From Seongchinamella unica (GTDB lineage: Bacteria; Pseudomonadota; Gammaproteobacteria; Pseudomonadales; Halieaceae), in the NCBI RefSeq assembly GCF_004354085.1, contig NZ_SMSE01000001.1, positions 1-47,235 on the forward strand: a DNA stretch of 47,235 bases, written 5' to 3'. Position numbers and translations under genes: made by a program. How positions within the stretch are numbered: the stretch's first letter is position 1; each line of letters starts with the position of its first letter. Below the pieces are notes generated by a model. It did no database searches. It had not been told where the DNA came from and saw only the letters and a program-made list of their open reading frames with translations. This document shows, piece after piece, positions 1 to 47,235 of the stretch.

Positions 1-81
1 GCCGAGATTGAAGCGATAGTACAGCCAGACAGCGTAGCTGATGATGTCGGGAGGGAACCGGTGGCGCTTATATGTATTCAT
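1..81 (-). CDS. IS6-family transposase, N-terminal part (runs off the window)
   Basis: Read on the minus strand from ATG at 81 to the window edge, 27 codons stay open and begin MNTYKRHRFPPDII, continuing SYAVWLYYRFNLG. This is the typical opening of IS6/IS26-group DDE transposases, just before the helix-turn-helix. The catalytic domain would lie to the left of the window, so nothing can be said about integrity. No IS6 terminal repeat was recognised just upstream of the start (82-125), where an unrelated IS3 fragment begins, so this end of the element may itself be truncated. Confidence 0.7.
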   Translation of the reverse strand, partial: MNTYKRHRFPPDIISYAVWLYYRFNLG

Positions 82-112
82 GCGCCAATTCTATCAAGTT
101 CGGCGAGTTAAC

Positions 113-292
113 TTGTCGATACCTAATGAACGCTACCACGAATCACTCAATAACCTGACGCCAGCTGATGTTTACTATGGACGTGGACAGCAGGTCCTTG
201 ACCGGCGAGAGCAGATTAAACTGAACACCTTGGCGATGCGCCGCAAGATGCATTACGATAATCAGATGAAATTACAGCCCCTGATGAGCTGA
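113..292 (+). pseudogene. IS3-family transposase (orfB) C-terminal fragment
   Basis: The frame ending at 292 carries IPNERYHESLNNLTPADVYY followed by GRGQQVLDRREQIKLNTLAM and RRKMHYDNQ. This is the C-terminal tail of an IS3-family (IS2-like group) integrase-core transposase, in which N-ERYHESL follows the last catalytic Glu. The Asp and Glu catalytic segments are absent because the left side runs directly into the oppositely oriented IS6 gene start. Only about 55 codons remain, so it is a dead remnant. Homology fades left of about 113; that edge is approximate. Confidence 0.7.
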
Positions 293-345
293 AGCGTCTC
301 TTAAATCGGGACGTAATCTGTCCGGAAGGTTCTGACGACCTACAA

Positions 346-711
346 GTTATAGCTATTTCTCCGTTTATTGCCGTCGTGGTAGGCCTTCAGATCTTTCGGC
401 GTGCAGGAAATTATGCGGTCACAAGACCTGCCAGGGAAATGCTCTTTACCCGAGTGGACCGGAAAACTCGCTTCAAGGCAAAACCCGTAATCGATATTGT
501 TGCATATCGCGGCGGTGATACGCTGATGGCCTGGGCATTTACTGGACTAACACAAGGCCTTGGCCTTGGTTTAGCGGCAGTGGCCATCATCGGCGCTGGA
601 ATAGCAGCTCTCTGGGCGATCGTGGGTATATATCTAGGGCGCTGGTTTGAACGCGAAGAGCAGTCTTCGCAATCAGCCAGCATACGATTTAACTACAGGA
701 CTACACTATGA
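346..711 (+). pseudogene. NTP/NDP exchange transporter-like MFS protein, C-terminal fragment
   Basis: From about 346 the frame reads VIAISPFIAVVVGLQIFRRA followed by GNYAVTRPAREMLFTRVDR, a conserved loop motif of the bacterial Npt/Tlc-related MFS transporters annotated as NTP/NDP exchange transporters. Two hydrophobic segments follow (TLMAWAFTGLTQGLGLGLAAV and IGAGIAALWAIVGIYLG) and then a charged tail. Full-length relatives have about twelve helices, so the first two thirds are missing, apparently lost at the junction with the IS3 fragment ending at 292. An internal GTG at 376 could serve as a start, but the product would still be only the C-terminal part. Its TGA overlaps the ATG of the next gene by four bases, so the two were probably once translationally coupled. 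Confidence 0.6.
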
Positions 712-1814
712 AAACTCTTTCTACCGTTTCGATTTTGATATTTTTCCTGGGGGCCGTATCTTTGGCTCTAGCGGGCAATAGCAGTGGCGCTGGGCAACAA
801 GACGGCGGCGCAAAGCTTAAATACGTCGAATTCAGCCAACTTGGTAATCCCGCAGAAGTACTCGTAGTAAAGGTAGACGCGCCGCGATCATTAAAGAACG
901 GTGAAATAAGAGTACGAGTGCTGGCTACCCCAATTCACCCATCAAATTTGTTACAAATAGCCGGTAAATATGGCGTTGAACCCGCATTACCCTCCACTCC
1001 AGGTAGCGAAGGCGTAGGCCGGGTGGTAGAGACCTCCGCTGAGGTGACTAACCTGGTCGTGGGCCAACTGGTGCTTCTTGCCGGTGGTGGAACCTGGCGT
1101 GATGAAATAGTTGCACCGGCAGCCAATTTTATTCCCTTACCTGATCTTGGCAGTCCGAGTACTGCGGTGATCGAACAACTTTCTATGACGACGGTGAACC
1201 CGCTTACTGCATTACTCATGCTGACTTCCTTTGTTGAACTTGAAGAAGGCGACTGGCTTGTGCAGAGCGCTGCAAATTCTGCAGTTGGGGGATATGTTAT
1301 CCAACTCGCAAAACAACGTGGAATAAAGACGGTTAATGTTGTTCGCCGAGAGGGCTTAGCCGAGGAGATGATGTCAAAGGGTGCAGATGTCGTATTGATC
1401 GATGGGCCAGATCTTGCCGATCAAATTGCCAGTGCTACTGGCAATGCGCCTGTTTCACTCGCAATCGATGCCGTTGGTGGTGAAACGTTTACTCGCCTGG
1501 CTAAGAGCCTCGGCCATGGTGGTACTCTAGTGGCTTATGGCGTACTGTCTGGGAAGCCCGCGACCTTAAATACAGCAATAACGATTTTTAACGACATTCG
1601 TATAAGGGGATTTTGGTTATCAAAATGGTTTGAAACAGCCGGGATGAAAGAAAAGCAGGCGGCCTTCGGAGAAATTATTCCGTTGATTGCCAGTGGCGCT
1701 CTAAAAGCCGATGTTGATTCTCGCTTTACCGTTGACGAGATCAAGCAAGCAGTCTCGCGCGCTGCGCAACGTGGCAGGAATGGCAAGGTACTTATTGTGC
1801 CAAACCCTGGCTAA
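708..1814 (+). CDS. Exported medium-chain dehydrogenase/reductase, 2-enoyl thioester reductase-like
   Basis: The 368-residue product starts with a clear signal peptide (MKTLSTVSILIFFLGAVSLA, cleavage near LALA-GNSS) and continues as a complete MDR-superfamily reductase. The groES-like catalytic fold (about residues 35-155) includes ATPIHPSNLLQIAGKYG and PGSEGVGRVVE; the Rossmann domain (about 180-300) includes QSAANSAVGGYVIQLAKQRG and LAIDAVGGETF. This pattern is closest to mitochondrial-type trans-2-enoyl-CoA/ACP reductases and quinone-oxidoreductase relatives that lack zinc. Such enzymes normally work in the cytoplasm with NADPH, so a secretion signal is odd. It overlaps the upstream transporter remnant by ATGA; AGGA about nine bases upstream can serve as ribosome binding site. 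The physiological substrate is unknown. Confidence 0.75.
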   Translation: MKTLSTVSILIFFLGAVSLALAGNSSGAGQQDGGAKLKYVEFSQLGNPAEVLVVKVDAPRSLKNGEIRVRVLATPIHPSNLLQIAGKYGVEPALPSTPGSEGVGRVVETSAEVTNLVVGQLVLLAGGGTWRDEIVAPAANFIPLPDLGSPSTAVIEQLSMTTVNPLTALLMLTSFVELEEGDWLVQSAANSAVGGYVIQLAKQRGIKTVNVVRREGLAEEMMSKGADVVLIDGPDLADQIASATGNAPVSLAIDAVGGETFTRLAKSLGHGGTLVAYGVLSGKPATLNTAITIFNDIRIRGFWLSKWFETAGMKEKQAAFGEIIPLIASGALKADVDSRFTVDEIKQAVSRAAQRGRNGKVLIVPNPG

Positions 1815-1869
1815 TAGTGCTTGACTGCAGATTGGAGCAAGAGTTCGATACTTCTCGCGCCATTTCCAA

Positions 1870-2082
1870 CTAGCGACTGAGCACCACGCGATAGCGCGCG
1901 TTGCCACTTTCAAAACGCGCTATCGCTTCGTTGACCTGGTCAAAGCGAAAATGCTCTGTTTCGGGCTTAACATTATGGCGAGCGGAGAATTCCAGCATCT
2001 GCGCCATCGTGGTGGGACTCCCAACCTGGGAAGCTGAGACTGATTGCTGTGCATGCAGCATCGGTGGTACCAGTATTCCCAA
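1870..2082 (-). pseudogene. Zinc-type NAD(P)-dependent alcohol dehydrogenase, C-terminal fragment
   Basis: The minus-strand frame ending at 1870 has QVGSPTTMAQMLEFSARHNV followed by KPETEHFRFDQVNEAIARFE and SGNARYRVVL. This is the standard C-terminus of zinc alcohol dehydrogenases of the YahK/AdhA type (the GS-P-T motif binds the cofactor and the VNEAI-R helix closes the domain). An in-frame TGA lies directly upstream of 2082 and the catalytic zinc domain is missing, so only the last 70 or so codons survive. It faces the tail of the intact MDR gene, leaving two convergent dehydrogenase 3' ends 55 bp apart. Confidence 0.7.
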
Positions 2083-2261
2083 TGGCTCACCCTGGAGCTG
2101 ATGAAAAAGGACTTCCCCATCGAATGGGAAGCCCAGCGCTCACACTTCGGGCTAAGTCAACTCCCCCACTAGTGACTGGCGAAAACGCCGTTAGAGAAAA
2201 CAGGCGATTCTGGACCTGACGGCACGTCTCCCAATCACTGTTACGCTAGTTCCAGAAATGC

Positions 2262-2285
2262 AAAAGCCCGCAATTTGCGGGCTTT
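2262..2285. terminator. Palindromic hairpin, possible intrinsic terminator
   Basis: AAAGCCCGCAA and TTGCGGGCTTT form an 11-bp perfect stem around a one-base loop. This AAAGCCCGC...GCGGGCTTT form is the common layout of bacterial intrinsic terminators, with the A-run and T-run pairing, so it could act in both directions. After the stem the sequence is CGCGT rather than a longer T-run, and no intact gene ends just before it, so it may be a leftover of a lost gene. Confidence 0.5.
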
Positions 2286-2341
2286 CGCGTGATTCTGCGG
2301 CAAGACCAGGGAGTCTCTGTCTCTACTGCAGACTGTATGGC

Positions 2342-2424
2342 GGTGGAGGCAGTCTCAAGAGTGATCGCATCCCTACTCTGGAGACGGTTTTCGCGCGTGA
2401 ATGCCTGGGGTGGAGGCAGTCTCA
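2342..2424. repeat. Pair of 16-bp direct repeats
   Basis: GGTGGAGGCAGTCTCA occurs exactly at 2342-2357 and 2409-2424, with a 67-bp period. The intervening sequence is not itself repeated. No third copy was seen in the window and neither copy lies in a recognised gene; function unknown. Confidence 0.5.
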
Positions 2425-2694
2425 CCAGGTATCGTCTCCAGAAATTTCCCTGAAAGCGGGAAATCTACAGGGAATGATGTAAATCTCATGGTTGCCCTGC
2501 CTCCTACCCTACTCTAACCTTCTGTTTTTATTGGTACTTTTTCCGGCGCTCATGTTTAACACCAACAAGTAACAGGGAAATATCAGGGAACTCTACCTGC
2601 CGACCCCCAAACACTTGTCCGGATGATATCTTGTTAAGCGTTCACACTCCGAGGAGTTACTGGGTTCAGGACCACTGCACGACATTTGTAAGTG

Positions 2695-2722
2695 TTGACA
2701 AATGCGTACGCCTTAGCGTACG
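2695..2722 (+). promoter_or_regulatory. Promoter and operator of the toxin-antitoxin pair
   Basis: A consensus -35 TTGACA lies at 2695-2700 and a weak -10 (TACGTT) about 18 bases later. Between and over them sit two copies of GCGTACG (2704-2710 and 2716-2722), each containing the palindrome CGTACG. Type II antitoxins of the YefM/Phd class repress their own promoter through such short palindromes, so this is the expected autoregulatory operator. GGAGGTG (2734-2740) is a strong ribosome binding site for the antitoxin ATG at 2745. Confidence 0.65.
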
Positions 2723-2744
2723 TTGATTTGTCTGGAGGTGCCTT

Positions 2745-2987
2745 ATGACAACACTGAATGCTACAGAAGCTCGATCCAGGCTCTATGCCCTGATCGATGA
2801 AACCAGCGATAGCCACGAACCCATCCTGATCACAGGCAAGCGGGGCAACGCCGTCCTGCTGGCCGAAGAAGATTGGAATGCTATCAACGAAACGCTGCAC
2901 TTGCTCTCCTTACCCGCCATGCGTGAATCCATTCGTGAAGGGCTAGCGACCCCCCTCGATGAGTGCGATCGCGAGATTGACTGGTGA
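2745..2987 (+). CDS. yefM: YefM/Phd-type antitoxin
   Basis: An 80-residue protein with the YefM/Phd fold: TLNATEARSRLYALIDET is the N-terminal DNA-binding helix region, and HEPILITGKRGNAVLLAEED followed by WNAINETLHLL is the conserved core that dimerises. The C-terminal tail (MRESIREGLATPLDECDREI) is the acidic segment that wraps and blocks the toxin. It is preceded by a strong GGAGGTG ribosome binding site and a palindromic operator. The stop overlaps the toxin GTG by four bases (GTGA), the usual arrangement that couples toxin translation to antitoxin synthesis. Complete by length and motif. Confidence 0.9.
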   Translation: MTTLNATEARSRLYALIDETSDSHEPILITGKRGNAVLLAEEDWNAINETLHLLSLPAMRESIREGLATPLDECDREIDW

Positions 2988-3247
2988 CCTGGACACTTCA
3001 TTACACGAAGCAGGCTCAAAAAGACGCCCGAAAGCTCGCCTCTTCGGGATTGAAAGACAAGGCCCAGGAGTTACTGCGGATAATTGAGAACAACCCGTTC
3101 CAGACCCCACCACCCTATGAAAAGCCGGTCGGAGATCTCGCTGGCACATATTCCCGCCGGATCAACATCCAGCACCGTTTGGTCTACCAGGTACTGGAGA
3201 AGGAGAAGGCCATCAAGGTCTTACGGCTATGGACTCACTACGAATAG
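2984..3247 (+). CDS. yoeB: YoeB/Txe-type mRNA interferase toxin
   Basis: An 87-residue RelE-superfamily toxin that cuts mRNA in the ribosomal A site. It opens MTWTLHYTKQAQKDARKLAS, has NPFQTPPPYEKPVGDLAGTY and SRRINIQHRLVYQV, and ends KVLRLWTHYE. The central Glu (in PPYEK), the Arg of the SRRIN/HRLVY segment and the terminal HY pair match the YoeB catalytic set, so the enzyme looks intact. It starts with GTG inside the antitoxin stop. A 20-base piece of its 3' end (3204-3223) recurs inside an insertion-element scar at 17127-17146, showing that this locus or a relative has been rearranged nearby. Confidence 0.9.
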   Translation: MTWTLHYTKQAQKDARKLASSGLKDKAQELLRIIENNPFQTPPPYEKPVGDLAGTYSRRINIQHRLVYQVLEKEKAIKVLRLWTHYE

Positions 3248-3272
3248 CCTCAAAGATGACAAGGCCGCCTAC

Positions 3273-3797
3273 ATGGTCGTATTGAGAGGAACCCATAAGC
3301 TGCTGAAGGTTTTGCACACGACAGCAAGCCCCTCCGATTTTTCCGATACTGCTCTCGGCGACTGGTATATCAACCGGATTGTTGTCGATCGCCAACCTCT
3401 GCTGCTCTGCGTAGTGGCGAACTCGTTGCTCGCCATGATTACACCTGCGCGAGACGTGAAAAACCTGCCACAACATTTTCCAGAGCTTGTTCAGAACCGA
3501 CTCCAACGGCTCGGCGCTGACCAGACCACTGTCGATGCCGAGGTGGCAGCAATGCAAGCGGTAATGGTGGGTAAAACACAGGATCGCTCGGTAGTTGGTA
3601 CGATGGTCGATTTCGCCAAAGTTATACCTTACTACCTGCCCATCGGGGGCTGGGAGATGGAAGACTTGGAGATCGCTGAAGACAAGCTTGCCGAAACCCC
3701 CTGCCGCTGCGGACGAGCACAAGCGACGATCTGGCCCGGCCGCGATTCGCTGAGGCTGTTGCAGACGCGATGGCAGCCGGTTGGAGATGTGCATTAG
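3273..3797 (+). CDS. DUF6933-like protein of unknown function
   Basis: From ATG 3273 a 174-residue protein begins MVVLRGTHKLLKVLHTT and contains TALGDWYINRIVVDRQPLLL followed by CVVANSLLAMITPARDVKNL. Those two blocks (ALGDWY then a strand ending in N-SLL--I-P) match the pattern I know for DUF6933 proteins; the end has KLAETPCRCG and SLRLLQTRW. No catalytic role is known to me. It starts 25 bp after the toxin stop with only a weak ribosome binding site and may be read from the toxin-antitoxin promoter. The open frame extends further upstream in antisense-like sequence over the toxin; that extension is not credible. It ends just before the truncated transposase. Confidence 0.6.
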   Translation: MVVLRGTHKLLKVLHTTASPSDFSDTALGDWYINRIVVDRQPLLLCVVANSLLAMITPARDVKNLPQHFPELVQNRLQRLGADQTTVDAEVAAMQAVMVGKTQDRSVVGTMVDFAKVIPYYLPIGGWEMEDLEIAEDKLAETPCRCGRAQATIWPGRDSLRLLQTRWQPVGDVH

Positions 3798-3813
3798 CGA
3801 AATAGGAACTCTA

Positions 3814-4683
3814 ATGACTCAGTCATTTTCCATAATTATTCGACCTTCCACCCTACTCCGATTTCACGCTGCGCTTGTAAAACGGAAATACCAGAAACTG
3901 TATTCCACCCATGGAGGCAACAAGCCCGGTCCCAAAGGGCCGTCCAGAGATGTGATCAATGCCATAGTCGAGATCAAACATCGGAACCCTCGGTTCGGAT
4001 GCCACAGAACTGCACAGCAGATCAATCTGGCTTTCGGGTTGGACCTGAACAAGGATACTGTCCGGCGCATACTGGCCGCTCACTATAAACCAGAGCCTGG
4101 TGGCGGCCCCTCTTGGCTTACAGCTCTCGGCCATGCGAAGGATAGCTTATGGAGTATCGATCTTTTTCGCACCGGATCCATCTCACTCAAAGCACACTGG
4201 ATCATGGTGGTGCTGGATCAGCACACCCGCAGGATAATTGGTTTTGGAGTGTGTGCCGGCGATGTGGACGGACGCAGACTGTGCCGGATGTTCAATGAGG
4301 CTACTCGCAATCAAGGCTGGCCTCGGCACGTCAGCTCCGACAATGATCCGCTATTTCAATATCATCGCTGGAAATCAAATTTGCGAGTTCTCAAAATTGA
4401 GGAGGTGAAATCTCTGCCACATGTGCCGATGTCGCATCCGTTTGTAGAACGATTGATCGGGAGCGTCCGTCGAGAACTACTGGATCAGAGTTTTTTCTGG
4501 ACTGCGGAAGATCTGGAGAAAAAACTGAAAGCTTACCAGCAGTATTACAACGAATCTCGATGCCACTCCAGCCGGGAAGGTGCGCCTCCGGTGGGGATTG
4601 CCAGCAATAAGGTCGCTGATCTCGATCAGTATCGCTGGGAAATGCACTGTCGCGGACTCTTTCGCCTACCAACAGCGGCCTGA
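3814..4683 (+). pseudogene. Integrase-core transposase, 5'-truncated (element copy 1)
   Basis: From about 3829 the protein matches the C-terminal three quarters of a DDE integrase-core transposase: STLLRFHAALVKRKY, GNKPGPKGPSRDVINAIVEI, the first Asp in DSLWSIDLF, the second in SSDNDPLFQY, and the Glu in HPFVERLIGSVRRELLDQ. A second, longer copy at 12706-13776 has some 80 extra N-terminal codons, which are absent here, so this copy lost its 5' end even though all three acidic residues remain. ATG 3814 is the first plausible start. The 3' flank AATTCGCCAGGGACA (4690-4704) recurs after copy 2 and probably marks the element end. Confidence 0.75.
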
Positions 4684-4689
4684 ATTACG

Positions 4690-4704
4690 AATTCGCCAGG
4701 GACA
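4690..4704 (+). repeat. Putative right end of the insertion element (copy 1)
   Basis: AATTCGCCAGGGACA follows the transposase stop by 6 bases; the identical 15-mer follows copy 2 at 13783-13797, and a 13/15 match lies at 17109-17123. Conservation outside the coding region at the same distance points to a terminal repeat. No clear partner left end was found. It lies 15 bp before the AraC start, so it now forms part of that gene's leader. Confidence 0.55.
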
Positions 4705-4718
4705 AGGAATGGATTGCG

Positions 4719-5933
4719 ATGCGATTGATTGAGATGGACTCTACGGCTCTGAGCGCATTGCTGGGCTTGTCTCTTGTTGGGTTTATCGCTCCACTTCTGT
4801 GGTTCCAGGCGCGCGACAATCGTCGGGCCAGTGAGTATCTGGCCGTATTTGTCCTGATTGTGGGAGTCAGTCTGCTGCAAACCTTCTTGCTGCACAGCGG
4901 GCTGACGCGACGCTATCCATGGGTTTCAGGTCTGGGGCAATTTTTATTCTTTGCACTGGGACCACTGCTTTTTCTATACACGAAAACACTCACCGACCGC
5001 GAATTCAAGTTTTCCGGCAACGTGGCCTGGCACTTCCTTCCGGTATTGTTCAGCCTACTGCTGTACTTGCCTGTGTATCTGCAAACAACGGAGGCCAAGC
5101 AGGCAGCCGCCGAGTTGTATTTCGCACAACATGTGAGCGCCCAGGACCAGGCTTATCAGCTGGCAGTGCTGCCAATGGCATCAAAAATCTATGCCATACA
5201 GTTCGTGGCGTTGATGTTCCACCTTGGTAGTTATGCTGTGCTGGTACTTTGGCAACTGGAAAAACACCGCAGGCGTATTGAACTGGTTTTCTCTGATATT
5301 GAGCTGATTAACCTTAACTGGTTGCGCTGGCTCAATTGGCTGGTGCTGGCAGTAAGTTTGATCTCTTTGGTGTTTTTGATGCTGCGGCTCTTTTCCCAGG
5401 ACCCTGTATCCTCAGGGGGCCGTGTGGTTCCGGTACTGGTGATGTTCCTACTAATTTATTACGCCGGCTGGATGGGTGTCCGCCAACCGCAGATATATGG
5501 TACGCAGGCCAATAGTAGTGACCCTGGAGTTGAGGGCGGTGATAGCGAATCCAAATACCACAACACAGGTCTGTCTGCGGCAGATGCCGAGAAGCACTGG
5601 CAGCGATTGCAGCATGCCATGGACGAAGAGCAACCTTATCTACGCAGTGGCCTGACGATCAAGCAACTGGCAGACACTCTGGGGATGTCGACGGCCCACT
5701 TGTCGCAGGTGATAAACAGCCGGGCTCAGGTGACCTTTTTTGACTACATTAATAGCCAGCGGGTCGCCTATGCGCAACGTCTGCTGGCTAACCCCGACCA
5801 CAAGCAGCGTAAAGTGCTGGATATTGCCCTGTCCTCCGGGTTCAGTTCAGAGTCTTCTTTTTATGCCCAGTTCAGAAAACATGCCCAGTGCACCCCCAGC
5901 CAGTACCGTCGCCAACTGCAGACGCAACGTTAA
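4719..5933 (+). CDS. AraC-family regulator with N-terminal membrane domain
   Basis: A 404-residue protein with about seven hydrophobic segments in residues 10-245 (for example ALLGLSLVGFIAPLLWF, FLFFALGPLLFLYT, VPVLVMFLLIYYAGWMG) followed by a soluble linker and a C-terminal AraC double helix-turn-helix (about 300-400) with IKQLADTLGMSTAHLSQVIN and LDIALSSGFSSESSFYAQF ending in TPSQYRR. Proteins of this layout sense a signal at the inner membrane and activate neighbouring genes. It precedes the TonB receptor in the same orientation and is the obvious candidate regulator of the lipid-scavenging genes. AAGGA, 10 bases upstream of ATG 4719, supports the start; the leader abuts an insertion-element end, so its promoter may be altered. 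Confidence 0.85.
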   Translation: MRLIEMDSTALSALLGLSLVGFIAPLLWFQARDNRRASEYLAVFVLIVGVSLLQTFLLHSGLTRRYPWVSGLGQFLFFALGPLLFLYTKTLTDREFKFSGNVAWHFLPVLFSLLLYLPVYLQTTEAKQAAAELYFAQHVSAQDQAYQLAVLPMASKIYAIQFVALMFHLGSYAVLVLWQLEKHRRRIELVFSDIELINLNWLRWLNWLVLAVSLISLVFLMLRLFSQDPVSSGGRVVPVLVMFLLIYYAGWMGVRQPQIYGTQANSSDPGVEGGDSESKYHNTGLSAADAEKHWQRLQHAMDEEQPYLRSGLTIKQLADTLGMSTAHLSQVINSRAQVTFFDYINSQRVAYAQRLLANPDHKQRKVLDIALSSGFSSESSFYAQFRKHAQCTPSQYRRQLQTQR

Positions 5934-6113
5934 AACGCCATCTTTCTCCTTTTTCGCCTCCTGACTTCTAAGATCGGAGGTCTGCAGCCCTTGCCATGTG
6001 CTTGTATTGAGCTGCAGTAGGGATTCGGTGGTCGTGTGGATACATGGGAACGCCGGGTATCTAGTCACCAGATGGAGCACAACTCCATCCGAAGAATAAG
6101 AAAAGGAAAGCGT

Positions 6114-8345
6114 ATGCAGCCCACATCTCCATCCCGTTGGATACTTGCACCGGTCGTTGCCGCCAGTCTGGCTAGTGCCAATATGCCCGTTTCGGCCCAG
6201 GATCTGGTGATCGAAGAAGTACTTGTCACAGCTCAGAAACGCGTCGAAAGTGCGCAGGACATCCCCGTCGCACTCACCGTCATCAGCGGAGACATGATCG
6301 ATAGTATTGGCATTCAGTCGACCACAGACCTGGTCAAGATTGCACCTTCGTTGACCGTCAGAGAGGCAAATCACGCCCAGAACAGTGCCTTCAGTATACG
6401 GGGTATTGGCACGATCACGTTCGGAATCGGCGTAGAGCAGAGTGTAGCGGTTATTGTAGACGAGGTTGCCGCCGTACAGTCCGGACAGACGATGGCGGGC
6501 TTGATGGATATAGAGCGGGTAGAGGTCTTGCGCGGGCCCCAGAATACCCTGTTTGGGAAAAGTGCCTCGGCAGGATTGCTGAGTATTACCACCAAAGCAC
6601 CCAGTGAAGAATTGGAATCGTACCTTGTATTGACTGCTACCGACGATGATGAAACCAAGGTGGCGGCATCGATATCTGGCCCATTGGGCGATAGCCTGGG
6701 CTATCGATTGAGTGGAATCTGGAGCGATCGCGACGGTTACATTCGTAACTTGACTGCTGGGGAGAAAGACAAAAACGGTAGCAAAAACAAGAATATACGC
6801 GGCAGACTTAGATGGGATGTTAACGAGACTATACAGACTGACTTTACCGCTTATTACATGAAAGATGAAACCAACTGTTGCGCGAGGGTGTGGACGGAGT
6901 TTGACCCCGAGGCAAAACTCTTCGGGTTTATTCCTGAGGCGGTTGCCGAGGGTATTACACCCGGAGAAGACAACCAGGATTTTCGTGCCGATGACGGGCC
7001 ACAAAATGACTCGACCACCAGGGGCGCTAACGTAAAAGTGAACGTCGAACTGGGTGAATTCACGCTGACGTCAATCACCGCTGTCGATAACTGGGAGTTC
7101 AACGTTAACCAGGATGTCGATTTCGGGGATATTGACGTATTGAAGTATTTGACAGGCGGTCGCGAAAGCGGCGGCCTGTATTCAGTGGGGTGGTTTGAAA
7201 CTGACTTTTTCTCTCAGGAAATTCGCATTGCCTCGCCAGCTTACGACAGCTATGACTATGTGGTCGGCCTGTACTATTCAGATGCTGAAACCAAGCGAAC
7301 CTTCTTCCGCAACCTGAGCCTTGCTCCCGCCGACTTTGCGTCCAGCGCCGGAAACGAAAACCTGGGCCTTTTCGGCCAGCTGACCTGGCGATTTACCGAC
7401 AGCACCAGCATCACCGGCGGGTTGCGCTGGATCAAAGAGGAAATATCGGCAGATTACGAAAACTTCGCCAACGCCGAGGACACTCCCTTTTCAGACACGG
7501 CCAGCGATGAACAGGTCGTAGGTAAGCTGTCGCTGCAGCACTTTATTGGCGAGGATACGATGGCCTTCGCCAGCTATACGCGGGGCTATAAAGGCCAGGT
7601 GTTTGATCTCGATGTGGGGGTAAGGAACCTGATCGACCCCGAGACATCGGACTCTTACGAGATCGGTGTGAAAGGTAACCTCTGGGAGAGGCGGTTACAG
7701 CTTAACCTCGTGGCGTTCTATACAACCTACGAGGGCTTTCAGGTGCAGCGCGCGGAAATCGTCGATGATGTCATCAGATTCGAGCTGAACAACGTGGGCG
7801 AGCTCAATACGCGTGGTGTCGAACTGGAGAGCATCGCCTTATTGAGTCCGAATGCGACCCTGACTTTCAACGCTGCGTATATTGACGCGGTCGTGAATGA
7901 CTATGACGGTGCGAGCTGTTACACCGGGCAAACTGAAGAGCAGGGCTGTGTTAACCAGGCTCAGACCATTGATGGTGGCAGCCTTCCCTATGCTCCCGAG
8001 TGGAAATATACAGCGGTGCTGGACTACCAACTGCCGCTGGACACCATGCCCTTTGATGCCTTCGCAAACCTGCTGTACTCCTGGCAGGATGACACGCTCC
8101 TGTCGATTAACCAGAACCCCAACCTGACGCAAGACAGCTATGGAGTCGTCAATTTACGGCTGGGCGTCAATGACAAGGCCAGTCGTTACAGCGTAACGCT
8201 GTTTGCCAATAACCTGTTGGATGAAGGCTACGCCACCAGCAAACTGGACGTCTCAAGGCTTTTCGGCAATGCCACGGCGCGGGCGCAGGTTACGCCTCGC
8301 AGTACTCAGCGCTACTTTGGGGTAGAGGCCCGGTTCAACTTTTAG
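6114..8345 (+). CDS. TonB-dependent outer-membrane receptor
   Basis: A 743-residue receptor with signal peptide (SRWILAPVVAASLASANMPV, cleavage after SAQ), TonB box region DLVIEEVLVTAQKR, plug domain (about 45-160: DIPVALTVISGDMIDSIGIQ, SIRGIGT, IERVEVLRGPQNTLFGKSAS) and a 22-strand-type barrel ending in the aromatic VEARFNF. ATG 6114 is preferred over the earlier in-frame start because AAGGAAA sits just upstream and the signal peptide begins there. These proteins pull bulky substrates across the outer membrane using TonB-ExbBD energy. Sequence alone does not identify the ligand; the next genes (phospholipase C, phosphatase, sugar permease) suggest a phosphoinositol-type compound or lipid. 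Confidence 0.9.
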   Translation: MQPTSPSRWILAPVVAASLASANMPVSAQDLVIEEVLVTAQKRVESAQDIPVALTVISGDMIDSIGIQSTTDLVKIAPSLTVREANHAQNSAFSIRGIGTITFGIGVEQSVAVIVDEVAAVQSGQTMAGLMDIERVEVLRGPQNTLFGKSASAGLLSITTKAPSEELESYLVLTATDDDETKVAASISGPLGDSLGYRLSGIWSDRDGYIRNLTAGEKDKNGSKNKNIRGRLRWDVNETIQTDFTAYYMKDETNCCARVWTEFDPEAKLFGFIPEAVAEGITPGEDNQDFRADDGPQNDSTTRGANVKVNVELGEFTLTSITAVDNWEFNVNQDVDFGDIDVLKYLTGGRESGGLYSVGWFETDFFSQEIRIASPAYDSYDYVVGLYYSDAETKRTFFRNLSLAPADFASSAGNENLGLFGQLTWRFTDSTSITGGLRWIKEEISADYENFANAEDTPFSDTASDEQVVGKLSLQHFIGEDTMAFASYTRGYKGQVFDLDVGVRNLIDPETSDSYEIGVKGNLWERRLQLNLVAFYTTYEGFQVQRAEIVDDVIRFELNNVGELNTRGVELESIALLSPNATLTFNAAYIDAVVNDYDGASCYTGQTEEQGCVNQAQTIDGGSLPYAPEWKYTAVLDYQLPLDTMPFDAFANLLYSWQDDTLLSINQNPNLTQDSYGVVNLRLGVNDKASRYSVTLFANNLLDEGYATSKLDVSRLFGNATARAQVTPRSTQRYFGVEARFNF

Positions 8346-8459
8346 CCCGTCATTCGGTGTGCCAGCTAGCGTGGGCCTCGCCGCCTATCGCCAGTTGGAG
8401 GAATACCAGCGACGTTGGCCCGAATCGGCAAGCGTAAATCCATCAGGCAGGACGAATGT

Positions 8460-9686
8460 ATGAACTTTCGTAAATTGCTTTGCAACCCGCTCTTGCTCGT
8501 AGTAGGGGCGTTGGCGGGGATCAGTATAGCCGCAGCAGCCAGCGAGCTTACACAACCTCGGCTCAATCAAATCCAGGTGATCGGCACGCACAACAGCTAC
8601 GCCCAGCCTCCCGACCCAAGAACAATGGCGATCATGGCGCCGAGACTACAAGCCATATTTGAAGCCATGTTCGAAAAAATGTCTCCACAAGAGAAGACCA
8701 AATTTGCAGAAGAGCACCCGGTCTTGCTCGAGCAAGGTTTTGGTGCATCGCTGGACTACGTTCACCCACCCCTGGAATACCAGCTGCGTGCCGGGCTGCG
8801 CAGCCTGGAAATAGATCTCTACGTGGATCGCGAAGGGGGACGCTTTGCCGACCCTTTGCCGTATCGACAACTGCGCGCAGCGGGAGAGAAAAACCTGGCA
8901 CCGCTATATGACGATGCCTTGCGGGAAACGGGCCTGAAAGTACTGCATGTAGCGGATGTGGATTTTCGCAGTTACTGTCCGACTTTCAGGATCTGCTTAA
9001 CGCAAATGCTACAGTGGTCCGAGCAAAACCCGGGACATTCACCGGTATTCGTCTTGCTGGAACCGAAACTGCCGGGGCTGGACCGGGCTATACCAGGGGC
9101 GGCAGAAGTAGAAGCCTTTTCCGGGTCGGACTTCGATGAGATGGACAACAGCATACGCGAGGTCCTGGGTCGGGAACGGGTCTTTGCGCCGGATGACCTG
9201 CGCGGCACGGCGCCTACGCTGGAACACGCCGCATTGATTCAGGATAATTGGCCCGGGCTTGATCAGTCACGTGGTAAGTTTGTGTTCTTGTTGCTGGTGC
9301 CGGGTGAGAACTTCAGTGCGCTTTCTCCCTATATTGCCAACAAGCCATCCCTTGAAGGGAGAATGGCGTTCATGCAGGGTAAACCCGGCATGCCCCATAC
9401 TGCCTTTGTCATGGTGGACAATCATCTCTCCGACCCCGCTGTTATTCCCTCCCTGGTCAAGCGCGGTTATCTGGTGCGCTCCCGCGCTGATATCGACACC
9501 CATGAAGCATTGCTGAACGCGACAGAACGCAGGGATAAAACGCTGGCCAGTGGCGCACAAGTGATATCAACTGACTTTTTTACGCTGCCCAATATATACG
9601 GCAATAGCTATTCGGTTACCCCTTTTTCCGGCGGCGCGCGCTGTAACCCGGTTAACTCGGCGAGCAACTGCTCAATCGGTCAGTGA
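8460..9686 (+). CDS. Ca2+-dependent phosphoinositide-specific phospholipase C-like enzyme
   Basis: From ATG 8460 the 408-residue product has a signal peptide (NPLLLVVGALAGISIAAAAS) and the motif order of the bacterial PI-PLC-C1 family (Pfam PF16670 as I recall): LNQIQVIGTHNSYAQPP with catalytic-type His44, HPPLEYQLRAGLRSLEIDLY with acidic metal ligands Glu117/Asp119, GLKVLHVADVDFRSYC with His163, and FVLLEPKLPG. The two His and the acidic residues support a TIM-barrel phosphodiesterase cleaving phosphatidylinositol-type head groups, probably in the periplasm or outside the cell. It lies 114 bp after the receptor and 54 bp before an alkaline phosphatase. The family is sometimes linked to other phosphodiesters, so the exact lipid is inferred. 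Confidence 0.8.
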   Translation: MNFRKLLCNPLLLVVGALAGISIAAAASELTQPRLNQIQVIGTHNSYAQPPDPRTMAIMAPRLQAIFEAMFEKMSPQEKTKFAEEHPVLLEQGFGASLDYVHPPLEYQLRAGLRSLEIDLYVDREGGRFADPLPYRQLRAAGEKNLAPLYDDALRETGLKVLHVADVDFRSYCPTFRICLTQMLQWSEQNPGHSPVFVLLEPKLPGLDRAIPGAAEVEAFSGSDFDEMDNSIREVLGRERVFAPDDLRGTAPTLEHAALIQDNWPGLDQSRGKFVFLLLVPGENFSALSPYIANKPSLEGRMAFMQGKPGMPHTAFVMVDNHLSDPAVIPSLVKRGYLVRSRADIDTHEALLNATERRDKTLASGAQVISTDFFTLPNIYGNSYSVTPFSGGARCNPVNSASNCSIGQ

Positions 9687-9740
9687 TTGCATAAGAGAAA
9701 ATGACCAGACCAGACGCGTAGAATTTCCTGGAGAGCATTT

Positions 9741-11261
9741 ATGCTTCGCACAGCCCGACCTTATCTTGCAGGGCTTTTTCTTCCGGCATTGTTGTCTCTT
9801 TCATTTCCCGGCAGCACAGCGACGCCAGAGTTGTACTTACCTCAAGCGAATAGCAATTGGTTCGTTGTGGCACAGGAAACCTTGCACAAGAATCTCGCGC
9901 ATGCGCCGGTGAAAGGCAAAGCGAAGAGTATTATTCTCTTTATTGGTGATGGCATGGGTGTCAGCACAGTGACGGCATCGCGCATCTTTGAAGGGCAGTC
10001 CCTGGGCATGATGGGCGAAGACCATGTTCTTGCCTGGGAGGTGTTTCCCAATGTGGCCCTGTCCAAGACTTACAACGTCAACCAGCAGGTGCCGGACTCA
10101 GCAGGTACCGCCACTGCGTTCATGACCGGCGTTAAAACCAAAGCCGGGGTTATCTCAGTAGACCAGTCGGTAACGCGAGGCGACTGTCTTTCATCCAGAG
10201 GGCATCATGTGACAAGTTTTCTGGAGCTTGCAGAACAGAGAGGCCTGGCTACGGGTATCGTAACCACGTCACGATTGACGCATGCGACCCCAGCGACGGC
10301 CTACGCGCATGTTCCGGAAAGGGATTGGGAGAATGATGTAAACGTTCCGCTGGCAGAGAAGGCAGCGGGCTGCAAGGATATTGCACTGCAATTCCTTGAG
10401 TTTCCTCACGGTAACGGTATTGAGGTGGCGTTTGGCGGCGGTCGAGAAAATTTTCTGCCCCTGTCTCTTGTTGATGGGGAAGGGGATGCAGGGAAAAGGG
10501 CAGACGAGAGAAACCTCATTGCAGAGTGGCGACAGAAATACCCTGATGGCAGGTATATCTGGAATGAGGCAATGCTCAGAAAGTTGTCCTCTCAGTCCGC
10601 AGGTCCTGTTCTGGGCCTCTTTGATGCAAGCCATATGGCGTTTGAGGCGGACCGTGTTGAAGACGTCGGTGGGGAGCCTTCACTGGCAGCCATGACAGCA
10701 AAGGCACTGCAGATCCTGCAACAACACAAGGACGGCTATTTTCTGCTTGTTGAAGCCGCGCTGGTGGACAAAGGGCATCATGCCGGGAATGCTTATCGTG
10801 CTTTAAGCGAGACGGTTGCCCTGGCCGAGGCGGTGGACAAGGCATTGGAGATGACCAGCCGGAGTGACACCTTGATTATTGTCACCGCTGATCACTCGCA
10901 TACCTTAACCATGGGAGGAGCACCGACGAGGGGCAATCCTATTCTGGGCAAAGTACGTGCGAATAATAAGTATGGTAAGGCACAGGACGTATATGAGAAG
11001 GCCCTGGATGACAAGGCCTATACCACTCTGGGCTACCATTACGGCCCGGGTGCCACCCTGGAAAAACACCGTACGGACGTCCATAACACTGACACTTCGG
11101 CAAAAAACTTCAAACAACCCTCCCTGGTTCCACTGCGGGAGGGGATGCATGCCGGCGAGGATGTTGCGGTTTATGCGCGCGGTCCGTCGGCTCATCTAAT
11201 CAGAGGCGTGGTTGAGCAAAACTACCTTTACCACGTGATGGTTCACGCCGCCCGCTTATAA
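9741..11261 (+). CDS. Exported alkaline phosphatase
   Basis: A 506-residue PhoA-superfamily phosphomonoesterase with an N-terminal signal (PYLAGLFLPALLSLSFPGST). SIILFIGDGMG gives metal-ligand Asp70; VPDSAGTATAFMTGVK gives nucleophile Ser120; VEAALVDKGHHAGN and IIVTADHSHTLTMGG supply the remaining zinc ligands. Length and motifs are complete. GGAGAG upstream of ATG 9741 is a good ribosome binding site. In this neighbourhood it would remove phosphate from the inositol phosphate (or other phosphoester) released by the phospholipase C encoded just upstream, giving inositol for the permease downstream; this link is inference. Confidence 0.9.
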   Translation: MLRTARPYLAGLFLPALLSLSFPGSTATPELYLPQANSNWFVVAQETLHKNLAHAPVKGKAKSIILFIGDGMGVSTVTASRIFEGQSLGMMGEDHVLAWEVFPNVALSKTYNVNQQVPDSAGTATAFMTGVKTKAGVISVDQSVTRGDCLSSRGHHVTSFLELAEQRGLATGIVTTSRLTHATPATAYAHVPERDWENDVNVPLAEKAAGCKDIALQFLEFPHGNGIEVAFGGGRENFLPLSLVDGEGDAGKRADERNLIAEWRQKYPDGRYIWNEAMLRKLSSQSAGPVLGLFDASHMAFEADRVEDVGGEPSLAAMTAKALQILQQHKDGYFLLVEAALVDKGHHAGNAYRALSETVALAEAVDKALEMTSRSDTLIIVTADHSHTLTMGGAPTRGNPILGKVRANNKYGKAQDVYEKALDDKAYTTLGYHYGPGATLEKHRTDVHNTDTSAKNFKQPSLVPLREGMHAGEDVAVYARGPSAHLIRGVVEQNYLYHVMVHAARL

Positions 11262-11319
11262 GTGTAAGAAAAGCCGGCAATCAGCATGGTCAGAATAGCG
11301 AGAACAACGGAGACCCCAT

Positions 11320-12639
11320 ATGGCAGGGCAGCACGTTTCAACCAACGACATGGCAGCGGGTAATCAAGCCCAAGGCAATACGACGAACGGAGTAGATCAG
11401 GATACGCCGGGTAAATATCTCCCTGCGCTGACCGCGCTTACCATGTTGTTCTTTACCTGGGGCTTCATCACCTGCCTCAATGACATTCTGATTCCCCACC
11501 TTAAAGCCGTTTTTGACCTCAATTACACCGAGGCCATGTTGATTCAGTTTTGCTTTTTCGGGGCCTACTTTCTCATATCATTGCCAGCCGGGGCGCTGGT
11601 CAAGCGCATTGGTTACGGTAGGGGTGTTGTCATCGGTCTACTCGTTGCAAGTTTAGGCGCACTGCTTTTTTATCCAGCTGCCAGTTATTTGAGGTATCCG
11701 CTATTTCTGGGCGCACTGTTTGTCCTGGCATCTGGCATCACCGTATTGCAGGTTTCAGCGAACCCCTACGTTGCGGCGCTGGGAAGCCCTCATACGGCTT
11801 CCAGTCGTCTTAATATGACGCAGGCCTTCAATTCACTGGGGACTACTGTTGCACCTTTTATCGGTGCCGTGCTAATACTTTCAGTCTCGACAACGGGGCT
11901 GGATGCCGAGGCGGGAAAACAGGCCCAGGCGGATGCGGTGAAGCTTCCCTATATACTGCTTGCGAGTATTCTTGCAGTAATGGCGATCATGTTCAGCCAG
12001 CTAAAGTTGCCTGTCATTCACTCCCACCACGCTACGCAACAGACACCGACGGAAAACGGCAGCATATGGTCTCAGACGCATCTCGTACTCGGCGCTTTAG
12101 GCATTTTCCTGTACGTTGGCGCAGAGGTGGCTATAGGCAGCTTTTTGGTGAACTTTCTCGCTCAGGAAAATATTGCCGCAATGGAAGAATCGCAGGCGGC
12201 TCATTACATTGCCTACTATTGGGGGGGCGCGATGGTGGGCCGTTTTATCGGCGCAGTCGTCATGCGGTATGTCAAGCCGGGGCGGCTACTGTGCTGCAAT
12301 GCTCTATGCGCTGTTATTCTTGTCACGACTGCAATGTTGGGCAGTGGCAGTCTGGCGATGTGGGCGATTCTACTGGTAGGTTTGTGCAACTCAATCATGT
12401 TTCCCACGATCTTTTCGCTGGCAATTGCCCAGTTGGGAACACATACCAGTCAGGGCTCCGGGATAGTGTGCCTGGCTATTGTGGGCGGCGCGATTGTGCC
12501 GCTTGTGCAGGGCGTCGCCGCAGATAGCCTGGGATTGCAGCAGGCCTTTATCATTCCGCTTCTGTGTTATATCTATATTGCCTACTATGGATTGCGCGGC
12601 TCTATCCCTGCTAAGTCCGTGTGCATGGCGAATCAGTAA
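11320..12639 (+). CDS. FHS-family (FucP/GluP-like) sugar:H+ symporter
   Basis: A 439-residue twelve-helix MFS transporter of the fucose-glucose-galactose permease family. Signature parts are [20 protein letters not shown] in helix 1, [20 protein letters not shown] in helix 2, [13 protein letters not shown] and [20 protein letters not shown]. It has a polar N-terminal extension of about 30 residues. GGAG is placed properly before ATG 11320, 58 bp after the phosphatase. Substrates in the family are free sugars or polyols, fitting uptake of the dephosphorylated product of the upstream enzymes, possibly myo-inositol; no inositol-catabolism genes are present in the window. Just beyond its stop is insertion-element copy 2. 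Confidence 0.85.
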
Positions 12640-12705
12640 CTGTCTAATACTATCAGACTCCTAGCACTTGCTACCACACGCACCTGAATATTACCGTCGG
12701 TCGCT

Positions 12706-13776
12706 ATGAACGGCGCGATCTTGCTACTTTTACATCGACCTTCCGCACTTGCCAAACTACTCCGGCCTGGTGGATACCGCACCGTCATTGCCGAGAATCT
12801 ACTCTTGGAGCAGCCACTCATCATTCACAGCCGAGCACGCCAGAGAGCGCCGAATTTGAATACTCAAGATCGCACGATATTGGGATTCTTATCAATATTC
12901 TTGAGCCCCGGACGGGTTCGACGAGTAGCCGTCATCATCCAGCCATCCACCTGACTCGCCTTTCACAAAGCCCTGAAGAAACGGAAGTATCACCTCCTTT
13001 ACTCTCCCCGTGGAGGAAGGAAGCCAGGGCCGAAAGGACAGTCAGAGGAGGTCATCGCAGCAATCGTGGAAATGAAACAGCGAAATCCACGATATGGCTG
13101 TCCTCGCATCGCACAGCAGATCAACTTGGCTCTTGGTTTAGACCTGGTAGTCCGGCGTGTGTTAGCGGTCCACTACAAACCAGATCCCGCTGATCGCGGC
13201 CCCTCCTGGCTGACTACCCTCGGTCATGCAAAGGACAGCCTATGGAATGTAGATCTATGCTGTGCCGAGTCCATCACTTTAAGGACCCACTGGATCATGG
13301 TGGTTATGGACCAGTACACGCGCAGGATTGTTGGCTTTGCCGTCCACGTTGGAGACGTCGATGGCCCCGCAGCCTGCCGTATGTTCAACGATGCTACTTC
13401 TGGCGAAGGCTGGCCGCAGCGGCTCAGTTCTGACAATGATCCCCTGTTTCAATATCGGCAGTGGAAAGCCAATCTCAATATCCTCAACATCGAGGAAATC
13501 AAATCGTTACCCTCCGTTCCCATGTCACACCCGTTCGTTGAGCGACTCATTGGCAGCGTTAGGCGAGAACTGTTGGATCAGACTCTCTTCAGGACTCAGA
13601 CCGACCTCGAAAAAAAGTTGCGCGCCTATCAACTGTATTTCAACAAGAACCGGTGTCATTCCAGCCGCAGCGGCGCAACGCCAGTCGAGTCTTCAGGCAC
13701 GAAAGTCATTGATCTGAACCATTACTGCTGGAAAAAGCACTATCGAGGTCTCTTTCTACTTCCAGTGGCGGCTTGA
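12706..13776 (+). pseudogene. Integrase-core transposase with internal stop (element copy 2)
   Basis: One continuous frame from ATG 12706 to TGA 13776 is broken only by TGA at 12952-12954. The N-terminal part (LAKLLRPGGYRTVIAENLLL, RQRAPNLNTQDRTILGF) is the region missing from copy 1. After the stop come KRKYHLLYSPRGGRKPGPKG, Asp in DSLWNVDL, Asp in SSDNDPLFQY and Glu in HPFVERLIGSVRRELLDQ. A three-codon deletion (GLDLVVRR here, GLDLNKDTVRR in copy 1) is also present. The copies align along their whole shared length but differ at roughly a third of positions by eye, so they are old relatives rather than a recent duplication. Both lie on the plus strand and flank the phosphoinositide genes. 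Confidence 0.8.
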
Positions 13777-13782
13777 TTTAAC

Positions 13783-13797
13783 AATTCGCCAGGGACA
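13783..13797 (+). repeat. Putative right end of the insertion element (copy 2)
   Basis: AATTCGCCAGGGACA, identical to 4690-4704 and at the same distance after the transposase stop. It marks the boundary between copy 2 and the HxlR-regulated module. Confidence 0.55.
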
Positions 13798-13874
13798 GGT
13801 ATATCAATTGGATTTTCATCGATCGCCAACTCACATACAAGGGTAACTTGTCAGCACCATACCCGTGGCAGTCA

Positions 13875-14543
13875 TCACTGACCCGGTGCGAACATACAGT
13901 TCGACATCCATTGCGAGACATTTTTTGTCAGCATACCTGGACCAACCAGTTTGAGATCACCTGAGTTAATTTCCTTTCTGTACGTTGTCTCAACCATCCA
14001 GATATCCGACAAGCACTTCACGGTGGAGGTGAAATAAACGTCGGGCTCTTTTCCCGGATCGATAGTGCATAAATCAACTTCCATACCGTTTACGAGAATC
14101 CACCAGTCCGGTTGCTGTTCGATATCGGTAAAGTGAAACTTAATGACAGTTTCCTTACCGGGTAAGTTACCTGGCTGAATGCTTCTCCTCAGGTAAGTCA
14201 TAAGAAAGTCCACATCGAAGTCGTTACTGGTCAGGTGCACCCTGGTCCAGCGCATGCCCCAATTACCAATATCTATAAAGATTGGCAGTAATTCTTCAGC
14301 AGATTTTGTCGGCAGGTACTCATGCCCCTTCTGTCCGGGCAACTTTTTCTTCACTATCAGGCCGTACTCCGCCAGTGTAGACAAGCGTTTAGTCAAAACA
14401 GCAGGCGATATCATACTTAGCCCTCTTTGCAGCTCGTTGAACCGGGAACTTCCCATAAGAAGCTCCCTGAGGATGAGTATTGTCCACTTCTCACCAAGAA
14501 TCTCGGTCGCTTTTGCTATGGGGCAGAACTGGCCATACTCCAT
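13875..14543 (-). CDS. HxlR-family transcriptional regulator
   Basis: A 222-residue winged-helix protein. EYGQFCPIAKATEILGEKWT has the conserved N-terminal Cys, and ILILRELLMGSSRFNELQRG with SMISPAVLTKRLSTLAEYGL is the HxlR DNA-binding domain; the beta wing is VKKKLPGQKGHEYLPTKSAE. Residues about 110-222 form a longer C-terminal part with an alpha/beta look resembling SCP2-like ligand-binding extensions seen in some relatives; this is tentative. ATG 14543 has GGGAGA at good distance and is preferred to GTG 14567. It is transcribed away from the AhpD-like gene across a region with a perfect palindrome, so it probably regulates both directions. Confidence 0.85.
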   Translation of the reverse strand: MEYGQFCPIAKATEILGEKWTILILRELLMGSSRFNELQRGLSMISPAVLTKRLSTLAEYGLIVKKKLPGQKGHEYLPTKSAEELLPIFIDIGNWGMRWTRVHLTSNDFDVDFLMTYLRRSIQPGNLPGKETVIKFHFTDIEQQPDWWILVNGMEVDLCTIDPGKEPDVYFTSTVKCLSDIWMVETTYRKEINSGDLKLVGPGMLTKNVSQWMSNCMFAPGQ

Positions 14544-14585
14544 GGTTTTCTCCCGCTGATTGAGCACTTATAGTAACTTCATTCT

Positions 14586-14627
14586 ACATAGTTAGTAACT
14601 ATGTTTTGCATAGTTGGTTGCTATACG
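14586..14627. promoter_or_regulatory. Palindromic operators between HxlR and the AhpD-like operon
   Basis: ACATAGTTAGTAACTATGT at 14586-14604 is a perfect 19-base palindrome around a central G. GCATAGTTGGTTGCTATAC at 14609-14627 is a degenerate second copy (both contain CATAGTTnGT) placed 23 bases along, about two helical turns. The location between divergent regulator and operon, and the symmetry, fit a dimeric winged-helix repressor or activator binding two sites. Confidence 0.6.
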
Positions 14628-14703
14628 AAATGAAGCAGTCTGCTCCTGCCTTTCGGTGCATGATGCTATCGCGTTGCACAACAACCAGATCGGAGATAGA
14701 CAT

Positions 14704-15291
14704 ATGAATACGTTCAAGGCACATACGGTTGATACGGCGCCCAGCGATTCACATACAGCGCTGCAAAGTGTGAAGGAAAGCATTGGCTTGCTCCCCAATG
14801 TATTCGCGGCCATTGCAGAGTCACCACTGGCACTGGAAACCTTCGTCACTCTTAACGGCGCCTTTGCAGAATCATCCCTGAGTCCAGAAGAGCAGCAGAT
14901 AGTACTACTTGCCACAAGTACAGAAAATAACTGTGTTTACTGCGTGGCAGGCCATACGGCTTTTGCAAACCAGATAAACATGCCACAGCGGGATGTGGAC
15001 GCGATGCGAGAAATGAGACCACTCGAAGACGAAAAACTACAGGCGCTGAACAAGCTGGTTCGCCAGATGGTAAGAGGCCGGGGCCGCGTATCTGAGACTG
15101 ACATCGAGAATTTTCTGGCCGCAGGTTACAGCCGGCAGCAGTTCTTCGAAGTGATCATTGGCGTCTGTGTCAAAACCTTCAGTAACTACGTGAGTATCGG
15201 GCTGGAGCTCGAACTTGATGCTGCCTTCCAAACGTACGCCTGGGAAGGACGAAATGCGAAAGCGACCAACCAGGAGTATGCCAGACAATAA
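14704..15291 (+). CDS. AhpD-like carboxymuconolactone decarboxylase-family protein
   Basis: A 195-residue all-alpha CMD/AhpD-fold protein. ENNCVYCVAGH carries the redox pair Cys77/Cys80 and His84 typical of alkylhydroperoxidase-D-like proteins, which pass electrons to peroxidase partners or act as weak peroxidases. GLLPNVFAAIAESPLALETF and ALNKLVRQMVRGRGRV are typical flanking helices. GGAG before ATG 14704 supports the start. It heads a co-directional set with PhzF-like and second CMD genes, divergent from HxlR; HxlR proteins often answer to reactive electrophiles or oxidants, so a stress or detoxification role is plausible but unproven. Confidence 0.85.
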   Translation: MNTFKAHTVDTAPSDSHTALQSVKESIGLLPNVFAAIAESPLALETFVTLNGAFAESSLSPEEQQIVLLATSTENNCVYCVAGHTAFANQINMPQRDVDAMREMRPLEDEKLQALNKLVRQMVRGRGRVSETDIENFLAAGYSRQQFFEVIIGVCVKTFSNYVSIGLELELDAAFQTYAWEGRNAKATNQEYARQ

Positions 15292-15349
15292 CTGGCCACC
15301 TGCGCCTCCTCTTTAGGCAAGGTCGCACCCAAACCAGAGGTCCACCTGA

Positions 15350-16138
15350 ATGAAGCTTAATGTCCATTACATCGACGCATTTACTGATTCATTATTCAAA
15401 GGCAATCCCGCCGCAGTCATTATTTCAGACACATGGCTGAGCGATGAACTGATGCAGTCAATCGCGGCAGAAAACAACCTCTCCGAAACTGCCTTTGCCG
15501 TCAAGACGAAAGCGGGTTATCGTATTCGCTGGTTCTCTCCCCTGACGGAGATAGAGTTCTGCGGTCACGCAACTCTGGCCACAGCTTACGTGCTGTTTAA
15601 TCAGTACAGCAAGTTAAGATCAATCAACTTCTATGCCAAAGCCGTTGGGGAACTTGAGGTCCATAAAGCCCGGGATGGTTTTATCCAAATGATATTTCCA
15701 AACAGAATGCCTGAGCCAGTCGATGATATCCCTGAAGCACTGATTGACGGCCTGTCCATTAAACCTACTGAAGTCTACGTTAATCAACAAGCCTATTTCG
15801 CTATTTATAGCGATGCAGAGCAGGTTTTTGCGGTTGAGCAGGACCAGGATAAAATCAGGCAACTCAAGCCTTACGATGTGACCGTTACAGCACCAGCGGC
15901 GGGCTATGATTTCGTGTCACGTTATTTCTGGCCTGCCAATGGCGGCGATGAAGACCCGGTTACCGGCTCCATACACACCGGCCTTGCGCCATTCTGGTCC
16001 GAGCGACTGGGGAAACAGGATTTAAGGGCTTATCAAGCCTCCAGGCGCGGTGGCGAACTGCTGTGCAAAGTGGATAGAGACAGGGTTTTCATCCAGGGCA
16101 AAGCGGTGAGCTATCTCTCGGGAATTATCGAAATCTAA
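15350..16138 (+). CDS. PhzF-family isomerase/epimerase-like protein
   Basis: A 262-residue PhzF/DapF-fold protein: YIDAFTDSLFKGNPAAVI, LSETAFAVKTKAGYRIRWFS and PLTEIEFCGHATLATAYVLF in the N-terminal half, and AAGYDFVSRYFWPANGGDED with DPVTGSIHTGLAPFW in the second. The catalytic-type Glu (in LSETAF) and the Asp of EDPVTG are present. It is somewhat shorter than usual (about 280-300), because the linker between the halves around QLKPYDVTVTAP is short, and the usual GSAHC is GSIHT. PhzF relatives isomerise or hydrate small cyclic acids; most have no known substrate. It sits 58 bp after the AhpD-like gene in the same operon. Confidence 0.85.
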   Translation: MKLNVHYIDAFTDSLFKGNPAAVIISDTWLSDELMQSIAAENNLSETAFAVKTKAGYRIRWFSPLTEIEFCGHATLATAYVLFNQYSKLRSINFYAKAVGELEVHKARDGFIQMIFPNRMPEPVDDIPEALIDGLSIKPTEVYVNQQAYFAIYSDAEQVFAVEQDQDKIRQLKPYDVTVTAPAAGYDFVSRYFWPANGGDEDPVTGSIHTGLAPFWSERLGKQDLRAYQASRRGGELLCKVDRDRVFIQGKAVSYLSGIIEI

Positions 16139-16187
16139 ATACACACGGAGCACCCAATTATTTGATAGCCCTCAAAGGAGACACTGG

Positions 16188-16745
16188 ATGACCGAGCAAA
16201 GCAGGCCGAGGATAGAGCCGGTTGATGTAGATCTAAAGGAACCGCTTAAGTCGAAAATGGCTACAATATTTCCCGCTGCATTACCTTCACCAAACCTGTA
16301 CCGCAGTGTGGCTCGCAATGAATCTCTGTTTATCGATATGATCGATATGCGTTTTATTGGTCCGACCGGCCTGATGGACCGGAAAACGATACCGTCACGG
16401 CTTCGTGAACTACTTATTCTACGTACCTGTACGCTGGCCGGGAACGAATACGAGTTCAATCTGCACGAACGAACAATTTCAGAAAAGATGGGTCTCACAA
16501 GAGCAGAGATCGGCAATCTAAAGAACAAAACTGTCGACAGGACACTGTGGCCCGCTGCAGAGCTCTCACTGATCTCGATGACGGACGAGCTGGTGTCGAC
16601 CTTGTCAGTCTCAGACCCGGTATTCGAGCAGGCTTGTGAGCATTTCTCGACAGCTGAGCTTGTTGAAATGACGCAGCTGGTTGGGCTATACACGTCGGTC
16701 GCAATGCTGGTCTCACTGATCAGGCCTGAAACAGATCCTTATTAG
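16188..16745 (+). CDS. Carboxymuconolactone decarboxylase-family protein without CxxC
   Basis: A 185-residue CMD-family protein. IPSRLRELLILRTCTLAGNE followed by YEFNLHERTISEKMGLTRAE is the core helix pair; the redox Cys-x-x-Cys of AhpD is absent (CTLAGNEYEFNLH), as in the many CMD proteins of the 4-carboxymuconolactone decarboxylase side of the family. AAGGAG directly before ATG 16188 is strong. It is the last gene of the HxlR-divergent operon. Reaction unknown; neighbours suggest it acts with the AhpD-like and PhzF-like proteins. Confidence 0.8.
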   Translation: MTEQSRPRIEPVDVDLKEPLKSKMATIFPAALPSPNLYRSVARNESLFIDMIDMRFIGPTGLMDRKTIPSRLRELLILRTCTLAGNEYEFNLHERTISEKMGLTRAEIGNLKNKTVDRTLWPAAELSLISMTDELVSTLSVSDPVFEQACEHFSTAELVEMTQLVGLYTSVAMLVSLIRPETDPY

Positions 16746-17108
16746 GGTTTCGACACGTTCACTCTTCATAAGAATCGAACACGTGGGATAAATTGAGGTA
16801 ACAGAGATACTCGAAGGCGGGCGGCAACTCCCTTTGCTACTCCATTGCACGCAACGCCGCCTCCGCAATCCGTCCCTGGCGCATTGTCATTTCATCTGTG
16901 AAATCAGAGAGTTGATGGTTGCGGTTTTAGGAGAGCAAGATTACTCTCGGAACGCATGCGATAGGTCTTTTTCCTATTTTTTGACCTGCTGACCACGCTG
17001 GCGAAACTGATATGACCCGGTAGCAATAGGATAGTCGATATCAGCGGCTACCGATGGCAGAAACATTGTCGCGGCCGATTTCCGCTTCCAGTTCCAGCAT
17101 AAGTCACC
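16746..17108. other. Gene-free stretch after the CMD operon
   Basis: No intact gene. On the minus strand 16841-16924 there is a short open piece (ending RQGRIAEAALRAME) that looks like a protein C-terminus but that I cannot place. CGTCCCTGGCGCAT at 16873-16886 partly resembles the inverse of the insertion-element end found at 17109, which might mean a collapsed element between them; this is weak. Confidence 0.35.
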
Positions 17109-17146
17109 ATTTCGCCAGGGGCAGGAAGAAGGCCATCAAGGTCTTA
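17109..17146 (+). repeat. Scar: insertion-element right end fused to a toxin-gene fragment
   Basis: ATTTCGCCAGGGGCA (17109-17123) matches the element ends at 4690 and 13783 in 13 of 15 positions. Four bases later AGAAGGCCATCAAGGTCTTA (17127-17146) is identical to bases 3204-3223 inside the YoeB-type toxin gene (coding KAIKVL). Directly after it an IS3 fragment begins. No transposase remains. The three-part join records successive insertion and deletion events. Confidence 0.6.
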
Positions 17147-17151
17147 AGGCC

Positions 17152-17403
17152 GGTGCGCCGCGCGTTATCCAAGGCAGGCACCCGATTATCACACCGAACA
17201 AACTGAAGCGGGCTTTCACCGCCAACCTCCCGGACACCGTCCGGGTGACCGACATTACTTACATTCGAACCTGGCAGTGATGGCTCTATCTCGCAGCTGT
17301 GGTCGACCTATACTCACGTAAGGTCGCAGGCTGGTCCAGAGTGAATAGACATTCCGATGATGCAATCGTGACTTTCTTCAATGAGGGTGATCAGAAACGC
17401 TGA
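17152..17403 (+). pseudogene. IS3-family transposase (orfB) central fragment with internal stop
   Basis: The frame reads PDTVRVTDITYIRTWQ, then TGA at 17278-17280, then WLYLAAVVDLYSRKVAGWS. VTDITYI-T--GWLYLA-V-DLYSR is the segment around the first catalytic Asp of IS3-family integrase-core transposases. It lacks the start, the later Asp/Glu and carries the stop, so it is dead. Its last codons overlap the end of the convergent phospholipase A gene, whose stop (17391) therefore lies in IS-derived DNA; the C-terminal residues of that enzyme could have been changed by the insertion. Confidence 0.7.
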
Positions 17404-18428
17404 AGGTAATCGTTCATTGCAATCCCGATGCCGAAACGCTCCATATCGAAATCATAGTCCAGCAGGCTTTCGCCATAGCCGTTATAGTATTGCGCGTAGA
17501 TGCGAAATACCTTGCTGATGGGGTAGCTCCAGGTCAGTTCGAAAGATGTCTCCCGCGTGCCGGGACGCAGCATTGCGGTAATGGTATTGCGATTGGGCGC
17601 CCAGACCGCGCGCAGATCACCGTACCCGTAGTAACGATGCATTCCCGGATTGTCGTCGTCCTCCTCGTCTTCAGGAATCCGGTACCAGGCCCTGGCCAGG
17701 ACCCCCAGATCGTCGGTGATGGAGATAGCGCTTTTGGCCATTATGCGATTCCAACTCCTGGAATACCGCTGGCTCTGCCCGTTCGACTGGTGGTTGAAGC
17801 CCAGCGACCACCCGGCAATCTTAAAGCCCAGTAAATCGTATTCTCTGAAGTCTCGCACGGTGATCTCCGGTTCGTAATTCGTCTCGCGAAACGGCGCAGA
17901 AAATTTATCATTGAACAACTGCCAGTAGGACCTGGAAGTGTAAGAAACGAATGTGTCGAGATTGGTTCCGAACATCTGCCGCCATACCGGTGCCTTTATG
18001 CTGACCTGAAACTGCATTTCATCGTCCTGCACAGGATGGGCTACGTCGGTCTGGTCTTCAAACGGGGCCTGGTTGGGTTTGTCCATGACCGTGTACAGGA
18101 TGTAGTTGGGCAGGTTAGCCGTGATAGCGAAGGGACGTTCCTCGATTTCCGACTCAACAGCGTAGCGAGAAGCAATAACATCCTGTTGTTCGTATACAGG
18201 CAAAGACGTTAAAACTTTCTCTTCTTCTGTAGATAATCTGTCCAGGGCAGTCGCACAAGCCTTGCGAAGTTCCCCAATGCTGGTCGACTCGGCCGCAGTG
18301 GCAATGGCCTTTAACATGCACCTGTCCAGATCGCTTGCCAATACGGGCGAGGGTGCAACTAGAGGGCTGGCAATCAGCAAAGCCAGACCCCAAGCGGCAA
18401 ACTGAGGTGCTCTAAATTTCATTTTCAT
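17391..18428 (-). CDS. pldA: Outer-membrane phospholipase A
   Basis: A 345-residue OMPLA-family protein from ATG 18428 (AGGAG six bases upstream). Signal peptide FAAWGLALLIASPLVAPSPV; a helical region about 35-80; then the barrel. The active-site strand GWSLGFNHQSNGQSQRYSRS followed by WNRI contains the His-x-Ser pair and the Asn of the classical His-Ser-Asn triad. YYNGYGESLLDYD near the C-terminus is the second conserved block. The enzyme hydrolyses phospholipids at the outer membrane when the bilayer is disturbed. The final strand ends MNDYLQRF; its extreme end lies in an IS3 remnant. The gene for a broken beta-barrel protein lies 39 bp upstream. Confidence 0.9.
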   Translation of the reverse strand: MKMKFRAPQFAAWGLALLIASPLVAPSPVLASDLDRCMLKAIATAAESTSIGELRKACATALDRLSTEEEKVLTSLPVYEQQDVIASRYAVESEIEERPFAITANLPNYILYTVMDKPNQAPFEDQTDVAHPVQDDEMQFQVSIKAPVWRQMFGTNLDTFVSYTSRSYWQLFNDKFSAPFRETNYEPEITVRDFREYDLLGFKIAGWSLGFNHQSNGQSQRYSRSWNRIMAKSAISITDDLGVLARAWYRIPEDEEDDDNPGMHRYYGYGDLRAVWAPNRNTITAMLRPGTRETSFELTWSYPISKVFRIYAQYYNGYGESLLDYDFDMERFGIGIAMNDYLQRF

Positions 18429-18467
18429 CAACTGCTCCTGTCGTGCGGTAGAAAGATTCAGATTGAC

Positions 18468-19049
18468 TTACGCCATCCTTGACATCCAAGTGTACAGACT
18501 CAGGTTGTTATTCTTCATCGCAAGACTTGCTATCAGTAAAGTGGAACCACGGGGGCCCAGCGAAAAGCGAATCTGGAAATCAGGCCCAGGGCTGTCAGCA
18601 CCGACCAGAACCATTTTGCTCGGGAGTGTTTTACCGATAGCCACGTCACAACCGATGTCGCCCAGTGCCACACCAGAATCGTTGAATGCCCCCGACAGAA
18701 TGCCGAACTGGCCGTCGCCTGTAGGAAAAAAATCCGCGTCGCCAACCCGGGGAATCGGCTGCTCGTACAACACTGGAAAGTTGGGACGAACGAAGAGATT
18801 GACTCCTTCCCTCAGCGGGCAAGGCAGCACGGGCTGGACCCTAACGCGGTATGCCTCCTGACCGTCGGCCGCGGTCAGGTCGCCCTTATAGCTGGTGTAG
18901 TCCAGGTTGAAATTGAGAATGCCAAGGGTGGTATTGGGATTGGCCAGCTCTCGCGCGATCTCTACATTGCTCTGCTCGTCCTGCGCTGAAACGCCCGTAG
19001 CCGCCAAAGCGAGCGCCAATCCTGCTAACAACGTTGTGTCTCGCTTCAT
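18468..19049 (-). CDS. Neuromedin-U/MetA-like outer-membrane barrel protein, C-terminally truncated
   Basis: A 193-residue product with signal peptide (TTLLAGLALALAATGVSAQ) and the opening of the transporter-like barrel family often annotated neuromedin U: ELANPNTTLGILNFNLDYTS, VRVQPVLPCPLREGVNLFVR and NFPVLYEQPIPRVGDADFFP with GVALGDIGCDVAIGKTLPS. Relatives are around 270-300 residues; here the sequence leaves the family after about residue 165 and ends MKNNNLSLYTWMSRMA, so the last strands are missing. AAGGGAA precedes ATG 19049. Probably a dying gene, although a short protein could still be made. It lies just before pldA in the same direction. Confidence 0.55.
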   Translation of the reverse strand: MKRDTTLLAGLALALAATGVSAQDEQSNVEIARELANPNTTLGILNFNLDYTSYKGDLTAADGQEAYRVRVQPVLPCPLREGVNLFVRPNFPVLYEQPIPRVGDADFFPTGDGQFGILSGAFNDSGVALGDIGCDVAIGKTLPSKMVLVGADSPGPDFQIRFSLGPRGSTLLIASLAMKNNNLSLYTWMSRMA

Positions 19050-19103
19050 ACGGTTTCCCTTATTTTGCTCGTGACAGGGATGCTAGTTTGTTTTGGGATT
19101 GGA

Positions 19104-19673
19104 TCATAAAGCGGCCCTCAGGCGGAGGCCGAAAAATGTGCTCCAGTCATCAGTTGGATTGAGGATCGGATTTTGGATGACCTGGAAAATTGGCGTAAGC
19201 GCGATTCCCTGGGTGAGTTGAAGTAGCGGCGCCAGCCCCTTTCCAGGAAAGGCGTAACCCAGCATGCTCGCAAACTTTCCCCACGGTGGCGGCAACTTGT
19301 CAATGGCGTCGAGTCGGGCAGAAGAGCCGGCGAGCGACAGCGTGCCGGCTGTCATGTCCTGTAACGGGTCGCCCAGGCGCGCCAGCTTGTCGAGATCGAC
19401 GCGCTGAGGTGCATAGGACCTTTCCCGCACAGCAAAGACGATATACGACGGGGTCGACCTGAATACCCCCTCGTAGCCTAACTTCCTGGAAAGACATGCA
19501 AGGAAGGACTCCAGCCGGCCAGCGGTGGAACCGTATCCATGGGCCGCGAGTCCTATCTTGACGATATATCGCCACGCTTCCTCGAAGGAAACACTTGCGA
19601 GTCCCTGAAACTCTTCGGCAGCGGTTTTTCCGACCACATGATACCTGCTATTCAAAATCCGAGAATTCGCCAC
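19104..19673 (-). pseudogene. Chimera: ThrE-exporter N-terminal piece joined to a porin C-terminus
   Basis: The open frame joins two unrelated families. Residues about 28-135 (SFEEAWRYIVKIGLAAHGYG, FRSTPSYIVFAVRERSYAP, RVDLDKLARLGDPLQDM, LDAIDKLPPPWGKFASMLGY) match the cytoplasmic N-terminal domain of threonine/serine exporter (ThrE) proteins. The last 35 residues (GIALTPIFQVIQNPILNPTD followed by DWSTFFGLRLRAAL) match the final strands of OprB-like carbohydrate porins, ending in a barrel-type hydrophobic terminus. All ThrE membrane helices and most of the porin are absent. The GTG start at 19673 overlaps an amidohydrolase remnant in another frame. No working product is likely. Confidence 0.6.
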
Positions 19674-19788
19674 GAATCAAATACACCAGCATCGAGCCAG
19701 TGCACATCGATCATGCCTGGCATTATGGTTTTGACATTGCCTTCTATACCGTCAGCTCCTTTCGGCGCTTGAATATCTTTGGCCATTC
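19652..19788 (-). pseudogene. Amidohydrolase fragment B (downstream half of a split N-terminus)
   Basis: The frame from ATG 19788 reads MAKDIQAPKGADGIEGNVKT followed by IMPGMIDVHWLDAG and ends at TGA 19652. G-x-TIMPGMIDVHWH is the metal-site strand of imidazolonepropionase-like amidohydrolases (normally HxH; here HWL, so the second His is lost). The preceding part of such a domain, NVNVFDGVNGALIEN, is found as fragment A at 21504-21680, on the other side of the M81 peptidase gene. Together they look like one gene split by insertion. Confidence 0.5.
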
Positions 19789-19808
19789 GGTTTTTCCATC
19801 GAAAATTT

Positions 19809-21476
19809 TCACGTAGCCGTAACATCAAACGTTGCGCTTTCGTCGAGAGGGTAGATGGGATACGTTAGCTGGGTGTGCTCGAAAAGCGTAATATCGCGGC
19901 TGGTTGTTCCGGGAACATCAGCGATCAACAACTTATCGGTGAAGTTTTCATAGAACGCTCGAAAGTGCATCCCGCTTTTGACACCTATAACGTCATATTC
20001 CTGAATGATGATGCCATGCGGCCGTCCCTGCGTATCATCATAGGTCTGGCATAGGCCGGAAATAACGATGACATCTACCGTATTCGCCGCTTCGATGACC
20101 AACCTGGCGGTAGGGCCAAGCTGGAATGGGCCGTTGAAAGCGGTCCCCCCGCGAACGATCTCATTCCCATCGGAAAGGGACTTGACATAGGCTTTGGTCT
20201 TGATTGGTTCGCCCGCCAATTTCTCAAATTTGCCACCGAGGCTCACATCGATTGTTGCTCCGACACCGGCAGCGACTGCGGCCTTTGCGGTTTCCGGATC
20301 GTGTATGGACATGAAAGCGACTTTCCCCAGGCCTTTGGTCTCCATCAGGGCCTTCAGTAGGTGGGTGCCGCCACCGCCGGCTCCGCCACCCGGATTATCC
20401 GCAGCGTCCCCAATCACGATCGGGGTATGGTCGATGACATCGCCTTTCGTTGGCAATTGACGAACATAATGGCCGTCCCTCTCGAGCATGGCCAGCACCG
20501 TGCCCATCGTTTTGTCCAAAGTCTCTAATGGGATAATGGACTCTTTCCGGTGATCCCATATCCACTGCGCCAGTTCGTCCACCAGTTCCTGTGCCAGCTC
20601 GAGGTCATTTTCGGTCGTGACCATCGGATACACGCCACAAAAATCACTGTCCTGGTAGGGGAAACCATGCATCACAGAGCAGTTGAGAACGCCGGGGCGC
20701 TGTTCTATTTCAATGCACATTTCTTTCAGACGATTTGCAAAGGTGCCCTGCTCTTCGGTATTGCTCATGCCCATCATCAGGGGCACTTTGCGATAGGCGG
20801 GGGTAGGATGCGATTCTCCTGCCAGGATTGCAGCGCCACGATACATGGCATCACGTGCACACGCATTCATATCCATATGAGGATATTGTTTGCAGGCACT
20901 GAAGAAATTCATGTTATCCATCATTTTGTCGGTGATCTTGCCATGCAGATCACCCGACCAGACGATCATCGTGTCCTTTCCGACCAGGGCTCTGACCGCC
21001 TCCGCCAAGTCTCCCTCAAGATCGTGCGTGCTATTCACCATCCCGGCACCGTGGACAGACAGGTAGACGATATCCATCGGCAACTGTGTTTTCAGCGTGT
21101 GCAAGATGTCCTTTTTCGCATCTGCCCAAGCTTGATCATTCACCGTGCTAAAGCACCAGTCTATGTAATACATAACACCGGGAAGCAGCTCCCAGCCCTC
21201 TTCCTCGCATACGTCAACGGCTCCACCAATGGCAGTTCCTTTTATCTGCTGCTTGATCTCATCGCCGCGGAAAACGCGCATTCTGTCCAGCGTAGTTTCG
21301 CCCATGCCTTCGGTGAGGTAGGTGTTGGTTTCATGGAAAAAGCCAACATAGGACACTCTTAATTTTTTTGAATTTGGCATTTCTTTCTCACTGTCCCCCC
21401 GGAACGCAAGTAAAGGTGACGATGCTGCAGCAATACCCGCAGAGCCAGCAAGCGTAATAAATTTTCTACGTTTCAT
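19809..21476 (-). CDS. Tat-exported M81 (MlrC-like) metallopeptidase
   Basis: A 555-residue protein with twin-arginine signal (KRRKFITLAGSAGIAAASS) and a full M81 domain. Glu49 in GFFHETNTY, Asp176 and His178 in WSGDLHGK, and His200 in CKQYPHMD reproduce the Glu...Asp-x-His-(21)-His zinc arrangement I recall for microcystinase MlrC. The C-terminal half has GDAADNPGGGAGGGGTHLL and GPTARLVIEA. MlrC cleaves linear peptides holding the Adda residue; other M81 members have unknown peptide substrates. No clear Shine-Dalgarno before ATG 21476. The gene lies within a split amidohydrolase pseudogene and is followed upstream by exported serine hydrolase and D-aminoacylase-like genes on the same strand, suggesting peptide breakdown in the periplasm. 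Confidence 0.88.
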   Translation of the reverse strand: MKRRKFITLAGSAGIAAASSPLLAFRGDSEKEMPNSKKLRVSYVGFFHETNTYLTEGMGETTLDRMRVFRGDEIKQQIKGTAIGGAVDVCEEEGWELLPGVMYYIDWCFSTVNDQAWADAKKDILHTLKTQLPMDIVYLSVHGAGMVNSTHDLEGDLAEAVRALVGKDTMIVWSGDLHGKITDKMMDNMNFFSACKQYPHMDMNACARDAMYRGAAILAGESHPTPAYRKVPLMMGMSNTEEQGTFANRLKEMCIEIEQRPGVLNCSVMHGFPYQDSDFCGVYPMVTTENDLELAQELVDELAQWIWDHRKESIIPLETLDKTMGTVLAMLERDGHYVRQLPTKGDVIDHTPIVIGDAADNPGGGAGGGGTHLLKALMETKGLGKVAFMSIHDPETAKAAVAAGVGATIDVSLGGKFEKLAGEPIKTKAYVKSLSDGNEIVRGGTAFNGPFQLGPTARLVIEAANTVDVIVISGLCQTYDDTQGRPHGIIIQEYDVIGVKSGMHFRAFYENFTDKLLIADVPGTTSRDITLFEHTQLTYPIYPLDESATFDVTAT

Positions 21477-21503
21477 GAGCTTTGATTGCTACCTATACGA
21501 TAA

Positions 21504-21680
21504 TTAAGTGAAAAGTGTTTTTACAGAGTTTTCGATCAGGGCCCCGTTCACGCCGTCAAAGACGTTGACGTTCGTGAACAGAATTGACCGGTGGGTTCTT
21601 GAGCAGCCGTCGGCAGGGCGAAGCTCACCGCGACGACAAGCGCCGTGGTCAGGTTCCTTAGGTTTATTTAGTTTCCGCAT
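21504..21680 (-). pseudogene. Amidohydrolase fragment A (signal peptide and first strand)
   Basis: From ATG 21680 one frame starts MRKLNK; a second frame continues LTTALVVAVSFALPTAAQEP, a good signal peptide; the first frame resumes with ILFTNVNVFDGVNGALIENS, the opening beta strand of exported amidohydrolases, and stops at TAA 21504. Two frameshifts thus separate parts that belong together. The missing continuation (the VIDG-GKT-MPG-ID-H strand) appears beyond the M81 gene as fragment B at 19652-19788. Confidence 0.55.
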
Positions 21681-21779
21681 TGGATTTGTCCTGTTGTCGA
21701 TGCAGCGGGTTCGGTGGAGAAGTCAATCTGCGCCGTGCAGGATCGCCCCCCACCGAATCCGTGGCTGATGTCGCCCCGG

Positions 21780-23294
21780 TTAGTCGAAGACAGAACCGGT
21801 GGCCGGGAATTCGTCGACCGGCCCGTCGCCGCGAATGAAGATCCGGTGGTTGAATCGCACGTAGTTGAGTGCGCCAGACGGATCTTCGAGCAATTCGCCA
21901 AGGGCTCCCTCGTTCGGGCCTTCGGTGATGATGAAAAAGCCCTCGGCCGTGTTGGCCACATTGGCCGGCGCGGGATCCGCTCCCTTGGTCAATGCGGAGA
22001 ACTGGACAAACACATATTTGTCGCCCTCTTTGCGGATCTCGATGTTTTGGGAATTACCCTTGAAGACGCCGACGAAGGGGTCGAGCACAGACGGATCAAC
22101 GCCCGCTGCGACCGGAGAGTCGGCCTCGATTTTCGTGAAGGCTTTGACCATTGCGTTCGCAACTTTTTTGTAGGCCTCGACTCCGCGATCACTGTGGACC
22201 AAAACCACCACGGCAAAGTCGTGATCCGGGATCAGCTGCAGAAAAGAACGCGTGCCGGGCCAGTTCCCCCCGTGGCTGGGACTGATGACCCCGTCGTAGT
22301 CGTGGACGAACCATGTCAGCCCGGTAAAGTCGCCGGCCTCAGCCTCGACTGCCGGAGCGTGGGCATAGTCCAGTGCTTCTTCCGACAACAGCTGGTTTCC
22401 GGAGGTGTCCTTGCCGTCCAGCTGAAAGCGGGCGTATTTCAGCATGTCGGTAACCGTAGAACGGATCCCGCCGGAGGCTGCGGACTCTCTTATCAACGGA
22501 ATGTAGTACGGCTTTAGATCACTGATGCTGCCTTCCCCGTAGATCGGCGGATGACCCCATGCGTAATTTTCAGCCGGAGGGGTGGTGTCGTAATTAAAGG
22601 ATGACGCATCCATGCCGAGCGGGGCGAACAGGTACTCTTCGATCAGGGTCTCGATCGGCTTTCCGCCGACATGCGACACCACATGGGTCGCGAAGGTGAT
22701 ACTGGTGTTGTTGTACATCCAGGTTTGACCAAACGGATAGATCTGCGGGATGTAAGCCCCCTGGAGCATGACCTTCTCGGATATCGATCCACCCGGAGGA
22801 ACACGAAGGAACCCATGGTCGCCATACCAGCCAGCGCGATGGTGGAACAGGTCAACGACCCGCGCTTTCGACGTTGCGTCGTAATCCGCAACCCTCCACC
22901 ACGGCAGGATGTCGACGACACGCGCGTTCAAATCCAGATCGCCCTGTTCGGACAGCTGCATGGCCACCGTCGACAGGAAGGTTTTTGTCACAGAGCCAAT
23001 TTGAAAATGCGTATCAGGGGTAACGGCCTCGTCGGTGCCTACCTTGGTGACACCGAGGCCGGTGCTGTAGGAGTTGGGCCCATGGATGACCCCGACAGCA
23101 AGTCCCGGTATGTGCATTTCCTTAATCAGTCCAGAAGCTTCAGCGACGACCGCATCGAAGGTCGCCTGGCCATCCTCCTGTGTCATGAACTGTTGGTTGT
23201 TCTGCGCTAGTGCTGGCTGAAAGCCAAGTGATGACGTAACAATTAGGGTGAATAATGGTTTCATCAGGGCCTTCACTGGATTTTTCCTTTTCAT
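21780..23294 (-). CDS. Exported S12-family serine hydrolase (class C beta-lactamase fold)
   Basis: From ATG 23294 (GAGGAAT upstream) a 504-residue protein with signal peptide (ALMKPLFTLIVTSSLGFQPA, cleavage after LAQ). FQIGSVTKTF provides nucleophile Ser101 and Lys104, WMYNNTSITF the Tyr194-x-Asn motif, and SPSHGGNWPG the HxG triad in place of KTG. These are the marks of S12 peptidases/esterases: D-alanyl carboxypeptidases, D-aminopeptidases, EstB esterases and MlrB. About 110 C-terminal residues form an extra domain (PSVLDPFVGVFKGNSQNIEI). The open frame upstream of 23294 is not credible. Its place between M81 peptidase and D-aminoacylase-like genes favours peptide substrates with D-residues. 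Confidence 0.85.
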   Translation of the reverse strand: MKRKNPVKALMKPLFTLIVTSSLGFQPALAQNNQQFMTQEDGQATFDAVVAEASGLIKEMHIPGLAVGVIHGPNSYSTGLGVTKVGTDEAVTPDTHFQIGSVTKTFLSTVAMQLSEQGDLDLNARVVDILPWWRVADYDATSKARVVDLFHHRAGWYGDHGFLRVPPGGSISEKVMLQGAYIPQIYPFGQTWMYNNTSITFATHVVSHVGGKPIETLIEEYLFAPLGMDASSFNYDTTPPAENYAWGHPPIYGEGSISDLKPYYIPLIRESAASGGIRSTVTDMLKYARFQLDGKDTSGNQLLSEEALDYAHAPAVEAEAGDFTGLTWFVHDYDGVISPSHGGNWPGTRSFLQLIPDHDFAVVVLVHSDRGVEAYKKVANAMVKAFTKIEADSPVAAGVDPSVLDPFVGVFKGNSQNIEIRKEGDKYVFVQFSALTKGADPAPANVANTAEGFFIITEGPNEGALGELLEDPSGALNYVRFNHRIFIRGDGPVDEFPATGSVFD

Positions 23295-23406
23295 TGGATT
23301 CCTCACTGGTTTTCTCCTGTCGGTATAACGATGGTTCTTCCTGGGGAGTTCTGTCTTCGCCGCGCAAGATCGCACTGGCAGAGCCTGCACGGCGAAGTTT
23401 CCCCGA

Positions 23407-24405
23407 TTACTGCTTCGCCATCTGCCCAACGTAGTAGTAGTCGTATAGCGAGCGGGCGACCTCAGCAATTGCCCGATCCCTGTTAGCCTCCGATGTCTCG
23501 CTGCTCTTGGTGAACACAGCGATTGCAAACCGACGACCGTCGGGGAGCGTGATATAACCGACGTCATTGGCCACTCCCCCAATGGTTCCGGTCTTGTGCG
23601 CCACGGGCGTACCCTTCGGCAGCAGCCCCTTGAGCCGGCCAGCGCCGGTGCGCGTGCGCGACATGACATCAATCAGGAAGTCGCGGCTCTCGGCACTCGT
23701 CGCCGTGCCGCTGTCGATGGCAAGCAGGAGTTTCAGCATCGCAAGGGGCGTTGCGTGGTCGCGGGGGTCCGCCTCAAAGTCCAGATTGCGGTCACTTACG
23801 ATCGTCGCAAGCTCCGGCCGGGCCTTGAAGGCCTCTGTGGCGACTTTCATCGTGGCAGGTCCCGGCAGGCCATAGAATTCCCCGATGATCTCGCCGGTCA
23901 GCCGATCGACCCTGAAATCGGTGATCCCGAGCCTGCGCAGATTCTCGGTCACTGCCGCGGGTCCGCCAGCCTGCCCCATCAAGGTGTCGGTCGCCGTGTT
24001 GTCGCTCTCCGTGATCATGATCTCCATCAGGTTCGCCACCGAAAGCTGAAGCCCTGGATGCACGAATGTGTCGCTAAGCGCAGCGTCGCCGATCATCATC
24101 ATGTCGGGTGTGATTTCGACCATCTGGTCGAGGCTCAGTTCCTCCCTGTCCACGCGGTCCAGAATCGCAGTGGCGATCGCCACCTTGTAGGTGCTGGCCA
24201 TGGGGAAGGTTTCATCGCCATTCAACGCGATGACTTCGTCGCTGCCGATCTCCTGCGCCGCAAAGCCGATGCGCCCGACAAGCTTCGCCGCGAATTGCTC
24301 AATCGCGGCGGCAACAGGCTTGCCGTCTGATGTCTGGCCGTACGCTGGGCTGAATATGGCCGCCGCGGAAACCGCAAGAGCCATGATGATGTTGCGAAGT
24401 TTCAT
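23407..24405 (-). CDS. Class A beta-lactamase-like serine hydrolase
   Basis: A 332-residue exported protein (signal IIMALAVSAAAIFSPAYGQ) with the class A motifs MASTYK (Ser71, Lys74), ESDNT (Ser134-Asp-Asn136) and AHKTGT (Lys271-Thr-Gly). The omega-loop motif E-x-E-L-N is not seen; the aligned stretch reads FRVDRLTGEIIGEF, putting Thr where the deacylating Glu166 normally follows D-R-x. It may therefore hydrolyse beta-lactams poorly or act on another acyl substrate; related proteins with altered omega loops exist and some have the Glu elsewhere. AAGGAGATATCTGG before ATG 24405 is a strong ribosome binding site. GC-rich codons, like its two neighbours, suggest joint transfer. Confidence 0.8.
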   Translation of the reverse strand: MKLRNIIMALAVSAAAIFSPAYGQTSDGKPVAAAIEQFAAKLVGRIGFAAQEIGSDEVIALNGDETFPMASTYKVAIATAILDRVDREELSLDQMVEITPDMMMIGDAALSDTFVHPGLQLSVANLMEIMITESDNTATDTLMGQAGGPAAVTENLRRLGITDFRVDRLTGEIIGEFYGLPGPATMKVATEAFKARPELATIVSDRNLDFEADPRDHATPLAMLKLLLAIDSGTATSAESRDFLIDVMSRTRTGAGRLKGLLPKGTPVAHKTGTIGGVANDVGYITLPDGRRFAIAVFTKSSETSEANRDRAIAEVARSLYDYYYVGQMAKQ

Positions 24406-24603
24406 TCCAGATATCTCCTTCCTGTGATACAGGTTTCAGGACTGTCCCATTCGGTGTTGATGCCCCGGAACGCGCAGCCTGCGCGCAAGACCTGGGCGAA
24501 TAGCAGCCAGGAGACGGAGATCAAAAACTGCATGATCCCGTCTTCTTGCCTGTTCACGCCACACTCAGTTGCCGTGCTTCGCCGGGACGGCAGACGTGAC
24601 ATC

Positions 24604-26193
24604 CTAATCCGGCATCCCGGTCGAGAATTCGGTATTCCACGCAGCTTCCGAGTAAGGCTCGAAGCGTGGCTTGGCTTCGGGTTCAAACCGGATCGGCTGG
24701 CCCGGGAAGACAGGAAGCACCTTGTCGTCGCGAACGGAGACAACACCGTTGACGATCACGGCTTTCATGCCCGTTGAAGGGACGGCACCCTTCTCGTAGG
24801 TTGAATTGTCAGTGAAGTTTTCGGGGTCAAAGACCACGATATCGGCGACCATGCCGGTCTGGATGCGGCCGCGCTCTTGCATGAACGTCAGGCCGGTATC
24901 GCCCAGATGCTTGGCAGCGTTATAGCTGAGGATCGACAACAGCTGCATCATGGGGATGTTGTGTTCCCGACCGAGCCGGATCGTCGCGCCTCGGGAGCCA
25001 GCCGCGCGGGGGTGGGTGTTGCCGAGCTTCTCCAGCGGGAAATCCCACGGGCCGAAGTGCGGTTCGGCAGGAAGCGCGTCGCTGCCCACGGTGACGCCCT
25101 TCAGCGTCAGCCATTTCGGCGGATCTTCGGCGGGCATCTTGAATACGACGATCGGTTTGGTCGGATTGGAAGCCATGTCGGCCTTGAATGTCTCCAAGGT
25201 ATAGAACTTACCCGTGACCGGATCCTGCACGGTATCCTCATAGCGGTTGCCCAGATCGTCGATCCAGCTATCCGGCTGCAGAAAAGAGGCATTCAACGTG
25301 GTGGAACCCGCAGCGTAGGGATAGATTTCACCCCAGATGTTGTGGCCCTGTTCCTGAAGCCCAACAATCATTTGGTGGGCAAGGCGCCAACCCGGGTTGT
25401 TGAAGTGAAGGACGATCGCCGGGGCGTCAAGCGCCAGGGCGTTGGCAATGAGTTCCTGCGCACCGTTGTTCTCGGTCGTATCGGTGCCAAGCGTATAGCG
25501 TGTATGTGCGCCAGTCGGGCGGCCATAGCGAGCGCCAACTTTCTGCACCTCGAACATCTCGCGGGAGGAGACGCCCTCTCTCATATAACCCACGGTGCTG
25601 CCGATGCCCGGCGCGCCCGCCTGCAGACCCTTGTCAATCTCTTCAAGAATCGCGTTGCTCTGTTCCAGGGTCGGGCGCGTCACGCTCCAGCCCGCATTCT
25701 TCCGGGTTTCAAGAGCGGCAATGGGACCGTTTATCAGGTAATCGCCCTCTGACCCGTCGATCACCATCGCGCGGGCAATTTCGTGGCTGACCGCGCAGCC
25801 ATAGTTGGCCTGGGTCACGCCAGCGCGCGCCTCGTACCAGGCCGCAATATATGATCCCGCACAGCCCGCCTCGAAATCCATGCTGCTGGTCAACCCGTCG
25901 CGCAACCCGATCCGGTAGCCGATTGGCGTCTGCCAATGGAAATGGGTGTCGATGAAGCCCGGCGCCACTATATGGCCGGCGGCCTCTATCGTCTTGGCAC
26001 CCTTCAGCGGTTTCTTGCTGATTTCGGCAATGCGGCCATCTTTGATACCGACGTTGGCGACACTGTCAAACAGCGTTTCAGGGTCCATGACCCGACCGTC
26101 GATGATCACCAGATCATAGTCCTGGGCAAACAGCGTGGGTGCCGCCAGTGCGTTGAGAATGAGTGAGAACGCAAAAATTTTCGTTCTAGACAT
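24604..26193 (-). CDS. Exported D-aminoacylase-like amidohydrolase
   Basis: A 529-residue amidohydrolase-superfamily enzyme with signal peptide (IFAFSLILNALAAPTLFAQ). DYDLVIIDGRVMDPETLFD is the N-terminal strand, HIVAPGFIDTHFHWQ the HxH metal motif, AHTRYTL and VLHFNN later metal segments, and RGRIQTGMVADIVVFDPENF with TYEKGAVPSTGMKAVIVNG the closing beta sandwich typical of N-acyl-D-amino-acid deacylases and dihydroorotase-like relatives. GGAGAAG precedes ATG 26193. It would deacylate N-acyl-D-amino acids or cleave D-residue amides in the periplasm; the exact substrate is inferred. It is probably the first gene of the minus-strand run 26193-19809. Confidence 0.8.
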   Translation of the reverse strand: MSRTKIFAFSLILNALAAPTLFAQDYDLVIIDGRVMDPETLFDSVANVGIKDGRIAEISKKPLKGAKTIEAAGHIVAPGFIDTHFHWQTPIGYRIGLRDGLTSSMDFEAGCAGSYIAAWYEARAGVTQANYGCAVSHEIARAMVIDGSEGDYLINGPIAALETRKNAGWSVTRPTLEQSNAILEEIDKGLQAGAPGIGSTVGYMREGVSSREMFEVQKVGARYGRPTGAHTRYTLGTDTTENNGAQELIANALALDAPAIVLHFNNPGWRLAHQMIVGLQEQGHNIWGEIYPYAAGSTTLNASFLQPDSWIDDLGNRYEDTVQDPVTGKFYTLETFKADMASNPTKPIVVFKMPAEDPPKWLTLKGVTVGSDALPAEPHFGPWDFPLEKLGNTHPRAAGSRGATIRLGREHNIPMMQLLSILSYNAAKHLGDTGLTFMQERGRIQTGMVADIVVFDPENFTDNSTYEKGAVPSTGMKAVIVNGVVSVRDDKVLPVFPGQPIRFEPEAKPRFEPYSEAAWNTEFSTGMPD

Positions 26194-26413
26194 TAGTTAA
26201 CTTCTCCGTTTTCCAATTCCCGGCTCGAACATCGAATCCACTTTTACGCAAAAACCTAAACCCAATCCTCATGAGTTCTACTGTATGTATTCGCTAAAAA
26301 TAGACCCAAATCTGAAGCAGCAATACCTGCATAAGTATAAATTTACTGAACGACTTTCACTTCTTTGTTACCTATTCACCCCATGCTCTAAACACGGTGT
26401 AAATGCGAACTTT
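26194..26413. other. AT-rich spacer, likely leader of the D-aminoacylase gene
   Basis: No gene recognised. The sequence is noticeably more AT-rich than the genes on its left and probably holds the promoter for the minus-strand hydrolase run. I could not fix -35/-10 boxes with confidence. Confidence 0.4.
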
Positions 26414-26632
26414 CTAGTATTGAAGGAAACGCGTCCTTGCCAGACGCGTATTTGCTGTTGTCTGAGGCCGTATCCGGATTGAAACGACGATGTCGGCATC
26501 AGCACCCACCTGCACCCGACCCTTGGTTCTGAACTGGCTACAGCCGCCCAACTCGTCAAAATATTTGGCGTGCAGATAGCTCAACTCGGAAATACCTTTC
26601 ATAGACGACGTATTCTTTTCTTCACGCACCAT
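26414..26632 (-). pseudogene. Amidohydrolase (D-aminoacylase-like) C-terminal fragment
   Basis: The minus-strand frame reads MVREEKNTSSMKGISELSYL followed by HAKYFDEL and then RTKGRVQVGADADIVVSIRI. This is the segment of D-aminoacylase-type enzymes from the last catalytic region (WM-RE) through the helix ending in AK and the strand KGR-QVGADADIVVFDP; it breaks off after VV. It is not a piece of the intact 24604-26193 gene, whose corresponding strand differs (RGRIQTGMVADIVVF). A TetR-type operator-promoter lies about 90 bp upstream (26725-26763). ACGCGTC/GACGCGT (26429-26449) forms a 7-bp hairpin near its end. Confidence 0.55.
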
Positions 26633-26724
26633 ACGCAGAGCACCTTGACGTGGGTATCTGCACTACGCGGATGGACTAGCTTGCCATCGTAGAGGGGGCG
26701 GGATCCCATGGGCAGCACAGAACC

Positions 26725-26763
26725 TACTATCCGGACGGTATCTTAGCTAATTGGCGGCGTCAA
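26725..26763 (-). promoter_or_regulatory. TetR-type operator and promoter upstream of the amidohydrolase remnant
   Basis: On the plus strand TACTATCCGGACGGTA (26725-26740) matches the core TACTATCCGGATAGTA of the stronger sites at 34871 and 33865 in 14 of 16 positions. On the minus strand TTGACG (26763-26758), a 17-base spacer and TACCGT (26740-26735) give the same -35/-10 geometry as those sites, with the -10 inside the operator. The -10 is degraded, in line with the dead gene it serves. Confidence 0.6.
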
Positions 26764-26783
26764 TAGCCTAGATCAAAGATAAA

Positions 26784-27502
26784 TCATCCCGCCTGGACAA
26801 AATCCAATCTATCTCGTGGCGTCACCAGCCTGGTTGTAGATAAGAACACCTGGGGTGAATGGTAACCGGCAGCCTCGACTTCAGCGACTCCCGGGGGAAT
26901 TCGCCGTAATTCTTGGGGAAGCTGCACAGGGCCACCGGCACACATGGCCAGTACCGCGTCATTGAAGGTACCATCCAGCGCCTTGCCGACCGCGCAAATG
27001 TGGGCAAAAGGCCAGGACTGGGCGACAAAGCGGCGTGCTCCATCCACCTTGGTGTTGATTAGAGAACGGGGCACATTCTGCCATGGCACCAGCAGGGACC
27101 CGCCAGAACCGGTCCAGGCGCCGAAGTACGTACGTTGCGCGCCCAGCAGGTTTGCACTACTGTCGAAGGTGGCCTTCAGCGCCTCCGCCACGTTACGAAA
27201 TTCCTGCTCGGCCGGGGCATCAGCACAAATGTGGCCACATACCGATCTCTGGCCGCCATCGACAGCGGCGAATAGTGGATACGCCCGTTGGGGTCTGTGG
27301 ACCACATACTCCGCAGCAGGTGTGCGGTGCCCACACCGTCGAGAGCCGCGGGATGGAACCTGGCGTAAACGGCAAACTGCCGGTCCGGCAGGAACTCCTG
27401 CTCGTCGGCTCCCTCGGACCGGGTAAACAGATTAAAACCGCCCGTGTGCATGGGCGTTTCCCTGCTCTCCATCTTCAGGAATGCGCTGTCAATAATGCTT
27501 AA
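26784..27502 (-). pseudogene. Wax ester synthase/diacylglycerol acyltransferase (WS/DGAT), decayed
   Basis: The N-terminal frame reads LSIIDSAFLKMESRETPMHT followed by GGFNLFTRSEGADE, then jumps to LPDRQFAVYARFHPAALDGV and STDPNGRIHYSPLSMAARDR. After a frameshift near 27200-27210 it resumes AEQEFRNVAEALKATFDS, VPRSLINTKVDGARRFVAQS and GKALDGTFNDAVLAMCAG. These are landmarks of WS/DGAT acyltransferases in the right order. Roughly a hundred codons are missing between SEGADEQEF and LPDRQ, no normal start codon remains, the tail after MCAG is unrelated, and the active-site HHxxxDG reads HPAALDG. The enzyme made storage wax esters or triacylglycerol; this copy is dead several times over. Confidence 0.7.
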
Positions 27503-27525
27503 CTTTTTCTTTTGGTTACCAGTTT

Positions 27526-27543
27526 TATTATCCGGTACTAACT
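27526..27543 (-). promoter_or_regulatory. Degenerate TetR-type operator before the WS/DGAT pseudogene
   Basis: TATTATCCGGTACTAACT keeps one good half (TATCCGG) of the ATACTATCCGGATAGTAT palindrome; the other half is recognisable only if one base is deleted. It lies about 25-40 bp upstream of the WS/DGAT remnant. Treated as a decayed site; weak on its own. Confidence 0.3.
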
Positions 27544-27565
27544 AAGCGCTTTTCGCGGCTTTTGA

Positions 27566-28759
27566 CTAGAAAATGGGCGCTTCAGCCATCGGAGGGAAGG
27601 CGTTCTCTCCCATATAAGGGTTGGCATCAGCCAGCGCTTCGTTCAGTTCAAAGCCAAGACCCGGCCGGTCGGGGACGGTTACATACCCGTCTTCCCACTG
27701 AATCGGCGTGGTAAGCAAGTCGTTGAAAAAGCCGTCGAAGTTGTCGATGCTTTCGAGAATCAGAAAGTTCGGCAGGGTGGTAGATAACTGAATGTTCGCT
27801 GCGGCTTCGATGGGACCGGCATACAGGTGCGGTGCAAACTGCGCATAATGTGCCTCGGCCATAGCAGCGAGCTTCTTACCCTCCAGAATACCGCCCACGC
27901 GACCCAGGGCCGGCTGCAGGATTTGAACCGCCTGCGCCTCCAGCACTTTCGAAATCTCGAAACGGCTGACCAGCCGTTCGGCGCCCGAGATTGGAATGGT
28001 GGTGGAGCGGGCAACGCGCGCCATTTCTTGAGGATTGCATGGCGGTACAGGCTCCTCGAACCAGAGCGGATCGAACCTCTCCAGGCGGCGGGCAAGACGA
28101 ATTGCACTTGACGTGGTTAGCTGACCATGTGTCTTGATCATCAAATCACACTTGCTTCCCGCCACCTCGCGCAAACTTTGCATCAGCTGCTCCGCGCCTT
28201 CCAGGGCCTCGAGGGAAAGCTGGCGCGGATCGAAAGAACCCATCGGCATTACCGGATCGAAACCGACAGCGGTAAAGCCCATATCCATGTAATGCTGTAA
28301 GCGTTTGGGTGCCGCAGCTGCATCGCCATGAAATTTCTCTGCGGTCAATTCATCAACGTCAGGATAAAGGTAGGTATACGATCTCAACTTCTCATGCACC
28401 TTCCCTCCCATCAGGTTGTAGATGGGTTGATCCAAAGCCTTCCCAATGATATCCCAGCAAGCGATTTCGATACCTGAGAGGACTCCTCCGGTGCTGACAT
28501 CAGGGCGCTGCACAAATCCGGCCGAGTAAATGATGCGCCACATTTTTTCAATATCAAACGGGCTCTGCCCCACCACATGGCGTTCGAACACGTTCTCGAT
28601 CATCTTGCGGACAATACCGGGCCCAAAGGGTACGCCGTAGACTTCACCGTAGCCGGATATCCCATTGTCAGTCGTCAACTTGACAAATATCCAGTATGCG
28701 CCTCCTTTGTGAGGCGGAGGAGTCGCTACAGCCCAGGTTTTTACATCTGTGATTTTAAT
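27566..28759 (-). CDS. Enolase-superfamily (mandelate racemase/galactonate dehydratase-like) enzyme, ATT start
   Basis: The protein has 397 residues if it begins at ATT 28759. The capping domain opens IKITDVKTWAVATPPPHKGG followed by AYWIFVKLTTDNGISGYGEV; the barrel carries MIKTHGQL, WFEEPVPP, PISGAERLVS and APHLYAGPIEAA, giving the acidic metal ligands and a catalytic-type His of acid-sugar dehydratases. No ATG, GTG, TTG or CTG exists between the in-frame TAA upstream and TTG 28678, and TTG 28678 would delete 27 conserved residues. AAGGAG (28771-28766) sits six bases before ATT, an ideal ribosome binding site. It follows the oxidoreductase gene at an 85-bp interval on the same strand. Likely dehydrates or epimerises a sugar acid or related hydroxy acid. 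Confidence 0.85.
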   Translation of the reverse strand: MKITDVKTWAVATPPPHKGGAYWIFVKLTTDNGISGYGEVYGVPFGPGIVRKMIENVFERHVVGQSPFDIEKMWRIIYSAGFVQRPDVSTGGVLSGIEIACWDIIGKALDQPIYNLMGGKVHEKLRSYTYLYPDVDELTAEKFHGDAAAAPKRLQHYMDMGFTAVGFDPVMPMGSFDPRQLSLEALEGAEQLMQSLREVAGSKCDLMIKTHGQLTTSSAIRLARRLERFDPLWFEEPVPPCNPQEMARVARSTTIPISGAERLVSRFEISKVLEAQAVQILQPALGRVGGILEGKKLAAMAEAHYAQFAPHLYAGPIEAAANIQLSTTLPNFLILESIDNFDGFFNDLLTTPIQWEDGYVTVPDRPGLGFELNEALADANPYMGENAFPPMAEAPIF

Positions 28760-28844
28760 ATTGTACTCCTTCGGAACCTCGCGCTTTTACCGCGCATTCC
28801 TGCAACTGCCCAAATAAGTGCTCTCAGATCGTGATGGCTTCAAA

Positions 28845-31800
28845 TCAGGCGGCCTTCACCTCACGACTGAGGATTACGGTGCGCAGTTCGTCACGGATTT
28901 TGCTCACGGCATCGGCATGACGTTCACGAACATGACCGTAACCTCGAATATGCTCGGGCAGGTTCATTAGCTGAGCGATGTTGTCAGAGACTTCAGCCGA
29001 GTTATTCGACAGAGCGAACGCAATATCTGCCTCATAATCAGCAAGCAGTTTGGCGGCGAGCTTACGCTCCTCTGAATAGCGAAATGGATCCAGGATGGAA
29101 CCGCGCAGGAACCGGAACCGGTTCATCATTCGGAAGAAGAACATTGCCCTGCTGCTGGATACTTCTCCCTTGGTGAACTTTCCGGTCTCTTTGTCGAGCC
29201 CGCCATAGGGCCACGCACCAAAGTGGAAGGTGAGCTTCATGTCGCCGTCGAAGGTATCTGCCAGGGCTTTGCGGAAAGACGGCTTCGTGTAGAGTCTAGC
29301 CACCTCCCATTCGTCCTTGTGCGCGAGCAGCTTGTAATAGCCGCGCGCCACAGCCTTGACTGCGGCCTCGTTCAGTCCAGCACTGCGCACCCGTTCAACC
29401 ATGTCTGAGTAACGTTTGGCAAGGTTCGCGTCCTTGTAGTCAGTCAATTCAGCGACCCGGTGTGCGACGATATCGTCCACCGACGGCTCGCGATGCATCT
29501 GCACTACAACCGGCTCCTCCTCGCCCGCCAGACGGCGAGCGGCGGGCGCATCTGCATACGCCAGTCGCCCGAGATCGAATGCCTGCTTGTTCTTGGCAAC
29601 GGCTACACCGTTCAGCTCGATGGCACGATGAATTGCTTCCAGCGACAGGGGAATACCTCCCTGCTGCCAGGCAGCACCCATCAGCAACATATTGGCGAAA
29701 ACACGATCTCCCATTACTCGGTCTGCCAGCGTCTGCGCATCCAAAGCTCTAAGGTTGTCTCCCAATACCTGGCTCAAACGCCCTATCTGCGCTTCACTAT
29801 CTACCTTCCAATCAGGATTCATGGAGAACTCGGCGGTAGGCACCACTGTTGTATCAACAACAGCAACGGATTTGCCACTGACAACTTTTGAAAGCGCTTC
29901 GTCACCAGCGGCGACAACGAGGTCACTGCCTATCATTGCGTTAGCTTCGCCCACAGCGATGCGAGTAGCTCTCATCTGCTCAGGGCTTTCCGCTATCTTG
30001 ACATGGGAATGAACAGCCCCGTACTTCTGGGCCAAACCGGTAATATCAAGACTGGTTGAGAAATAGCCATCGGCGTGAGCTGCGACTGCTAGCGTCTGAC
30101 CTATAGTGACCACCCCAGCGCCACCAATCCCTGAAACAAGTATCGACCAGGTTCCATCAATAGTCGCCTCCGGGACGGGCAGGTGACTGGCACCTATCTG
30201 CACTTCAGCAGCCTGCGCCTTCTTGGGCTGCGCACCCGAGACACTGACGAGTGAAGGACAGAATCCCTCAAGGCAGGAAAAGTCCTTGTTACACGAGGAC
30301 TGGTTAATTTTACGCTTGCGACCCAACTCGGTTTCCAGGGGCTCAATCGCCATGCAGCCTGAAACCGTGGAGCAATCACCACAGCCTTCGCAAACTTCCG
30401 GATTAATGAAAACGCGCTTATCGGGGTCCTGCCATTTGCCGCGCTTACGCAGACGGCGGCGCTCTGTAGCACAGGGCTGGTCATAAATAATGACCGTTAC
30501 CCCGCTTAACTCGCGAAATTCCTTCTGTACTGCCTCCATGGCGGTACGGTGATAGACCTTAACGCCAAGCGCGCGAGCGTCAAACTTCTCAGGTTCATCC
30601 GATACCAACGCAATACGCGCGACACCTTCTCCCGTCAGCTGCCTGATCATCTTCTCGGGCGAAATATCACCATCGTGTTGCTGCCCCCCTGTCATGGAGA
30701 CAAAACCGTTATGAAGAATTTTGTAGGTTATATTCGCCTTTGATGCCACGGCGGCGCGGATGGCAAGATAGCCGGAATGGAAATACGTTCCATCACCCAT
30801 GTTGGCAAAGACATGTTTCTCATCAGTAAATGGGAATTGCCCCGCCCACATCATACCTTCAGCGCCCATATGACTCATCGAATTGGTTTTCGTTGCGTCA
30901 CGTAGAATAGCCAGGGAATGGCAGCCAATGCCGGCTAGAGCGCGACTTCCCTCCGGGACTTGTGTTGAGCGACCGTGCGGGCAGCCGGCACAAAATGAGG
31001 GTGGTCGTTCGACACCGCCTGGCAGGACAGTCTGGCTTTGCAGATAGTCGGGAAGCGAAAAGCCGCAATCTGGATAAACATCATTTAGCACTCGCACCAG
31101 AACCTGCGTAACCAGATTTGGGTTTATTTCACCATAGGTTGGGAAGGCGCAATCACCGCCGCCAACCGCGTCGACGGCAGGTGTGAAGTTCTTACCCACG
31201 ATGTTGGGGCGAATATCTGAACCGTAGAGAATGGCGCGGACCTGGTCTTCAAGTAAAGGACGTTTCTCCTCTACGATCAAAAGGGTGTGCAGGTCTTTGG
31301 AAAATTCGCGAACGATATCGTCATCCAGCGGCCAAACCATGCCTATTTTTAACAGACTTATGGGTGTATCCCCCAATTTCCCGTCAGCATAACCCAGGCC
31401 GGACAAAGCCTGGCTCATGTCCTGCCAGGCTTTGCCGGCGGCCATGATGCCAATTCGGGCCTCAGAGGCGCCCTCCCGACGATTTATCCCATTGGCGCGC
31501 GCATAGGTCAGCACCTTTTTTAGCTTTACGTCCCACAGAAGACGCTCTTGCTCCAAAAATGGGGTAAACGTTTTGATCGTGGTATCCGGACCCGTGTCTT
31601 CTGGCGTGGTGATCTTCGGGCTATCCGGGGACACATAGACTGAACCGCCACCCTCGACCACATCGGTAACCAGTTTCATGCCGACAAGGGTAGAGGCATA
31701 ACGGCTCATCGCTATGCCATGAAGACCGTAATCAAAAACATCCTGCACATTGGCCGGGGCCAGAAAAGGCAGTCCCAGGGATGAAAAATTCAAATCCGAA

Positions 31801-32291
31801 TAACACGCCACAGTAGATGACTTGGCACCATGGTCGTCACCCACCAAGAGCAAGGTCCCGCCCTTGGCGTTGGTGCCTGCAAGGTTGGCATGACGAATAG
31901 CGTCCATTGAGCGATCCAGGCCTGGCGCTTTTCCGTACCAGATCGAGAAAACACCATCAACTTTCGCGCCCGGAAACAACCCCACCATCTGCGAGCCCCA
32001 TGCAGCCGTGGCCGCCAGGTCCTCGTTCAAACCCGGCTGAAAATAGATGTTGTGGGCCTTCAGTTCTTTCTCCGCTTGCTGTAGCGACATATCGTAGGCG
32101 CCAACTGGCGAGCCTCGATAACCAGAGATATAACCACCCGTATTCAAGCCTGCCGCTTCGTCGCGCATGCGCTGCTGGATCGGCAAGCGCACCAACGCCT
32201 GCATGCCGGTCATATAAACCCAGCCTTCTGCCTGATGAAGGCGATCATCAAGTGTCATGTCTATGCGCTGTTGCCGCGAATACTTATTCAT
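28845..32291 (-). CDS. Fused indolepyruvate:ferredoxin oxidoreductase family protein (IorA-IorB type)
   Basis: A single 1148-residue 2-oxoacid:ferredoxin oxidoreductase. N-terminal PFOR-like domain (GWVYMTGMQALVRLPIQQRM, GYRGSPVG); ThDP domain with FCAGCPHG and HVFANMGDGTYFHSGYLAIR; a ferredoxin segment with CEGCGDCSTVSGC, then SSCNKDFSCLEGFCPS for iron-sulfur binding; and a C-terminal gamma-type domain (SILVSGIGGAGVVTIGQTLA). The enzyme oxidatively decarboxylates aryl or branched 2-oxoacids to acyl-CoA and reduces ferredoxin. GAGG about ten bases before ATG 32291 supports the start. Among CoA-transferase, acyl-CoA dehydrogenase and racemase genes it could feed an acyl-CoA into the local pathway. 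Full length, no break seen. Confidence 0.9.
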   Translation of the reverse strand: MNKYSRQQRIDMTLDDRLHQAEGWVYMTGMQALVRLPIQQRMRDEAAGLNTGGYISGYRGSPVGAYDMSLQQAEKELKAHNIYFQPGLNEDLAATAAWGSQMVGLFPGAKVDGVFSIWYGKAPGLDRSMDAIRHANLAGTNAKGGTLLLVGDDHGAKSSTVACYSDLNFSSLGLPFLAPANVQDVFDYGLHGIAMSRYASTLVGMKLVTDVVEGGGSVYVSPDSPKITTPEDTGPDTTIKTFTPFLEQERLLWDVKLKKVLTYARANGINRREGASEARIGIMAAGKAWQDMSQALSGLGYADGKLGDTPISLLKIGMVWPLDDDIVREFSKDLHTLLIVEEKRPLLEDQVRAILYGSDIRPNIVGKNFTPAVDAVGGGDCAFPTYGEINPNLVTQVLVRVLNDVYPDCGFSLPDYLQSQTVLPGGVERPPSFCAGCPHGRSTQVPEGSRALAGIGCHSLAILRDATKTNSMSHMGAEGMMWAGQFPFTDEKHVFANMGDGTYFHSGYLAIRAAVASKANITYKILHNGFVSMTGGQQHDGDISPEKMIRQLTGEGVARIALVSDEPEKFDARALGVKVYHRTAMEAVQKEFRELSGVTVIIYDQPCATERRRLRKRGKWQDPDKRVFINPEVCEGCGDCSTVSGCMAIEPLETELGRKRKINQSSCNKDFSCLEGFCPSLVSVSGAQPKKAQAAEVQIGASHLPVPEATIDGTWSILVSGIGGAGVVTIGQTLAVAAHADGYFSTSLDITGLAQKYGAVHSHVKIAESPEQMRATRIAVGEANAMIGSDLVVAAGDEALSKVVSGKSVAVVDTTVVPTAEFSMNPDWKVDSEAQIGRLSQVLGDNLRALDAQTLADRVMGDRVFANMLLMGAAWQQGGIPLSLEAIHRAIELNGVAVAKNKQAFDLGRLAYADAPAARRLAGEEEPVVVQMHREPSVDDIVAHRVAELTDYKDANLAKRYSDMVERVRSAGLNEAAVKAVARGYYKLLAHKDEWEVARLYTKPSFRKALADTFDGDMKLTFHFGAWPYGGLDKETGKFTKGEVSSSRAMFFFRMMNRFRFLRGSILDPFRYSEERKLAAKLLADYEADIAFALSNNSAEVSDNIAQLMNLPEHIRGYGHVRERHADAVSKIRDELRTVILSREVKAA

Positions 32292-32360
32292 CTTCTGATA
32301 TCCTCTCTAAAAGGGAAATGCCCTGTAGTATGATCATAAAATAGACAAGTCTTGTAGCTC

Positions 32361-32553
32361 GGTTGAATTTGACAAACCTGTCTCTGCCGTGGCCTGGTTG
32401 TAAAACAAGCTCAGAGAAGCCGGAGTTTTATTGGAGCCGGGTGACGTTATACTTTCAGGAGCAATGAAGAACGCACAGCCGGTTGAGACTGGCGGCAACA
32501 TCATTGCCCGCTTCGACAACGGCCTAGGCGATATCAAGCTGAGCTTCAGCTAA
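32361..32553 (+). pseudogene. 2-keto-4-pentenoate hydratase-like (MhpD/FAH family) C-terminal fragment
   Basis: One frame reads VEFDKPVSAVAWL, then TAA (32401-32403), then NKLREAGVLLEPGDVILSGA followed by MKNAQPVETGGNIIARFDNG and LGDIKLSFS before TAA 32551. VAWLANKL-E-G and LEPGDVILSGA are signature blocks of the hydratase that adds water to 2-oxopent-4-enoate in meta-cleavage pathways. The upstream two thirds are gone and the internal stop replaces the Ala of WLANKL. It is the only plus-strand gene piece between the two large minus-strand genes here. Confidence 0.65.
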
Positions 32554-32637
32554 ATACATAGGTATAGCGTACCCGGTTCAGGCTAGTGTAAATCGCCTTC
32601 CACGGCCAGTTTTGACCGATCCGAAAAAGCCGGAGAC

Positions 32638-33786
32638 CTATACTTTTTGGGGCCATGCTTGAACCATTTCCATCTCAGCTGAGTTCTTCGGCATGGCGGC
32701 CGCGATTTCTTCATCCGTAAAACCCAGTTCGTGCAACACGGCGTAGGTCTGGTTGCTTTCATCCACCTCGCCCCGGTTCAGGGGAGATCGGCTCAGAGCA
32801 GGCGCAGGTGGTACAGATCGATCCTGGACGGACTGGCAGCGCGCCTGAATCTGCGGATGTGCCCATACTTCGTCAGGCGTTAAAACAGGCGCCACGCAAG
32901 CATCAGAGCCGTCAAAGATCTGCTCCCATTCGCTACGCGTTCTGGTCTTGAACGCGGCTTCAAATTGCTTTGCGGTAGACTCCCACAATGCGGTATTCAT
33001 TTGTTCAGGCACATCACCAAGACCCAGCTTTGCACACAAAGATGCATAAAAATGCGGTTCTATTGCGCCCACCGACATATATTTCCCATCAGAACATTGG
33101 TAGCAGCGATAAAACGGAAAGTGGCCGCCGGTGAAATTCTGACCACGCTCGGCCATGAACGGCGTTCCCCAGATTGGAAAATGCATTGCCATCATCGATA
33201 GGCAACCGTCTATCATGGCGGCATCTATGTACTGGCCCTGACCGGATTTTTCGCGTTCATAAAGTGCCGACAAGATGCCGTTCAGGGCAAACAAACTACC
33301 GCCCGCAAAATCGGCAACAAGATTGAGCGGCGGCAAAGGCGGTTCGCCACTTGGCCCCAGGGAACCCAGCACCCCGCTCAGGGCGATATAGTTAATATCG
33401 TGCCCAGCATCTGAGGCCATAGGGCCGGTCTGCCCGTATCCGGTCAATGAGCAGTAGATCAGCCTGCTGTTCACCTCGCTGACCGTTGCATAGTCGAGTC
33501 CCAGGCGTTTCATCACGCCCGGGCGATAGCCCTCAATAAGGATATCCGTTGTCTTGATCATTTCTTTTAATATCTTGGTGCCGGCGGGCGACTTCAGATC
33601 CAGGGTGACAAAACGCTTCCCCGGCGAAAAGGTGCTGACGGGGCCCCCTGCCCTACCGCCTCCAACGACAATCACTTCTGCCCCCATATCAGCCAATAAC
33701 ATGGTGCAGTAAGGCCCGGGGGCATTGCCGGTCAAATCCAGCACCTTGATACCCGCGAGGGGGCCAGTTTTAGTGTTTTTCATCAT
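32638..33786 (-). CDS. Class III CoA-transferase family, alpha-methylacyl-CoA racemase-like
   Basis: A 382-residue CaiB/BaiF-family protein. PLAGIKVLDLTGNAPGPYCT and MLLADMGAEVIVVGGG open the large domain; DILIEGYRPGVMKRLGLDY and SLTGYGQTGPMASDAGHDIN followed by YIALSGVLGSLG match alpha-methylacyl-CoA racemases, where the Asp of GHDINY and an upstream His exchange the alpha proton. GGRAGGP replaces the usual ...RPGGGD-type stretch, also racemase-like. The promoter has a TetR-type operator over its -10 (33865-33904). Two adjacent ATGs (33786, 33783) follow AAGGA closely; the true start is one of these. It may epimerise a 2-methyl-branched acyl-CoA for the acyl-CoA dehydrogenase at 36019. Confidence 0.82.
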   Translation of the reverse strand: MMKNTKTGPLAGIKVLDLTGNAPGPYCTMLLADMGAEVIVVGGGRAGGPVSTFSPGKRFVTLDLKSPAGTKILKEMIKTTDILIEGYRPGVMKRLGLDYATVSEVNSRLIYCSLTGYGQTGPMASDAGHDINYIALSGVLGSLGPSGEPPLPPLNLVADFAGGSLFALNGILSALYEREKSGQGQYIDAAMIDGCLSMMAMHFPIWGTPFMAERGQNFTGGHFPFYRCYQCSDGKYMSVGAIEPHFYASLCAKLGLGDVPEQMNTALWESTAKQFEAAFKTRTRSEWEQIFDGSDACVAPVLTPDEVWAHPQIQARCQSVQDRSVPPAPALSRSPLNRGEVDESNQTYAVLHELGFTDEEIAAAMPKNSAEMEMVQAWPQKV

Positions 33787-33864
33787 TCCTTCTCAATCGC
33801 TGCATATGTGGTATGGCTGTTAAACGGCTTGTCTGGACCCGCCTGTGCAGGCCTCAAATTTAAT

Positions 33865-33904
33865 ATACTAACCGGATAGTATCTTTATGTTCTTTTGGAG
33901 TCAA
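33865..33904 (-). promoter_or_regulatory. TetR-type operator and promoter of the racemase gene
   Basis: ATACTAACCGGATAGTAT (33865-33882) is a near-perfect palindrome. On the minus strand TTGACT (33904-33899), a 17-base spacer and TACTAT (33881-33876) form a strong sigma-70-type promoter with the -10 buried in the palindrome, so a bound dimer would block RNA polymerase. The site lies in the region shared with the divergent TetR gene (ATG 34098), which may also be controlled from it. Confidence 0.75.
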
Positions 33905-34097
33905 TTCCTCCCCCATCTACGGCAAGGTCGAGGCGGCTTTCATATTTCACGTTGAAAATTGTTTTCGCCGGAACTTCGCCCATAAGGTCAGGTGGCAATC
34001 AGGGGCAGGTGATCGCAGGCGCGCAGGCGGCTATTGCATTGGACAGAATGCAATCGCATCTGCGACCATACGCTCTCATCAGGAGTGAAAAAAAACA

Positions 34098-34706
34098 ATG
34101 AAGCCGAAGAAAAACCGTGAGCAAAGCACGAGTAAAATAAAAGCCGCTGCCTTGCACCTGATTGCAACAAAAGGATATTCAAACACCAGTCTTGAAGAAA
34201 TTGCGAATACGGCGGGGTTTACCAAGGGGGCGGTTTACTACCACTTCAAAAGCAAAAAACGCCTAATCCTCGAAATTCTGCATGATATTGAATTCCGCTC
34301 CATTGAACTGCTTGCACAGGAACTGTCTGCGGCGGATGAATCCGCAAAAGACCTGCTGATCCGATTTGTTAACTTTCAAGCCGACTGGGGGGCGAAGTAC
34401 CCTGACGATATCGGTGTAGTGATTATGATGTCCATTGGCTTCACCCACCTGGATTCAGATATACATCGAAAAATCGAAGGTAGCTACGAAAAGTTAACGC
34501 GCCTGTTGACAGATATCATCTCTCAGGGTGTGAGAAATGGGGAACTCTCATCGAGTATCAGTATTGACAACACTGTTACCTCCCTTATCGCAATGCGAGA
34601 CGGCAATATGCTGCTCTGGTACCGCTCAGGCCGGGACCCCGAGATAGGCCGCCAACTGATCAGATCACTCAGGGATGCATTGCTTCACCCCGTCATTTTT
34701 CGTTGA
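34098..34706 (+). CDS. TetR/AcrR-family transcriptional regulator
   Basis: A 202-residue TetR protein. KIKAAALHLIATKGYSNTSL followed by EEIANTAGFTKGAVYYHFKS and KKRLILEIL is the N-terminal helix-turn-helix (residues about 12-60); the rest is the helical ligand-binding and dimer domain. AGGAGTG upstream of ATG 34098. It sits between two promoters carrying the palindrome ATACTATCCGGATAGTAT (33865 and 34871), and a third lies at 26725, so it is the natural candidate repressor of this catabolic block. TetR proteins in such blocks usually respond to an acyl-CoA intermediate; that is inference. Confidence 0.88.
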   Translation: MKPKKNREQSTSKIKAAALHLIATKGYSNTSLEEIANTAGFTKGAVYYHFKSKKRLILEILHDIEFRSIELLAQELSAADESAKDLLIRFVNFQADWGAKYPDDIGVVIMMSIGFTHLDSDIHRKIEGSYEKLTRLLTDIISQGVRNGELSSSISIDNTVTSLIAMRDGNMLLWYRSGRDPEIGRQLIRSLRDALLHPVIFR

Positions 34707-34848
34707 TAATTCACCTTCAGCGGCCGCGCCTTCTGATCCCCCCGCAGCCCACCTCGCCCAGGATTGTTTGATGCTCCGCCGGGTTGCCTGCGGATCGTCG
34801 AGTTGCCTGGCCATCGAGTAGCCCCCAGCCGACTCAGCCGGCGAAGTA

Positions 34849-34888
34849 TTGACAAGCCCTCTCTGCAAGAATACTATCCGGATAGTTT
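34849..34888 (+). promoter_or_regulatory. TetR-type operator and promoter of the GH88/105-like gene
   Basis: TTGACA (34849-34854), a 17-base spacer and TACTAT (34872-34877) form a consensus-strength promoter. The palindrome ATACTATCCGGATAGTTT (34871-34888) covers the -10. CGGAG ahead of ATG 34914 completes the leader. The same geometry recurs, reading the other way, at 33865-33904 and 26725-26763. Confidence 0.78.
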
Positions 34889-34913
34889 TTTACAACCCAC
34901 GGAGTGTTGCACG

Positions 34914-35951
34914 ATGAAAGTTCAGGTAATGGAACAATTGGTGAAGCAGGTAACAGCCTTTACCCTGGCAAACAGTGCTGAACGAGATTCCTGGGAAAAG
35001 GCCATTGCCATGTCCGGGTTGCTGGCCTGGGGCGACGGTGATGCCTTGGCCGTAGTGCAGCGATGGCTGGATCGTGCAGTCGCGACGCAGAACTCGTCGG
35101 GCAACTTATGTTACGGCGATGCGTTTAAGGCAGCTCAAGCCGGCATTGATTACACGCCCACCGGTTCCCTGTCCTCCGCGCTGGGTATGCCACTACTGCA
35201 GGTTTACGAAAACTCCAGGAAACAAGAATATCTGGATGCCGCTGAGCGTCAAATTCAAGCGCTCGTCAATTCGCCACGGACCAGCGATGGGGGCATCTGC
35301 CCGCGTTACGAAGCCCGTGAGCTATGGGTGGACTTTACTTACCTGACCTGCCCCTTCCTGGTCCGGTTCGGCCAGATAACAGGTGAAGATAAATATATTG
35401 AAGAGGCCGTCCTTCAATTTGAGGTGCATGTAGCGCACCTACTGGACGAAAAAGCGGATCTGGCACGCCATATGTGGTGTGAAGTGCCCAATTGCTACCC
35501 CCAGTCTACCTTCTGGTCCCGGGGTTGTGGTTGGTTGCTTCTGGCCGGTATTCATTTACTGGAGTTGCTGCCATCGCATCCGAAAGCAGGTCTTTTCAAG
35601 GACGTTGTAAGGCGCCTGCTTACTGCTATGAGCAAACACCAGGATCGCAACGGTTACCTGCGCAATACCCTGGACGACCCGAGATCCAATTTCGAGGCGT
35701 CCGGGACCCTGATGTTTGCATTTGCGATTCCCCGCGCGCTTGAACTGGATATGGATCTGGTTGACAAGGCATTGATTGAAAATGCCCTTAGGGCCTTCGG
35801 CGTAGTGGCGGGATCCGTTGAGCCATCTGGCAAGATTCCGGGCGTGACCGTACCGCCAGGCGGGCCGAATGTAGTTTATGACTGGGCGATGTACGGCCAG
35901 GGTTTTTTCCTGCTGGCTGCAAAGGCCTTGAAACCTTATCTGACTGAGTGA
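34914..35951 (+). CDS. Glycoside hydrolase family 88/105-like protein
   Basis: A 345-residue (alpha/alpha)6-barrel protein. RYEARELWVDFTYLTCPFLV contains Asp140 at the catalytic position known for YteR-type unsaturated rhamnogalacturonyl hydrolases, followed by GQITGEDKYIEEAVLQFEVH, TFWSRGCGWLLLAGIHLLEL, HQDRNGYLRNTLDDPRSNFE and VYDWAMYGQGFFLLA. No signal peptide, so it is cytoplasmic. The upstream in-frame extension to 34764 crosses the operator and promoter and is rejected. These enzymes hydrate the unsaturated uronyl residue left by polysaccharide lyases; finding one under the same operator as CoA-dependent enzymes is unusual, and the natural substrate may differ from pectin fragments. Confidence 0.78.
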   Translation: MKVQVMEQLVKQVTAFTLANSAERDSWEKAIAMSGLLAWGDGDALAVVQRWLDRAVATQNSSGNLCYGDAFKAAQAGIDYTPTGSLSSALGMPLLQVYENSRKQEYLDAAERQIQALVNSPRTSDGGICPRYEARELWVDFTYLTCPFLVRFGQITGEDKYIEEAVLQFEVHVAHLLDEKADLARHMWCEVPNCYPQSTFWSRGCGWLLLAGIHLLELLPSHPKAGLFKDVVRRLLTAMSKHQDRNGYLRNTLDDPRSNFEASGTLMFAFAIPRALELDMDLVDKALIENALRAFGVVAGSVEPSGKIPGVTVPPGGPNVVYDWAMYGQGFFLLAAKALKPYLTE

Positions 35952-36018
35952 CCCCGGTGATTAAGGGCGACCGCGCCTGATTTATATACAGTCTATTTGT
36001 TGAGAAAAAGTGATTTTT

Positions 36019-37161
36019 ATGCGCAATGACATGAATGAAATTTACGAAGAGTTTCGCAGTACCGTAAGACGTTTCGCCGAGGAAAAAGTCAAGCCACATG
36101 CCGCTATGATTGATCGCGATTCCCTTGCGCCAGAGGAGGCCTTTGAGGCTGCAAGGGCTTTGGGTTTGCAGGGCATTCCGTTCCCTGAAGAGTTTGGCGG
36201 CAGCGATGGCGATCTGATGCTACAGGTTATTGCCAGCGAAGAGTTGGCCCGTGTATGCGCGTCCACCTCCCTGACGATCGCAAGCAGTTGGCTATTCAGT
36301 ATTATCGTGGAGAATGGAAATGATCAGTTAAAAGAGCTGGTGCCCGGTGTTGCCAGTGGCGAGAAAAAAACGGGCTGGTGTATGACTGAGCCCCAAGCGG
36401 GTTCTGATTTGATGGCTATAAAAACCACCGCAAAAAAAGTAGATGGCGGCTGGGTAATCAATGGTAATAAGCGTTTTATTACCAATGGTGGCTGGGCTGA
36501 CTGGTATCTGGTGCTGGCGCGAACCGGCAGCAGTGATGACCGATCGTTCGGTGTCTTCGTGGTAGGTAAAGATGACAAAGGGATATCTTTCGGTGCCAAG
36601 GAAGACAAAATGGGACAGCGCGGCAGTCCTACATGTGATGTGATTTTTGATGAGTGTTTTGTTGCGGATTTTCGCTGTATTGGTGAACCGGACAAGGGGC
36701 TTTCTTACTTCAAGGAATATCTTCTCACATCCCGCTTGAGTATTTCAGCGCTGGGACTGGGCATTGCCCAGGGAGCCCTGGACGAGGCCGTTGCATATAC
36801 CAATGAGCGTGTCCAGATGGGGCGTCCTATTGCACAGTTTCAGATGGTTAAGGGCATGATCGCTGACATGGTGGTCAAGGTGGAGTCCAGCCGCGCACTG
36901 CTTTATAAGGCAGTTAACATGCTGATTGAAGGACAACCGGGCGTTGAGGCTTTCAGTTCCATGGCAAAAATTGCCTGCACAGACGCGGCTATGGATGTGG
37001 CAAACGATGCGGTTCAGTTGCATGGGGGTTATGGCTACTTGAAAGAGTATGCCATCGAACGAATGTTTCGTGATGCCAAAATCACCCAGATTTATGACGG
37101 CAGTAATCAGATCATGAGGCAAATCGTTGCCGACCAGATCAACAAAGTGCAGGTGGGCTGA
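36019..37161 (+). CDS. Acyl-CoA dehydrogenase with Asp at the usual catalytic Glu position
   Basis: A 380-residue FAD-dependent acyl-CoA dehydrogenase. YEEFRSTVRRFAEEKVKPHA and GLQGIPFPEEFGG are the N-terminal helices; WCMTEPQAGSDLMAIKTTAK is the flavin/substrate strand motif; QMGRPIAQFQMVKGMIADM and QLHGGYGYLKEYAIERMFRD followed by AKITQIYDGSNQIMRQ close the C-terminal bundle. In medium- and short-chain enzymes the catalytic base is the Glu of Q-I-Y-E-G-T; here the aligned residue is Asp (IYDGS). The start is uncertain (GTG 36010, ATG 36019 or ATG 36031; no strong ribosome binding site). The next gene begins 3 bp after its stop, so the two are one operon. Confidence 0.88.
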   Translation: MRNDMNEIYEEFRSTVRRFAEEKVKPHAAMIDRDSLAPEEAFEAARALGLQGIPFPEEFGGSDGDLMLQVIASEELARVCASTSLTIASSWLFSIIVENGNDQLKELVPGVASGEKKTGWCMTEPQAGSDLMAIKTTAKKVDGGWVINGNKRFITNGGWADWYLVLARTGSSDDRSFGVFVVGKDDKGISFGAKEDKMGQRGSPTCDVIFDECFVADFRCIGEPDKGLSYFKEYLLTSRLSISALGLGIAQGALDEAVAYTNERVQMGRPIAQFQMVKGMIADMVVKVESSRALLYKAVNMLIEGQPGVEAFSSMAKIACTDAAMDVANDAVQLHGGYGYLKEYAIERMFRDAKITQIYDGSNQIMRQIVADQINKVQVG

Positions 37162-37164
37162 TCT

Positions 37165-38310
37165 ATGGGTATTCTCAGTGACTACAAGGTTCTTGAATTA
37201 AGTGAAGTTTACCAGGGGCCTCTGGCGGGTCAGGTGCTTGCTGATTACGGTGCGGAAGTCATCAAAGTGGAAAAAACGCAGGGTGGCGATATCCTCCGCA
37301 ACACCGACATCCATGCACTGATGAATAATTCCTTAAGCAGCCATTTTGCGGCAGCTAACCGCAACAAGAAGTCGGTATGTATTGATATCACAGCGGACAA
37401 GGGCAAAGAGGTTTTAATGGCCCTCGTCAAGGAAAGTGATGTATTTCTGCATAACTACCGCCCCGGTGTTATGGAGCGCCTGGGCTTTGGTTACGAAGCT
37501 CTTGCCAAAATTAATCCAAAACTGATTTACGCCGTTGCTACGGGTTATGGCGAAACCGGTCCACTGGCCTCGTTTGGCGGTCAGGAAATGGTCATTCAGG
37601 CGCTGAGTGGCTATTGCGCCAACAACTCAGGTGACAAAGCGCCCGTCATCGTCAATGCCCCAGCCATCGATTTTGGTTCCGGCATGGTTCTTGCGCAGGG
37701 AATTCTTCTGGCTCTGATGGAGCGTGAAAAATCCGGCAAGGGCCAGAAGGTCACCACCTCATTGCTGGGAACGGCGGCTGCGATACAGGGGATTGAAGTC
37801 GCCTCCGTATTAAATACCGGCAGGTCCATCAACTGGTTTGAGACAGGCCTGAACTTTATCTTTCCCACAACCGACGGCTGGGTACTTGCCCTGGGCTTTT
37901 TCAAGGAAAATCCATTGGGTCTGATGTGTGAGGCGCTGGGCGTCGAGGATATGAGTAAAAAACTGGGTATTGAAACCGCCTCAGTGCTTGAACTCGCCAA
38001 ACACAAGAGCACAGTTGAACCGATGTTGGCGGCGGCATGTAAAGACCTCAGCACTGATGAACTATTGTCCCGCTTGCAAGCCAAGGACTTGTTGTGTGCA
38101 CCTATCATGAGTATTGCAGATGCCATGGCGCAACCACAGATCAAGGAAATAAATGCCCTGACTGACGTTCCGGTCAATGGGCAAAAAGATCTGCGGGTCG
38201 TCGATAGCCCATTGGCTTTTTCCCGCACGCCAAAACGAGAGCATAGCTCGGTGCCTTTGCTTGGTGAGCACACGGAGGAAGTGTTAGCTCGCCTGGGATT
38301 GAACCAATAA
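37165..38310 (+). CDS. Class III (CaiB/BaiF) CoA-transferase
   Basis: A 381-residue family III CoA-transferase. YKVLELSEVYQGPLAGQVLA and DYGAEVIKVEKTQGGDILRN bind CoA; SDVFLHNYRPGVMERLGFGY, ATGYGETGPLASFGGQEMVI followed by QALSGYCANNSG, and the C-terminal LLCAPIMSIADAMAQPQIKE complete the interlocked-dimer fold. The catalytic acid of the family is an Asp at the position filled by Glu in GGQEMVIQALSG, a conservative change also possible in working enzymes. It follows the acyl-CoA dehydrogenase by 3 bp and probably loads CoA onto the pathway acid. Downstream at 38337 is a stub of an enolase-superfamily gene. Confidence 0.85.
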   Translation: MGILSDYKVLELSEVYQGPLAGQVLADYGAEVIKVEKTQGGDILRNTDIHALMNNSLSSHFAAANRNKKSVCIDITADKGKEVLMALVKESDVFLHNYRPGVMERLGFGYEALAKINPKLIYAVATGYGETGPLASFGGQEMVIQALSGYCANNSGDKAPVIVNAPAIDFGSGMVLAQGILLALMEREKSGKGQKVTTSLLGTAAAIQGIEVASVLNTGRSINWFETGLNFIFPTTDGWVLALGFFKENPLGLMCEALGVEDMSKKLGIETASVLELAKHKSTVEPMLAAACKDLSTDELLSRLQAKDLLCAPIMSIADAMAQPQIKEINALTDVPVNGQKDLRVVDSPLAFSRTPKREHSSVPLLGEHTEEVLARLGLNQ

Positions 38311-38336
38311 TATCGATATTTTCCAGTAATATTGAT

Positions 38337-38417
38337 ATGAAGATTACGGATGTCACGGCAGCGCTGCTCAAATGGGAGAATATCCCGGTTAAAAGCTATT
38401 TGACCGTATACCCTTAA
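38337..38417 (+). pseudogene. Enolase-superfamily enzyme, N-terminal stub
   Basis: ATG 38337 opens MKITDVTAALLKWENIPVKS followed by YLTVYP and stop. MKITDV-A-LL------PVK-Y is the standard first strand of mandelate racemase/muconate lactonising enzymes, and the intact local paralogue starts IKITDVKTWAV. Only 26 codons remain. It lies 26 bp after the CoA-transferase, where a further pathway gene would be expected, so a downstream deletion probably removed the rest. Confidence 0.5.
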
Positions 38418-38530
38418 TTCGAGCCATTCAGAATGTGGGAGCCCCTCAAAGGCAACACATCAAAGATCTTCAGGTTGACACCACCTGGATAGCCAAACCA
38501 CGTATCCACGCTCTCGGCAACGAGGCTCAT
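38414..38530 (-). pseudogene. ThDP-dependent (acetolactate synthase-like) enzyme, N-terminal stub
   Basis: The minus-strand frame from ATG 38530 reads MSLVAESVDTWFGYPGGVNL followed by KIFDVLPLRGSHILNGSN. V-TVFGYPGG--L-IFDAL and HIL are the signature of the ThDP-binding PYR domain of acetolactate-synthase-like enzymes. It lacks the glutamate that follows HIL and everything downstream; its stop shares bases with the stop of the opposing enolase stub, so both were cut by the same event. Confidence 0.45.
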
Positions 38531-38688
38531 TGCGAGTAGCTCGGCACCGCGCCGAGAAAAGTGCGATGCTCAGGACGAATATCATTAAGACTGCCGCCAG
38601 CGACAGATTGGGTATTGACGCAGGTGTTATAGTCCGTGTTCATAAGCGTGCCCTGTACTCAATAACAAGGGTATCGAGCCCTCTTTGC
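38531..38688. other. Spacer with small hairpin
   Basis: CTCGGC-ACCGC-GCCGAG (38540-38556) followed by AAAA forms a short hairpin. No gene recognised; the spacer ends at the stop of the S12 hydrolase gene. Confidence 0.35.
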
Positions 38689-40638
38689 TTAGCTGAAATA
38701 ATTGAAACCAAGCAAGTTCCAGTAATAATAAAACCAAGCCATAAACAGAGCACAAAGAGTGACCAGGCTATACCGAACACGGGCCCAGAAACTAACGAGC
38801 ACTCCCTGACGCCAAACCTGCACAGAGCAATAAACATGGTACAGAGCCGCTAAAGTAGCCAGGATTGGAAAAATCAGAGAAAATTTCAAAATAGCCGGCA
38901 GTTCAGACATGAGCGCTATGAAGCCCACGCTGACCCCGATAGAGGCAAAGATAATGAATAGAAAATTAGTCACTGCCACGGAAATTGACGCAACAAAGGC
39001 TTTTTTCTCCGTACCCTGTAGGGCACGAAAATCAGACCATTGATAAGCCAGCCGTAAAAATACCCCGACAAAAATCAACAATGACAAGCCGACCAGTGAC
39101 CCTGTAAAAACACGGGTTTCGTAAAAGGGTGCCTTATATAGCTGCATGACACCGAAGCCATCCATGACAAAACCTGTAATCTTGCCATTCGCGTCTTCCT
39201 GAAAGGCGACTCGCCCATAATCATCCACTTCTCGGAACAGGTTATTGTCGACCTCAACATAACGCGTTTCTCCGATCATCAGCGTGTTGTCCGGCAAGGA
39301 AACAACCTTCACACCAACAAACATGCGCCACAAAGATTCGATCTTAGTAAAACTTGAACGCCAGCTGTGATAAGTACCTTCATACCGTTTTGCCCGCTCT
39401 GAGAAATCAGCAGGTGGTGTCACTACCGTCACTTCAACGGGAAAGAATTCATCATAAAAAGATTTTACAAACGCCTTATGGGTTTGCTGCATACCGGGAC
39501 CGCTGAAGGATGAAAAAAGCATAAAGTTTTCTTTTTGTGACATCCCGAAATGAGAGTTAAATATGAGCGTTCCGCCATCATGACCAAAATTTTCAAAATC
39601 AGCAGGGCCATAATTACGTTTGAGAAACCCTAGTCCCATACCCCGAACACGCTCGTCATGGGCGAAGCCGTCATCTATCATCATCTGTAGCGTTTCTGCT
39701 TTTAAGATACGCTTTCCGTCAAAGGCGCCACCCTTCAGAAGGGCATGGGCAAAAAATGACATATCATGCGCAGTTGCGGCCACGGACCCAGCAGGCCCGA
39801 AGTTTGAAATGATTTCATAGTTTCGTTCTTTGTAACGCCCCTCTGCATAAACATAGGCTTTGGCCATATTGGCATCAAGTTCTGGCGGCAGCGGCTCAAC
39901 GAAGGTTGCGTTTTTCATGCCCAATACATCAAAAATATTCCGTTGAACATAATCGTTGAACGGCACCCCGGATACATTGGCTACGATCAAGCCGGCCAGG
40001 GCCGTCGCCCAGTTGGAATAGGCGGTATGTTGCCCCGGCGCATTGACCCGTTGCGGTTGATATTTAGCCAATGACTGGTTAAGCGGTATGATCCGGCTGG
40101 CATCATCAATAATCAGATACCCCATTGCGCCATCTTCAAAGCCAGCGGTGTGGGTCAAAATATGGCGTAGCGTAACGGGCTGCCCAGGCCAACTATCATC
40201 AATTTGAAACGTCCGGAGATACTGATTAACGTCGGTATCAAGGTCAAGATTCCCTTGTTCCACCTGCTGCATAACCGCAACCCAGGTAAAAAGTTTGGAA
40301 ATGGAACCAATCCGGAAAAGGGTGGATTCCGGCTCGACAGGAATACGATTCTCAACATCACGAAAACCATAGCCCTTGGAGAATATCATCTTGCCGTTTT
40401 TCATGACCGCGACAACGCCGGAAGGGCTATGAGCGCTTTGCATGTGGTTTTTTACAACACCATCAACGAAAGCTTCTACTACAGCCGGGTTTGTCACATC
40501 CGGATGATCAAAGGTAGCGGCCACCTTGCCCGATGTCGCACTACTGGTTGTCGGCTGCGGTTGGCCAAGGGCGTTTGCAGCAGCCAGCACGGTGCCGAGG
40601 GCTATACCAAGAAGTCCGGGTATAAGGTTTCTGTTCAT
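38689..40638 (-). CDS. S12-family serine hydrolase with C-terminal membrane helices
   Basis: From ATG 40638 (GAGAGGAAA upstream) a 649-residue protein with signal peptide (LIPGLLGIALGTVLAAANAL). LFRIGSISKLFTW gives Ser112/Lys115, AYSNWATAL gives Tyr207-Ser-Asn209, and ENFGHDGGTLIFN gives the HxG motif of the class C beta-lactamase fold. After a middle domain there are about four hydrophobic helices in the last 150 residues (FTGSLVGLSLLIFVGVFLRL, SVAVTNFLFIIFASIGVSVG, FSLIFPILATLAALYHVY, SLVTLCALFMAWFYYYW), so the catalytic domain is tethered on the periplasmic face. Such proteins are annotated as beta-lactamase-family or D-aminopeptidase-like; the substrate is unknown. It is the last gene of the minus-strand block led by the XRE-cupin regulator, 299 bp beyond the permease. 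Confidence 0.83.
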   Translation of the reverse strand: MNRNLIPGLLGIALGTVLAAANALGQPQPTTSSATSGKVAATFDHPDVTNPAVVEAFVDGVVKNHMQSAHSPSGVVAVMKNGKMIFSKGYGFRDVENRIPVEPESTLFRIGSISKLFTWVAVMQQVEQGNLDLDTDVNQYLRTFQIDDSWPGQPVTLRHILTHTAGFEDGAMGYLIIDDASRIIPLNQSLAKYQPQRVNAPGQHTAYSNWATALAGLIVANVSGVPFNDYVQRNIFDVLGMKNATFVEPLPPELDANMAKAYVYAEGRYKERNYEIISNFGPAGSVAATAHDMSFFAHALLKGGAFDGKRILKAETLQMMIDDGFAHDERVRGMGLGFLKRNYGPADFENFGHDGGTLIFNSHFGMSQKENFMLFSSFSGPGMQQTHKAFVKSFYDEFFPVEVTVVTPPADFSERAKRYEGTYHSWRSSFTKIESLWRMFVGVKVVSLPDNTLMIGETRYVEVDNNLFREVDDYGRVAFQEDANGKITGFVMDGFGVMQLYKAPFYETRVFTGSLVGLSLLIFVGVFLRLAYQWSDFRALQGTEKKAFVASISVAVTNFLFIIFASIGVSVGFIALMSELPAILKFSLIFPILATLAALYHVYCSVQVWRQGVLVSFWARVRYSLVTLCALFMAWFYYYWNLLGFNYFS

Positions 40639-40937
40639 TGGGAGTTTCCTCTCATAGAAGTTTGCGGCATCGGACCTGTAACCTGACGGCGGATTCTCGG
40701 TGCAATTGTCCCCATCACAGCTTTTTTGCACCCCTGACGCCCAGTCGATTCCGGACATCCTGCAAAGGAATTTGGGCCTGCTCAGGCTCTTACCGCGGCC
40801 CCTTTGCCAACGATCTTTCGAGGGCCATTCGCACACGTCCCGATTCGTTACTGGCCAGATCGCGCATGGCAAGCTTCACAATGAGATCTCTACTGCTCGA
40901 CTTGCGACAGAACCAACTCAACACGCTTTAGGTCAAC
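40639..40937. other. Spacer between S12 hydrolase and permease genes
   Basis: The 299 bases hold no gene I can name. A minus-strand open piece (40798-40905, ending GRVRMALERSLAKGPR) might be a protein tail but has no recognisable family. The S12 gene promoter is probably here. Confidence 0.35.
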
Positions 40938-42020
40938 TTATGAGGATTTCAATATTTTTGCGATTCCCAGCGTACAGATGGGAATGATGTAGACCAGCGC
41001 AAAACCCACGGATAATGCCGAGTACCCCTTGGCCACCAGGGAGACGATGCCCAGTGAGCCCAACAGCCCACCCAGGCCGAGCGTCACTATCGCTATAGCG
41101 GCTCTGGCCGGATGGCCCAGCGCCTCATCCGCGCCGGGCTTCAGCACCGCCTCGATGCGCTCGATAAATCCCTGCACCAGCCCTGCACCGGTTTCCACCA
41201 GGGTACCGAGCAAGGCAACCAGGAAAATCCCCAGCAACAGGGGCGTGGTGTACTCGGACATCATCCAGTAGTTGGGTACGGGTTCTTCCAGCACAGCGGG
41301 ATACCCCGCTGCATAGCTGACGTGAAACAGCACCGCGGGGATCATCACCGCCAGGCCGGTGACCAGGCCAGCCAGTAAGGCTTCCGAGCGCGAACTGATC
41401 GCCCGGGTAGAAAACAGCAGAACGGGCGCTATGGCCAGGTTATACATCGCATACAGGGCGCCGCCCTGAAGCCAACCCACTTCCACGGCACCATTTTTTA
41501 CCGCTTGCAGGACATCTACATCTCCGTGGTTCATCACCTGGATAAAATAGGCCACAAACACCGCGTACATGCCGATCGACCAAAAGGTGAGGACTTTCTC
41601 CACTGCCTCGCGGCCGAAGTACACCAGCGCAATAACCAGCACCAGCACCCCAGCCATCCCCACCAGGCTGGAAATGCCAAACTCCTCCTCGAGAATATTG
41701 CCCGCAGCCGAACCGACCACGCCCAACACCAGCAGGAACAACAGCAGGTAAAGAATCTCGAAGCAGATCCAGAAAGGACCGATGAGTTTGCCAAAAAAAG
41801 TTCGGTAATCGTAAACCTGGAACACCCGCGCGAACTCGTAGGTGCAGGCCAGTACCAGAGCAAACACACAGGCGGCCACGCCGATACCCAGCAGTCCTCC
41901 CAGTATGCCGTAGCGGGTGAAGAACTCGACCACTTCGCGGCCGGTGCCGTAGCCGCCGCCCATGACCACGGAGATAAATACCGCGGCTGGAACGACATAG
42001 ACCTGCATCCAACGGTTCAC
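40938..42020 (-). CDS. YkvI-like multi-helix membrane permease
   Basis: A 360-residue protein with about ten membrane helices. VYVVPAAVFISVVMGGGYGT followed by GREVVEFFTRYGILGGLLGI is the conserved opening of YkvI-type proteins (distant LeuT/APC-fold relatives), with the glycine-rich unwound helix GGGYGTGRE. Further helices include LLLFLLVLGVVGSAAG, VGMAGVLVLVIALVYFG, YTTPLLLGIFLVALLGTLVE and IAIVTLGLGGLLGSLGIVSL. The GTG at 42020 gives a short leader; ATG 42008 is an alternative. It closes the regulator-RidA-flavoenzyme-receptor operon and is the natural inner-membrane importer for its substrate, presumably an amino acid. Confidence 0.75.
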   Translation of the reverse strand: MNRWMQVYVVPAAVFISVVMGGGYGTGREVVEFFTRYGILGGLLGIGVAACVFALVLACTYEFARVFQVYDYRTFFGKLIGPFWICFEILYLLLFLLVLGVVGSAAGNILEEEFGISSLVGMAGVLVLVIALVYFGREAVEKVLTFWSIGMYAVFVAYFIQVMNHGDVDVLQAVKNGAVEVGWLQGGALYAMYNLAIAPVLLFSTRAISSRSEALLAGLVTGLAVMIPAVLFHVSYAAGYPAVLEEPVPNYWMMSEYTTPLLLGIFLVALLGTLVETGAGLVQGFIERIEAVLKPGADEALGHPARAAIAIVTLGLGGLLGSLGIVSLVAKGYSALSVGFALVYIIPICTLGIAKILKSS

Positions 42021-42144
42021 TGAGAGGCTTCCCCGCGCTTGATAATATGGACCCAGCGCTGTTCGGCGCAGCGGGACAGCCTGCGCCGCTCAAATGCCCG
42101 GTGTTGACTCACATCACTATAACAGCACCGATTGGCAGTGATGC

Positions 42145-44373
42145 CTATTGCCCCAGGAGGTATTTAAACTCGACCCCATACAGTCGTGGCATACCCCAGA
42201 TAACACGTTCAGCACCTGTGAGGGCAGCCAGGCTATGACCAACGTAGTACTCATCGTCACCAATATTACGAATCCAAGCCGACAACTCCCATTTGTAGCT
42301 TGCGGGGGTGAAGCTTACACGACCATTCCACAGGTCATAGCTGGGAACCAACACCGTATCGACGTTAGTGGCACTAGTGTACATATCATCCTGGTACGTG
42401 TAGTCAAGATTGAATGTTAATTCCCCAGCGTCACCAACCGGCAGCGCGTACTGGACACCCGCGTACACCTTCCACTTGGGGGCGTAACTCATGTCATTGC
42501 CGTCGAAATTTTTGGGCTGGGTAGGGTCTATCGCCGAGATAGGATTATCAAACTTGTCGTAGGTTGCATCCAGATAGGTGGCGTTAAAAGTCAATTGCAG
42601 GCTATCCGTGGGCAGCCAAACAGTTTCCACTTCTGCACCCTGGCTTGTTACCTCACCGGCGTTAGAAACTACTGTGACATTGGTACCACCGACAGGCACA
42701 TTTTGGAACAACTGGTAGTCGGAGAATTTCTGTACGAACACATCGGCGTTGACACGAAGCTTGCCGTCAGCCATGGTGGACTTAATCCCCACCTCAAAAG
42801 CATCGACATACTCAGTATCAAACTTAACACCGGGAAGATACGGGTTAAAGTCGGCATTAAAACCACCGCTCTGATAGCCACGCGAATATTTGGCGTAATA
42901 CATTACATCATCATTAAGCGTGTAATTAATACCCACAGTCGGCGACCAGTTGCTGTCACTGAATTTATCCTCGTAGCTCAAGTCAAACGCGCCAAACAAC
43001 GAGCCCGGAGCCTGAGAAGCCAGAAAAGCGGCGGTAGCTGGCGGCAACCCAATCAACTCCAGGAAAGCACCGCCAGCAGCGGGGTCGCTGGGTGCATTGA
43101 CCTGATTGAAGTCCAACTCCTTTTCCTCGTCAGTAAAACGCAAACCAGCGGTCAGTTCCCACTTCTCACTCAGGCGGTAGTTGCCGTGGATATAGGCGGC
43201 ATAGCTGGTAACGTCAACCTCACTCGGAATCGCGATCGTTCCACTGAGTGCCTGGGAAGGCAAAACCGGCGCACCAAAAACGAGGAAGCGCTCAGTAGCA
43301 ACAGTGCTTTCAAAGTAGTAGATACCGGCAACCCAGTCGTAGGAATCATGTTGCGGAGAGACAATACGAAACTCCTGTGAAAACTGGTCCGTGTCTTCGT
43401 CGAACACGGTCTGAAACGCGTCAACGACTGGCGTAAAATCTTCGTCGCCGAAAATATAATATTCGCTCTCGCGATAGGCCGATATGGAAGACACGGTGTA
43501 ATCACTTTCGGTGGTGTAGTTGAGTGTCAAGGCTCCACCCCAGAATTCGACTTCGTCGAGCTCTTCGTCCTTGCCGGTCTCATACGCGGGACGCGACTCC
43601 AAGGTGAATACCGGCGCTTCACTGGATGTCTTACCCCAGTCTCCGGCGACAACCACCTCCAACTGGTCGGTCGGCAGGAATCGAAGCTGGCCTCTTGCGC
43701 CTTCCTGCTCCCAATCTCCTACTTCTTTATCGAGCACCACATTGTCGAACAAACCATCCCGTTCCTGTTTGCTGTAAGCAATCGACGCGAAAACGGTGTC
43801 ACCCAGCGGACCACTCACGTACCCTGAGCCAGTCCAGTAACCTTCGTTGCCGAAGCCGGCCTTCAGCTCTCCAGTGAACTCTTCGGAGGCCTTTTTGGTG
43901 TTCAGGTTGATCGCACCGGAAACGGTGTTCTTACCGAATAGTGTACCTTGCGGACCACGCAGGATTTCCACGCTCTCCAGTCCCAGCAAGGGCTGGTTTG
44001 CCGATGACGAACGTCCCTGATAGACGCCGTCAACATACACACCCATGCGCGCATCGATACCAATATTCCTGGAATTGTCGACGATACCACGCAGACCACT
44101 CGCGGCCTGGCTACCGGGTATTCCGCCGGTGCTTAGCGAGGGGGCGCTTTTGGCTAAATCAAACAACTCGGTAGCGCCCAGCTTCTCCATACCGTCGGCG
44201 CTGAACGCCTGGATGCTGATGGGAACATCCTGGCTGCTTTCGCTACGTTTCTGGGCCGTGACTATCACTTCCTCCAGTGCGAAAGTCGAAGTTTTTCCGC
44301 CCTGGGCCAGGGCGGTGGTTGCGGAAAGTGCCGCGAGGGCACCGATATTCAAAGCCAGGATTGTCTTGCGCAT
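42145..44373 (-). CDS. TonB-dependent outer-membrane receptor of the amino-acid operon
   Basis: From ATG 44373 (GGAAGAG upstream) a 742-residue receptor. Signal peptide LNIGALAALSATTALAQ; TonB box FALEEVIVTAQKR; plug with DVPISIQAFSADGMEKLGAT, GLRGIVDNSRNIGIDARMGV and ESVEILRGPQGTLFGKNTVS followed by GAINLNTKKAS; then the barrel, with YYAKYSRGYQSGGFNADFN and a terminus GVEFKYLLGQ. It starts 22 bp after the flavoenzyme stop, so it is cotranscribed with it. Pairing a TonB receptor with RidA, a D-amino-acid-type dehydrogenase and a permease suggests an amino-acid derivative or peptide too large or scarce for porins; the ligand itself cannot be read from sequence. Confidence 0.9.
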   Translation of the reverse strand: MRKTILALNIGALAALSATTALAQGGKTSTFALEEVIVTAQKRSESSQDVPISIQAFSADGMEKLGATELFDLAKSAPSLSTGGIPGSQAASGLRGIVDNSRNIGIDARMGVYVDGVYQGRSSSANQPLLGLESVEILRGPQGTLFGKNTVSGAINLNTKKASEEFTGELKAGFGNEGYWTGSGYVSGPLGDTVFASIAYSKQERDGLFDNVVLDKEVGDWEQEGARGQLRFLPTDQLEVVVAGDWGKTSSEAPVFTLESRPAYETGKDEELDEVEFWGGALTLNYTTESDYTVSSISAYRESEYYIFGDEDFTPVVDAFQTVFDEDTDQFSQEFRIVSPQHDSYDWVAGIYYFESTVATERFLVFGAPVLPSQALSGTIAIPSEVDVTSYAAYIHGNYRLSEKWELTAGLRFTDEEKELDFNQVNAPSDPAAGGAFLELIGLPPATAAFLASQAPGSLFGAFDLSYEDKFSDSNWSPTVGINYTLNDDVMYYAKYSRGYQSGGFNADFNPYLPGVKFDTEYVDAFEVGIKSTMADGKLRVNADVFVQKFSDYQLFQNVPVGGTNVTVVSNAGEVTSQGAEVETVWLPTDSLQLTFNATYLDATYDKFDNPISAIDPTQPKNFDGNDMSYAPKWKVYAGVQYALPVGDAGELTFNLDYTYQDDMYTSATNVDTVLVPSYDLWNGRVSFTPASYKWELSAWIRNIGDDEYYVGHSLAALTGAERVIWGMPRLYGVEFKYLLGQ

Positions 44374-44395
44374 GGCGCTCTTCCTCAGAGTGGTT

Positions 44396-45577
44396 TTATT
44401 GTACAAAATTGGTTTGTGGGTGAGATTGTTTCGTTGCCGGTTCATGCCTTTCGAGTCGCCGCGGAGATACCCAGGCAGGGTCAAAGCCCGCTTGTTCGAG
44501 GTCGACCGGCAAGCCGCTGCCCAGCAGGAGAGAGGCCGCCAGCCTCGCCGCGGCGGGTGCTGTCTGGATACCATGCCCCCCCTGCCCCGCCGCCCAGAAA
44601 AAACCTTCCGCATTCGGGGCGAAGCCGATAACGGGGGTGCGGTCGACAACAAAATTGCGCAGGCCAGCCCAGCTGTGCTTGATCTGTCGCACCTCAAGTT
44701 GCAGCGCCTGTTGGGCATAGTGCACCGCATAGGCGATATCCAGCTCCTCAGGCTGCGCATCACATGCCTGCGAAGGATGTTCGTCCGCGGGTGAGGCGAG
44801 GATCAGGCCGGCATCCGGCTTCAGATAGAACGAACCGTCACTGGCCATGACCAGCGGCCAGCCCGACACATCACACCCGGCGGGCGGGTCCAGCAGCACG
44901 GCGGTGCGGCGCAGTGGGGTCAGGCCAATAGCATCAACGCCGGCCAATGCCGCGACTTCATCAGCCCAGGCACCCGCTGCATTGACCAGCAGCGGCGCCG
45001 AGTAACTTGCCTCGGGGGTCTTGACACACCACACATCGTCCCTGCGTTCGAGACCAGTGATATCGGAGTTGCTCAACAGCCTGCCGCCCCGCTGCCGCAG
45101 TACTCGCAGGTACCCTTCATGCAGCGCGTGCACATCCATGTCGAACACATCGGGTTCGTACCAGCCGCTTGCCGCATAGTCTTCATTCACGATAGGTAAC
45201 TGGCGCCTGATAAAGTCCCGGTCCGCTCGAACGATTGTGGGGATGCTTTGCTGCAGTAAGGACCACTCCTGGTCCATGGCGGCTTCTTCGCCGGGTGCGC
45301 AAAGCACCAGCAGACCCCTGCGGTGTAACAGGGTCTTGGTCCGGAAAATGTCAGGTGGGTCGAGCAGGAAATTGAGACTGCATTTTGTCAGTAACGAGAG
45401 GCTCGGGTTGTCATGACCGTAGGACGGTATAAAAGCAGCCGCCGAGCGGCCTGTGGAGTGGTAACCCGACTGCTCCTCGCGCTCCAGCAGCAGCACGCGT
45501 GCCTGCCCACTGAGCTCCCCGGCGATGGAAGCGCCGGCCATGCCGGCGCCAACTATTATTATGTCAAAGGTTTCCAC
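44396..45577 (-). CDS. FAD-dependent D-amino-acid dehydrogenase-like oxidoreductase
   Basis: A 393-residue DAO-family flavoprotein. FDIIIVGAGMAGASIAGELS is the Rossmann FAD motif; EREEQSGYHSTGRSAAAFIP resembles the FAD-contacting segment of D-arginine dehydrogenase (DauA) type enzymes; VNAAGAWADEVA is the second FAD block; SWAGLRNFVVDRTPVIGFAP and FFWAAGQGGHGIQTAPAAAR form the C-terminal cap/FAD end. Enzymes of this class oxidise D-amino acids (or glycine, sarcosine) to imino acids and pass electrons to the quinone pool. The RidA gene just upstream would hydrolyse the imino acid. A palindrome shared with the regulator promoter lies 53 bp upstream (45630-45643). Confidence 0.85.
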   Translation of the reverse strand: METFDIIIVGAGMAGASIAGELSGQARVLLLEREEQSGYHSTGRSAAAFIPSYGHDNPSLSLLTKCSLNFLLDPPDIFRTKTLLHRRGLLVLCAPGEEAAMDQEWSLLQQSIPTIVRADRDFIRRQLPIVNEDYAASGWYEPDVFDMDVHALHEGYLRVLRQRGGRLLSNSDITGLERRDDVWCVKTPEASYSAPLLVNAAGAWADEVAALAGVDAIGLTPLRRTAVLLDPPAGCDVSGWPLVMASDGSFYLKPDAGLILASPADEHPSQACDAQPEELDIAYAVHYAQQALQLEVRQIKHSWAGLRNFVVDRTPVIGFAPNAEGFFWAAGQGGHGIQTAPAAARLAASLLLGSGLPVDLEQAGFDPAWVSPRRLERHEPATKQSHPQTNFVQ

Positions 45578-45629
45578 AGTGCCTGAATGTCCGCATCACG
45601 CCTGAATATTTGCAGAACATAGCAAATTT

Positions 45630-45643
45630 TTTCGTTTTCGAAA
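45630..45643. promoter_or_regulatory. Probable XRE-cupin operator before the flavoenzyme gene
   Basis: TTTCGTTTTCGAAA fits the palindrome TTTCG-N4-CGAAA. The same pattern lies before the regulator gene at 46819-46832. A further half site TTTCGATAA follows at 45649-45657. It is in an AT-rich stretch suited to a promoter, 53 bp from the flavoenzyme ATG. Confidence 0.55.
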
Positions 45644-45713
45644 ACATTTTTCGATAATTATTTCTTCCCCCGAATCATTTTAGGTGTGGACTACGAAGGG
45701 GAGCGCGCCTGCC

Positions 45714-46100
45714 TCAGTAGGCCGCGATGGCCTCTATCTCCACTTTTGCGCCGGGAAGCATAAGATCAGACCGAACCGTCGATCGCGCGGGGCGGTGCTC
45801 GCCAAAAAACTCACTGTAGGCCGCATTGAATCCGCGGAAATCCGAGGCATCCGTAAGCCAGATATTGACCTTCACCACATCCTGCAGGGACAGACCCTCG
45901 TTAGTCAGCAGGCGGTGAATATTCTCGAGGCACAGACGGGTCTGCTCTGCGATATCGCCCGTGTGCAGTTTACCCGCCTCATCAAAAGCCAGTTGCCCGG
46001 AAGTGAACAAAAATCCCGCGGCGGCGTAGGCCGCCGACAGTGGGGCGCTACTGCCATCGGGCAGTGTGATCTCTTTTCCTACGGGTCTTTTATTAGTCAT
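45714..46100 (-). CDS. RidA-family enamine/imine deaminase
   Basis: A 128-residue YjgF/YER057c/UK114 (Rid) protein. PLSAAYAAAGFLFTSGQLAF, TRLCLENIHRLLTNEGLSLQ followed by DVVKVNIWLTDASDFRGFNA and the terminal PARSTVRSDLMLPGAKVEIE with AIAAY match the family; the Arg of ARSTVR is the key carboxylate-binding residue and is present. Rid proteins hydrolyse reactive imino or enamino acids to keto acids and ammonia. Its ATG overlaps the regulator stop by four bases. It is the natural partner of the dehydrogenase encoded next. Confidence 0.9.
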   Translation of the reverse strand: MTNKRPVGKEITLPDGSSAPLSAAYAAAGFLFTSGQLAFDEAGKLHTGDIAEQTRLCLENIHRLLTNEGLSLQDVVKVNIWLTDASDFRGFNAAYSEFFGEHRPARSTVRSDLMLPGAKVEIEAIAAY

Positions 46101-46756
46101 GATACTTTTCTCTTGCCGGAGCGGAAGGTGTCAGACACGTTCTCGTAGCCTTGCAGGGACATGCTGATCAAAATTTCGGCATGCTTGCGGCCGAGCGATA
46201 CGTAATGGTGCCCCATCGAGGAATCAAACAGGATGCTGTCGCCCGCCTTTAGCTGCACCGGCTGGTAAAGCTCTGTATGCAATTCCAGGCGGCCACTGAG
46301 GACATAGATAAACTCCTGTCCCTTGTGACGATGCCAGGGCAGTTCAGGGTCAAATTCATGGGATTTCACCACGCCTTTCAGGTAACCCTGCTGGTGATTG
46401 GCCACCTCACTGCACAGCACCTCATACGCCACATCGGGTGTGTCGAACATGGCGCCCTGCCCGCCCATCGTGATGGCGCGCCTGCCCTGCATGCGACTAC
46501 CCGGATTGGTCAGGTCAGATACCGGCAGACCGAGTCCATTGGCAAGTTTATTGACACTGGTGAAGTTCAGGTCTGTCTTGCCGTGCTCCAGTTTCGATAG
46601 CGTGCCAACGGAGATGCCGGTCCGCGCGGCAACCTCGGCCAGCGTCCAGTCCTGCTCCTTGCGCAATTCACGCAGACGGCGCCCGATCTGGTTAACGGCT
46701 TTAGTGTCCGTCCCGGGATCGGTAAGCTTTTTTTTCTTACTACCGGCGTCACTCAA
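46097..46756 (-). CDS. XRE-type regulator with C-terminal cupin domain
   Basis: A 219-residue protein from TTG 46756, with GAGG ten bases before it. IGRRLRELRKEQDWTLAEVA followed by ARTGISVGTLSKLEHGKTDL is the helix-turn-helix (about 24-78); the C-terminal cupin-2 barrel (about 140-205) has LPWHRHKGQEFIYVLSGRLE and LKAGDSILFDSSMGHHYVSL, with His and Glu residues placed for a metal or small-ligand site. Such regulators (PuuR/SutR style) control amine and amino-acid catabolism by sensing a substrate in the cupin. It heads the operon, overlapping ridA, and TTTCG-N4-CGAAA palindromes lie at its own and the flavoenzyme promoter, suggesting autoregulation. Confidence 0.85.
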   Translation of the reverse strand: MSDAGSKKKKLTDPGTDTKAVNQIGRRLRELRKEQDWTLAEVAARTGISVGTLSKLEHGKTDLNFTSVNKLANGLGLPVSDLTNPGSRMQGRRAITMGGQGAMFDTPDVAYEVLCSEVANHQQGYLKGVVKSHEFDPELPWHRHKGQEFIYVLSGRLELHTELYQPVQLKAGDSILFDSSMGHHYVSLGRKHAEILISMSLQGYENVSDTFRSGKRKVS

Positions 46757-46818
46757 ATCTGAATTCCTCTTACATCACATCGCCTGCAACAAAGCGGCTG
46801 TACACACTACCCGAATTT

Positions 46819-46832
46819 TTTCGATAACGAAA
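46819..46832. promoter_or_regulatory. Probable XRE-cupin autoregulatory operator
   Basis: TTTCGATAACGAAA is a TTTCG-N4-CGAAA palindrome, 63 bp upstream of the regulator TTG start. Its partner TTTCGTTTTCGAAA lies at 45630-45643. The repeat of the motif at both internal promoters of one operon supports binding by the cupin regulator. Confidence 0.55.
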
Positions 46833-46862
46833 TATGAGCTTTCATTATAACCTGTGGATGGC

Positions 46863-47235
46863 GGTATCGCACTGTTCAAATCCATCCGCCTGGATCTGTT
46901 GGCGCGTCAAGCGATCTGGGAAGAAGTGCAAGCGGTACCAGCCAGAAACCGCAGTAACAACGCCTCACGGGCTAGCACAAAATACCCCAGCCTGCGTGGC
47001 GTCTGGTCTGGAATGATAGGGGTAACCGGATGAGCCCGACCTACACACGCCGCAAAAATCGACACTATCCCTACTACATCAGTCAGGCAGTACTTCAGTA
47101 CAAAGAGGACTAAGGCGGAAACGTGTTGCGCGTGCCGGATGCCGGGTGCCGGGTGCCGGGTAGAACCTTGGAAGCCACAACCACCGATCTGTTGTTGAAC
47201 TTCCTCAGCAGTTCAGATCACATTCTTGACCTTCT
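46863..47235 (+). pseudogene. Serine site-specific recombinase, decayed C-terminal part
   Basis: One frame reads RLDLLARQAIWEEVQAVPAR followed by NRSNNASRASTKYPSLRG; after a frameshift near 47000 the next reads LVWNDRGNRMSPTYTRRKNR followed by HYPYYISQAVLQYKED, then TAA at 47111, then GGNVLRVP. This order (linker helix, PSLLAGL-YD--GNRMSP, T-RR-RRYRYYVSQA, G---RVP) is that of the zinc-ribbon and C-terminal part of large serine recombinases. After RVP a 7-bp tandem repeat (47132-47159) shifts the frame again and TLEATTTDLLLNFLSSS resumes. The catalytic N-terminal domain is not visible in the window. At least three lesions make it inactive. Confidence 0.65.
47132..47159 (+). repeat. Four tandem 7-bp units in the recombinase relic
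   Basis: GTGCCGG, ATGCCGG, GTGCCGG and GTGCCGG follow one another. Family members have a single RVP-like stretch here, so the array probably grew by slippage. It adds a net frame change in an already broken gene. Confidence 0.7.

Follow-up and report, generated by a model that had tools for sequence, protein, structure and literature searches.

The locus described here raises the question of whether a handful of neighbouring genes can form a dedicated unit for feeding on inositol lipids and, if so, what the cell would gain from it. It lies in a stretch of 47,235 nucleotides of Seongchinamella unica (contig NZ_SMSE01000001.1, positions 1 to 47,235), hereafter the window. Inositol lipids of algae, fungi, plants and animals make up a reserve of organic phosphorus and of sugar headgroups, and bacterial PI-PLCs have attracted attention mostly as soil enzymes or virulence factors. 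The reading that we favour, with a probability of about 0.6, is that the block is a transferable unit for scavenging inositol-(glyco)phospholipids, with phosphate and possibly sugar as the gain.

Five genes and their products

A first-pass annotation of the window, made from the DNA alone, had claimed five co-directional genes at 4719-12639 (AraC-type regulator, TonB receptor, PI-PLC, alkaline phosphatase and FHS permease), with His44, Glu117/Asp119 and His163 in the PI-PLC and Asp70 and Ser120 in the phosphatase. Pfam and NCBIfam profile searches of the window proteins bear out all five identities, the coordinates are exact and each residue is found precisely at the position claimed. The five open reading frames are intact, closely spaced and on a single strand, and are listed here together with the transposase genes on either side:

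3781..4683, + strand: IS481/IS3-like transposase, left flank, outside the block shared with a second species (Pfam/NCBIfam profiles)
4719..5933, + strand: AraC/HTH_18 regulator (HTH_18 1.2e-20, residues 317-399)
6036..8345, + strand: TonB-dependent outer-membrane receptor (Plug 4.3e-16, TonB barrel 1.1e-34)
8415..9686, + strand: predicted exported Ca2+-dependent-type PI-PLC (PF16670), likely start ATG 8460 (PI-PLC-C1 3e-92)
9741..11261, + strand: predicted exported alkaline phosphatase (PF00245) (Alk_phosphatase 1.1e-128; D70, S120)
11320..12639, + strand: FHS-family MFS permease, GluP-like (MFS_1 5.2e-20; TIGR01272 405.2 bits)
12922..13776, + strand: second IS481-like transposase, right flank, one in-frame stop (protein match)

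The PI-PLC matches the PI-PLC-C1 profile (PF16670) with 309.6 bits, against a curated cut-off of 29.9, over positions 2-329 of 329. H44, E117, D119 and H163 (numbered from ATG 8460), which we take to be the catalytic positions of the PF16670 family, are invariant across 51 aligned sequences, the window's included. An AlphaFold model of the protein (mean pLDDT 92.7) was found to be closest to Streptomyces antibioticus PI-PLC1 (3h4w), followed by chains of the Pseudomonas sp. PI-PLC (5fyr, 5fyp and 5fyo) and then by eukaryotic PLCs; the predicted fold thus best matches that of the solved bacterial Ca2+-dependent PI-PLCs. Identity to the solved enzymes is only 13-18% in structural alignments, and a core segment around W-S-D-x-H-P-x-H is common to all of these bacterial proteins, while the window's PI-PLC, at 408 aa, exceeds the solved ones by about 90-120 residues.

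For the alkaline phosphatase, the closest solved chains are mammalian intestinal and placental enzymes (2.7e-113 to 5.8e-110), compared with about 1e-36 for the best E. coli-type chains. The permease scores 405.2 bits against gluP (TIGR01272, cut-off 202.55) and 267 bits against fucP, below the cut-off of 280.4, and at the position of the Glu in the 'letaanp' stretch of FucP it has Gln144. Judged by these scores, it belongs to the glucose/galactose-type (GluP) subfamily of FHS. The AraC protein looks, by eye, like a sensor with a membrane-embedded long N-terminal half. There is no SusD gene beside the receptor, no SusD match in the nine window proteins scanned (those of the cassette and to its left), and no CarbopepD domain was found in the receptor by profile search. 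Polysaccharide utilisation loci bring together a regulator, a receptor, exported hydrolases and an inner-membrane permease in one block. The window's block is similarly built, but it has neither a glycosidase nor SusD and its predicted hydrolases act on phosphoesters.

A second copy in different surroundings

The first-pass annotation had proposed looking for the same gene order elsewhere. Among the eight genus genomes searched, the whole five-gene block in identical order was found in one other than the window's own (G000), that of a second species (G002), so the order is not unique. At 1e-20, three of the eight genomes contain a PI-PLC match: G000, G002 (87%) and G004 (40%). Across the five genes, the proteins of G002 and the window are 83-98% identical (96% for the receptor). 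The shared DNA is a single block of 7.9 kb (window 4705-12614; 88.6% identical over 7,914 columns), and a comparison of 20 kb of the window with 16 kb of G002 gave no DNA match outside it. Identity along the block is a mosaic, with 96-99% over the AraC gene and a receptor stretch (7205-7704) and 82-91% elsewhere. The neighbours differ: in G002 a sulfatase-family gene stands on one side of the block and a DUF3604 gene on the other, while in the window an IS481-like transposase stands on each side, the right one broken. Ka/Ks values of 0.05-0.16 for the five genes (0.09 for the AraC gene) indicate that purifying selection acts on all of them. Since the block is found in two surroundings with all five genes under such selection, it is a selected unit, and it behaves as a transferable cassette.

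The vehicle suggested by the flanks, a recent composite transposon, was rejected: the flanking transposases are 71% identical over one 209-nt segment, the right one (match 12922-13773, 68% protein identity) carries a TGA, and none stands beside the G002 cassette, which is on contig C27 while the relatives of these transposases in that genome are on C23. A plasmid home was likewise rejected, since blastn of 4705-12614 returned 19 plasmid records of which none covered more than 80% of the query; among the ten matches listed, coverage is at most 11%. For the flanks (1-3000 and 13800-17000), the remaining genomes of the genus yielded no more than short or partial matches, the longest being 911 bases at 70% (in G004), so that no uninterrupted site is readable there.

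PI-PLC neighbourhoods among relatives

A profile scan of named genomes yielded at least 587 relatives of the PI-PLC (at least 597 stretches), of which the best 80 were kept, and fractions drawn from these therefore lean towards window-like enzymes. Neighbours were counted by family searches over all open reading frames of the loci, because a simple gene caller chose antisense frames in high-GC loci. In 42 of these best 80 of at least 587, a same-strand TonB/SusC-type receptor ends no more than 500 bases upstream of the PI-PLC gene, and in 19 more of the 80 it lies 500-2200 bases upstream, the space between being filled by SusD (13 loci), a metallophosphatase-type gene (four) or something else (two). 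Three further loci have a close divergent receptor. Of the 16 of the 80 without a close one, three have less than 5 kb of upstream sequence, two have a divergent receptor at roughly 1.8 kb and two have a receptor 3.2 kb upstream, past DUF218 and GH92. At sampled positions lying either at least 5 kb upstream or 0.5-8.5 kb downstream, the loci with a same-strand receptor over the position number 0-6 of 63-80. Among these 80 best matches, a receptor close upstream of the PI-PLC thus recurs, and the pairing is found in three phyla.

In a tree of 81 PI-PLCs, from which L046, L054, L070 and L090 were left out for a broken frame or a stop in the matched stretch, the window's enzyme falls within a clade of 46 rows (clade A, support 100/98), among whose members are sphingomonads, Stenotrophomonas, Brevundimonas, Janthinobacterium, Weeksellaceae and Sphingobacterium. 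Among the 34 rows of clade B (92/83) are those of Pedobacter, Mucilaginibacter, Hymenobacter, Flavobacterium, Acidobacteriota and Acetobacteraceae. When 13 PI-PLCs from across the window's order were added, the clade-A set stayed together (100/99) without L114 and the clade-B rows split in two, for which reason clade B is a working label only. Neighbours were counted by clade from 4.2 kb upstream to 3 kb downstream in loci from the same best 80 of at least 587, with L046, L054, L070, L090 and L114 assigned to clades by hand. Among 45 clade-A loci, 42 have a receptor, 17 a TetR and 16 an AraC regulator, 13 an MFS_2/GPH-like permease (whose NCBIfam gph matches are below cut-off), and none an alkaline phosphatase near the PI-PLC. 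Among 35 clade-B loci the counts are 27 for the receptor, 14 for SusD, six for alkaline phosphatase and seven for the metallophosphatase type. Among the loci compared, the window and G002 alone combine a clade-A PI-PLC with both an alkaline phosphatase and an FHS permease.

A gene set resembling the window's is found outside the genus in Pedobacter, where an alkaline phosphatase directly follows the PI-PLC in five loci with a receptor and SusD. One of these, in Pedobacter sp. Leaf194 (L109), also has an FHS permease (SusC, SusD, PI-PLC, alkaline phosphatase, PHP, alkaline phosphatase, FHS). As in the window, an outer-membrane receptor, PI-PLC, alkaline phosphatase and FHS permease stand on one strand, but the Pedobacter locus has SusC plus SusD rather than a lone receptor, an extra CehA/McbA-type enzyme and a second alkaline phosphatase. 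Because the Pedobacter phosphatases are only 26-29% and the L109 permease 31% identical to the window's proteins, they were probably recruited independently, and similar sets of receptor, PI-PLC, alkaline phosphatase and FHS permease have probably been put together more than once. In the nearest relative outside the genus among the matches listed (L036), the end of a receptor gene, 74% identical to the window's over 139 aa, precedes the PI-PLC, which is followed by an alpha/beta hydrolase; no alkaline phosphatase or FHS gene was found within its 10.8 kb.

A proposed route for inositol phospholipids

We infer the substrate, the cellular location, the order of steps, the cargo of the permease and the mode of induction, and propose the following. 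The PI-PLC, secreted or periplasmic, would cut phosphatidylinositol or another inositol-phosphate lipid or headgroup; the receptor would take the water-soluble inositol-phosphate piece, or an uncut deacylated headgroup, across the outer membrane; the alkaline phosphatase would release phosphate; and the FHS permease would import the remaining small sugar or polyol. The AraC protein would turn the block on in response to substrate and not to phosphate starvation. Bacterial PI-PLCs often yield a cyclic inositol phosphate first, and the phosphatase step is a weak point of this scheme because an alkaline phosphatase would not open the cyclic product.

As regards regulation, a Pho-box consensus pattern has three matches in the window versus 3.61 expected and none in the gaps before the AraC and receptor genes, and PHO-regulon membership was accordingly set aside as unlikely on sequence grounds. 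The presence of a local AraC gene and this lack of Pho-box excess favour, weakly, induction by substrate, and the block is perhaps under local AraC control. A promoter scan found no site on the coding strand and one on the minus strand versus 5.5 expected, and terminator-like sites number 11 versus 8.6 expected.

Phosphate, sugar or inositol as the possible gain

Two alternatives are narrower versions of the scavenging reading. According to the first, which we consider quite possible while keeping it below even odds, the block serves purely for phosphate scavenging and the permease is incidental or imports a leftover polyol without catabolism. The precedent is the PUSI locus of Flavobacterium johnsoniae (Fjoh_4168/9 and Fjoh_4172/3), reported to comprise PusCD1 and two phosphodiesterases (Lidbury et al., 2020; PMC8115612). 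Fjoh_4172 and Fjoh_4173 are given PF00149 and PF16670 in a table that apparently swaps their names, PUSI transcripts rise by log2 6.4 to 10.7 upon phosphate depletion, and the authors propose that the locus scavenges phosphodiesters such as lipid headgroups (PMC8115612). In both systems a TonB-type transporter stands beside a PF16670 enzyme and a second phosphoesterase, but PUSI, as described in the accessible part of that paper, has the SusD-like PusD, a PF00149 phosphoesterase and induction by phosphate depletion, whereas the window has a lone receptor, an alkaline phosphatase, an FHS permease and an AraC gene; that part of the source names no sugar permease or AraC protein for PUSI (PMC8115612). 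The strong induction of PUSI, the alkaline phosphatase directly downstream of the PI-PLC and the lack of inositol catabolism genes detailed below all speak for phosphate as the sole gain. However, Pho-boxes are not in excess, an AraC regulator and a sugar permease are unneeded for phosphate, and the window's PI-PLC is in a different clade from the Flavobacterium enzymes L095 and L106 (the F. johnsoniae protein not being among them).

The same precedent qualifies the statement in the first-pass annotation that no such locus had been described. Since PUSI has been described, the principle of coupling a receptor to a PI-PLC is already in print for Bacteroidetes (PMC8115612), and the statement is only partly right. 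For the clade-A loci, the variants with AraC, GPH or FHS genes and the fusions, no description was found in the open-licence literature searched.

According to the second narrower alternative, the substrate is a glycosylated inositol phospholipid, such as a GPI anchor or a mannosylated or uronosylated inositol phosphoceramide, whose hexose would enter the cell through the FHS permease. GH92-family genes with DUF218 adjoin the PI-PLC in five loci (L007, L023, L042, L043 and L044) and are near it in two others (L087 and L096), and a protein from a MAG (L088) is a GH92 fused to a PI-PLC. Because this fusion served as a query, some PI-PLCs received a GH92 label, and the label for L098 was discarded as such an error. 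The MFS_2/GPH-like permeases of clade A and the GluP-like nature of the window's permease also fit a sugar-bearing substrate. Nevertheless, no glycosidase was found in the window's block or in that of G002, and as an account of the window this alternative seems slightly less likely than the phosphate one.

Much less probable is the full chain put forward in the first-pass annotation, in which the inositol left after cutting and dephosphorylation of phosphatidylinositol enters through the FHS permease and serves as a carbon source. The gene set fits, and its components are found together elsewhere: PI-PLCs recur beside phosphatases, which are only distantly related to the window's in other loci and in a Gluconobacter protein (L097) take the form of a histidine phosphatase domain fused to the PI-PLC, and a sugar-type permease recurs near receptor and PI-PLC (the 13 of 45 clade-A loci and L109 mentioned above). 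The chain thus stood as far as its receptor–PI-PLC, PI-PLC–phosphatase and PI-PLC–permease links are concerned, and faltered at its final step. In G000 and G002, KduI/IolB (PF04962) and IolE (TIGR04379) have no match and IolD (TIGR04377) has nothing over cut-off, and use of inositol as carbon by the iol route was rejected on this basis. Among 50 PI-PLC-bearing genomes (G000, G002, G004 and G047, plus those in which 46 of the 80 loci lie), iolB (TIGR04378) is over cut-off in four, with 19 more weak matches below it. A sibling genome, G005, is positive for PF04962, IolD and IolE, and near its iol genes are a TonB receptor, an organophosphate-antiporter-like MFS protein, an inositol-monophosphatase-family protein and a phytase-family protein. 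Nothing in that stretch matches the window's FHS permease, and the genome gave no PI-PLC match at 1e-20. With the iol genes absent from both cassette genomes, a permease of GluP type and a different MFS protein in the iol cluster of G005, the claim that inositol is imported as a nutrient is not upheld. The block is conserved and functional-looking, and the first half of the inositol-lipid reading appears right while its last step is doubtful. As the known iol route is unavailable as far as searched, phosphate, with or without sugar, is the most likely gain, and attention shifts to what the permease imports. Inositol-phosphate synthase (PF07994) was found in none of the eight genus genomes, and supply of inositol for lipid synthesis by an own synthase was rejected accordingly, which says nothing on salvage.

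Finally, the IS481-like genes on both sides of the window's block could suggest that the five genes came to lie together by accident between the remains of two insertion sequences. This is very improbable, given that G002 has the same order without those flanks, that purifying selection acts on all five genes and that receptor and PI-PLC are paired in three phyla.

A possible wider family of lipid-headgroup loci

Beyond the scavenging reading of the window's block, it can tentatively be suggested, as an idea that we would not yet bet on, that clade-A PI-PLCs are the hallmark of a so far undescribed class of inositol-glycolipid loci, induced by their substrate, in Pseudomonadota and Bacteroidota, whose parts were repeatedly assembled around the enzyme, the window's block being a mobile, self-contained version. 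If so, one lipid-cutting enzyme would have been combined with varying receptors, phosphatases and GH92 mannosidases, with AraC or TetR as the regulator and an MFS_2/GPH-like or FHS protein as the permease, and the clade-A loci would be to lipid headgroups what polysaccharide utilisation loci are to glycans. That PI-PLC loci with a receptor recur suggests dedicated feeding on inositol lipids in many environmental bacteria, and these loci supply gene sets with directly testable substrates.

Several observations weigh against the scavenging reading, among them the 16 of the 80 loci that lack a close receptor, the lack of an alkaline phosphatase near the PI-PLC in the 45 clade-A loci and in L036, the low identity to solved PI-PLCs and the picture within the window's order. 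There, a PI-PLC match is present in 15 of 293 genomes, and a receptor stands directly upstream in only two (L023 and L030) of the 14 other loci of the order; not every PI-PLC of the family is receptor-coupled. In another of the order's loci (L032), the PI-PLC gene is immediately preceded by an MFS_2-type permease gene and immediately followed by one of the metallophosphatase type.

The cassette and its surroundings

Across the five-gene cassette, identity to G002, a genus relative with the same block, reaches 96-99% in two patches (window 4705-5704 and 7205-7704), against 82-91% in the remaining block, as if these patches had undergone recent recombination. Two genes outside the cassette deserve mention:

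3084-3797: DUF6933 gene, adjoining the left IS481-like transposase gene
17391-18431, - strand: outer-membrane-type phospholipase A1 (PF02253, 7.9e-83)

A 37-nt piece that is 84% like part of the DUF6933 gene is found next to the right transposase gene (13794-13830), and this gene and the IS481-like element may be a recurring pair. Additional copies of two other stretches were found in the same genome, one on contig C6 for window 1-123 (100% over 123 nt) and two on C1 for window 2086-2343 (87-89% over 258 nt), which are possibly repeats or small mobile elements. The phospholipase A1, encoded ~4.8 kb away from the cassette, could deacylate phospholipids.

PI-PLC and inositol loci in other genomes

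An MFS_2/GPH-like symporter is present in 13 of the 45 loci scored in clade A, the PI-PLC tree group holding the window's enzyme. In these 13, among them L039, L040, L050 and L063, the symporter and a TetR regulator occur together with receptor and PI-PLC. Four further loci are as follows:

L006, 5284-9098: divergently oriented PI-PLC and TonB receptor genes, carried by the small Zymomonas mobilis ZM4 plasmid pZZM405
L088, 293-3760: GH92 domains and a PI-PLC-C1 domain in a single 1155 aa polypeptide
L097, 8917-11232: PI-PLC-C1 joined to a histidine phosphatase (His_Phos_2) domain, Gluconobacter oxydans
L130 (G005:C2:36001-56000), 1658-17552: putative phytate/inositol-phosphate locus of the sibling species G005

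PLC matches occur in 23 plasmid records, and 14 of them are from Zymomonas. The fusion in L088 hints at mannosylated inositol lipids as substrate, and in L097 a TonB receptor gene lies directly 5' of the fusion gene. By its gene content, L130 looks like a phytate/inositol-phosphate locus, combining a TonB receptor and an organophosphate-antiporter-like MFS permease with an inositol-monophosphatase-family protein, IolE, IolD, an IolC-type kinase with a DUF2090 domain, KduI/IolB, a GFO/IDH-type dehydrogenase and a phytase-family (PF02333) protein.
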